A stretch of 39,822 nt of DNA, from positions 1-39,822 of the forward strand of contig JAFGBG010000118.1 of the NCBI GenBank assembly GCA_016933295.1, in the 5' to 3' direction. Of the stretch, positions 1 to 39,822 are shown in pieces. Made by a program: the position numbers and the translations under genes. Source of the DNA: Sedimentisphaerales bacterium. Its GTDB lineage: Bacteria; Planctomycetota; Phycisphaerae; Sedimentisphaerales; Anaerobacaceae. Positions within the stretch are counted from its first letter, which is position 1; each line of letters opens with the position of its first letter. A model generated the notes under the pieces. That model searched no databases. It was not told the DNA's origin and saw only the letters and a program-made list of their open reading frames with translations.

Positions 1-18
1 AAATGTTATTAAAGTTTC

Positions 19-483
19 TCACGATAAAAAAGTTATTCGCCGCCTGGAAAAACTCCTCGCGGCATAAAATCGGTCAGTTTGAGTAATAGTAGATAATGAT
101 TCACAATATAAAATCCATGGATAACGGATTTCAAAATCAATACTTTTGCCTTCATCAATGCTTGTATCTTTTCTCAATACAATTTCACATTCTGTTTTTC
201 GGCTCCATAATATCAATGCCTCAGCACATGTAAATGCATAAAGAATAGATCCAGATATTTCAAAAAGATTTCCTGATTGCTTTTCGCATTCAAACTGAGG
301 AGTCATTTTTTTATCATATTTATGTAAAATTCGATAATAATGATTATAATTAGAATTGGCGAGTTCTTTATATTCTGCCAATGTTCGTGGACACCAAAGC
401 CACTTACCCTCTTTTTTTACAAGTTGCCCTGACTGTTTTAAACGCTCGAATTGTGAAATCCCGTCTTTTTCTTTATCTGGCAT
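19..483 (-). CDS. hypothetical protein (154 aa)
   Basis: Intact ORF with plausible amino-acid composition; no family recognised. Confidence 0.5.
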   Translation of the reverse strand: MPDKEKDGISQFERLKQSGQLVKKEGKWLWCPRTLAEYKELANSNYNHYYRILHKYDKKMTPQFECEKQSGNLFEISGSILYAFTCAEALILWSRKTECEIVLRKDTSIDEGKSIDFEIRYPWILYCESLSTITQTDRFYAARSFSRRRITFLS

Positions 484-558
484 TTTTTTATCTGTCTTTC
501 ATCGGATTGGTACAAACAGGATAACGGACGGTTGTGCATTATCCCGATAGTACCGCTT

Positions 559-581
559 GGAAGGTGTATAACCTACCTTCC
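559..581. repeat. Small hairpin GGAAGGT-N9-ACCTTCC
   Basis: 7-bp inverted repeat read directly; no U-run follows, so not a clear terminator. Confidence 0.4.
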
Positions 582-774
582 TGATATTTACACTGTTCTA
601 CTCCATTATGACCGAAATCAAATTTTTGTCAAACGCACGTTTTATTTTGCTTATCTGACTGAAGGAAAACAACTGTGTCAGATTAAATTTACTATTTTTC
701 CTGTTATTTGTCAGCAAATAATTTTGGTTGATTTATATGGAAAAAGCGGTTTGTAACAAAAAAATGAATGTTCT

Positions 775-1185
775 TCCTAAACAGATTCTTCGACAGGCTC
801 AGAATAACAAAGTCTAAAATCCGTTTAAAGCTGTGTTTATCTGTGTCTGTTATTAAGAATACAAAATACAGCTTTATTCAATTAGTTGAAGATTGCCACG
901 GCCTGCTTTGCAGACCTCGCAATGACAATAAAAAAGAGTCTGTAATTGCGAGCGGAAGCGAAGCAATCTTCAAACAATACAAATCTTTCTCAGAAGCTCT
1001 AAAAAAACGAAACTTGAAGAAAAAGGAAGCGCTCCGCGAGACTATTTTAACAGATTCCTCGGCTGCGCTCGGAATGACAGTTGGGTTTTGTTACGGGCTC
1101 TAAATATGTCCGATATTGTTTCATAGTATTTTTATTAATGGAAGATTGCCGCGGCTCTTTGGGCCTCGCAATGACAAATTAGATT
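775..1185. repeat. Cluster of dispersed intergenic repeat units (attgcgagcggaagcgaagcaatctt / gaagattgcc..gcctcgcaatgaca / cagattcctcggctgcgctcggaatgaca / agattcttcgacaggctcagaataaca)
   Basis: Two related copies of 'gaagattgcc[ga]cggc...cctcgcaatgaca' near 888-923 and 1141-1176, an inverted copy near 933-978, and two more variants; these resemble interspersed repeats common in many bacterial genomes. Confidence 0.7.
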
Positions 1186-1253
1186 ATTGGAGATTTTCGT
1201 CGCAAGGGGCCTTATTCTCGACAAAATTATTTTAAAAAAGTTATTGTTTTTTC

Positions 1254-1285
1254 TTGAACTTTATGTGATTATGTGAGTATATAAT
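1254..1285 (+). promoter_or_regulatory. Putative sigma70-like promoter of the ars operon (TTGAAC ... TATATA/TATAAT)
   Basis: TTGAAC at 1254-1259 with TATATA 1278-1283 (18-bp spacer) or TATAAT 1280-1285 (20-bp spacer), directly upstream of arsR. Confidence 0.5.
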
Positions 1286-1291
1286 CACATA
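1262..1291. promoter_or_regulatory. Putative ArsR operator: TATGTGATTAT-N8-ATAATCACATA
   Basis: Perfect 11-bp inverted repeat overlapping the promoter of the arsR-like gene. Confidence 0.75.
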
Positions 1292-1313
1292 GTAAATTAC
1301 TGATGGAGGTCGA

Positions 1314-1643
1314 ATGTTAAATAAAGATAAACGATTGTTATTCGAAAAACAGGCGGAAATCGCCAGGGCGATGGCCCATCCCTTGCGTATTGCGATTATT
1401 CATTTTCTTAAAGACGGCGAGCAGTGTGTCTGTGATATCGCCGAAAATGTCGGCTCTGAGCGGTCGAACGTATCGCGGCATCTTTCTGTTATGACCGGCG
1501 CCGGCCTGCTGGAATATCGCAAGGACGGGCTTAAGGTTATTTATAAGCTAAAGTGTATCTGCATCGTGGATTTTTTCTCTTGCGTGACCGACGTTTTGAA
1601 GCGGCAGGCCAAAGACAGTGAAAAACTGCTGAAGGCCCTGTAA
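1314..1643 (+). CDS. arsR: ArsR/SmtB-family transcriptional regulator
   Basis: Winged HTH 'MAHPLRIAIIHFLKDGEQCVCDIAENVGSERSNVSRHLSVMTGAGLLEYRKDGLKVIYKL' with a CVCD metal-binding motif. Confidence 0.9.
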   Translation: MLNKDKRLLFEKQAEIARAMAHPLRIAIIHFLKDGEQCVCDIAENVGSERSNVSRHLSVMTGAGLLEYRKDGLKVIYKLKCICIVDFFSCVTDVLKRQAKDSEKLLKAL

Positions 1644-1750
1644 GTTGAGTGTAAAAGTTAAAAATCAAAAATAAAAATTGTGGAATTCGCCGGAGGCGGA
1701 TGACTTCCTTAATTTTGCATTTTTCACTTTAATTTTTAATTTGTTTTGTT

Positions 1751-3079
1751 ATGAACTGGAAAAAGTTAGCAATTATTACGGCGGTATTTATCGGATGTTT
1801 TTATCTGCCGGTGGGGATTGCCCGCTTCGATAATGCGATTACCGAGTCGCTGCATTTGGTTAAATGGTATGCCCGCGAGCATGTTTTATTGTGCTTAGTT
1901 CCGGCGTTTTTTATCGCCGGGGCGATTTCTGTTTTTGTCAGCCAGGCTTCGGTAATGAAATATCTCGGCGCCAAGGCCAACAAGATTCTTGCATACGGCG
2001 TAGCTTCGATATCCGGCAGTATTCTTGCGGTTTGTTCCTGCACGGTTCTGCCGCTGTTTGCCGGTATATATAGGATGGGGGCCGGCCTGGGGCCTGCGAC
2101 GACCTTTCTTTATGCGGGGCCTGCCGTCAACGTGCTTGCGATAATCCTGACCGCCCGTATCCTCGGGCTGGAAATAGGTATCGCTCGTGCGGTCGGGGCG
2201 ATTGTTTTCAGCGTTGTGATCGGGCTTTTGATGCACCTGATTTATCGCAAAGAGGAGATTGAGAAGAACAATATGCAAATGGCCATGCCTGAGATGCAGG
2301 TAAGCAGGCCGTTGTGGAAAAACGCCTTATATTTCGCTTCGATGGTCGGCATTCTCGTATTTGCCAACTGGGCGCGCAGCGGTGACATTCGCGCTGTGTT
2401 TTTATGCTGCCCGGACAGTTTGACCCCTTACAGGGTCGAGGGGACACTTGTTAGCCGCACTGAAGATACGGTAACGATTTTAGATACTTCCGGCAAGACC
2501 AACGAAATACCCGCCGAGCTTCTTCAGGAAATCACCGACCTCAAGAAAAACAGCCTTTACGAGCTGATCTACAAAATTCGCTGGATTCTGGTTCTTGTGC
2601 TTTTAGCCGGTTTTGGTGTGATGGTATTTTCGTGGTTTAATCGCGGCGAAATTTCGCAATGGCTTGGCGCGACGTGGGATTTTGCCTGGCAGATACTGCC
2701 GCTGTTGCTTGCCGGAGTTTTGCTTGCCGGATTTTTACTCGGCCGACCCGATCCCGGGCATCAGGGAGTGATTCCCGCCGAGTGGGTCAATCGTGCGGTC
2801 GGCGGCAATTCCATCTGGTCGAATCTTTTTGCCGCTGTTGCCGGGGCGTTTATGTACTTTGCGACTTTGACGGAGGTTCCCATCTTGCAGGGGCTGATGG
2901 GCGCAGGGATGGGAAAGGGACCTGCGCTGGCGCTGCTTCTTGCCGGGCCTGCGTTGTCTTTGCCGAATATGCTTGTGATTCGCTCGGTGATGGGGACGCA
3001 GAAGACCGTTGTTTTTGTGACGCTTGTTATTGTTATGGCGACGATATCTGGGATGATTTTCGGCGCTTTTTGGGGATAA
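1751..3079 (+). CDS. Permease of the DUF318/PF03773 type (ArsP- or SO_0444-like)
   Basis: Polytopic protein with 'CSCTVLPLFAGIYRMGAGLGPATTFLYAGPAVN' and 'TLTEVPILQGLMGAGMGKGPALALLLAGPALSLPNML' repeats; arsenic-operon context. Confidence 0.85.
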   Translation: MNWKKLAIITAVFIGCFYLPVGIARFDNAITESLHLVKWYAREHVLLCLVPAFFIAGAISVFVSQASVMKYLGAKANKILAYGVASISGSILAVCSCTVLPLFAGIYRMGAGLGPATTFLYAGPAVNVLAIILTARILGLEIGIARAVGAIVFSVVIGLLMHLIYRKEEIEKNNMQMAMPEMQVSRPLWKNALYFASMVGILVFANWARSGDIRAVFLCCPDSLTPYRVEGTLVSRTEDTVTILDTSGKTNEIPAELLQEITDLKKNSLYELIYKIRWILVLVLLAGFGVMVFSWFNRGEISQWLGATWDFAWQILPLLLAGVLLAGFLLGRPDPGHQGVIPAEWVNRAVGGNSIWSNLFAAVAGAFMYFATLTEVPILQGLMGAGMGKGPALALLLAGPALSLPNMLVIRSVMGTQKTVVFVTLVIVMATISGMIFGAFWG

Positions 3080-3093
3080 GGAAGGATAAAAAT

Positions 3094-3297
3094 ATGCTTG
3101 ATGAAAAAATACGGGAATTGATTGCGATAGGGGCATCCGTATCGGCGAATTGTCATTCCTGTGTGAAATATCATACTGCACGGGCACGGGAGATGAAAAT
3201 TGACGAGGACGAAATCCGGCAGGCGATTGATGTGGGAAAAATGGTAAGAAAGGGTGCTGCCGGCCAGATGGATAAGTTGATTGAAGAATTATCATAA
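3094..3297 (+). CDS. Carboxymuconolactone decarboxylase/AhpD-like mini-protein (67 aa)
   Basis: ATG at 3094 (the ORF track gives a longer out-of-context start at 2659); 'LIAIGASVSANCHSCVKYHTARAREMKIDEDEIRQAIDVG' resembles the CMD core with a CxxC. Confidence 0.75.
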   Translation: MLDEKIRELIAIGASVSANCHSCVKYHTARAREMKIDEDEIRQAIDVGKMVRKGAAGQMDKLIEELS

Positions 3298-3318
3298 TAA
3301 ATTTTAAGGTATCTTATA

Positions 3319-4134
3319 ATGTCCGAATCTAACGAGAAAATCAGAGAGAAGGTTCGTCAGGGATATACGCAGATCGCGCAAGGCGGCACGGGCTGCTGCT
3401 GTGGCTCTTCAACGCCGGACAAACTCGCCGAGGGAATTGGTTATACCAGCGGGGAGCTGGATGTTTTGCCGGACGGGGCTAATATGGGGCTTTCCTGCGG
3501 CAATCCGACGGCCATCGCAAATCTTCGGCCGGGCCAGATTGTTTTGGATTTAGGCAGCGGTGGCGGTTTCGATTGTTTTATTGCCGCTAAAAAAGTCGGC
3601 CCGAACGGTCGTGCTATCGGTGTGGATATGACCGCCGAGATGGTTGGCAAGGCAAGGGCGGGCATCTCGAAATTCACGGAAAAAACGGGGCTGTCCAACG
3701 TCGAGTTTCGTCTCGGTGAAATTGAGCATCTTCCTGCGGCCGATGCGAGTGTCGATGTGGTGATTTCGAATTGCGTGATTAATCTTTCGCCGGACAAGCA
3801 GCAGGTCTGGAACGAGATTGCCCGGGTATTAAAACCGGGCGGTAAGGTGTGCATTTCGGATCTTGCTCTGAAAAAAGTCTTGCCGGAGAATGTCTTAAAA
3901 TCCGCAACGGCACTTGTCGGTTGTATTGCTGGGGCGGTTCTAATAGATACGACCGTGGAGATGGTAAAACAGGCGGGCTTGAGCGGCATTAAGATCGAAG
4001 AGAAATCAAATGCTATCGATTTGATGGTTGATAGTAACGATCCGCTGTATAAAGAAGTATTGGAATCTCTGCCGCAGGGGACACGACCAAGTGACTATGT
4101 CGTGAGTATTAATATAACGGTATATAAGAAATAA
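3319..4134 (+). CDS. arsM: Arsenite S-adenosylmethionine methyltransferase
   Basis: N-terminal CCCG, 'MGLSCGNPTAIANLRPGQIVLDLGSGGGFDCFIAAKKVG', 'VISNCVINLSPDKQQVWNEIARVLKPGG'. Confidence 0.93.
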   Translation: MSESNEKIREKVRQGYTQIAQGGTGCCCGSSTPDKLAEGIGYTSGELDVLPDGANMGLSCGNPTAIANLRPGQIVLDLGSGGGFDCFIAAKKVGPNGRAIGVDMTAEMVGKARAGISKFTEKTGLSNVEFRLGEIEHLPAADASVDVVISNCVINLSPDKQQVWNEIARVLKPGGKVCISDLALKKVLPENVLKSATALVGCIAGAVLIDTTVEMVKQAGLSGIKIEEKSNAIDLMVDSNDPLYKEVLESLPQGTRPSDYVVSINITVYKK

Positions 4135-4150
4135 ATTGAATTAGTAATGT

Positions 4151-5410
4151 ATGGAAATTAACGAATCCCACAAGTCAGGCAAAGGGCTTAATATTTTCGA
4201 AAAATATCTGACGGTCTGGGTGGCACTTTGTATTGCCGGCGGAATCGTCCTCGGGAAACTGGTTCCCGGCTTTGCTCGAACACTGGATGGAATTGCTGTT
4301 AATGTCAACGGCGCGCCGGTCGTCTCGATACCCATTGCGGTCTGTTTGTTCTTCATGATGTATCCCATCATGGTAAAAATCGACTTCGCCGAGGTGCTTA
4401 AAGCGGGGAAAAGCATCAAGCCTGTGGGTTTAACTTTGTTTGTGAACTGGGCCGTCAAGCCGTTTACGATGTATGCTATTTCGCTGCTGTTTCTTGGCAC
4501 TTTGTTCTATGGTTTGATAGGGCCAGAAGAGGTTGATTATGTCAAGATGCCGCTCGGGCAAAAACTCGTCGAGGGCGATAAATACGGCGTAGGCAGGGTT
4601 GTATGGTACGATCCCGCCAAGCGGATGGAAGCTCCGAGCGAAGATGCCGGAGCCGTGCTGAGGCTGAAGGTCCCGCTGTGGAAGAGTTATCTGGCTGGGT
4701 GCATCCTGCTGGGTATTGCTCCATGTACGGCGATGGTTCTGGTCTGGGGGTATCTGGCAAAAGGGAACGACGGGCACACACTTGTTATGGTGGCCGTAAA
4801 TTCGCTGACAATGTTGGTGCTATACGGTCCTTTGGGAGGATTTCTGCTCAGAGTCGGCAGGCTGCCGGTGCCCTGGCAGGCGCTGGTGCTGTCTATCGCC
4901 ATTTACGTTGCTCTGCCGCTTGTGGCCGGATATTTTTCCAGGAAGTGGATTATTTCCGTTAAGGGCGAGCGGTGGTTCCGGGAAAAATTCCTGCATTTCC
5001 TGACTCCGGTTACTATTATTGCCCTACTTATCACTCTGGTACTTTTGTTTTCGTTCAAGGGTGAGGTTATTCTGTCCAATCCACTGACTATTCTCTGGAT
5101 AGCGATACCGCTGTTCATTCAGACGAACGTGATTTTCTGGCTCGCTTACGGAGCGGCAAAAATTTTTAAACTGGAATATCGCGATGCGGCTCCTTCTGCT
5201 ATGATAGGAGCGTCCAATCATTTTGAAGTTGCCATCGCCACGGCGACAATGCTGTTCGGTTTATCTTCCGGCGCGGCCCTGGCGACCGTAGTCGGCGTGC
5301 TTATCGAGGTACCGGTGATGCTGATGCTTGTGCGGATATGTTTGAAGACGCGGAATTGGTTTCGAACCGAACCTGTAAAAGTAGAATCGATTGTGAAGGA
5401 GGTATCATGA
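4151..5410 (+). CDS. acr3: ACR3-family arsenite efflux transporter
   Basis: '[22 protein letters not shown]', '[45 protein letters not shown]' typical of ACR3. Confidence 0.93.
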
Positions 5411-5640
5411 AAAAGATACAGATTCTTGGAACGGGATGTCCGAAATGTAAAAAATTAGCCGAGAATGTCGAGACAGCGGCAAAAGATTTGGGCGGCGAAT
5501 TCGATATTGAGAAAGTCACCGAGATAAACGAGATTATGAAGTTCGGCGTGATGATGACTCCGGCCCTGGCGATTGACGGCCAGGTCAAAGTCGTCGGTAA
5601 AGTGCCGTCGCCGGATGAAATTAAGTCGATGCTGTCATAA
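5407..5640 (+). CDS. Thioredoxin-like small redox-active disulfide protein
   Basis: ATG at 5407 overlaps the acr3 stop (ATGA); '[20 protein letters not shown]...[20 protein letters not shown]'. Confidence 0.9.
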
Positions 5641-5642
5641 TA

Positions 5643-5888
5643 TTGGAGAAAATAACTTTGTGTCTGGCAGACTGGAAAAAAGCTTCAGATAAAACAATCG
5701 TATGCTATTGCATGAAAGTTAATAAGCAAGGCATTGTCTCTGCTATTCAGGCCGGCGCCGATAGTATAAAACAAATCCGGCAAATAACCGGAGCATGTAC
5801 TGGAAATCAATGCAAGGAATTAAATCCTGAAGGGCGTTGCTGTCATTTGGATATTGTCGAATTATTAAAGTTTTATGGAAACAATTAG
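5643..5888 (+). CDS. BFD-like [2Fe-2S]-binding protein
   Basis: TTG start; 'IVCYCMKVNKQGIVSAIQAGADSIKQIRQITGACTGNQCKELNPEGRCC'. Confidence 0.75.
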   Translation: MEKITLCLADWKKASDKTIVCYCMKVNKQGIVSAIQAGADSIKQIRQITGACTGNQCKELNPEGRCCHLDIVELLKFYGNN

Positions 5889-5924
5889 GACACGTCCTGT
5901 GATTGTTGCAGTTAAGGTTGAAAT

Positions 5925-6647
5925 GTGAGACTTATTACAATTAATATTTTGTGTAGTGTATTGCTTTTATCATGTAATGCACCTGTTAAAAGCGTAAAAC
6001 ATATAGATGATAATAGTTCGAGCTGGTATTACCCGGATTGGGCGGCCAATGCTCCATATGCTCCTACTTTTGAAATGCTTGATACCGAAAGCAGCCTCGG
6101 ACCTTATGCAAAACAGACTAAAACAATTACGCTAAAAGATTTGGTAAAGATGCACGGCCACTTATGTGACGGTTTAGTTACTGCTTCCTGTGCTTTGGAG
6201 CTTGGTCTGGATCGCTTATACCCTGATGGTGTTATTGATAGAACGGATACCTGCTGCATAAGTAATAATTCTCCGTGTTTTGGTGATACGGCCGCTTATC
6301 TTACGGGCGGCAGAATAAGATTTGGCACACAAAAAATTGATCCTAACTTGAGTAACGAATTAATAATTTACCGCATGTCGACAAAACAAGCGGTTAAAAT
6401 ATCTCTTAAGGAAGGAGTATTTCCTCCCGAGCTTGCAGAGCTTGAAAAGAAGATAAAATCAGGCGATTTTACTATCGAACAAATGCGACTATGTCAGAAA
6501 CTTGGTTGGGATTTTGCGGAGAGCCTTATTAATAAGTCGCTCGGTGAATCGTTTGTTGTCGAAGATATAGATGATTTAGTTTGGAAATCTGATAACTATA
6601 TTTATCAGGGAAAGAGAAGCGACATAATAAATAAAAATATCAAATAA
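5925..6647 (+). CDS. FmdE-like domain lipoprotein
   Basis: GTG start; lipobox-like 'ILCSVLLLSC'; 'LKDLVKMHGHLCDGLVTASCALELGLDRL' as in FmdE-family proteins. Confidence 0.7.
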   Translation: MRLITINILCSVLLLSCNAPVKSVKHIDDNSSSWYYPDWAANAPYAPTFEMLDTESSLGPYAKQTKTITLKDLVKMHGHLCDGLVTASCALELGLDRLYPDGVIDRTDTCCISNNSPCFGDTAAYLTGGRIRFGTQKIDPNLSNELIIYRMSTKQAVKISLKEGVFPPELAELEKKIKSGDFTIEQMRLCQKLGWDFAESLINKSLGESFVVEDIDDLVWKSDNYIYQGKRSDIINKNIK

Positions 6648-6673
6648 GGATTATTAAAGAAAGGTAAAGCATA

Positions 6674-7042
6674 ATGAGTAACGAAAATATATGTTCGGGC
6701 GGACCAAAGCTGATTTTCGCATGTTCAGGTGCGGCCGACGTGGGGGAAATTTCCGACCGTGCGGCGAGAAAGTTAAGCAAAGACGGCGTTGGAGCGATGT
6801 TTTGTCTTGCCGGTATCGGCGGAGAAGTCGAGCCGATTCTGAAAAAAACTCACTCGGCCTCGAAAATTCTGGCGATTGACGGCTGTTCGCTGAATTGTGT
6901 GAAAAGTACTCTCGAACAGGCCGGATTTGAGGAATTCGAATATATTCGTGTCACCGACCTTGGATTGGAAAAGGGCAAAAGTCCGGCCAGTGAAGAAAAT
7001 ATCGCAAAAGTAACCGCCGCGGCGGCAGAGAAGCTTTCTTAG
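6674..7042 (+). CDS. Putative zinc-binding (DGC domain) protein
   Basis: 'LIFACSGAADVGEISDRAARKLSKDGVGAMFCLAGIGG...ILAIDGCSLNCVKSTLEQAG'. Confidence 0.85.
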   Translation: MSNENICSGGPKLIFACSGAADVGEISDRAARKLSKDGVGAMFCLAGIGGEVEPILKKTHSASKILAIDGCSLNCVKSTLEQAGFEEFEYIRVTDLGLEKGKSPASEENIAKVTAAAAEKLS

Positions 7043-7143
7043 AGTAGAAAGACTTGAAATTGTATCTTAAAATATGCCTGTGAACGTTTCCGAGTATCTT
7101 TGCAGGTCGAATATGAAATTATAGAAAGGCAGGTGGCTTGACT

Positions 7144-7680
7144 ATGAACCAAACGTTGAAAGTTGTCATTGTTGTCGTTCTTATTATTTCGATAATTGCG
7201 GTAATCAATATTAAGCGCAATAAATCTGAGCAGGGGGCCGGAGCGAATGCCGAGACAACGGCTGTCGTGAATGAACCGGCTCAGCCGGAGCCGTCTGTAA
7301 GTGAGGATGTGCCGCAGCCGATCGAACCTGATTCGCTGGCGAATTCGGAAATAACGGCAAGTGCCGAAGAACCTGTGCAGCCGGAGCAGCTTGTAACGAA
7401 GAAACTGCCGAAACTGCTCGATCTCGGTTCCGATCAGTGCATCCCGTGTAAATTGATGGCACCGATTCTCGAAGAGCTGAAGACCGAATATACCGGCAAA
7501 TTCAAAGTGGAATTTATGGACGTTCGGATAGATCCGATGCTGGCTAAGGTTTATAACATTAAGCTTATTCCAACTCAGATTTTCTTTGATGCTTCCGGCG
7601 AGGAGCTGTTCCGGCACGAAGGATTTTACTCCAAAGAAGATATACTTTCAAAGTGGAAAGATCTTGGTGTGGAATTCTGA
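7144..7680 (+). CDS. Membrane-anchored thioredoxin-fold protein
   Basis: N-terminal TM 'VVIVVVLIISIIAVI'; 'DQCIPCKLMAPILEELK' CxxC; cis-Pro 'KLIPTQIFFD'. Confidence 0.9.
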   Translation: MNQTLKVVIVVVLIISIIAVINIKRNKSEQGAGANAETTAVVNEPAQPEPSVSEDVPQPIEPDSLANSEITASAEEPVQPEQLVTKKLPKLLDLGSDQCIPCKLMAPILEELKTEYTGKFKVEFMDVRIDPMLAKVYNIKLIPTQIFFDASGEELFRHEGFYSKEDILSKWKDLGVEF

Positions 7681-7743
7681 GTGCCTGTAAAATCGGCGAA
7701 GGCGTACCCAAATAATATTATGAGTAGCTATAGGAGAATTAAG

Positions 7744-8700
7744 ATGAGACTTTCCGGTATTTTGTTAATTGTATGTTTCTTGACGCTGATATTAATAGTT
7801 CCTCTGCAGGGAGCCGGGCCGAATAGCACGTTAAAGCCGTCATCGACGCCGAAATCTGTGATAGTAAAGGACAAGTATCCAAACATAGAAATGGGATTTT
7901 TGAATGGCGCCGTTGTTTCTGATCAGCCGGAGGGTGTATTACTCAAAGCCGGCAGTCTGGTGGTTTATAACAAGGATCTGGACCGAACAATAGCCGAGGC
8001 CGATGAGAAAGTCAGGTCCGGGCTAAAAAAATATGCTTCATTGGTTTTGGAACAAATCTCCATTCCAAAATTGTTGGTTATAGAAATCAAACAAGAAGCG
8101 GCAAAAAACGGCCGGGAGATAACGGAAACGGACGACGATAAAATTATCCAGGATTACCTCCCTACATTGATCGAAAAAGTGAAAGTCAGCGATGCGGAAA
8201 TACTCGAATTCTATAATACAAATAAAGATTCGTTCGGCGATGCTACTCTGGCACAAATCAAACCTCAAATTCAACAATACCTTACCCAGCAGAACCTGCA
8301 GAAACTTATTAATGAAAGAATTCGTACCATTGGCGATAGAATGAAGATTGAAATTTCCGCTTCATGGCTAAAGGCCCAGGCGGCTTTGGAACGAGACAAT
8401 CCCGTTAATAAAGCGCGTGACAACGGAAAACCTACTATGGTTGATTTCGGATCCAAAGGTTGCGTGCCGTGTGACATGTTGGCTCCGATACTGGAGACGC
8501 TGCAGGAAAAATATAATGGCAAAGCCAATATCGTCGTCGTGTTGGTTGGTGAAGAGCCTGTACTTGCGTCACGTTACGGCGTGGAGGTGATTCCTCTCCA
8601 GATATTCTATGATAAAACCGGCAAAGAGGTATTCCGCCATGAAGGTTTTTACTCACAGAAAGAAATCGAGCAGAAGTTGTCGGAAGTTGGAGTCAATTAG
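7744..8700 (+). CDS. SurA_N/parvulin-chaperone-like plus thioredoxin fusion, exported
   Basis: Signal peptide 'MRLSGILLIVCFLTLILIVPLQGAG'; helical region similar to SurA N-domain; C-terminal 'KGCVPCDMLAPILETLQ...VIPLQIFYDKTGKEVFRHEGFYS'. Confidence 0.8.
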   Translation: MRLSGILLIVCFLTLILIVPLQGAGPNSTLKPSSTPKSVIVKDKYPNIEMGFLNGAVVSDQPEGVLLKAGSLVVYNKDLDRTIAEADEKVRSGLKKYASLVLEQISIPKLLVIEIKQEAAKNGREITETDDDKIIQDYLPTLIEKVKVSDAEILEFYNTNKDSFGDATLAQIKPQIQQYLTQQNLQKLINERIRTIGDRMKIEISASWLKAQAALERDNPVNKARDNGKPTMVDFGSKGCVPCDMLAPILETLQEKYNGKANIVVVLVGEEPVLASRYGVEVIPLQIFYDKTGKEVFRHEGFYSQKEIEQKLSEVGVN

Positions 8701-8703
8701 CAG

Positions 8704-9402
8704 GTGGAAAAGCTTTTCACAAGCCTAATTCACGCCGTTGAAGGTACACCCGCAATCGCCGTAGCGGCGGCTTTTGTCTGGGGGATTCTCAGCGTTTTGC
8801 TGAGTCCCTGCCACCTGGCGAGTATTCCTTTAATAGTCGGTTTTATCAACGGGCAGGGACAGATTACAACGCGGCGTGCTTTTTGTATATCCGGTCTGTT
8901 TTCCGTTGGTATCTTAATCACAATCGCCGGCATCGGAGCTATCACTGCGGCGGCGGGGCGAATGTTGGGTGATGTCGGGCCGTACGGCAATTATTTTGTA
9001 GCGGCGGTTTTTTTCGTGGTCGGTCTTATTCTTCTTGATGTAATACCTATGCCGTTCAGCGGCCCCGGTCAGGTCGGAATAAAACGCAGGGGTATGCTTG
9101 CCGCTTTTATTCTCGGATTGGTTTTTGGTGTAGCTATCGGCCCATGTACGTTTGCTTTTATGGCTCCCGTGCTGGGGATTACGTTCAAGGTAGCCTCATC
9201 GAATATCGCCTACGGCGTAGTTTTGCTGCTGGTATATGGTTTGGGCCATTGTTCGGTGATTGTTTTTGCGGGAACTTTCGCCGAATTGGTGCAGCGCTAT
9301 ATGAACTGGAACGAAAAATCCAAAGGGGCGGTTTTTCTTAAAAGAATCTGCGGAATTCTTGTTTTAATAGGCGGGCTATACCTGCTTTTTATCGCCGTTT
9401 AA
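8704..9402 (+). CDS. CcdA/DsbD-type cytochrome c biogenesis/thiol reductant transporter
   Basis: GTG start; 'GILSVLLSPCHLASIPLIVGFI' and 'FGVAIGPCTFAFMAPVLGI'. Confidence 0.9.
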   Translation: MEKLFTSLIHAVEGTPAIAVAAAFVWGILSVLLSPCHLASIPLIVGFINGQGQITTRRAFCISGLFSVGILITIAGIGAITAAAGRMLGDVGPYGNYFVAAVFFVVGLILLDVIPMPFSGPGQVGIKRRGMLAAFILGLVFGVAIGPCTFAFMAPVLGITFKVASSNIAYGVVLLLVYGLGHCSVIVFAGTFAELVQRYMNWNEKSKGAVFLKRICGILVLIGGLYLLFIAV

Positions 9403-9743
9403 CGAACATTCCTGTGCACACAGCTCATTATTGTTGACACATCCGGCTGAGGGCATAAAATAGCCGCAAATACCGAATGATAGATTCGAAATGCAATAGC
9501 TTTGAACTTTTGATGTATTGACCTATACTTTATTGTACTGGAGACCGGTAATAAATATTTGTGCGGTTTTATTAAAGTGCCCAACTTTGTCGTAGCTGTT
9601 TATTTAAGCATGAAGGATTTATATATTGCGGAGCATAAAATCTTTGAGTGCTACATAAGCTGCTGAATATAGAAGACTTTAGCTTTATATATATGGATTT
9701 GGTAGTTAATAGAGATTCTGGTTCAATTGTACATTTGATTGTT

Positions 9744-9773
9744 TTGGACAATTCTATATGTGAGTGATATAAT
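9744..9773 (+). promoter_or_regulatory. Putative promoter TTGGAC-N18-TATAAT
   Basis: Consensus-like -35/-10 pair ~52 bp upstream of the ATG at 9826. Confidence 0.5.
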
Positions 9774-9825
9774 GCCGGATTCAATGGAAAATTTATTATC
9801 ATCTAATGTGATAGGTAGCTTAAAG

Positions 9826-11247
9826 ATGAATCAGAATTTTAAAAATATGTTTCGTGAATATGATATCCGGGGACGTGTGAACGATGAAGAGCTTAACAAG
9901 AGCAGTGTCTCGTTGATCGTAAAGGCATTTGGAACATGGCTTCGAAAGCTTGATCAGACGAGCAATCTCGTTGTTATTGGCTACGACAATCGCTCTTATT
10001 CACCCCGATTTTCTGAAATTGCTAAAGAGGCAATGGTGCAATGTGGATTTCACGTGATTGACATCGGCCTGAGTTTGAGCCCTGTGGTTTATTTTGCTCA
10101 ATACTACTGTAAATCTCCCGCCGCAATTATGATTACTGCCAGTCATAATCCGGATGGTTGGTGCGGATTTAAACTCGCCAATGGCTACTCTAAAACCCTT
10201 GGCCCCCGGGAAATTAAAGAACTTTTTTCTGTTGTGGAAAGCGAAGAATTCGTTGAAAGGGGCGGTGGTAGTTGCGAACAAGTTGACGTTCGGGATGCCT
10301 ATATTGATAGTATAGTGAGCCGGATAAATATGAACGCAAACGGTGTTCCACGTGTTGTCATTGAAGCCGGAAACGGCGGAGCCGGGATTTTTGCCTGGGA
10401 AGTTTTTTACAGACTGGGATGCCCTACTTTCCAGCTATATTGTGATCCGGATATAAGTTATCCACATTATTTCCCTAATCCTTCGGATCTCAAAGCACGA
10501 ACCCGCTTGAGCGAGATGGTGACACATCAATATATCCATGCTGATGTAGGTATCGGCTTTGATGGAGATGGGGACCGTATCGGGATTATCGACGAGAATG
10601 GACAAAACCTTTGGAGTGACAGGCTCCTTATGATTCTGGCGAGGCAGTTGCTTGAGAAGAAGCCGGGGGGTAAAATAGTTTTCGACGTAAAATGCACACA
10701 GGCGCTTCCCGAAGTAATTACTGAATACGGTGGTGAACCAATCATGTGGAAAACCGGGCACTCTCTCGTCAAGGCCAAAATGCATGAAACCAAGGCCGAT
10801 TTAGCTGGAGAACGAAGTGGTCATATTTTTGTGGGCGGGGAAGATTATTATGGTTTCGACGACGCTATATTTGCGGCGGCCAAGTTGGTTGAGTATTTAT
10901 CCCACGTCAAAAAACCGATCACTGAAATCCTGAATTCCTTTCCTCAGTATATTACATCACCTGAAATCAAGGCCCATTGTCCTGACGAGACCAAGTATGA
11001 CGTGGTGGATCGGCTTGTGGCCGATTTTAAGAGGGAATACGGCTCGCGTGTGAACGACATTAACGGGGCCAGGGTGCTCTTTGATAATGGATGGGGCCTG
11101 GTTCGGGCTTCCTCGAACCTGCCGGAGTTGGTGCTTATCTTCGAAGGCAAAACAGAGCAGGACATGATGCACATACGCGACATATTCAAGACGAAACTGG
11201 ATAAATATAAGGACATCGACAGTCAATGGGAGAATGATGTACGCTGA
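9826..11247 (+). CDS. Phosphomannomutase/phosphoglucomutase (AlgC-like)
   Basis: 'FREYDIRG', 'MITASHNPDGWCGFKLA', 'GFDGDGDRIGI', 'GERSGHIF', 'VRASSNLPELVLIFEG'; start moved to 9826. Confidence 0.92.
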   Translation: MNQNFKNMFREYDIRGRVNDEELNKSSVSLIVKAFGTWLRKLDQTSNLVVIGYDNRSYSPRFSEIAKEAMVQCGFHVIDIGLSLSPVVYFAQYYCKSPAAIMITASHNPDGWCGFKLANGYSKTLGPREIKELFSVVESEEFVERGGGSCEQVDVRDAYIDSIVSRINMNANGVPRVVIEAGNGGAGIFAWEVFYRLGCPTFQLYCDPDISYPHYFPNPSDLKARTRLSEMVTHQYIHADVGIGFDGDGDRIGIIDENGQNLWSDRLLMILARQLLEKKPGGKIVFDVKCTQALPEVITEYGGEPIMWKTGHSLVKAKMHETKADLAGERSGHIFVGGEDYYGFDDAIFAAAKLVEYLSHVKKPITEILNSFPQYITSPEIKAHCPDETKYDVVDRLVADFKREYGSRVNDINGARVLFDNGWGLVRASSNLPELVLIFEGKTEQDMMHIRDIFKTKLDKYKDIDSQWENDVR

Positions 11248-11507
11248 TTACGTATAGTAAGTTGATGTCTTAATCCATCGCATTGGCGTTTATCCTCAAT
11301 GAGGACTTCTTTATCATTAGTAAGATTGGTGTTGCGAATAGTCTGTTTGAATGCGGAAAATAAGCACGATATGGCATAGGAACTTTGGTTTTGTGAATAA
11401 TCTATCTACAATGTTCATATATGTATTATGAATCAATTTTTGCCTAATTTTAAGCTTGACACCAGATTCAACATATCATAGTATATTTTAAGGTTGGTTT
11501 TTGACTA

Positions 11508-11541
11508 ATTTCATCTGAAATGAATGCAATTTTGCATTCAT
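11508..11541. promoter_or_regulatory. Overlapping tandem palindromes ATTTCA-TC-TGAAAT (11508-11521) and ATGAATGCAA-TT-TTGCATTCAT (11520-11541)
   Basis: Perfect inverted repeats upstream of the Gfo/Idh gene; candidate operator or RNA hairpin. Confidence 0.6.
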
Positions 11542-11589
11542 AATAAGAGTCGAGGTATTGAGCCAACTTTTTTGGTGAGCGGTATTCCC

Positions 11590-12570
11590 ATGAATCTGAG
11601 CGAGAAATTGGTTTTGGCTGTTATTGGTGGTGGCGAGGCGGCTGAAAAGGCGATACCTATAATCCGAAAAAATTCTTATTTTGACCTTCAAGCCGTACAA
11701 TGTAAATCCAAAGAATTAATCGGACTCATTCCACCGATATGCCGTAAAGAAAGGTTAGACGAGTTGTTTAATTTGCCAGCGATATCAGCGATATATATAG
11801 CAACTCCCCCAGATACACATATATCAATAGCGAGGCGTTTTCTGGAATACGGCAAACATGTACTAATTGAGAAGCCATTGGCTAATGAGTCATCACAAGT
11901 GAACGCTCTTATTGTGCCAACGGGGCTTACAATTGGAGTTGCACTCAAAAAACGCTTCGGTGATTGGATTCCTCACTTTAATTCTCTTTTTCATGATGAG
12001 CTCGGCGGACTGCATATAGAACTCACCTGGAAAATCAATAAACCATCGACACCTTGGCGCTTCCAGTTAGAAAAGGCAGGAGGAGGGGTATTGATGGATT
12101 TGGGGCCACATATCCTCGATTTAGCGGAATTTCTATGCGGAAGCATTCTAAAAATCAGCGGCAAAGCCGTATTTGGGGATAGTACGTGTTGTATAGATGA
12201 CAGCGTATGGCTTCATATGGTACACTATCATGGTACAGTCACCGACCTCAGTCTCAGTTGGAGAGGTAAAAAACGGGAATATTGCTTAAACGCAGTGAGA
12301 GGAACTAAGCATTTGTGCCATAAGCGTGAAGTTGGCCAGGAAGATACTCTTGAGCTTCAATATAATAATTGTTATCAGGTACGACTACTGAGTGATTCTC
12401 GTCATGAATACGAAGGGCTGTTCAACAACTTCGCAGGGGCTATTTATGGTCGTCGAAATGGGCTACCAACGCTTGCTGATGGTATCCGCAATCTACGTCT
12501 AATTAGTGCTGCTTACCAAGCCATTCATTCAGGAGGAACGGTGAATATAGCCGATTACTCGGAGAAGTGA
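11590..12570 (+). CDS. Gfo/Idh/MocA-family oxidoreductase
   Basis: 'IATPPDTHISIARRFLEYGKHVLIEKPLA' motif and 'GGGVLMDLGPHILDLAEFL'; the ORF-track start at 11524 lies inside a palindrome. Confidence 0.9.
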   Translation: MNLSEKLVLAVIGGGEAAEKAIPIIRKNSYFDLQAVQCKSKELIGLIPPICRKERLDELFNLPAISAIYIATPPDTHISIARRFLEYGKHVLIEKPLANESSQVNALIVPTGLTIGVALKKRFGDWIPHFNSLFHDELGGLHIELTWKINKPSTPWRFQLEKAGGGVLMDLGPHILDLAEFLCGSILKISGKAVFGDSTCCIDDSVWLHMVHYHGTVTDLSLSWRGKKREYCLNAVRGTKHLCHKREVGQEDTLELQYNNCYQVRLLSDSRHEYEGLFNNFAGAIYGRRNGLPTLADGIRNLRLISAAYQAIHSGGTVNIADYSEK

Positions 12571-12572
12571 GT

Positions 12573-13796
12573 ATGACAAAGCAAACCTTGGCGATAAAAG
12601 GTGGACAACCTATACGCTCTATACCGTGGTCGTCGAGAAATCGTTCTGACGAATCCACACGGTGCGCACTAATGGCAGCACTTGACGCTGTAAACTGGTC
12701 AAATGGTGATTTTGCGCGCCGGTTTGAACGTCGCTTGTCCGAATTCTTAGGATGTCGCTTTGCCTTACTGACAACTAATGCAACCACTGCTCTCAAATTA
12801 TACCTGCTGGCCAGGGATGTCGGGCCTGGTGATGAGGTAATTATTCCGGCACTCACTTTTCCATCAATCGCAATGGCAGTAATGGAATGTGGCGCTACTC
12901 CCATTATCTGTGATGTCGAAGCTAACACCGGGTGTATGAGTGCCAGAACTTTCGAAGCGGTGTTAAGCAAAAAAACGCGTGTTGTGATCCCCACACACCT
13001 CTATTGTACATTATGTGATATGCCTCCGATAGTTGATCTGGCTAAACGGAACAATATTGATGTTGTTGAGGATTGTGCCCATTCTCCGGGCGCTCGCAGA
13101 AATAATTATAGCGCTGGTACTTTTGGTAATGCTGGAATCTTTAGTTTCAACCAGAAAAAACCGCTTTCTTGTGGAGAAGGTGGATGCCTCGTCACCAACC
13201 AAACTGAGGTTTACGAAACAGCACGCTACCTGCGAGACTTCGATAGTCCTCCTACCAAATCGTCAGTACGAATTCAACGGATGGGTAAGATCTCCGAATT
13301 CCAGGCCGCAGTACTGATTGGCCAGCTCGATTCCTTACCAAAACATTTACGAGCGATAGAGGAACGGGCCGAGAATTTGCGAGAACACCTCAATTATATG
13401 ACCGATATTACATTGGTGCCACGTCTTCCAGGCACTGATCTGCAAACCTTCTATAATATTTGTTTTATGGTCAATGAAAACATCAATGTTGCTTTTTTTA
13501 GGAAAGCTCTGTCCGCCGAATTGGGAATTCCCGTATCAAGCAGCTACGTACCACTGAATCAGAACCAGTCACTAAACTGTACACGTGACCGACAATTCAT
13601 AAACTACGCGGTAGAATCAAAAGTTCCATGCTGTACTGCCGAACGGATTTATAGATACAGGGCTGTTCGGTTCCCCGGATACTATCTCAATATAGATCCA
13701 ACGGCAGTAGATGACATCGACAGCGCGATAACCAAGGTGTTACCGCATGCTAAGCAGACACAGATGTCTGAGGAGGATGCCCATGCCTATCGCTGA
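12573..13796 (+). CDS. DegT/DnrJ/EryC1/StrS-family PLP aminotransferase
   Basis: 'DEVIIPALTFPSIAMAVMECGATPIICDVEANTGCMS', 'IDVVEDCAHSPGA', 'GIFSFNQKKPLSCGEGGCLVT' with putative PLP lysine. Confidence 0.93.
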   Translation: MTKQTLAIKGGQPIRSIPWSSRNRSDESTRCALMAALDAVNWSNGDFARRFERRLSEFLGCRFALLTTNATTALKLYLLARDVGPGDEVIIPALTFPSIAMAVMECGATPIICDVEANTGCMSARTFEAVLSKKTRVVIPTHLYCTLCDMPPIVDLAKRNNIDVVEDCAHSPGARRNNYSAGTFGNAGIFSFNQKKPLSCGEGGCLVTNQTEVYETARYLRDFDSPPTKSSVRIQRMGKISEFQAAVLIGQLDSLPKHLRAIEERAENLREHLNYMTDITLVPRLPGTDLQTFYNICFMVNENINVAFFRKALSAELGIPVSSSYVPLNQNQSLNCTRDRQFINYAVESKVPCCTAERIYRYRAVRFPGYYLNIDPTAVDDIDSAITKVLPHAKQTQMSEEDAHAYR

Positions 13797-15429
13797 TATT
13801 GCCATCATTTGTGCACTTGATATTGAAGCCAAGGCCATGTTAGAGGCCATCGGCGATATGGATAGAAGCCACTTCAAGCTTGGACCGTTTGACTGTCATT
13901 ACGGCCATATCAAGCGCAACGGGGACGAATGTTACCCGATAGTGCGCGTGGTTGTTTTGCATCTTGGCCGTATGGGTAATCTGGCCTCGATGCAAGCTGC
14001 TACCCTACTTCTACGCGAGGTGCATCCAAGTCAAGTTTTCCTCGTCGGAATTTGTGGTGGATTTGCTGAAACACAGACTGATTATTGTCTTGGCGATATT
14101 GTAGTCAGTGACAAAGTATATTATTATGAGCCTCAAAAGTTATGGCCCGACAGAGTTGAACATAGAGGTGTAGAACTGTTTTGTCCTGTCGAAGGAGAGA
14201 CGAAATATACTCCATCAAAACTTTATTTACTCGCGGAAAAGAAAAAAAGTGAGAGCAATTTACCTTTTATTGAGCCTTTGTCATCGCTTATCAGTACACC
14301 TTACCCCCACGGTGACAGTCAACATTTTAAACCAACAGTACGAACAGGTACGGTTTGTTCGGGAGAGAAAGTAGTAGCTGATGAATCCTTTGTTAAAAGT
14401 CTTCTTATTGAAAAGACAAACGCAATATCAGTGGAAATGGAAGCGGCGGGTGTGGCTGCGGCTTGTCAGGATGCAAAGACTCCATTCTTAGTGGTTAAAG
14501 CAGTATCTGATTTCACCAATTTAACTCCTGACTGGCAGGCGACTCAACGTACTTTTGCAGCAGAGGCTGCAGCCGCCTATACTATAGCCTTAATTACCTA
14601 TCCGTATCATGTAGCGGGCGGAGTTGGTAAAACTAAAAATACTGAAGGACTCGTTTTGAGTAAGCGTTGCCCACCCAAATCTTTTCTGACGGATTTTTTT
14701 CGAACAACTATCGATCTCGGAGTGGATGTCGTAATGCCGTCATACAAGAATTACCGTCATTCTGACAGTGGATTCCGAAATTACCCATTTAATGAATATG
14801 AAACGGCTTTTGATGATGTTTATTGTTCATTTCGTATTCATCCAAGCCTCATACATCTCATCGATAGTGGTATAGTCAAGTTCAAATTTGATCAACAGCT
14901 CCAAAATGGATTATTGAAAAATAAGAATATTATTCTTATTGGATCATCGGTGGCAAATGATTTTACCCAGGACATTCTCATAGATTTTAATGCTTTTTAT
15001 CATTTTGGCGATAATGAATCTAATGACCATGATATCGTGGATCGGAATGGAAAAACTTGTTTTGCTGCAAAAGTCAGTAGAAGAGTAGTGGGAGGTGAGG
15101 TACAAAAAAAATACATCAAAGATTATGGTCTCATAAGTGTATTCCACGATGGTTCCCGAAGTATCTGCATCTTGGCAGGCTGTCGTGCATTCTCACAAAT
15201 GTTATTGGGTGATTGGCTTGTTGAGGGCAATACTATAGAGGGTATATATCGGCACATTTATGGTTGTGACTTTCAACTTATTATTAAGGTAAAAGTGGCT
15301 GGACGCTCTTATAACTTTGAAGAGATTGCTATGCTTAAAAAACGTGAAGAAAATAGTTCGGAATGGAGGACTGTTAATTTACCAACCAGCCTAATTGCTA
15401 AAGGAGAATCTGTTCAATGTCTTTTATGA
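13783..15429 (+). CDS. Nucleoside phosphorylase/nucleosidase-like domain fused to an uncharacterised C-terminal domain
   Basis: RBS-like aggagg upstream of ATG 13783; N-terminal 'ADIAIICALDIEAKAMLEAI', 'VFLVGICGGF', 'AISVEMEAAGVAAACQDAKTPFLVVKAVSDF'; C-terminal ~270 aa unassigned. Confidence 0.85.
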   Translation: MPIADIAIICALDIEAKAMLEAIGDMDRSHFKLGPFDCHYGHIKRNGDECYPIVRVVVLHLGRMGNLASMQAATLLLREVHPSQVFLVGICGGFAETQTDYCLGDIVVSDKVYYYEPQKLWPDRVEHRGVELFCPVEGETKYTPSKLYLLAEKKKSESNLPFIEPLSSLISTPYPHGDSQHFKPTVRTGTVCSGEKVVADESFVKSLLIEKTNAISVEMEAAGVAAACQDAKTPFLVVKAVSDFTNLTPDWQATQRTFAAEAAAAYTIALITYPYHVAGGVGKTKNTEGLVLSKRCPPKSFLTDFFRTTIDLGVDVVMPSYKNYRHSDSGFRNYPFNEYETAFDDVYCSFRIHPSLIHLIDSGIVKFKFDQQLQNGLLKNKNIILIGSSVANDFTQDILIDFNAFYHFGDNESNDHDIVDRNGKTCFAAKVSRRVVGGEVQKKYIKDYGLISVFHDGSRSICILAGCRAFSQMLLGDWLVEGNTIEGIYRHIYGCDFQLIIKVKVAGRSYNFEEIAMLKKREENSSEWRTVNLPTSLIAKGESVQCLL

Positions 15430-16250
15430 AAAAATCAATAGATACAACAGCGTGGACGGAAATTTTGAAAGACATCATTCGTAGATGTATAAAAGAGGTT
15501 AAGCCCCTTTTTACGATACCTGAGGGTATGTGTGTCATTTCCATTAAACCGGATTATGATCCTACTATCGCGGCAGAGATTAAAGCGGAGGGTATCGCAG
15601 CCGGCATAATTCGGAAAGTCGGTTCTTCTATTGCATTGTTTAGTGAGGAACAAGAGTATTTACTCAATCCTCTAAATCCTACTCATCTGGTACTTTTTGA
15701 TCCTGTTGACTGCACCTACTTGGCGATAAGAGAGCTGCCCGGAGCCAGCGCCGGAATCTGTGTAATAGATTTGTCACAAAGGAAAATCATTTCGGCTGCT
15801 ATTGGGGATTATTACAATGGTGATCTCTACTGGGCTGATGAAGAAGGGGCTTTTTATAACGGGCAGCAACGGCATCCTACCAATGTTACTGAATTGAAGG
15901 ATGCTTTTGTCTCAACTTGTTACGGCAAGGCCAGTCGTGTGAATAAAATGCTTGCCGGAGAAGGAATGACTCGGGACGCTTTCTGGATTGACACAACATC
16001 TGGTATTCTTGCTATGGCCCAGGTAGGTATCGGCCGAATGGATGCTTATTTTGACCTGATGCTTGGCTTTAAACCATTTGACTTTGCACCTGGAGCTTAT
16101 TTTGCTGCTAAGGCTGGAGCTTGTGTAACTGACGAGTATGGCAATCCCTTAGAATGGCCTCATGATCAACACCAAAGATGTAAGTTTGTTATCGCCGCAA
16201 CATGCGAGTTGAACAAAGAAATCAGACAATCTGCCGGACGAATAACATGA
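15417..16250 (+). CDS. Inositol monophosphatase/FBPase-superfamily protein (divergent)
   Basis: 'LFSEEQEYL', 'LVLFDPVDCTYLA' (DPxDGT variant), 'FKPFDFAPGAYFAAKAGACVTDEYGNPL'. Confidence 0.8.
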   Translation: MSFMKKSIDTTAWTEILKDIIRRCIKEVKPLFTIPEGMCVISIKPDYDPTIAAEIKAEGIAAGIIRKVGSSIALFSEEQEYLLNPLNPTHLVLFDPVDCTYLAIRELPGASAGICVIDLSQRKIISAAIGDYYNGDLYWADEEGAFYNGQQRHPTNVTELKDAFVSTCYGKASRVNKMLAGEGMTRDAFWIDTTSGILAMAQVGIGRMDAYFDLMLGFKPFDFAPGAYFAAKAGACVTDEYGNPLEWPHDQHQRCKFVIAATCELNKEIRQSAGRIT

Positions 16251-16448
16251 TTTATCGAATGCACATTCCGTTTTTTATGCCTTTGAAAACAAAATGCGAT
16301 CATAGGAAGGTATAATCGTATTCTTGAAATAAAGGAAAATTGCTTTAATATTTCCGCCGGCTCACGTGAGTTATGAGCATTAGGAATGGTGATTTCTGAA
16401 AGGAAAGCCGGGCTTTACAGTCACAACTCTCTATAGAGCCGGTATCTT

Positions 16449-17024
16449 TTGAAGCTAATCATGCAGCCCAAAATAATAATTTCAAAAGACGGATTAATAA
16501 AATGCATCTTTCGGATGATAGAACAAAAAGACGGATTAGCACTTGGATATTTTTTTGGTTTACTCTCTGATGAAACTAAATCTCGATTTGCTCCACATCC
16601 CCTCACGCCGGAATATGCAAAAAGGCTCTGCATAAACGAATCAGGTGATACCGCAGAAAGATTCGTTCTTGAATGTGACAGAAAAATTATTGGATACTTT
16701 ATTCTGGAATATGTAATGTCAGTTCATGAAGCTAATAGATACAGGCAATTCGGAGTGAACTTGAAGTCGAATCAAGATATTCTTTTTGCACCATGCATTT
16801 TGGACGAATATCAGAATAAAGGACTTGCAAGTCAGGTTATGATGATTTTGATTCAACATGCGAAAGAGAAACGCATGAGAAGCATTGTACTTATGGGGGG
16901 AACTCAGGAAACTAACATCATCGCTAAAAAACTTTATGAAAAATACGGTTTTAAGAAATATGGAGGGTATCAAACAGATATTTACAACATAGATATGCGA
17001 TTGGAGTTACATCAGTCACAATAG
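16449..17024 (+). CDS. GNAT-family N-acetyltransferase
   Basis: 'FAPCILDEYQNKGLASQVMMILIQHAKEKRMRSIVLMGGTQETNIIAKKLYEKYGFKKYG'. Confidence 0.85.
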   Translation: MKLIMQPKIIISKDGLIKCIFRMIEQKDGLALGYFFGLLSDETKSRFAPHPLTPEYAKRLCINESGDTAERFVLECDRKIIGYFILEYVMSVHEANRYRQFGVNLKSNQDILFAPCILDEYQNKGLASQVMMILIQHAKEKRMRSIVLMGGTQETNIIAKKLYEKYGFKKYGGYQTDIYNIDMRLELHQSQ

Positions 17025-17258
17025 CAAAGATAACAGCTTAGGGTACTTTGAGGTTGTGTTCCATTCTTTTCGTAATCAATGTGGGTTGACGAGCAGCGAT
17101 ATCGATGTCACTGAATATTATAGAAATCGTAGAAATTTTTCAACATTACCTCACTAAGGAAAAATGTGCGTCTTTTCTTTAATATCAGGGATATCTTCTA
17201 ATATCAATCAAAAAACACGACGAAGAAGTGGAAAATCATTGAGTCTTAGGACAAAGCT

Positions 17259-17879
17259 ATGCCTGGATATTCGTTCGTGTCGGAAGAGCATGGTCAAATC
17301 ATACGGAATGATGAGCTTACCTGGGTAATTGATCCACTTGATGGTTCCAGTTACTATGTTCGGGGATTGCAATCTTTCAGAATATCGGTCGCTTTGCTGC
17401 ATCAATGGCAGCCTGTTCTTGGTATTGTTTCCTGCCCATTAAATGCAGAATTTTTCACTGCTCTTCATGCAGGTGGATCGTATCTTAATGGCAAGCCAAT
17501 TACGGTATCTTCCCATAGAAAACTTCAAGATTGCATTTTTAGCTTCAGTCATCGTTTTCTAATGGATACGGAATACAGAAGACCACGTGATGAACTGGTA
17601 GCTTCGTGTCGATCAATCAGAGGAGGAGGATCCTGTGCACAGGAATTGTGTTACATCGCGTGTGGAAGGATAGATAGTTTAATTGCACCTGCACAGAAAA
17701 TCTGGGATTTTGCCGCAGGGATTCTCATTGTTGAAGAAGCAGGGGGGCAATTAACGAATTTTGCAGGTGAATCACCTGATTATTTTGCTATATCACAAAA
17801 AGATTTCTCTCTTGTTGCCTCTAATGGACATATACACAGACAAATTTTGGAATCACTGCTTTCCTACACAGAGGGCTAA
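17259..17879 (+). CDS. Inositol monophosphatase family protein, apparently N-terminally truncated
   Basis: 'PGYSFVSEEHG', 'WVIDPLDGSSYYVRGLQSFRISVALL', 'WDFAAGILIVEEAGGQLTNF'; lacks the usual ~60 N-terminal residues. Confidence 0.75.
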   Translation: MPGYSFVSEEHGQIIRNDELTWVIDPLDGSSYYVRGLQSFRISVALLHQWQPVLGIVSCPLNAEFFTALHAGGSYLNGKPITVSSHRKLQDCIFSFSHRFLMDTEYRRPRDELVASCRSIRGGGSCAQELCYIACGRIDSLIAPAQKIWDFAAGILIVEEAGGQLTNFAGESPDYFAISQKDFSLVASNGHIHRQILESLLSYTEG

Positions 17880-17903
17880 GGTAGGCCTAAGAATGAACTC
17901 TGT

Positions 17904-18062
17904 ATGTTTAAAAAAATAGCAACTTTTGTTTCCTGGATAATCTCATTAATTTTTCTGACCTTTCCGTTCAAGCATTCTACCATAGGCGTGAACACATTTC
18001 TGGTACTGAACATCTTTTATATTTTTCTCTATTCAAGACATAACTATTGGTTTGTTTGTTGA
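17904..18062 (+). CDS. Possible 52-aa small membrane protein
   Basis: Short ORF MFKKIATFVSWIISLIFLTFPFKHSTIGVNTFLVLNIFYIFLYSRHNYWFVC, two hydrophobic stretches; below the ORF-track length cut-off; no strong RBS. Confidence 0.35.
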   Translation: MFKKIATFVSWIISLIFLTFPFKHSTIGVNTFLVLNIFYIFLYSRHNYWFVC

Positions 18063-18158
18063 CATTCTCATTACTATCGGTTAATAATACCCGAAACATT
18101 TAGATTATTGTATGAAGTGATGAAATCAACGTTCGGATCTGGTAAGGAAGTTAATGTA

Positions 18159-19529
18159 ATGGATCCTGCGATTTTCAGAATAGATGATGTATTAGGTATA
18201 TATCCGGACCAGCTCAGCGAGGAGGATGCGTGGAAAATCGGTTCCGCCACGGCACAGTTTTTACGGTCGCTTCTTCGAGGATATGAACGAGGCCAGGCGA
18301 ACGCCCAGTCGCTGTGCGTCGGTCGTGATATGCGAACACACAGCGAATCTTTGGTCAAGGCTCTTATCGAGGGCATGAATTCGACGGGAGCGAATGTTAT
18401 CGATATCGGCATGATTGATACGCCGCAGATGTATTTCGCCATCAATCATATAGGCACATGCGGCGGAGTCCAGGTGACCGCTTCGCATAATCCGGCAAAA
18501 TATAACGGTTTTAAAATCTCCGGACTGGAGGCCAAGCCGGTCGGCGCCGATACAGGCCTGAAAGATATAGAGCATATCGCGTTGGCGCTGCTTCATACAA
18601 AAGGGACCGCTTACGGCTCGGTCAGGGAGATGGATTTAACCGCCGAATATAAAAATCATGTCCTGAAATTTCTCAAACCGAACACCAAAAAGCTGAAGAT
18701 TGCCATTGATGCTTCCAACGGGATGGCCGGCAAAATAGTACCGGCGATTTTCGGTGATTTGCCGATTGAGATAGTCAGTCGGAATTTCCAGCATACCGGC
18801 AAGTTTAAGCACGAGCCTAATCCGCTGGTCGAGGCGAATCTGACTCAGGTCAAATCAGCGGTCAAAAGGAGCAAGTGCGATTTCGGCGTATGTTTCGACG
18901 GCGATGCGGACCGGCTGATTATGGTCGATGAAAAAGGCAATACCATCGGATGCGATTTATTGACGGCGTTAATGGTGCCGTATTTTCTGGAAAAGCAGCC
19001 GAAATCCGCCATAGTTTACGATTTGCGCAGCAGCAGGGTCGTTATGGAAGAGATTATCAAGCACGGCGGCACGCCGCGAAGAGAGAGAGTCGGCCATGCG
19101 TTTATGAAAAAGGCCCTGCGCGATTCGCACGCCGTATTCGGTGGCGAGCTGTCGGGGCATTTTTATTATCGCGATAATTTTTATGCCGATTCGGGGATGA
19201 TTACGTTGGTGCATGTGATTAATATCATCAGTGAAGCGGAAGTGCCGATAAGTGAGCTGATAAAACCTCTGCGAAGGTATTCGACCAGCGGCGAATTGAA
19301 CTTCGAGGTCGAAAACAAACAAGACAAAATGGAGGAGCTTGCAAAACGTTACAGCGACGGCCAGGTGGATTGGTTTGATGGTGTTACGGTCGGATATAAG
19401 GATTGGTGGTTTAACTGCCGGCCTAGTAATACAGAGCCGCTGTTGAGATTGAATTTAGAAGCCAAAAATAAAGAAATGCTCGAAGAGAAGCTCTCTGAAA
19501 TCACCGGACTATTGGGCGAGCCGGTTTGA
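18159..19529 (+). CDS. Phosphomannomutase/phosphoglucomutase (ManB-like)
   Basis: 'VQVTASHNPAKYNGFKI', 'CFDGDADRLIMVDEKG', 'GELSGHFYYRDNFYADSGM', 'CRPSNTEPLLRLNLEA'. Confidence 0.92.
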   Translation: MDPAIFRIDDVLGIYPDQLSEEDAWKIGSATAQFLRSLLRGYERGQANAQSLCVGRDMRTHSESLVKALIEGMNSTGANVIDIGMIDTPQMYFAINHIGTCGGVQVTASHNPAKYNGFKISGLEAKPVGADTGLKDIEHIALALLHTKGTAYGSVREMDLTAEYKNHVLKFLKPNTKKLKIAIDASNGMAGKIVPAIFGDLPIEIVSRNFQHTGKFKHEPNPLVEANLTQVKSAVKRSKCDFGVCFDGDADRLIMVDEKGNTIGCDLLTALMVPYFLEKQPKSAIVYDLRSSRVVMEEIIKHGGTPRRERVGHAFMKKALRDSHAVFGGELSGHFYYRDNFYADSGMITLVHVINIISEAEVPISELIKPLRRYSTSGELNFEVENKQDKMEELAKRYSDGQVDWFDGVTVGYKDWWFNCRPSNTEPLLRLNLEAKNKEMLEEKLSEITGLLGEPV

Positions 19530-19600
19530 TAAAACCGGAGTATGTATGCTTATTGTCGGTGTGTCACCTCTTGCGGTGCAGAGACAGGGGAGAATAAGAA

Positions 19601-19909
19601 ATGGAAATTCAAACAAAGACATTTCAGACGCCTAATGGTTTAGTTGAAGGCATTGAGGTTAGTTGGTCCGGTTTTGGTGTTTTGTTGGTGACCGGTTCAA
19701 AAGGTTTTTTAGCCTGCCCTGCATTTGATGCCGATGTTTGTCAAAGGTACGGAGCTGGTTGTGCCATAGTTGAAAGCACGCCGGATAATCCGATCGGTAC
19801 ACTGGAACGTTTTCCGGACCGCAAAGTCGTAAAAGCAAACTCGAAAGCCCAATCCCTGGGGATTAAAGAGGGTATGGACGTTATTGATGCGTTTGCGCTT
19901 ATTGCGTAA
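19601..19909 (+). CDS. DUF1805-like (YunC-type) protein
   Basis: 'GVLLVTGSKGFLACPAFDADVCQRYGAGCAIVE'. Confidence 0.6.
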   Translation: MEIQTKTFQTPNGLVEGIEVSWSGFGVLLVTGSKGFLACPAFDADVCQRYGAGCAIVESTPDNPIGTLERFPDRKVVKANSKAQSLGIKEGMDVIDAFALIA

Positions 19910-20007
19910 ATCTGGCTAAATCCGTAATAAAATCCACCGGAGGGAATTAGGATTATAAGGGATTGAGATATTGCATAAACTAAAAGAGCGGCATGGGAGA
20001 GATACAA

Positions 20008-20772
20008 ATGAAACTCAAATCGAATATTTTATTTTTTATCGCTGGAGCATTTTGCTTTTTATCTTTGAGCAGTGGTAGTGTTCAGGCTGCGTTGGCTTTT
20101 CAAACCGAGCCGCAATATGAGAATATCGATGTTATTTCTTTAACTATAAAATATCCGTCGGAAGTTTCCGTACTCAAAGAGTCTTACTGGGAAGACCTTA
20201 AGACACTGCAAGAGCAAAAACTTAAAGAAGCTGATTTGAATGTCTCATCAGATAAAAATATTACTCATTCAAAGACAGGTGTAGAGATTGTAGTTGACGT
20301 CGAGCTGTTAAAAGTGCCGGATGCGAATCTGTTTGCCGTTCGTATCGAGACAGTCATGGCCCGGCAGATGCTGTTGGCAACCGGAAGCGATCAAATTTTG
20401 ATTATGTCGATTCCTTTGGTCACTCAGGGTATAAAATTCGTTTCTGAGCATGAATTATCTGATTCTATCGAAAACTCTGTTTCCGGGCACATCGATCAAT
20501 TTCTTAGGAATTATCAGGCGACTAAGTCTTTAAGGGAAAAGAAAGATGCTCAGACAGGGCATGCCGCTGCCGAGGTTAATCAACCGGCTCAAGCGGTTCA
20601 GCAGACCCAGGTGACAAGGGATGTATATGTAGCATCGAAGAACAGCGAGGTTTTTCATAAACCCGGCTGTCGCTGGGCGCAAAATATCTCGGGGGAAAAT
20701 CGTCTCACTTACAACAGCCGCGATGAAGCGATCAACGCCGGCAAAAGACCGTGCAAATCGTGTAATCCGTGA
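20008..20772 (+). CDS. Exported protein with Ada-like zinc-binding C-terminus
   Basis: Signal peptide; 'VYVASKNSEVFHKPGCRWAQNISGENRLTYNSRDEAINAGKRPCKSCNP'. Confidence 0.75.
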   Translation: MKLKSNILFFIAGAFCFLSLSSGSVQAALAFQTEPQYENIDVISLTIKYPSEVSVLKESYWEDLKTLQEQKLKEADLNVSSDKNITHSKTGVEIVVDVELLKVPDANLFAVRIETVMARQMLLATGSDQILIMSIPLVTQGIKFVSEHELSDSIENSVSGHIDQFLRNYQATKSLREKKDAQTGHAAAEVNQPAQAVQQTQVTRDVYVASKNSEVFHKPGCRWAQNISGENRLTYNSRDEAINAGKRPCKSCNP

Positions 20773-20798
20773 TATTCGAGACAAAGAGAATTTGAATA

Positions 20799-21515
20799 AT
20801 GAGACTTCAGTTTATAGCATGTAAGGTAATGCAGAGAGAGGCGTATTTTTGTGCCGCCCGGTCCAGAAATATTGTCGATGTCGTTCTGATGGAGCAGGGT
20901 CTGCATAACGAGCCGGATAAGCTCAGGACGCAAGTGCAGAAGGCTCTTGAAAAATGCACCGACATACAGGGCAGGCCTTACGATGCCTCGCTGCTGGGTT
21001 ACGGACTTTGCAGCAACGGGATTGTCGGTCTTACGGCGAAGATTCCCATTGTAGTTCCCCGCGGGCACGACTGCGTGACATTATTGCTGGGCTCGAAGGA
21101 AAAATATCGGGAGTATTTCGATTCTCATCCCGGTATTTACTGGTACAGCCCCGGTTGGATAGAGACCGGCGTGCAGCCGGGCAAGGAACGCGCCGAAAAT
21201 ATGCTCGAGCAGTACAGGCAGAAATACGGCCGGGACAACGCGAAGTATCTTATGGAACTTGAGCAGGAATGGATAAAAAAATACCGCCGGGCCGTCTATA
21301 TCGACTGGGGACTCGGCGATAGCGAATATTATAAACAATACACGAAAAAGTGCGCCGACTTTCTCGGCTGGGACTATGAAGAGCTTCGGGGCAGTGACGA
21401 TTTATGCCGGAGACTTGTTGACGGGCCCTGGGACCAACAAGATTTTCTTGTTGTTGAGCCGGGGCGGAAAATCAGCGAAAACCTGACTAATGAAGGCATC
21501 ATAAAGGCCGAATAA
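20799..21515 (+). CDS. DUF1638-domain protein
   Basis: 'YDASLLGYGLCSNGIVGLTAKIPIVVPRGHDCVTLLLGSKEKYREYFDSHPGIYWYSPGWIE'. Confidence 0.85.
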   Translation: MRLQFIACKVMQREAYFCAARSRNIVDVVLMEQGLHNEPDKLRTQVQKALEKCTDIQGRPYDASLLGYGLCSNGIVGLTAKIPIVVPRGHDCVTLLLGSKEKYREYFDSHPGIYWYSPGWIETGVQPGKERAENMLEQYRQKYGRDNAKYLMELEQEWIKKYRRAVYIDWGLGDSEYYKQYTKKCADFLGWDYEELRGSDDLCRRLVDGPWDQQDFLVVEPGRKISENLTNEGIIKAE

Positions 21516-21519
21516 AAAT

Positions 21520-22458
21520 ATGCGTGCAAGCGAAATAATCACTCTTGCTTTTTTTCTTCTAATTTTAGCCGCAGTTTCTATTTTGGAACTAAGGTATATA
21601 GCCGTTCTCGTTTTCAGGAAGCTTCGGCGGAAACGCGGCAAAAATTTTTTTCGTACCAAACTCGCCATCTTCATTCACATTTTGGCGATAACCGGCATAA
21701 TCTGCTTTCTATACGGTTATTTTATTGAGCCTTATCGCATAGAGGTCACGGTGATACCTATACGCACGGATAAGCTGAAGCATACAAGCTTTCGTATTGT
21801 GCAAATTTCCGATCTGCATTGTGATAAGAAGCCGCGAAACGAGAAGGCTGTTGTCGAGCTGGTTAATAAATTAGAGCCGGATGTTGTTGTTTTTACCGGT
21901 GATGCTGTAAATACGCCGGAGACGCTGCCGAGATTTAAAGATACGCTGAACAGCCTCAAAGCCTCTGTCGGAAAATTTGCCGTTTACGGCAACTGGGAGA
22001 CCGGGCACCTGGTAGGTCTCGACTATTATTCACAGACCGATTTTAAGCTGCTCGAAGCCGAAACAGTTGTGCTTGACAAAAGCGGCGAAAAAATCTCCGT
22101 CTCGGGCTTGAGTTACAATAAAGCTAAGGCTGCCGATAAAATGCTTCAAAATCTGTCGGAGGATTGTTTTAATATATTTCTCTATCATAGCCCGGATTTG
22201 GTTGATGTAATGGATGGATATAATGTTGGCCTTTTTCTTTGCGGTCATACGCACGGAGGTCAGGTTGCTCTGCCGTTTTATGGAGCGTTGATTACGATGT
22301 CGAAGTGCGGCAAAAAGTACGAGTCCGGTATGTATGTTGTCGGCGAAATGAAACTTTACGTTAATCGCGGCGTAGGTATGGATGCTTTCCCGGGGCCACC
22401 GGTGCGTTTTCTTGTCAGGCCGGAAATAGCCGTCTTCGATATCGGCCCGAAAAACTGA
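21520..22458 (+). CDS. Membrane-anchored metallophosphoesterase
   Basis: 'RIVQISDLHCD', 'VVVFTGDAVN', 'VYGNWE', 'LFLCGHTHGGQ'. Confidence 0.92.
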   Translation: MRASEIITLAFFLLILAAVSILELRYIAVLVFRKLRRKRGKNFFRTKLAIFIHILAITGIICFLYGYFIEPYRIEVTVIPIRTDKLKHTSFRIVQISDLHCDKKPRNEKAVVELVNKLEPDVVVFTGDAVNTPETLPRFKDTLNSLKASVGKFAVYGNWETGHLVGLDYYSQTDFKLLEAETVVLDKSGEKISVSGLSYNKAKAADKMLQNLSEDCFNIFLYHSPDLVDVMDGYNVGLFLCGHTHGGQVALPFYGALITMSKCGKKYESGMYVVGEMKLYVNRGVGMDAFPGPPVRFLVRPEIAVFDIGPKN

Positions 22459-23009
22459 TGAATTTCTTGACAATTTTAGTTATAGCTGTCGTATTAGCGA
22501 TGGATGCCTTTGCGGTTTCTATCGCCAGCGGGGCGACGTACCGGTATTTGAAAATCGGCCATACCCTGCGAATAGCCCTTTTCTTCGGCGGTTTTCAGGC
22601 GTTTATGCCGTTGGTCGGCGCCTTGGCCGGATTGAGTATTAAAGAGTATATCGCGGCTTATGACCATTGGGTTGCTTTTTTTATTTTGGCAGTGGTCGGC
22701 GGAAAAATGATTTATGAGTCGTTTAAGATCACCGAAGCCGAGAAGACCCATAATCCCTCCAACCTCCTTGTCTTGCTTGCTTTGTCTGTTGCGACCAGTA
22801 TCGACGCCCTTGCGGTCGGTATTACTCTTTCTCTGGTTGCGGCTTCGATTGTCGCGGCGGTTATCGTGATTGGCTTGGTGACATTTTTGATGTCTTATGC
22901 CGGAGTTATGATCGGCAAAAAGTTCGGGCATCTTTTCGAGAACAAAATAGAAGTGGTCGGTGGTCTGGTCCTGATTGCTCTCGGTGTAAAAATACTATTC
23001 TGCGGTTAG
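22458..23009 (+). CDS. mntP: Manganese efflux pump MntP family
   Basis: 'AMDAFAVSIASG', 'ATSIDALAVGITLSL', six-TM pattern. Confidence 0.92.
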   Translation: MNFLTILVIAVVLAMDAFAVSIASGATYRYLKIGHTLRIALFFGGFQAFMPLVGALAGLSIKEYIAAYDHWVAFFILAVVGGKMIYESFKITEAEKTHNPSNLLVLLALSVATSIDALAVGITLSLVAASIVAAVIVIGLVTFLMSYAGVMIGKKFGHLFENKIEVVGGLVLIALGVKILFCG

Positions 23010-23154
23010 TCACGGATTAAATCTTCTTTGCATAAGGCAGCAAAAATTACATTGATTTTTGAAACACTTTTTTCCTGACATCAACCCATACCATTGGAAA
23101 AGGGAATTATCCGGTGAAAACCCTCTTATAATTACCTTTCGTTATATTATTTCG

Positions 23155-26100
23155 TTATATATTGCTATCGACTTTTTCGTAAATTTCTATCTCGACAATG
23201 CTGAGGTTGCTTCTGTTGCCTCTTCGGGCCCGGTTGCCCCTGTCGTTGTCTGCCTGGTCTCTTTGACCGTTAAGCTCCACGATATTAAAGGCATCTTTAT
23301 CTTGACCGGCACCCTGTAGTGCTACAGTAAGACTCGTACCGGAGGTCGCATCGAACGAGATGGTGACATATCCGAGATTGCGACCGGTGTTGCCCTGATA
23401 AACTTCTTTGTCGTCCACCGAAATCCGTATGGGATAGCTGGTGGTACGCCACCTGGACAGTTTCATAACCACCTCGCTCACGGTAGCCGGCCGGGCGAAG
23501 TTGTATTTAATCCATCCTGAAGTGAGATTTCCGTCGTTTGACCAGCTGGTCAGTTCGTTATCATCATAACTTTTGTCGGCTTCGTCCGAATTGGCGCCGG
23601 CGGTTGTGCCGCTTATACGCACCGGCACACGGGAAACTGTATAAGAAGGCCCTTTCGGTGTCGGCCCTCGACCGAGATAAGAAGGCATTGTAGCGCTAGG
23701 AATTTCCCGTGACAGTCCATCGACAACCTTCACCGGTTCGGAAACAATCTCGACGACGGTCGGTTTGAGCCCTTCTGAATCCGCTGTAAGGATGATTTTG
23801 CCCGCCTCGGTTTTCGAGCGGATAAGTACCCGATTCAAACCGCATTCCACCGGCAGTTTTTTTGAAAGAATGTAATTATCCGGTCCCTGTGCAATTCCGC
23901 CTCTCCATTCGGCGGGTCCTTTCAGCTCGAAGTTAATCATATTCAATGCGGTAGGGCAGCGTTGCCCGTTCGCATCGACGACCTCAACCTGGAAAATCGC
24001 CATATCCGCTCCGTCGGCACGCAGCGTTTGTGGCCCCAGCTTCGACAGTTTCACGGCTACCGGTCCTCCTGCAGTGGTATGTTGGGCTTCGCAGGTTTTG
24101 TTGCCGGAGCTATCATAGCCGATGGCTTTTATCGTGCCCGGTTGCCATTCGATATTCTCGAATGTGAACAGGAATCTATAATCCTGCTTACCGAAGCCTT
24201 TGGATCGGCCGTTGACACACAACTCAACCTTCTCGGCAGTGGATACTACGTATATGTTTTTCGTAACGCCTGGGGCGTAATTCCAGTGACCCAGTATATG
24301 TGCGGCAGGTTTTTCAATATCGACCCAGCAGTCCCACATGACCTTGTGTGCCCAAAAGCCGTCTTTCGGAATACGAAGCGGATCGACTTCACCGCTGCGC
24401 CGGTAATTCTCTGCGCCGCGATAGTGTGTGTTGGTATCGGAGAAAATAATATTCGCTCCGCCGCTGCTTACGCGTTCTCCCGTGCCCGGACGCTCGCGCC
24501 AGTAGTCATACCAGCGAATGATATCCTCGATAGCATGTGAATCCTGATTGCGATTATACTCCCTGGCCGGTGCGTTACGATAAAGCGGCCCGTCTCCATC
24601 CTTGTGATAAGGCGGAGAGAAATTGTCCCAGTATTTGCGCAATCCCTCGTCGCGCGAGTACTCGGTCGCCCACATGGGCTGGTCGGCGCTTTTATTGATA
24701 TATAACATTTCGCCGCCGTACTCGGCAACCTCGCTGTCGAGCATTTCACGGGCACCGACATAGCGGCCGCCGTGCGGGTCATACTTGTCTCGCAGGTCTT
24801 TCAGCTCCTGCATGTGGGCTTCGCTGATGGCCTCGTTGCCGCCTTCGTAGAATACTATGCTCGGATTGTTGCGGTTGTAAATAATCGCATCCCGCATCAG
24901 TTCGACGCGTTGTTCCCACTGCCGACCTCTTGCGTCACTTTCGGCGTCACCGGCCGGCATCATCTGGATCAGTCCCACGCGGTCGCAGGACTCGACATCC
25001 TGTTTCCACGGTGTGATGTGCATCCAGCGTATGATATTGCCGTTGCCTTCAACAATCATACGGTTACTGAAATCACTCAGCCACGGCGGGACGGACATAC
25101 CGACCGCGGGCCATTCGTTGGATGTTCTTTGCCCATAACCCTTGAATTGAATTACACGGTCGTTTAATTTTACCATGCCTTTTCCCAACTCGACCTTGCG
25201 AAAACCGGTGCGTGTTTTGACTACATCTACAGGCTCACCGTCCGCTTTCAGAATAGTATAGACGTTATAGAGATAACCGTATCCCCAGCTCCAGAAATTC
25301 AATCCCTCAACTTGTGACGACGCCTTGACGGTTACTGTCCGGCCCGGTGCTGCTTCCGTCGGCCCGCCGGAAAACGTCTTGATAACTTTGCCGTCCATAT
25401 CTTCTATAATGACCTCATAATCGAAAGTTTTGGTGTCTGCATGTTTATTTTTTACCTGAGATTCTGCCGTAATTGTTGCTGTTCTGTCAGGGATATTGAT
25501 ATTCTGTGCGTAGATATACACCCCGGTCGTGCCCAGATTGGAGTACAGCGGCAGTGTCTGATACAGCTTGTCGGTCGTATGCAGATAAACGTTCTTGGGA
25601 ATACCGCCGTAGTTGGCATTGAAATTTCTGTCGGCCCACTGATATCGCTGGCCCGTCGCTATCTCTCGGTAGTCCCATGAACTATCGGTTCTGACAGCCA
25701 GCACGTTTTCTTCGGTCCCGAACTTGACCAACTCGGTAATATCGAAGCCGCACGCCATGGCTCCGTTCTCGTGCCTGCCGATATGCTGGCCGTTAACGTA
25801 AAATTCGCCGCCCTGACGTATTCCCTCGAATTCCAGGAAAACTTTTCGGTCTGCATATTTGGAAGGAATCTTAAAGTGTTTGCGATACCAGGCAATTCCG
25901 GTTGTCAGGTTGTGGATATCTTTTCTGAAGGCCTCATCTTCGTTCCATGCGTATGGAAGAGTGACTGGTTTCCATGCCGAGTCGTCAAAATCGGCCGCTT
26001 GTGCGCAGTTCGGGTCACCGACAAGCACTTTCCACCGGGAATTGAAATTAAATTTGACTCGCATACTGTCCGGCGAATTATCGGCGAAGGTGATATTGGA

Positions 26101-26175
26101 ATGGATCGACAGAACAGCAAGTAAAAGAACCTGTGTAATATGTTTTTTTCTCACAATTGAATTCCTTCTTGTCAT
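23155..26175 (-). CDS. Glycoside hydrolase family 2 (beta-galactosidase-like), exported, with C-terminal discoidin-like domain
   Basis: 'SAWKPVTLPYAWNEDEA...FEGIRQGGEFYVNGQHIGRHENG', 'IIYNRNNPSIVFYEGGNE', C-terminal 'SYDDNELTSWSNDGNLTSGWIKYNFARPATVSEVVMKLSRW'. Confidence 0.88.
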   Translation of the reverse strand: MTRRNSIVRKKHITQVLLLAVLSIHSNITFADNSPDSMRVKFNFNSRWKVLVGDPNCAQAADFDDSAWKPVTLPYAWNEDEAFRKDIHNLTTGIAWYRKHFKIPSKYADRKVFLEFEGIRQGGEFYVNGQHIGRHENGAMACGFDITELVKFGTEENVLAVRTDSSWDYREIATGQRYQWADRNFNANYGGIPKNVYLHTTDKLYQTLPLYSNLGTTGVYIYAQNINIPDRTATITAESQVKNKHADTKTFDYEVIIEDMDGKVIKTFSGGPTEAAPGRTVTVKASSQVEGLNFWSWGYGYLYNVYTILKADGEPVDVVKTRTGFRKVELGKGMVKLNDRVIQFKGYGQRTSNEWPAVGMSVPPWLSDFSNRMIVEGNGNIIRWMHITPWKQDVESCDRVGLIQMMPAGDAESDARGRQWEQRVELMRDAIIYNRNNPSIVFYEGGNEAISEAHMQELKDLRDKYDPHGGRYVGAREMLDSEVAEYGGEMLYINKSADQPMWATEYSRDEGLRKYWDNFSPPYHKDGDGPLYRNAPAREYNRNQDSHAIEDIIRWYDYWRERPGTGERVSSGGANIIFSDTNTHYRGAENYRRSGEVDPLRIPKDGFWAHKVMWDCWVDIEKPAAHILGHWNYAPGVTKNIYVVSTAEKVELCVNGRSKGFGKQDYRFLFTFENIEWQPGTIKAIGYDSSGNKTCEAQHTTAGGPVAVKLSKLGPQTLRADGADMAIFQVEVVDANGQRCPTALNMINFELKGPAEWRGGIAQGPDNYILSKKLPVECGLNRVLIRSKTEAGKIILTADSEGLKPTVVEIVSEPVKVVDGLSREIPSATMPSYLGRGPTPKGPSYTVSRVPVRISGTTAGANSDEADKSYDDNELTSWSNDGNLTSGWIKYNFARPATVSEVVMKLSRWRTTSYPIRISVDDKEVYQGNTGRNLGYVTISFDATSGTSLTVALQGAGQDKDAFNIVELNGQRDQADNDRGNRARRGNRSNLSIVEIEIYEKVDSNI

Positions 26176-26373
26176 TTGATTACTAAAATTTATTGAAGAT
26201 AAATCCTGGAGCTTTCATTACCTTGATATGATACAGGAAAATTTCCGGTTATAGCAAGTAAAAGCTTCCGGAAACCATAATTCTGCCGCTTATTATATTT
26301 CCTTCCGGTTTATTGGTATCTCCTCTCATTTGAGAAATCAATAGGCTGTCCTGTCAGCTTCTGAAGGAGCAGA

Positions 26374-26495
26374 TGGCAAAATGATTTATATATCGTTTAT
26401 TATGACCGAGCTCGCGAATAACCCTAATCCCTTTAACATGCTTGTTTTGCCTGCTTTGTCTATTGCAAGCGGAATCGATACCCTTGCGGCGATAA
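26374..26495 (+). pseudogene. Decayed partial copy of mntP
   Basis: 'MIYISFIMTELANNPNPFNMLVLPALSIASGIDTLAA' aligns with MntP 'MIYESFKITEAEKTHNPSNLLVLLALSVATSIDALAV', and the DNA is clearly similar. Confidence 0.8.
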
Positions 26496-26584
26496 GGAAA
26501 AACTGTATAATAAGGCTCGTGCGTTTAAAGTTAGAAAATATACGAAATATGATGTGGCTAATTGAAGTATGGATGGTAGTTTGA

Positions 26585-27661
26585 ATGGATTCCGAAGTTT
26601 ATTTTATCAAAGCATCCGTCGACGACGGGCAGCAGGTTATATCCGAGAAAGCACGGCGTTTGTTCGAGGCCGGCGGTTTCGGGGATTGCTTCAAAGATAA
26701 CGATTTTACGGCGGTTAAAATCCATGTCGGCGAAGGCGGCAATAATACGTATATAAAAGCGCCGTACATTAAGGGATTGGTGGATAAGCTGATAGAATTA
26801 AAAACCAGGCCCTTTGTAACCGATACCACAACTTTATATGTCGGGCGAAGAAACAACGCTATCAACCATACGGTTCTGGCCGCAGAACACGGTTTTAATT
26901 CTGCCGAACTTGGAATACCGTTCATCGTCTCCGACGGATTGTTGGGTACGTCCGAAACGGCGGTGAAGATCGACGGCAAGCATAATAAAGAAGTCTTTGT
27001 TGCAAGAGATATTGCAATGTGTCAGTCGATTCTTTCTATTGCTCACGTTACGGGCCACATGGCATCGGGTTTGGGAGCCACGCTGAAAACTTTGGGCATG
27101 GGCTGCGCAAGCAAAAAGGGCAAGCTCAAACAACATGCCGCTCTCAAGCTCAGTATCGGCGATAAATGTACCCTTTGCGGCGAATGCCTGAAGCATTGCC
27201 CGGTCGATGCGATTAGCCTTGGTAGAAAAAAAGCAAGCATCAATCAGGATAAATGTATAGGCTGTGCAGAATGTATGGCGCATTGCCGGTTTGAGGCCGT
27301 GAAGTGGAATTGGGGCCAGGAAACCGCTCAATTGCAGGAAAATATCGCCGAATATGCACTCGGAACGCTTGCAGGGAAAGAAAATAAGGCAATTTTTTTC
27401 AATTTTTTGTTGTCTGTTACCAAAGATTGTGATTGTTTTAGTACACCTGATATGCTTAAAATAGTCGGAGATATCGGCATAGCAGCTTCGAGAGACCCCG
27501 TTGCCGTGGATAAAGCGGCATTGGATTTGTTGGAAGAAATGGCTGGCCGTAAGCTCCAGGAAGTATTGAAAAGCAAAGAAATAGATCCGAGATGCCAGAT
27601 TGAGCACGCCGAGCGCATCGGTTTGGGAAATAGCAGTTACGAGCTTATCGAAATAAATTAG
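26585..27661 (+). CDS. DUF362-domain protein with two 4Fe-4S clusters
   Basis: 'FTAVKIHVGEGGNNTYI', 'CTLCGECLKHCPVDAI', 'CIGCAECMAHCRFEAV'. Confidence 0.9.
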   Translation: MDSEVYFIKASVDDGQQVISEKARRLFEAGGFGDCFKDNDFTAVKIHVGEGGNNTYIKAPYIKGLVDKLIELKTRPFVTDTTTLYVGRRNNAINHTVLAAEHGFNSAELGIPFIVSDGLLGTSETAVKIDGKHNKEVFVARDIAMCQSILSIAHVTGHMASGLGATLKTLGMGCASKKGKLKQHAALKLSIGDKCTLCGECLKHCPVDAISLGRKKASINQDKCIGCAECMAHCRFEAVKWNWGQETAQLQENIAEYALGTLAGKENKAIFFNFLLSVTKDCDCFSTPDMLKIVGDIGIAASRDPVAVDKAALDLLEEMAGRKLQEVLKSKEIDPRCQIEHAERIGLGNSSYELIEIN

Positions 27662-27689
27662 AAATATAAAATAATTGCGAGGTTAAGAG

Positions 27690-28466
27690 ATGTCTCTTGG
27701 ACAGATTATCAGGCAAAAACGTGAGCAGTTGAATTTGACGCTGGACGAAGTTAGCAATCGTATCGGTTTTTCCAAGCCTTATCTATCGACTATAGAAACC
27801 GGCAAGGTCAAAAATCCACCCAGCGACGAGCTGCTGACCAAGCTCGAGAAGATGCTCCAGTTCGAAGCCGGCCAGTTGTTGCATATCGCTCATGTCGAGG
27901 CTTTGCCGTCCGACATTCGGCACGAGTACGAATCGGCCGAAGCTGAAAACAAGAAATGGAGGAAGGTTGTTCAAAATCTTCTCGATAATAAAAATAAACC
28001 AAGTCGTCTCGGCAAGCTTTTGACTAAAAGCAAACTGAAGATTAAGGACGACAAGCTATCCATAGCCGCCGGCAGATTGGTGCCGATAATTAACAAAGTT
28101 TCCGCCGGTTATCCAACCGATTTCAATGATTTGGATTACCCGGTGGGCATTGCCGACGATTATGTTCGCTGTCCGGATTTGCACGATCCAAATGCCTTTG
28201 CCGTTCGGGTGGTCGGCGATTCGATGGAGCCGAAATTCTGTGAGGGCGATATTGTTATTTTCTCGCCTGCGGCCGATGTTAAAAACGGCGACGATTGCTT
28301 CGTTCGTTTTGCAATGCCTCACGAGACGACCTTTAAGAGGGTGTTTTTCGAGAAGAAGGACAAGATACGTCTTCAACCGAGAAATGATAAATATCCTCCG
28401 TCAATCATTGAAGGACAACGCATCAACGGTTTGTATCGTGCCATAATAAGGTACGAACAACTGTAG
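27690..28466 (+). CDS. XRE-family HTH plus S24 peptidase-like (LexA/CI-type) regulator
   Basis: 'RQKREQLNLTLDEVSNRIGFSKPYLSTIETGKV'; 'VVGDSMEPKFCEGDIVIFSP', 'TTFKRVFF'. Confidence 0.9.
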   Translation: MSLGQIIRQKREQLNLTLDEVSNRIGFSKPYLSTIETGKVKNPPSDELLTKLEKMLQFEAGQLLHIAHVEALPSDIRHEYESAEAENKKWRKVVQNLLDNKNKPSRLGKLLTKSKLKIKDDKLSIAAGRLVPIINKVSAGYPTDFNDLDYPVGIADDYVRCPDLHDPNAFAVRVVGDSMEPKFCEGDIVIFSPAADVKNGDDCFVRFAMPHETTFKRVFFEKKDKIRLQPRNDKYPPSIIEGQRINGLYRAIIRYEQL

Positions 28467-28810
28467 GTTTTTACGGCAGGTTCTTCTTCGGATTTGCTCT
28501 GTAAAAAACTTTGGCAATTACCTTATATTTTTTTCCCGCGAAAATAAAATGTTTAGGGGGCATATATGGAAAGAAGAATCTCAAATATATTCGGAAATTC
28601 CATACAATCGTAAGTTTAGTTTTGGCCAATAAAAGCCAGTTGGTTAAGGATACATTTTTAACAAAAGTTCATTGCTTTTGCCATGTTTTACGTATAGAAT
28701 CCGTGGCTATTTATTTAATAGGCAGGCTTAATAATTCAGAAAATGCTTTAAATGCCCTGAAACCTGACACGACCGAACAGATTGGGCAGAATTAGTTAAA
28801 GGATATTTTT

Positions 28811-28939
28811 ATGGGAAGGCGCAGAGATAGACGGAATAAAAGACGGGAAAAACAAATAAAAACGCGTAAGGCTAATGCCCCGCGCAAGGCCAAAGAACGT
28901 GCACGCAAAGCCGCTAAGGCCGCGGGCAGTGCCAATTAA
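28811..28939 (+). CDS. Very basic 42-aa small protein
   Basis: MGRRRDRRNKRREKQIKTRKANAPRKAKERARKAAKAAGSAN; upstream aaagga; 19 of 42 residues are K/R; missed by the ORF-track length cut-off. Confidence 0.7.
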   Translation: MGRRRDRRNKRREKQIKTRKANAPRKAKERARKAAKAAGSAN

Positions 28940-28986
28940 AGGATGAAAAATATATCTGTTTTTTCAATCAGTCGTTTTTTCTCTTA

Positions 28987-29790
28987 CTACATTTTTTGAC
29001 CGGCGACGGCTAAGACCAACGCGAATATTTTTACCGCACCGGCTTCTTTTAGTGTTTTTGCGCATTCGTTCAGCGTAGCTCCTGTTGTTTTTATATCATC
29101 GACAAGGCATATTTTCCTGCCGCTTAATCTATGCCCTTTGCGAACTGCGAAAGCTCCGGCAACATTTTTTGCACGGGCCTGGGGGCTTACCATTCCCGTC
29201 TGCATTTTAGTTCGGCGAATTCGGACAAAGTCTGTGCTGGTTTTGACTGATGGATGTTTAAGTTTTTTAATTATCATGTGTGATTGGTTGAATCCACGAA
29301 CTAATCGACGGGACCAGTGTAGTGGAACGGGAACAAAAATTTCTATTTCACCGCGAAAAACACTGCCCTGTAAAGCTGAATCTGCTAAAAAACCGAGGAT
29401 TGTATCCAGTTCTGTCTTGCCGTTTTTAAAATCCACTATCATTTTTTGCAGGCTTTGGGCGTAAAGACCGGCACGAGCTATTTGGTCGAAATGTATTTCT
29501 TTGCCCTGGCAGTCGGGGCAAACTCCTTCTATTTGAGAGGCTCTGCCGGCATCTCGACCGCATCGCCGGCAATAATCTGCACCGGTGCAAACTATAAGCT
29601 GATTCCAGCAGTTTTTACACAGGCCGTTATCTGTTTCACAGATGTTTTCGCCGCAATTCGTGCAGACCGCAGGCCATAGAAGCTGATTTGTGCCCTGAAG
29701 GGTAAAACCTGCGACTTCTTTTATGCGGGCAAGAGTTTGATTTTGCCTTTTCCTAACCACGTGAGCCATTATATATGGATTAATCGGCAA
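28987..29790 (-). CDS. ComF family protein (zinc ribbon plus phosphoribosyltransferase)
   Basis: 'CTNCGENICETDNGLCKNCW', 'CRRCGR', 'ICLVDDIKTTGATLNECAKTLKEAGAV'. Confidence 0.9.
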   Translation of the reverse strand: MPINPYIMAHVVRKRQNQTLARIKEVAGFTLQGTNQLLWPAVCTNCGENICETDNGLCKNCWNQLIVCTGADYCRRCGRDAGRASQIEGVCPDCQGKEIHFDQIARAGLYAQSLQKMIVDFKNGKTELDTILGFLADSALQGSVFRGEIEIFVPVPLHWSRRLVRGFNQSHMIIKKLKHPSVKTSTDFVRIRRTKMQTGMVSPQARAKNVAGAFAVRKGHRLSGRKICLVDDIKTTGATLNECAKTLKEAGAVKIFALVLAVAGQKM

Positions 29791-30041
29791 AGACCACAGT
29801 AAATTCCCGAAGGAAGATAAGGTAAAGAGGCTTTTTGAATCGCGAGAGTATAAGATAATATTATAGAATGTTTAGTTTATCTGATATTAAATAGGGGTTA
29901 TAATAAATAAAGATACTGCACATATAAGCCTGTAAATCCTTTATATATAATATTTTATATTCAGTAATTAGATGCGTGCCGGGTGGTTCTTTGGAATATT
30001 ACATTGACTAAAGGTATATTGATGGTTATAATCAATTTTTT

Positions 30042-31475
30042 ATGACTAAAGCAGTAAGAACAACCGGAAAGAAACGGACAAAAAAATCCTCCTCCAAAAC
30101 TGCCAGAGTCAAGAGTAAAAAGGCTTTTAGAAGCTATCAGCAAGCTATTGACTATTTGTTTAAGAGGACGGATTACGAGAAGGAAGAGACTCTGCGCTAT
30201 AATGTAACGACGTTCAGCTTGGAGAGAATGGAAAAACTGCTGTCGTTGTTAGGTGATCCGCACGTTAAAATTCCTACAGTCCATATAGCCGGCACAAAAG
30301 GAAAAGGCTCAACCGCTACAATGCTGGCCAAAATGCTCGAAGCGAATGATTATCGTGTCGGATTATACACTTCCCCCCACGTATTGCATTTGCATGAGCG
30401 GATTTCAGTTAATTCGGAAATGATCGACGAAGCACAAATGCGAGACTTGATTAATCGCATTTATGCTCCGGTTGAAAAGATGTCGAAGACGGATCCTCCC
30501 ACTTTTTTCGAGATTATGACGGCTTTGGCTTTTATGTATTTTGTCGATAAGGCGGTCGATATCGCCGTTATTGAGACAGGATTGGGCGGAAGATTGGACA
30601 GCACCAATGTTATTAAACCTGAGATTATCGGCATAACAAGTTTGAGTATCGACCATCAACAACAGCTCGGCGAAACAATCGACCTTATAGCCTCAGAAAA
30701 AGCCGGTGTATTAAAGCAGGGTGTTCCGATTATTACCGTTCAGCAGGAACCGGCGGCGATGAGTGTTCTCAAATCGCAGGCCCTCGCCCTCAAGGCGCCT
30801 TTGAGTGTAACAGGCAGCGATATCGATTTTTCACATCGGTTCGAGACTTCACGTGAGCATGGTCCGCATACGAGAATCTGCCTGACAACTCCGACGAGCA
30901 AATTCGAGCACCTGAAAGTGCCCCTGCACGGCAAACACCAGGCAATTAACTGCGGCCTGGCTCTGGCGATGCTGGATAAGCTGAAATCGATGGGTTATAA
31001 AATCGATAATGAAAAAGTCTCCGAAGGGCTTCAAAAAGTTTCATTGCCGGGTCGAATGGAGATGATCTCGCATGATCCGAGAGTTATGATTGATGCCGCT
31101 CACAATGCGGCAAGCATTCGTGCGCTTATTCATGCGATCGGTCAGAATATCCCCTATGATTCTATGGTAGTGATTTTCGGTTGTAATAACGATAAAGACA
31201 TTATGGGAATGCTGCAGGAATTGCAGTACGGGGCCGATAAGGTGATTTTTACCCGGAGCAACTCCGCCAAGGCGATTTCACCGGATGATTTGGCGGAGAT
31301 GTACACGGAATTATGCGGCAAAATGTGCCAGAGCGCGCCCAGCTTGGGCCCGGCTTTACAAATCGCTAAAAGTGCCGTCAGCAGGGAAGATTTGATTTGC
31401 ATTACCGGCAGTTTCTATCTCATCGGTCAGGCGAAAATGCGTTTCCAGCCGACAGCGGCAGTTGTAGGCGTTTAA
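30042..31475 (+). CDS. folC: Folylpolyglutamate synthase/dihydrofolate synthase
   Basis: 'VHIAGTKGKGSTATMLAKMLEANDYRVGLYTSPHVLHLHERI', 'IETGLGGRLDSTNVI', 'VMIDAAHNAAS'. Confidence 0.92.
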   Translation: MTKAVRTTGKKRTKKSSSKTARVKSKKAFRSYQQAIDYLFKRTDYEKEETLRYNVTTFSLERMEKLLSLLGDPHVKIPTVHIAGTKGKGSTATMLAKMLEANDYRVGLYTSPHVLHLHERISVNSEMIDEAQMRDLINRIYAPVEKMSKTDPPTFFEIMTALAFMYFVDKAVDIAVIETGLGGRLDSTNVIKPEIIGITSLSIDHQQQLGETIDLIASEKAGVLKQGVPIITVQQEPAAMSVLKSQALALKAPLSVTGSDIDFSHRFETSREHGPHTRICLTTPTSKFEHLKVPLHGKHQAINCGLALAMLDKLKSMGYKIDNEKVSEGLQKVSLPGRMEMISHDPRVMIDAAHNAASIRALIHAIGQNIPYDSMVVIFGCNNDKDIMGMLQELQYGADKVIFTRSNSAKAISPDDLAEMYTELCGKMCQSAPSLGPALQIAKSAVSREDLICITGSFYLIGQAKMRFQPTAAVVGV

Positions 31476-31645
31476 TTTTCTTCCCGCATATCTTAACTTC
31501 TATTTCAGACCTTAATTTCTATTGCTCCTCGCGGGAATTAACCGCTAAATTTCTGTCTTGAACCATTTTCAATTTGCAATAAGACGAAATCTGGGTTAAA
31601 AAATCTCTGATTTCAGTATTAAAAGCAGGCAATAAGGAGTTAGGT

Positions 31646-33115
31646 ATGGCAGATGAGAAAAAATACATTGCCGTTGACCTTGGCGCCGAGAGCGGCAGGG
31701 TAATGATTGGAACGATTTCGGATGATAAGCTTGTTTTGGAGGAAATTCATCGTTTCAGTAACGGGCCTATTGAAGAAGATGGTTCCCTGAAGTGGGATTT
31801 TAAGAAGCTCATTTACGAGATAAAAACCGGTATAGGCAAAGCGGCAAAAGTTGCCGGCGGCGATATTACAGGAATTGGCGTAGATAGCTGGGGTGTTGAT
31901 TTCGGCCTGCTCGATGATTCCGGCGAACTTATTGAAAATCCTTATCATTACCGCGACAGCCGAACCAATGGAATGATGGAAAAAGCGTTCGAGCTTTTGA
32001 GCAAAAGGGAGATTTACGAAAATACCGGCCTTCAGTTCATGCAGCTTAACAGCGTTTATCAATTGCTTGCGATGCGCATGGCCAATTCATCCGCTCTGGC
32101 CGGGGCGAAGAACCTGGTTTTTATAGCCGATTTGGTCAGCTACTTTTTATGCGGCGAAATTTTCGCCGAATACAGCCTTGCGAGCACTTCCCAGTTTATG
32201 GATATGAGAACTTCTCGCTGGTCACAGGAGGTTTTAGAGAGACTTTCTCTGCCGATTGATATTTTGCCCGAAGTTGTTAAACCGGGAACGATAGTAGGAA
32301 AGTTGACCCCTGAGCTTCAAAGAAACCTTGGCTGCGGTCCGATCCCGGTGATTGCGATTGGTTCACACGATACCGCTTCGGCGATTGCCGGTGTGCCGGC
32401 CGGAAACGGCAACTGGGCGTATTTGTCTTCGGGGACCTGGAGCCTTATGGGTGTAGAGATACCTGAAGCGATTATAAACGACAAGACTTTCGAATATGAA
32501 TTTACAAACGAAGGCGGAGTTGAAAATACTATCCGGTTGTTGAAGAATATCATGGGACTCTGGCTCATGCAGGAATGTCGCAGGCAATGGCAGAAAGAAG
32601 GGACGGAGCTGTCTTATGACGAACTTACCGAGATGGCGGAAAAGGCCGAGCCGTTTGCCGGCCTGCTGAATGTGGACGATAACGCATTTCTCGCACCGGG
32701 GGATATGCCTAAAAGAATCAACGAGTATCTCGAACGCACCGGCCAAAGAACAACGCAGGATAAGGGACAGCTCAACAGAATCATTATGGAAAGCCTGGCT
32801 CTTAAATACAGACGGGTAATGGACGCGATCGAGGATATTACAGGTAATACTATAGATATTCTGCATATCGTCGGTGGCGGGATTAAAAATGAGCTGCTGT
32901 GCCAGTTCACCGCCAATGCAACCGGTAAAAAAGTTATCACAGGGCCTATCGAGGCGACCGCAAGCGGCAATATCCTGATGCAGGCAAAAGCCGCCGGTCA
33001 GGTTAAAACTTTGTCTCAGGCCCGGGAAATAGTTCGCAATTCCTTCGATCTAAAAGAATATCAACCTGAGAATGTAGCATTGTGGCAAGAGCAGTATGAC
33101 AAAGCTAACAGCTAA
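31646..33115 (+). CDS. rhaB: Rhamnulokinase
   Basis: FGGY kinase 'YIAVDLGAESGRVMIGTI', 'LKWDFKKLIYEIKTGI', 'VDSWGVDFGLLDDSG', 'YLSSGTWSLMGVE'. Confidence 0.92.
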   Translation: MADEKKYIAVDLGAESGRVMIGTISDDKLVLEEIHRFSNGPIEEDGSLKWDFKKLIYEIKTGIGKAAKVAGGDITGIGVDSWGVDFGLLDDSGELIENPYHYRDSRTNGMMEKAFELLSKREIYENTGLQFMQLNSVYQLLAMRMANSSALAGAKNLVFIADLVSYFLCGEIFAEYSLASTSQFMDMRTSRWSQEVLERLSLPIDILPEVVKPGTIVGKLTPELQRNLGCGPIPVIAIGSHDTASAIAGVPAGNGNWAYLSSGTWSLMGVEIPEAIINDKTFEYEFTNEGGVENTIRLLKNIMGLWLMQECRRQWQKEGTELSYDELTEMAEKAEPFAGLLNVDDNAFLAPGDMPKRINEYLERTGQRTTQDKGQLNRIIMESLALKYRRVMDAIEDITGNTIDILHIVGGGIKNELLCQFTANATGKKVITGPIEATASGNILMQAKAAGQVKTLSQAREIVRNSFDLKEYQPENVALWQEQYDKANS

Positions 33116-34457
33116 AGACGAGAAAAATAATTCAATCGAACAACTTGAGAATCAACTCGATAGTTTTGATTCAGCACAGCGAAAAGATGCGCTTTTAAAA
33201 CTATGTGAACTGGTTAGAACCGACCAAATAGATTTACCCGAGCCGGGGACGGACGTTAATCTGCATTGTCATACTTTCTTTTCTTATAACAGTTACGGCT
33301 ATTCGCCGAGCAAGTTTGCGTACCTGGCACGCAAGTCAGGATTGGCCGTAGCGGGAGTTGTGGATTTTGATGTCCTGGATGCCTTGGAAGAATTTCTCGA
33401 AGCGGCAAAGCTTCTTGGTCTCAAGGGATGTGCCGGACTTGAAACGCGGGTTTTTGTGCCGGAATTTTCAACGAGGGTAATGACCTCACCGGGCGAGCCG
33501 GGCATTACATATCACATGGGGATGGGATTTCCGAAAGCACAATTGGAAGGCGGGCAGAAAGAGTTTTTGCTGAACCTTCGAAAAACTGCCCAAAAGAGGA
33601 ATCGGGACCTGATGGGCAGGGTCAATCGGCATCTTAAACCCGCCGAGCTGGATTATGAAAAAGATGTGCTGGTTTTGACGCCGGCCGGTAATGCGACCGA
33701 ACGACATATCAGTCTTGCTTATGCACGCAAAGCGGCGGAAATATTCGGCACCGGACAGGCCTTGGGTGATTTCTGGAGTAAAAAGCTCGGTGTTGAAGTA
33801 AAACTATCGGAGCTGCCCGAAAGCAGAGAGATTCTCAATACGATTCGTGCGAAAACAATGAAACGCGGCGGAGTCGGATACATCCAGCCGGACACAGGCT
33901 CGTTTCCGCTGATGGCCGATACGAATAAATTTATCCTTGCCGCCGGTGGAATGCCCGTGCATACGTGGCTGGACGGGACAAGTGACGGAGAAAAGGCCAT
34001 AGAAGAATTGCTCGATGTTTCGATGAGCACGGGGTCGGTGGCATTGAATATTATCCCGGACCGTAATTACACTCCCGGCGCAAAAGACGTGAAGCTCGAG
34101 AATCTTTACGCCGTTGTGGAAATCGCGGAAAAACGACATCTGCCGGTTGTTGTCGGGACGGAGATGAACAGTCCCGGACAGAAATTCGTGGATAGTTTCG
34201 ATACAGAGGAGTTGGCCGAGCTTGTGCCTGTATTTTTGAAAGGCGCCTATATCGTTTACGCACATTCGGTTCTTCAACAGCAATGCGGCTTTGGATACAC
34301 GAGCAAATGGGCCGCGAAGAATTTCGAAAGCGTTGCTGAAAAGAACGAATTTTTCCGTACGCTCGGTAGTTCGCTTCAGCCGAAGGACGAAGATAAACTT
34401 GCCGGATTAAGTCAAGATTCGACAGCCAGGCAAATATTAGATATTTTTGAGAAGTAG
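33096..34457 (+). CDS. PHP-domain-like protein of the rhamnose operon
   Basis: 'NLHCHTFFSYNSYGYSPSKFAYLARKSGLAVAGVVDFD' PHP-type metal motif; overlaps rhaB by 20 bp. Confidence 0.75.
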   Translation: MTKLTAKDEKNNSIEQLENQLDSFDSAQRKDALLKLCELVRTDQIDLPEPGTDVNLHCHTFFSYNSYGYSPSKFAYLARKSGLAVAGVVDFDVLDALEEFLEAAKLLGLKGCAGLETRVFVPEFSTRVMTSPGEPGITYHMGMGFPKAQLEGGQKEFLLNLRKTAQKRNRDLMGRVNRHLKPAELDYEKDVLVLTPAGNATERHISLAYARKAAEIFGTGQALGDFWSKKLGVEVKLSELPESREILNTIRAKTMKRGGVGYIQPDTGSFPLMADTNKFILAAGGMPVHTWLDGTSDGEKAIEELLDVSMSTGSVALNIIPDRNYTPGAKDVKLENLYAVVEIAEKRHLPVVVGTEMNSPGQKFVDSFDTEELAELVPVFLKGAYIVYAHSVLQQQCGFGYTSKWAAKNFESVAEKNEFFRTLGSSLQPKDEDKLAGLSQDSTARQILDIFEK

Positions 34458-34484
34458 AACTTAAGAAGTTACAAGGAATGAAAA

Positions 34485-36158
34485 ATGCAGAATCTGCCGG
34501 ATAGGCAATACGCTGTTCAGCTTGTCGGGCCGGACGAGCTTGTCCTGAATGAGTCCAAGGAAGTTTTCAGGCCGGGAAAGTATCAAGTTCTCTGCCGTGT
34601 GGAGGCGGTCGGGCTTTGTTTTTCCGACTTGAAATTACTAAAGCAATTCTCCGGTCACGTTCGTAAAAGTCAAATCATATCCGGTATAGATTCCGGAGTT
34701 CTTGATGAAATACCCTCCTATGTCCCCGGCGATGCTCCGACTGTCCCGGGACACGAGGCAGTTGTAAGAATCGAGGCTGTTGGCGAGGACGTGGGCGATT
34801 TTGAGCCTGGACAGCGTTATCTTGTTCAGACGGATTATCGCTGGCTCCCTACGGCAACCCGAAGCAATGCCGCCTTCGGTTATAACTTCGAGGGAGCTCT
34901 TCAGGAATACGTCCTGATGGATACGAGAGTCATCACCTCGCCCGACGGCGAATCGATGCTTATACCGGTCGGTGAGGAATTATCCTGCTCGGCGGTCGCA
35001 CTGGTTGAACCGTGGGCCTGCGTCGAAGATGCCTACGCCTCCAAAGAACGCACCGGTATAAAAACCGGCGGTAAGATGCTCGTTATCGCCGATAAAGATG
35101 TGTCCGAAGACCTTTTAGAAAATCTGTTCGCCCGTTTCGGCAAGCCCGGCCAGATAACCTGGATGGGCCGGATTTTGCCGCCGGACGGATTCGACGTGCC
35201 TATACAACGAGCGGCGGAAATTGCGAATTTGCCAGATGCCGGATTTGATGATGTGATTTATTTCGGAAGTGACGCCGGGATGGTCGAGTCTTTATTTGCA
35301 AAGATAGGGACCGGCGGCCTGCTGAATATCGTGCTTTGTGGTGGAAATTTCGGCAGAGAAATTATCACCCCGGTCGGGAGAGTTCATTACGGCGGTATTC
35401 GAATAATCGGCACCAAAGGTCACGACCCGGCCGAGTCCATGGAAACAATACCCGATACCGATGAAATACGACCGGCTGACAAGATTAACGTAATAGGCGC
35501 AGGCGGACCGATGGGCTTGATGCACGTTGTCCGAAATATCTGCCAGGGCGTCGAAGGAGTGAGTGTTTTTGCCGGTGACGTGGACGACGACAGGCTGGCT
35601 GCTCTGACAAAAATCGCCGAGCCTTTGGCAAAAAAAAATTCCGTTAAGTATCATACGTATAATCCTACAAAAGAGGAAATCACCGAAACTTTCGACTATG
35701 CCGCCTTGATGGCGCCGATACCGGCTTTGGTTGTTGCGGCGATAAAAGATGCCGCACCCGGCGGCCTGATAAATATTTTCGCCGGCATCCCGGCTACGGT
35801 GACGGCACAAATAGACCTGGATGCGTATATCGAGAAAAAGCTTTTTTTCATCGGCACAAGCGGTTCGACGCTGGAAGATATGAAACGGATGCTGGAAAAA
35901 GTCGAGACCGGCAGGCTCGATACGAACCTGAGCGTGGCTGCGGTTAGCGGCTTTGTCGGCGCTACCGATGGAATACGCGCGGTTGAAAATCGGTCCATAG
36001 CGGGTAAAATAATAGTTTATCCGGCCTGCAGGACTCTGGGATTGGTGCCGCTAAGTGAAATGGCGCGGAAAATGCCGGAAGTCGCGGCCTGTCTTAATCA
36101 CGGGCTCTGGACAAAACAGGCCGAGCAAAAACTTTTAGAAGAGTATAAGGTATTATAG
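34485..36158 (+). CDS. Zinc-dependent alcohol/sorbitol dehydrogenase-like protein (SorE-like)
   Basis: 'VGLCFSDLKLLKQFSG', 'PTVPGHEAVVRIEAVGEDVGDFEPGQRYLVQ', 'GAGGPMGLMHV'. Confidence 0.8.
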   Translation: MQNLPDRQYAVQLVGPDELVLNESKEVFRPGKYQVLCRVEAVGLCFSDLKLLKQFSGHVRKSQIISGIDSGVLDEIPSYVPGDAPTVPGHEAVVRIEAVGEDVGDFEPGQRYLVQTDYRWLPTATRSNAAFGYNFEGALQEYVLMDTRVITSPDGESMLIPVGEELSCSAVALVEPWACVEDAYASKERTGIKTGGKMLVIADKDVSEDLLENLFARFGKPGQITWMGRILPPDGFDVPIQRAAEIANLPDAGFDDVIYFGSDAGMVESLFAKIGTGGLLNIVLCGGNFGREIITPVGRVHYGGIRIIGTKGHDPAESMETIPDTDEIRPADKINVIGAGGPMGLMHVVRNICQGVEGVSVFAGDVDDDRLAALTKIAEPLAKKNSVKYHTYNPTKEEITETFDYAALMAPIPALVVAAIKDAAPGGLINIFAGIPATVTAQIDLDAYIEKKLFFIGTSGSTLEDMKRMLEKVETGRLDTNLSVAAVSGFVGATDGIRAVENRSIAGKIIVYPACRTLGLVPLSEMARKMPEVAACLNHGLWTKQAEQKLLEEYKVL

Positions 36159-36236
36159 TTTGTCATTCCCGCACAAGCGGGAATCTATACCTTCGAATTG
36201 GTTCTTGGATACCTGCTTTCGCAGGTATGACAAAAA
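36159..36236. repeat. Dispersed intergenic repeat 'gtcattcccgcacaagcgggaat...ggatacctgctttcgcaggtatgaca'
   Basis: Two hairpins (cccgcacaagcggg; tacctgctttcgcaggta) flanked by gtcat/atgac. Confidence 0.7.
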
Positions 36237-36287
36237 AATGATCATTTTCAATAAATAACTAATTCAGATTGGAGCGAAATCGTTATT

Positions 36288-37550
36288 ATGAAAAATATTG
36301 AACAAGCTTATGAAATTGCAAAGCAACGATATGGCGAGTTGGGTGTTGATACTGATAAGGTGATGAAACAATTGAAGACGATTGCCATATCGCTGCATTG
36401 CTGGCAGGGTGACGATGTCGGTGGCTTCGAAACTGCCGGAGCGGAGCTTTCCGGTGGAGGAATACAAGCCACGGGGAACTATCCCGGCAAGGCCCGGACG
36501 ATAGACGAATTGCGAGCCGATATAGAAACGGCGCTGTCTATGATTCCCGGCAAACATCGCCTGAATCTTCATGCCTGCTACCTGGATAACGGCGGAAAGT
36601 TTGTGGACCGCAACGAGATAACAGTCGAGCATTTCCAGAGCTGGATTGACTGGGCGAATGCGAACGGCCTGGGGATGGATTTTAATCCTACGTATTTTTC
36701 ACATGAAAAAGCCGCCGATGGTTTCACGCTCAGCCATGCCGATAAGGGGATTCGAGATTTCTGGATCGAACACGGTATCGCCTGCCGAAAAATCGGGGCC
36801 CAGATGGGAAAGCAGCTCGGCAGCACAACAGTCACGAACGTATGGATACCGGATGGATATAAGGATATTCCAGTTGACCGCTGGGGGCCGAGGGTGCGAT
36901 TGGTCGATTCGCTCGATAAGATTTTCGCCGAGAAGCTCGATTCGAAAATTCACCTGGATGCGGTCGAATCCAAGCTCTTCGGTATCGGGGCCGAAAGTTA
37001 CACGGTCGGCTCGCATGAATTTTATATGGGCTACGCCGTATCCCGGCAGAAACTTCTCTGTCTGGACGCGGGGCATTATCATCCGACGGAGGTGATTTCC
37101 GATAAAATATCTTCGGTGCTGATGTTTGTGCCGGAATTACTTTTACACGTAAGCCGTCCGGTGCGGTGGGACAGCGACCATGTCGTGATTCTCAACGATG
37201 AGTTATGTGCCATTGCTCAGGAATTAATTCGTAGCGGCAAACTCGATAAAGTTCATATAGGGCTGGACTTTTTCGACGCGAGCATAAATCGTGTGGCCGC
37301 ATGGGTCATCGGAACGCGATGTATGATAAAGGCGCTGCTTCTGGCGCTGCTGGAACCGGCGGAAAAACTTCGTGCAAACGAGCAAAGCGGCGATTATACT
37401 TCTCGTCTGGCTATACTCGAAGAGTTGAAAACACAGCCTTTCGGTGCAGTGTGGGATTATTACTGCCTTAAGGCCGATGTGCCTGTCGGAAAGCAGTGGC
37501 TTGACGAAGTCAAAAAGTACGAGGCTGATGTCACTGGAAAACGTATGTAA
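36288..37550 (+). CDS. rhaA: L-rhamnose isomerase
   Basis: '[41 protein letters not shown]', 'NLHACYLD', '[26 protein letters not shown]'. Confidence 0.95.
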
Positions 37551-37613
37551 AAGGTAAATGGATCTGTGGGATTGGACGCGCCCATAAGAGCTTATCTAAA
37601 AGAATAAAAACGT

Positions 37614-39206
37614 ATGAAGGGCAAAAGCATGAGTGAAGAGCAAAACCAAACGACGCAACCGGGGACGGAATATGAACGTGAACCTGTGCCGAAGAGAGCA
37701 CTTTTGGGTTTCAAGAGTTTCATCGGCATGTATGCCGGTGAACACTGTGCCGGGACGGAATTGATGCTGGGGCCGCTATTTGTGGCGGCGGGAGTAAGTG
37801 CCTTCGATCTTATCGTAGGATTGATTCTCGGAAATGCACTGGCTGTGCTGAGCTGGACTCTGATGTGTGCACCGATTGCCACGCGGGCAAGGCTGACATT
37901 GTATTATCAGCTGGAGAAGATTTGCGGCCGGCGTTTGGTTACGCTTTACAATCTTACAAACGGAGTGATGTTCTGCTTTCTTGCCGGTGCGATGGTGACG
38001 GTCTCGGCGACGGCCTTGGGGGTATGGTTCAAATTCGATATGCCCGGCCTTAATGATATGTACCCTAACAGCGTCGGTTGGGTTATTGCCGTATTGGTCT
38101 GTGGCGGTTTAATTGCGATTGTAGCTGCGTATGGATATAACACTGTAGCTAAGTTTGCTAATATCGCATCACCATGGATGGTTCTTGTTTTCCTGGCGTT
38201 CGGTTTTGTGGGTTTGAAGCAGTTTATCGATGTGACCGATACCCATATAAAATCAGCTGGTGATCTTTGGACGTTGGCAAACACGAGCATTTGGAAGGGG
38301 GGAGAACCGTTGCCGGGTCAGGTGAAATTTACCTTCTGGCATGTGACTTTCTTCGGCTGGTTCTGTAATATGGCGATGCATATCGGAATGAGCGATTTGT
38401 CGGTGTTCAGGTTTGCCAAAAAGTCGTGGTACGGCGTGGCATCAGGCTCAGGTATGTATGTGGGACACTTCATGGCATGGATTGCAGCCGCGATGTTGTT
38501 TGCACTTCAATTGCATGTGACAAAACCCGACCAGTATATGTCCGAGCTTTTGATAAACAATACCGAGGGAAAATATACGCAGGAGTATTTGGAGTCGGCT
38601 TCTTTAACACCGGAGCTGATAAAAGAGGCGATGGATATAGAGAACAAGCTTTTTGAAGACGGAGTAATTCCGGAAAAGCTGATTAAAGTTCCGACGCCGC
38701 TACCGGGACCTTTGGCACATAATGCGGCTGGATGGGTAGGGCTTTTGTGTGTAATCATTGCCGGGTGGACGACCGCGAATCCGACGATATATAGAGCAGG
38801 CCTGGCGTTCCAGGCCATTATACCAAAAGTATCGCGGTTCAAAGTGACACTGGTTACTGGTATGATAGCAACAATTGCCGGTATGTTCCCGGCGTTTGCG
38901 ATGAAGCTGCTGGATTTTGTGGCAATTTACGGAATGTTGCTGATGCCGATGGGAGCGGTGATTTTTGTGGACTTCTGGTTGATAAAGAAATTCGGTCTGC
39001 AAAGTTCTTATGCCGAGGCAAGTGGGAAACTATTCAACTGGGCCGCTGGTGCCGCATGGCTTGTAACGCTTGGAATATGTCTGGTCCTGGTCAAATATGC
39101 CGGTATTCAGATTTATTTTGTGAGTCTGCCCGGCTGGTTTGTAGCGGCAATTCTGTACATTGTAGTTAGCAAGATTTATCAGAAAAAAATCCGCCCTGCG
39201 GCATAA
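37614..39206 (+). CDS. NCS1/cytosine-permease-like transporter, putative rhamnose transporter
   Basis: Polytopic; 'GMYAGEHCAGTELMLGPLFVAAGVSAFDLIVGLILGNALAVLSWTL'; position in rha operon. Confidence 0.75.
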   Translation: MKGKSMSEEQNQTTQPGTEYEREPVPKRALLGFKSFIGMYAGEHCAGTELMLGPLFVAAGVSAFDLIVGLILGNALAVLSWTLMCAPIATRARLTLYYQLEKICGRRLVTLYNLTNGVMFCFLAGAMVTVSATALGVWFKFDMPGLNDMYPNSVGWVIAVLVCGGLIAIVAAYGYNTVAKFANIASPWMVLVFLAFGFVGLKQFIDVTDTHIKSAGDLWTLANTSIWKGGEPLPGQVKFTFWHVTFFGWFCNMAMHIGMSDLSVFRFAKKSWYGVASGSGMYVGHFMAWIAAAMLFALQLHVTKPDQYMSELLINNTEGKYTQEYLESASLTPELIKEAMDIENKLFEDGVIPEKLIKVPTPLPGPLAHNAAGWVGLLCVIIAGWTTANPTIYRAGLAFQAIIPKVSRFKVTLVTGMIATIAGMFPAFAMKLLDFVAIYGMLLMPMGAVIFVDFWLIKKFGLQSSYAEASGKLFNWAAGAAWLVTLGICLVLVKYAGIQIYFVSLPGWFVAAILYIVVSKIYQKKIRPAA

Positions 39207-39219
39207 AAGGAGATATGCG

Positions 39220-39414
39220 ATGAAGACATTAATTCAATTAATAGGCTATATTTCTATTATCGTTTTGATTGTGCCGTCGATGTTGTATCTGGCCGGCAAA
39301 ATGGAGCTTAATCAGGTTAAAACAACGATGCTTATAGCGACGATTGTTTGGTTTGCGGCCAATACTATCCTGGCCTGGCATTTGGAAGATAAAATCATGG
39401 GGAAAAATAAGTAA
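39220..39414 (+). CDS. 64-aa two-TM membrane protein
   Basis: MKTLIQLIGYISIIVLIVPSMLYLAGKMELNQVKTTMLIATIVWFAANTILAWHLEDKIMGKNK; sits between transporter and aldolase genes. Confidence 0.75.
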   Translation: MKTLIQLIGYISIIVLIVPSMLYLAGKMELNQVKTTMLIATIVWFAANTILAWHLEDKIMGKNK

Positions 39415-39822
39415 ATGGATAAGGCATTGGCTGAGCTGATTCGGATATCGAACGTTACCGGCAAGGATTCGACTCTTGTCGCGGGCGGTGGAGGTAATAC
39501 CTCGGTAAAGACCGCCGACGGCAAATTCATGTACATAAAGGCCAGCGGCACGGCCCTGAAGGATATGGATTCGAAAAGGGGCTGGCGGAGAATGCATCTG
39601 GAGCCGGTGCTGGCGATTATTAAGGATAAAGACCTGGCGAAGCTGGATGCATCGATACGTGAGCCGGAGGTTGTTGACCGTTTGCTGAATGCCTGTGACG
39701 ACAACGTGACAAGCGGCGCCAGGCCATCGGTCGAATCGCATCTTCATGCGTGTCTCGATAAATGCGTGATTCATCTGCATCCTTTGGTATTGGCCGCGTA
39801 TGTAAGCGCTAAAAACGGCAAA
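39415..39822 (+). CDS. Class II aldolase/adducin family protein (RhaD-like), truncated by window end
   Basis: ATG at 39415; 'LIRISNVTGKDSTLVAGGGGNTSVKTADGKFMYIKASGTALKDM...PSVESHLHACLDKCVIHLHPLVLAAYVS'. Confidence 0.85.
   Translation, partial: MDKALAELIRISNVTGKDSTLVAGGGGNTSVKTADGKFMYIKASGTALKDMDSKRGWRRMHLEPVLAIIKDKDLAKLDASIREPEVVDRLLNACDDNVTSGARPSVESHLHACLDKCVIHLHPLVLAAYVSAKNGK

What the first reader, a model, noticed from the sequence alone, without database searches (positions are those of the whole stretch)
9826..19529. Candidate undescribed amino-sugar/aminocyclitol pathway island
Seen: AlgC-like hexose-P mutase, Gfo/Idh dehydrogenase, DegT aminotransferase, nucleoside-phosphorylase fusion, IMPase-like phosphatase, GNAT, second IMPase and a second (ManB-like) mutase, all on one strand. 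The four central genes overlap end to start. There is no nucleotidyltransferase, glycosyltransferase or sugar-lipid transferase. Established: oxidation by Gfo/Idh, transamination by DegT and dephosphorylation is the logic of NtdC/NtdA/NtdB kanosamine synthesis and of StrI/StsC plus IMPase in aminocyclitols. Inference: the island makes a free, perhaps N-acetylated, amino sugar or inosamine, or modifies a nucleotide-derived sugar released by the phosphorylase domain.
Basis: partly seen in the sequence, partly recalled or inferred. Interest (0 to 1): 0.85.

Follow-up and report, generated by a model that had tools for sequence, protein, structure and literature searches.

The report
Acquired aminonucleoside-like island with nucleosidase fusion
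An uncultured planctomycete has picked up a foreign block of genes laid out like the small pathway that makes amino-nucleoside antibiotics in other bacteria, but with the usual middle gene swapped for a fusion whose first half resembles bacterial antiviral enzymes that destroy ATP, so it may make a modified nucleoside or sugar not yet described.

Summary
The genes are real. Four of them (Gfo/Idh, DegT, PNP fusion, IMPase; 11524-16250) overlap end to start. Three corrections: the second mutase (18108-19529) is a conserved core gene of the family, not island; the second IMPase lacks its first ~52 residues and looks like a remnant; the "phosphorylase" keeps hydrolase-type acidic residues and fits a nucleosidase better. 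Two same-genus genomes share both flanks and carry a CorA gene where this genome has ~8.7 kb (synteny stops at 9388, resumes at 18143). GC3 of the quartet is low, so this is an acquired block.

Best reading: the gene order Gfo-DegT-X-IMPase is that of adgB-E / pur10-pur4-pur7-pur3, which makes 3'-amino-3'-deoxynucleosides from NTPs. Here X is not the Nudix hydrolase but a nucleosidase domain grouping with immune ATP nucleosidases (Cap17, PNP-SAVED, PNP-EAD7), fused to a ~270-residue orphan domain. Product: an aminonucleoside, or the aminopentose freed from it (inferred). Kanosamine-like, aminocyclitol and NDP-sugar readings are less supported but not excluded. No second copy of the quartet turned up in the genomes sampled, and no Pur/Adg sequence was available for a direct homology test. 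Confidence about 0.4.

The parts
9389..18142 (.). acquired block (insertion or replacement) between ccdA/ArsG-like (8704-9402) and core mutase (18159-19529)
   Evidence: blastn synteny with two same-genus genomes stops at 9388 and resumes at 18143; they carry a CorA gene there; GC3 0.31-0.47 against about 0.50-0.60 for most flanking genes
9826..11247 (+). mut1: alpha-D-phosphohexomutase, PgmG/AlgC-like, with intact YDIRG, TASHNP and GERSGH motifs; 277 bp upstream of the quartet
   Evidence: PGM_PMM I-IV; PgmG model 380 bits, below its 600 cut-off; absent from both same-genus genomes at E<=1e-60; best plasmid hits 37-40% to proteobacterial enzymes
11524..12570 (+). Gfo/Idh/MocA-type NAD(P)-dependent dehydrogenase; EKP and DLGPH (192) catalytic motifs kept
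   Evidence: PF01408, PF22725; PDB matches to Gfo/Idh enzymes; no ortholog in 148 other relatives
12567..13796 (+). DegT/DnrJ/EryC1/StrS PLP aminotransferase; K198 and ED169 motifs kept
   Evidence: PF01041 229 bits; best PDB matches perosamine synthetase 158 bits and 2-deoxy-scyllo-inosose aminotransferase 157 bits; best relatives 35-39% identical
13747..15429 (+). fusion: nucleosidase domain (residues 18-283) of the immune Cap17/PNP-SAVED/PNP-EAD7 side plus orphan C-terminal domain (about residues 290-560)
   Evidence: PF01048 71.5 bits; PADLOC PN-superfamily effector 92.8 bits; tree split 100/99 from the relatives' secreted nucleosidases; acidic residues E29, E230/E232, D255; C-terminus without convincing family match
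15417..16250 (+). divergent inositol-monophosphatase-type phosphatase with metal-binding motifs SEEQ, DPVDCT and PFDFAPG (220)
   Evidence: PF00459 52.7 bits; alignments to solved IMPases; no ortholog in 325 other Planctomycetota genomes
16449..17024 (+). GNAT acetyltransferase, about 200 bp downstream of the quartet
   Evidence: PF00583 41 bits; weak PDB match
17259..17879 (+). 5'-truncated second IMPase, probable remnant
   Evidence: profile positions 62-266 only, upstream frame holds stop codons
18159..19529 (+). core phosphomannomutase/phosphoglucomutase (mut2), not part of the acquired block; its invariant AYDIRG reads IDDVLG here
   Evidence: 63-80% identity in 37 of 40 other genomes searched; conserved synteny; motif comparison

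Best explanation
The quartet is a horizontally acquired operon that works like the puromycin/ADG aminonucleoside module. The Gfo/Idh enzyme oxidises a ribose hydroxyl of a purine nucleotide to a ketone, the DegT enzyme converts the ketone to an amine, and the IMPase removes the last phosphate. In the third position the Nudix pyrophosphohydrolase of adgD/pur7 is replaced by a fusion of a purine nucleosidase domain and an unknown C-terminal domain. The nucleosidase either removes toxic aminonucleoside triphosphates (a protective part, as Pur7 is counted among the resistance-mediating enzymes) or cuts off the base so that a free aminopentose results. Shown: gene content, order, overlaps, catalytic residues, acquired status, immune-type placement of the nucleosidase domain. 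Inferred: the nucleotide substrate, the reaction order and the product.
For: Same family types in the same order as adgB-E, given as homologs of pur10, pur4, pur7 and pur3 and shown to make 3'-amino-3'-deoxyguanosine when expressed in E. coli (PMC9239236); [quoted passage not shown] That Pur10, Pur4 and Pur3 are of the Gfo/Idh, DegT and IMPase types is from general knowledge. The third gene encodes a nucleotide-type enzyme: its domain groups with Cap17-like ATP nucleosidases ((d)ATP degradation listed in PMC10952713). Catalytic motifs are kept in all four. Low-GC block with a clean sister-genome gap, as the ADG operon is also low in GC. A GNAT lies next door; the puromycin system too has an N-acetyltransferase (Pac).
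Against: No Pur10, Pur4 or Pur3 sequence could be obtained, so homology beyond superfamily level is untested. DegT scores equally with perosamine synthetase and inosose aminotransferase. No Nudix gene and no transporter in the block. The Gfo/DegT/IMPase combination is generic and fits other amino-sugar pathways. No second example of the quartet was found, so no conserved co-occurrence supports a joint function.
Confidence: 0.4

Rival explanations
1. Free amino-sugar operon of kanosamine logic: the Gfo/Idh oxidises a hexose phosphate, the DegT aminates it, the IMPase removes the phosphate; mut1 adjusts the hexose phosphate pool and the GNAT acetylates the product. The nucleosidase fusion is regulatory or accessory.
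For: Gfo + DegT + phosphatase is the Ntd logic; a hexose mutase and a GNAT lie in the same acquired block; no transferases.
Against: NtdA is a weak match (90 bits against 157); no HAD phosphatase; does not explain a purine nucleosidase translationally coupled inside the operon; mut1 and GNAT are not coupled to the quartet.
Confidence: 0.25
2. Defence-like operon: Gfo, DegT and IMPase make or erase a modified nucleotide or sugar that the orphan C-terminal domain senses, switching the ATP-nucleosidase domain on, much as SAVED does in CBASS.
For: The nucleosidase domain groups with Cap17, PNP-SAVED and PNP-EAD7 effectors, which pair the same domain with another domain; the layout nucleosidase domain then C-terminal domain resembles PNP-SAVED (560 and 538 aa); acquired low-GC block.
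Against: The C-terminal domain is not SAVED (hhalign probability 0.1%), EAD or Cap17-N; no cyclase or other known partner; no other defence gene seen in the contig; long branches in the tree.
Confidence: 0.15
3. Ordinary NDP-sugar (surface polysaccharide) amino-sugar genes, displaced from their transferases.
For: DegT scores as high against GDP-perosamine synthetase as against anything; Gfo-DegT pairs of this kind are common, e.g. the Rhizobium plasmid cluster L188.
Against: No nucleotidyltransferase, acyl- or glycosyltransferase in the block other than the GNAT, and the flanks are core genes in conserved synteny; an IMPase and a nucleosidase are not parts of such pathways.
Confidence: 0.12
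4. Aminocyclitol (inosamine) pathway: an inosose is aminated and dephosphorylated.
For: 2-deoxy-scyllo-inosose aminotransferase is among the best solved matches of DegT (157 bits); the Gfo matches inositol 2-dehydrogenase models weakly (56 bits, cut-off 355); IMPase.
Against: No cyclase or inositol-phosphate synthase in the block; does not account for the nucleosidase.
Confidence: 0.08

Closest known systems
ADG operon adgA-E of Photorhabdus luminescens (PMC9239236)
   Same: order dehydrogenase (pur10), aminotransferase (pur4), third gene, monophosphatase (pur3); compact low-GC block outside actinomycetes
   Different: third gene is a Pur7 homolog (Nudix in Pur7), here a nucleosidase fusion; no MFS transporter here; sequence homology not testable here
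puromycin, A201A and cystocin nucleoside modules (pur, ata, cst; PMC11641026)
   Same: pur10/pur4/pur3 functions expected; GNAT nearby (Pac in pur)
   Different: no Nudix, methyltransferase or aminoacyl-nucleoside synthetase
Cap17 / PNP effectors of CBASS, Detocs and others (PMC10952713)
   Same: nucleosidase domain of the same group; fusion to a second domain
   Different: C-terminal domain unrelated to SAVED, EAD7 or Cap17_N; sits in a metabolic operon, not beside a cyclase
NtdABC kanosamine synthesis
   Same: Gfo/Idh + DegT + phosphatase
   Different: phosphatase is IMPase, not HAD; DegT not NtdA-like

Membership tests
Pur/Adg aminonucleoside module | dehydrogenase, aminotransferase and monophosphatase of the Gfo, DegT and IMPase types in one operon in that order | tested here: met
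   overlaps; the family types of the Pur proteins are from general knowledge
Pur/Adg aminonucleoside module | Nudix NTP pyrophosphohydrolase (Pur7/AdgD) | tested here: not met
   no Nudix match in any protein of the block; a nucleosidase fusion takes the position
Pur/Adg aminonucleoside module | sequence orthology with Pur10, Pur4 and Pur3 | not testable with these tools
   no pur, ata or adg sequence in the held collections that could be reached
NtdABC kanosamine pathway | NtdA-type DegT | tested here: not met
   NtdA 90 bits against 157-158 for others
NtdABC kanosamine pathway | HAD phosphatase NtdB | tested here: not met
   only IMPase-type phosphatases in the block
aminocyclitol pathway | cyclase (2-DOI synthase or inositol-phosphate synthase) | tested here: not met
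   none among the proteins of the window that were scanned; elsewhere in the genome not searched
aminocyclitol pathway | inosose-type DegT | tested here: inconclusive
   ties with perosamine synthetase
NDP-sugar pathway | nucleotidyltransferase or glycosyltransferase partners | tested here: not met
   none in the contig among proteins scanned; flanks are core synteny
Cap17-type immune ATP nucleosidase | nucleosidase domain of the immune group | tested here: met
   split 100/99 with four defence-associated effectors, long branches noted; PADLOC PN-superfamily E 4e-27
Cap17-type immune ATP nucleosidase | known sensor domain (Cap17_N, SAVED, EAD) or cyclase partner | tested here: not met
Cap17-type immune ATP nucleosidase | ATP nucleosidase activity | not testable with these tools
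   needs an assay

The most novel reading that the evidence does not exclude
A nucleotide-modifying defence or antibiotic operon in which an aminonucleoside module is wired to an immune-type ATP nucleosidase through a new sensor domain: the module makes an aminated nucleotide that either poisons polymerases or is the ligand that switches the nucleosidase on.
Probability: 0.12. Interest if true: 0.85.

Novelty: new variant of a known kind. Interest (0 to 1): 0.5.

Why it matters
If the aminonucleoside reading holds, this would be such a module in the Planctomycetota, far from the actinomycetes and Photorhabdus where it is known, with a nucleosidase of immune type in place of the Nudix step. That would tie nucleoside-antibiotic chemistry to anti-phage nucleotide depletion and point to an undescribed aminopentose or aminonucleoside. 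It is testable with four genes in E. coli and LC-MS, as was done for ADG.

Tried and rejected
Searches for the full-length fusion: 148 other relatives, plasmids, phages, viral contigs, genome contigs: only the nucleosidase half or nothing. C-terminal half: 392 other Planctomycetota, six genomes of other groups, 378 Actinomycetota, plasmids (one chance-level hit): nothing. One search used peptide patterns, one of which (PWPxWPVW) the window DegT lacks, so it was biased against close relatives; of its 80 loci none has the nucleosidase or the IMPase, though many have a distant Gfo/Idh next door. Actinomycetota DegT neighbourhoods gave no pur-like cluster. Plasmid DegT hits (L186-L191) were other pathways or not pur-like. 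AlphaFold without relatives failed for the fusion (pLDDT 31) and its C-terminus, so no fold search was run. The search for related loci stopped answering. The SAVED idea for the C-terminus was tested and rejected. mut2 and IMPase 2 were considered as pathway members and dropped.

Full report
WHAT IS THERE. The window is contig C185 (39,822 bases) of a 4.24 Mb metagenome-assembled genome. Contigs of its family carry labels of Phycisphaerae/Sedimentisphaerales, Planctomycetota (the contig of G088 is DCUI01000199.1 and that of G055 is JAFGPJ010000087.1, by matching contig lengths). The four central ORFs overlap by 4, 14 and 13 bp, counting the third gene from its likely start at 13783, behind AGGAGG.

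WHAT BELONGS TOGETHER. Two genomes of the same genus (G001, G002) keep the order ccdA/ArsG-like, a CorA-type gene, mut2, a 102-aa protein, metallophosphoesterase, manganese efflux, DUF362, S24 regulator. Nucleotide similarity with the window stops at 9388 and resumes at 18143, so the window holds about 8.7 kb where the sisters hold a CorA gene. No CorA remnant is left in the window. GC3 of Gfo, DegT, fusion, IMPase, GNAT and IMPase 2 is 0.31-0.43 (mut1 0.47), while most flanking genes lie at 0.50-0.60; a few flanking genes are also low (fmdE 0.32, the 102-aa gene 0.39). The block is acquired. mut2 is not part of it: it is present at 63-80% identity in 37 of 40 other genomes. IMPase 2 lacks the first quarter of the family profile, and its upstream frame is interrupted. 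mut1 is absent from both sister genomes.

THE ENZYMES. Gfo/Idh keeps EKP and DLGPH. DegT keeps the aldimine lysine K198 and ED169; its best solved relatives are perosamine synthetase (158 bits) and 2-deoxy-scyllo-inosose aminotransferase, with NtdA far lower (90 bits), so solved structures do not decide its substrate. IMPase 1 keeps the metal-binding motifs. The fusion's N-terminal half matches PNP_UDP_1 and, with a better score, the PADLOC immune 'PN-superfamily' effector model (92.8 bits; the MTA/SAH nucleosidase model gives 84.6). It keeps acidic residues where MTA/SAH nucleosidases have theirs (E29 in ALDIEA, E230/E232 in VEMEA, D255 in VSD; the roles of these residues are from general knowledge), which favours hydrolysis over phosphorolysis. 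In a tree it falls with PNP-SAVED, PNP-EAD7 and Cap17 proteins, split 100/99 from the secreted nucleosidases of its own family; the branches are long, so the exact neighbour is open. It shares the SGEK, SDF...W and AAAAxT motifs with the immune group. Two of these immune relatives lie next to a CBASS cyclase on plasmids. The C-terminal ~270 residues match nothing convincing in Pfam, PHROGs, PADLOC or the genomes searched, and are not SAVED.

HOW IT MOST LIKELY WORKS. The ADG operon of Photorhabdus is pur10-pur4-pur7-pur3 in that order and converts GTP to 3'-amino-3'-deoxyguanosine on expression in E. coli (PMC9239236). [quoted passage not shown] The quartet has the same enzyme types in the same order, with the third position taken by a nucleotide-directed fusion. 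I therefore propose oxidation and amination of a purine nucleotide ribose, with the nucleosidase either protecting against the toxic triphosphate or releasing an aminopentose, and final dephosphorylation by the IMPase. The substrate and the product are inferences; no Pur/Adg sequence was available for the direct test.

RIVALS. Kanosamine-type synthesis is the main rival and cannot be excluded. Aminocyclitol and NDP-sugar readings lack their other defining genes. A defence reading is suggested by the nucleosidase domain and by its layout, which is that of PNP-SAVED, but it lacks any known partner.

CONSERVATION. No second quartet was found: 148 other relatives with the fusion, DegT and Gfo, 392 Planctomycetota with the C-terminal domain (18), 325 with IMPase 1 (114), about 400 Actinomycetota with the C-terminal domain or DegT, plasmids and phages. 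One search was biased, and the contig collections became unreachable later. So the quartet is a singleton in the data seen, which limits every claim about a joint function.

VERDICT. A real, acquired, tightly coupled cassette of an unusual composition. I rate it a new variant of a known kind (the aminonucleoside module), confidence 0.4, interest 0.5.

Noticed in passing
window 18159-18200: The core mutase mut2 has lost the AYDIRG motif seen in all eight relatives whose motif was read (here IDDVLG), beside a block that brings a second, intact phosphohexomutase (mut1). A replaced function is possible.
   Followed up: partly
window 1751-9402: Arsenic-type gene cluster: ArsP permease, methyltransferase, SBF/Acr3-like transporter, FmdE, DGC, thioredoxins, ArsG-like CcdA.
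   Followed up: no
window 19993-21512 and 23155-26175: An Ada-type metal-binding-domain protein with DUF1638, and a GH2 glycosidase, sit where the same-genus genomes G001 and G002 have no such genes, so more small insertions surround the block.
   Followed up: no
L066 4949-6211: Same-genus genome G002 carries a PNP-EAD7 effector-type protein in a different setting.
   Followed up: partly
window 30042-37550: FGGY kinase, PHP, ADH-like and L-rhamnose isomerase genes on one strand: probable rhamnose catabolism.
   Followed up: no
L257 1734-5518: Calothrix plasmid with two PNP-family genes back to back, one a close relative of the Nostoc PNP-SAVED protein.
   Followed up: no

Follow-up and report, generated by a model that had tools for sequence, protein, structure and literature searches.

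A PNP domain fused to an S_layer_C-like GGPxxN domain in a planctomycete amino-sugar-type operon: a possible sensor-gated N-glycosidase

The fusion gene and its operon

Here, we describe a gene of a Sedimentisphaerales bacterium (assembly GCA_016933295.1, contig JAFGBG010000118.1) that joins a nucleoside phosphorylase/nucleosidase (PNP) domain to a C-terminal GGPxxN domain, a label coined here for a widespread, unnamed alpha/beta domain. The window, i.e., the whole stretch of DNA that was analyzed, is 39,822 nucleotides long. The fusion gene, its parts and its neighbors lie in the window as follows.

9739–11247, + strand: phosphomannomutase/phosphoglucomutase, upstream of the cluster (profile matches)
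11524–12570, + strand: Gfo/Idh/MocA sugar or inositol dehydrogenase, overlapping the next gene (profile matches)
12567–13796, + strand: DegT/AHBA-type aminotransferase, overlapping the fusion gene (perosamine synthase and 2-deoxy-scyllo-inosose aminotransferase relatives)
13783–15429, + strand: PNP::GGPxxN fusion gene, 548 aa (open reading frame; ribosome-binding site GAGGAGG 6 nt upstream)
13792–14601, + strand: nucleoside phosphorylase/nucleosidase domain, aa 4–273 (PF01048; PADLOC PN-superfamily effector; alignment with MTA/SAH nucleosidases; catalytic E15, E220, D243)
14602–14712, + strand: linker, aa 274–310 (space between the two domain matches; mostly low model confidence)
14713–15348, + strand: C-terminal GGPxxN (S_layer_C-like) domain, aa 311–522 (leave-one-out profile; homologue loci L033–L066; fold)
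14926–14958, + strand: GGPxxN motif, diverged to NIILIGSSVAN, aa 382–392 (motif comparison)
15118–15135, + strand: DYGxI motif, conserved as KDYGLI, aa 446–451 (motif comparison)
15169–15210, + strand: AGxxxxGTxAA motif, diverged to AGCRAFSQMLLG, aa 463–476 (motif comparison)
15417–16250, + strand: inositol-monophosphatase-family phosphatase, overlapping the end of the fusion gene (profile matches)
16449–17024, + strand: GNAT acetyltransferase (Pfam)
17259–17879, + strand: second inositol-monophosphatase gene, N-terminally truncated by about 60 residues (Pfam match from profile position 62)
18108–19529, + strand: second phosphoglucomutase/phosphomannomutase (profile matches)

The open reading frame of the fusion gene runs in a single frame without interruption, and its start codon is backed by the GAGGAGG at 13770–13776. 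As the gene overlaps both the stop of the DegT aminotransferase gene (13796) and the start of the inositol-monophosphatase gene (15417), translational coupling to both neighbors is probable. Gfo/Idh dehydrogenases, DegT aminotransferases and inositol monophosphatases are the enzymes that pathways of the inosamine/aminocyclitol or 3-amino-sugar kind employ. The truncated second inositol-monophosphatase gene is probably a decayed duplicate. No recognizable defence genes were found near the fusion gene, and in the sampled sister genomes no copy of it was found near DegT relatives. GC content is 44.7% in the N-terminal half of the gene versus 36.8% in the C-terminal half, from which the low-GC stretch extends into the following genes. 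Searches of about 800 genomes with a profile of the GGPxxN domain revealed no second PNP-GGPxxN protein.

The N-terminal half and defence-type phosphorylases

It is virtually certain that the N-terminal half has a PNP-superfamily fold. PF01048 matches aa 6–261 (E 8.5e-20; 71.6 bits versus a gathering score of 25.1), in agreement with the earlier note on this DNA, which had assigned this half to the phosphorylase superfamily from motifs that are all present (GICGGF, aa 89–94; VEMEAAG, aa 217–223; AVSDF, aa 240–244). Alignment with MTA/SAH nucleosidases (MTANs) from sister genomes showed that the catalytic positions E15, E220 and D243 are kept; we take these to be equivalent to E12, E174 and D197 of E. 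coli MTAN. The loss of the active site, which the note had named as evidence against its view, is thus not seen, and the retained residues make a catalytically active domain quite likely.

The PADLOC PN-superfamily Effector model scores the fusion protein at 92.3 bits (E 6.1e-27). Because housekeeping MTANs match the same model, with 60–78 bits for four true MTANs from sister genomes, this match is not by itself proof of a defence PNP, and we used only the order of scores. In the fusion protein the PADLOC model ranks above the best metabolic model (84.6 bits, PRK05584); in true MTANs the order is reversed. The PRK05584 score is half the cut-off of 169, which the sister-genome MTANs exceed with 215–229 bits, and the score of the MTA/SAH nucleosidase model TIGR01704 is likewise below its cut-off (60.8 versus 73.8 bits). 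None of the NCBIfam metabolic equivalog cut-offs was passed by the PNP half. Given the halved PRK05584 score and the better match to defence PNP effectors, we do not regard the protein as an MTA/SAH nucleosidase equivalog; its PNP half is probably of the defence rather than the housekeeping type. This grouping favors the sensor or effector role that had earlier been raised as an alternative to biosynthesis. The accompanying comparison with STAND-type conflict proteins does not hold: PF01048 was the only Pfam family found in the open reading frame, a P-loop NTPase is absent from it, and a STAND protein was thus ruled out.

Two PNP proteins, from Nostoc and Calothrix, were found by tblastn of plasmids. 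The closest plasmid homologue, WP_104902267 on Nostoc pNPM2 (31% over 245 aa, E 4e-23), is annotated as SAVED-containing and is encoded directly upstream of a CBASS oligonucleotide cyclase. The fusion protein shares the layout of such PNP-SAVED CBASS effectors (WP_104902267; PADLOC PDLC00759), with PNP first and the sensor last, at nearly the same length (538 versus 548 aa). It differs in that GGPxxN stands in place of SAVED, for which the C-terminal half has no Pfam match, and in that its gene is located in an amino-sugar-type operon with no adjoining CBASS cyclase. Since Pfam detected no CD-NTase cyclase among the operon genes and the host genome (88% complete; control positive) yielded no SMODS nucleotidyltransferase, membership in CBASS was ruled out.

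PNP effectors of the defence class degrade ATP (PMC11249213; PMC10952713). According to the summary of Rousset et al. 2023 cited in PMC10952713, Cap17 consists of PF18178 and PNP and is linked to Detocs, CBASS and pAgo. Like Cap17, the fusion protein combines a PNP domain from this class of ATP-cleaving effectors with a sensor-like domain for which TIR is another partner; it lacks, however, a match to PF18178, the N-terminal SLOG-type domain of Cap17. PF18178 was considered as it pairs with both TIR and PNP, and was dropped as it gave no match to the fusion protein up to E 1; it had none in the host genome either, a weak test given that the control genomes also gave none. In a genome of the same genus, a related PNP is fused to EAD7, a conflict-system architecture (L003, 1261–2523). 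The Calothrix plasmid carries two purine-phosphorylase-type genes close together (L115, 1734–5518), one of them with a PNP-sensor layout and no annotated cyclase nearby.

The C-terminal GGPxxN domain, its fold and its partners

Searched as a single sequence, the C-terminal half gave nothing above threshold in Pfam, NCBIfam, PADLOC or PDB sequences and no relatives in the phylum sample, plasmids, phages, viral sequences or genome contigs; a hit to Adenyl_transf (PF04439, E 0.05–0.16) was judged to be due to chance. Relatives were gathered stepwise, from a hand-made motif consensus (used as seed only) to plasmid proteins and further sets, which led to GGPxxN proteins in planctomycetes, Nitrospirales, Granulicella, other bacteria and several archaeal phyla. 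A leave-one-out profile, built from proteins of other organisms and excluding the fusion protein, scores the C-terminal half at 37.7 bits, compared with 4.8 for the best of 1000 shuffles, so that the half is not a chance reading frame. With very high confidence we therefore place it in the S_layer_C-like family, as a divergent copy. The strings NIILIGSSVAN and KDYGLI, to which the earlier note had drawn attention, correspond to two of the family motifs (GGPxxN, DYGxI, AGxxxxGTxAA), which read GSSVAN, DYGLI and AGCRAFSQ in the fusion protein. The first and third are partly diverged, and with two of the three glycine motifs changed (GSSVAN, AFSQ), ligand binding may be altered or lost.

The family profile matches a single PDB sequence, 9fsa (E 2.2e-9), the cell-wall anchoring domain of the Methanococcus voltae S-layer protein, and the archaeal member L051 matches Pfam S_layer_C (PF05124, E 1.3e-12); the sequence of the fusion protein itself is below the Pfam threshold. 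AlphaFold modeled the C-terminal half with moderate confidence (pLDDT 61.7) and its closest relative, L043, with pLDDT 81.5 and pTM 0.82. The best Foldseek matches of both models are 9fsa, BcsB and the N-terminal alpha/beta domains of GH84, GH67 and GH115, with probability 0.99 for the fusion-protein model (E 9.4e-3 and 1.5e-3 for 9fsa/BcsB) and 1.0 for the L043 model (best E 3e-4). By these models, the half that the earlier note could not assign to a named fold is predicted to have an S_layer_C / BcsB / GH67-N-type alpha/beta fold, recognizable once homologues had been collected; the structural check provided this fold but no described function for cytosolic versions. Similarity to the archaeal S-layer domain comprises the common GGPxxN and AG..(G)T motifs, the profile match (2.2e-9) and the fold (probability 0.99–1.0), whereas the GGPxxN versions considered here are cytosolic and fused to enzyme or regulatory domains. 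BcsB, a cellulose-synthase subunit, and the GH67, GH84 and GH115 domains share the fold (E 3e-4 to 5e-3, probability 1.0); they are, however, extracytoplasmic polysaccharide proteins, and no significant sequence similarity to the GGPxxN domain was found. An S-layer function of the fusion protein was rejected because the PNP domain begins the protein directly and the nearest architectures with known partners are intracellular.

The search for co-occurring domains that had been suggested for the C-terminal module returned a broad set of partners. GGPxxN is fused to TIR_2 (L035, E 7.3e-29), to TIR/NDT-like domains (L031 and, by eye, L084), to a DNPH1 N-hydrolase-like domain (L101) and to EAD11 (L083, E 6e-12), and occurs with an esterase (L090) and, as seen by sequence inspection, with membrane segments (L043, L036, L066, L087, L102, L103). 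Fusions to DNA-binding domains are found in archaea, actinobacteria and planctomycetes and include winged HTH (archaea), Cro/C1 HTH (L085, L086) and sigma-70 region 4 (P0003). In the TIR and DNPH1/NDT-like proteins (L035, L031, L101, L084), GGPxxN is C-terminal to a base-releasing (N-glycosidase) fold as in the fusion protein, with a TIR or NDT fold where the latter has PNP. The simplest reading of a domain found C-terminally of so many output domains, unrelated to one another, is that it receives input; judged from these repeated fusions, GGPxxN would behave as an interchangeable sensor module, and we consider, with reasonable confidence, that it serves as the sensor of the fusion protein.

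Other GGPxxN loci show further arrangements. In L040 (1410–2960), an Abi_alpha (abortive infection) gene (1.1e-56) comes immediately after the gene of a GGPxxN protein with a possible membrane anchor as its N-terminal segment, and L042 (4539–7973) has a TIR/NDT-like GGPxxN gene facing another in which a SLOG-like stretch was recognized by eye, with no Pfam match. Regions resembling class III nucleotide cyclases by eye precede GGPxxN in L112 (793–2148), where they are fused, and in L038 (2060–3390), where the frames overlap. The PF00211 profile did not detect these regions and their PDB matches, all three cyclases, had E values of 0.7–0.9; their identity as nucleotide cyclases was left out of the evidence. 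A Pycsar-like pairing is possible there, with weak profile support.

At 12 of 17 archaeal-type HTH-GGPxxN loci (L045–L056, L058, L059, L062–L064), the fetched DNA includes glmS, in most cases as the immediate neighbor in divergent orientation, although the independent count is below this, as some loci are near-identical (L047–L049) and several closely related; all are distant homologues of the fusion-protein domain. L051, recorded as an Aminicenantes bin, and L053 additionally carry glmU and glmM. The winged-HTH proteins beside glmS/glmM/glmU (L045–L054, L062, L063) share the GGPxxN domain and an amino-sugar gene context with the fusion protein, with a DNA-binding output where the latter has a nucleosidase, and are candidate regulators of hexosamine synthesis; a full-text literature search found no paper on such an HTH-GGPxxN regulator. 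Together with the operon of the fusion gene and the polysaccharide-related fold relatives, this archaeal context suggests an amino-sugar-type ligand, a lead that we regard as tentative.

Proposed function and its alternatives

It is possible, at somewhat short of an even chance, that the fusion protein acts as a nucleotide N-glycosidase gated by a sensor, with GGPxxN in the position of SAVED and an amino-sugar metabolite as its probable signal. The PNP domain would split nucleosides or nucleotides between base and sugar, as Cap17 and the PNP effectors of Detocs and CBASS do with (d)ATP. GGPxxN would stand where PNP-SAVED CBASS effectors have SAVED. By binding a small ligand, of which an amino sugar or a sugar nucleotide is the likeliest kind, it would switch the PNP domain on or off. 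We infer a use in conflict, i.e., defence or self-restraint, rather than in metabolism; a true defence role is conceivable at a slightly lower level of confidence. Points against a sensor-gated effector are that the fusion was seen once in about 800 genomes, the diverged motifs, the metabolic operon, the lack of recognizable defence genes nearby and of SMODS in the 88% complete genome, the distant relationship of the glmS-linked archaeal homologues, the moderate confidence of the C-terminal model and the GC difference between the halves.

The operon could instead mean that the protein is a pathway enzyme with no role in conflict, whose PNP domain processes a nucleoside or nucleotide-sugar intermediate of amino-sugar/aminocyclitol synthesis. 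The C-terminal domain would then contribute to binding of the sugar moiety, be it on the substrate or on the product. The overlaps with the aminotransferase and phosphatase genes, the fit of Gfo/Idh, DegT and inositol monophosphatase to such pathways, and the carbohydrate-associated fold relatives agree with this reading. We nevertheless hold it to be rather unlikely, as no NCBIfam metabolic equivalog is as near to the PNP half as the defence PNPs are, the sampled DegT relatives of sister genomes have no fusion-gene copy nearby, and the partners of GGPxxN elsewhere are TIR, HTH and EAD domains and not enzymes of biosynthesis. A non-cleaving regulator that controls flux through the operon, with the PNP fold sensing a nucleotide and GGPxxN an amino sugar, would be in keeping with the DNA-binding partners of GGPxxN and its hexosamine gene neighbors in archaea. 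This is improbable, as Pfam found no DNA-binding domain in the fusion protein and a pure binding domain would not need the retained catalytic residues.

A housekeeping MTA/SAH nucleosidase with an inert C-terminal passenger, which the PF01048 match and the conserved MTAN residues might suggest, is scarcely credible and was already disfavored by a PRK05584 score at half the cut-off, which true MTANs of sister genomes pass, and by the better match to defence PNPs. An accidental or artefactual fusion, in which a lost stop or a chimera of assembly or binning joined a PNP gene to part of a GGPxxN gene, would account for the unequal GC content, the diverged glycine motifs and the lack of a second example. 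It is very improbable in view of the one intact frame with neighbors overlapping both ends, the low-GC stretch that also spans the following genes, and the many homologous architectures of like kind.

If the proposed gating is correct, the sensor-gated N-glycosidase would represent a new switch for an established type of bacterial immune effector. Domains such as SAVED and those of SLOG type are already known as triggers of PNP and TIR effectors; an unnamed domain common to PNP, TIR, DNPH1-like, EAD11, transcription-factor and archaeal hexosamine-adjacent proteins would add a further trigger class, possibly responsive to amino-sugar metabolites, and provides a testable ligand class for a domain of several bacterial and archaeal phyla. 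It would also link the surface-layer domains of archaea evolutionarily to signaling inside the cell. More speculatively, and on present grounds doubtfully, GGPxxN might be a general intracellular sensor of amino sugars (UDP-GlcNAc or hexosamine-phosphate type) that serves both the regulation of hexosamine synthesis in archaea and base-releasing immune effectors (PNP, TIR, DNPH1-like) in bacteria. The fusion protein would then be an effector that guards metabolites or the envelope and fires upon disturbed amino-sugar metabolism, triggered without any cyclic-nucleotide signal.
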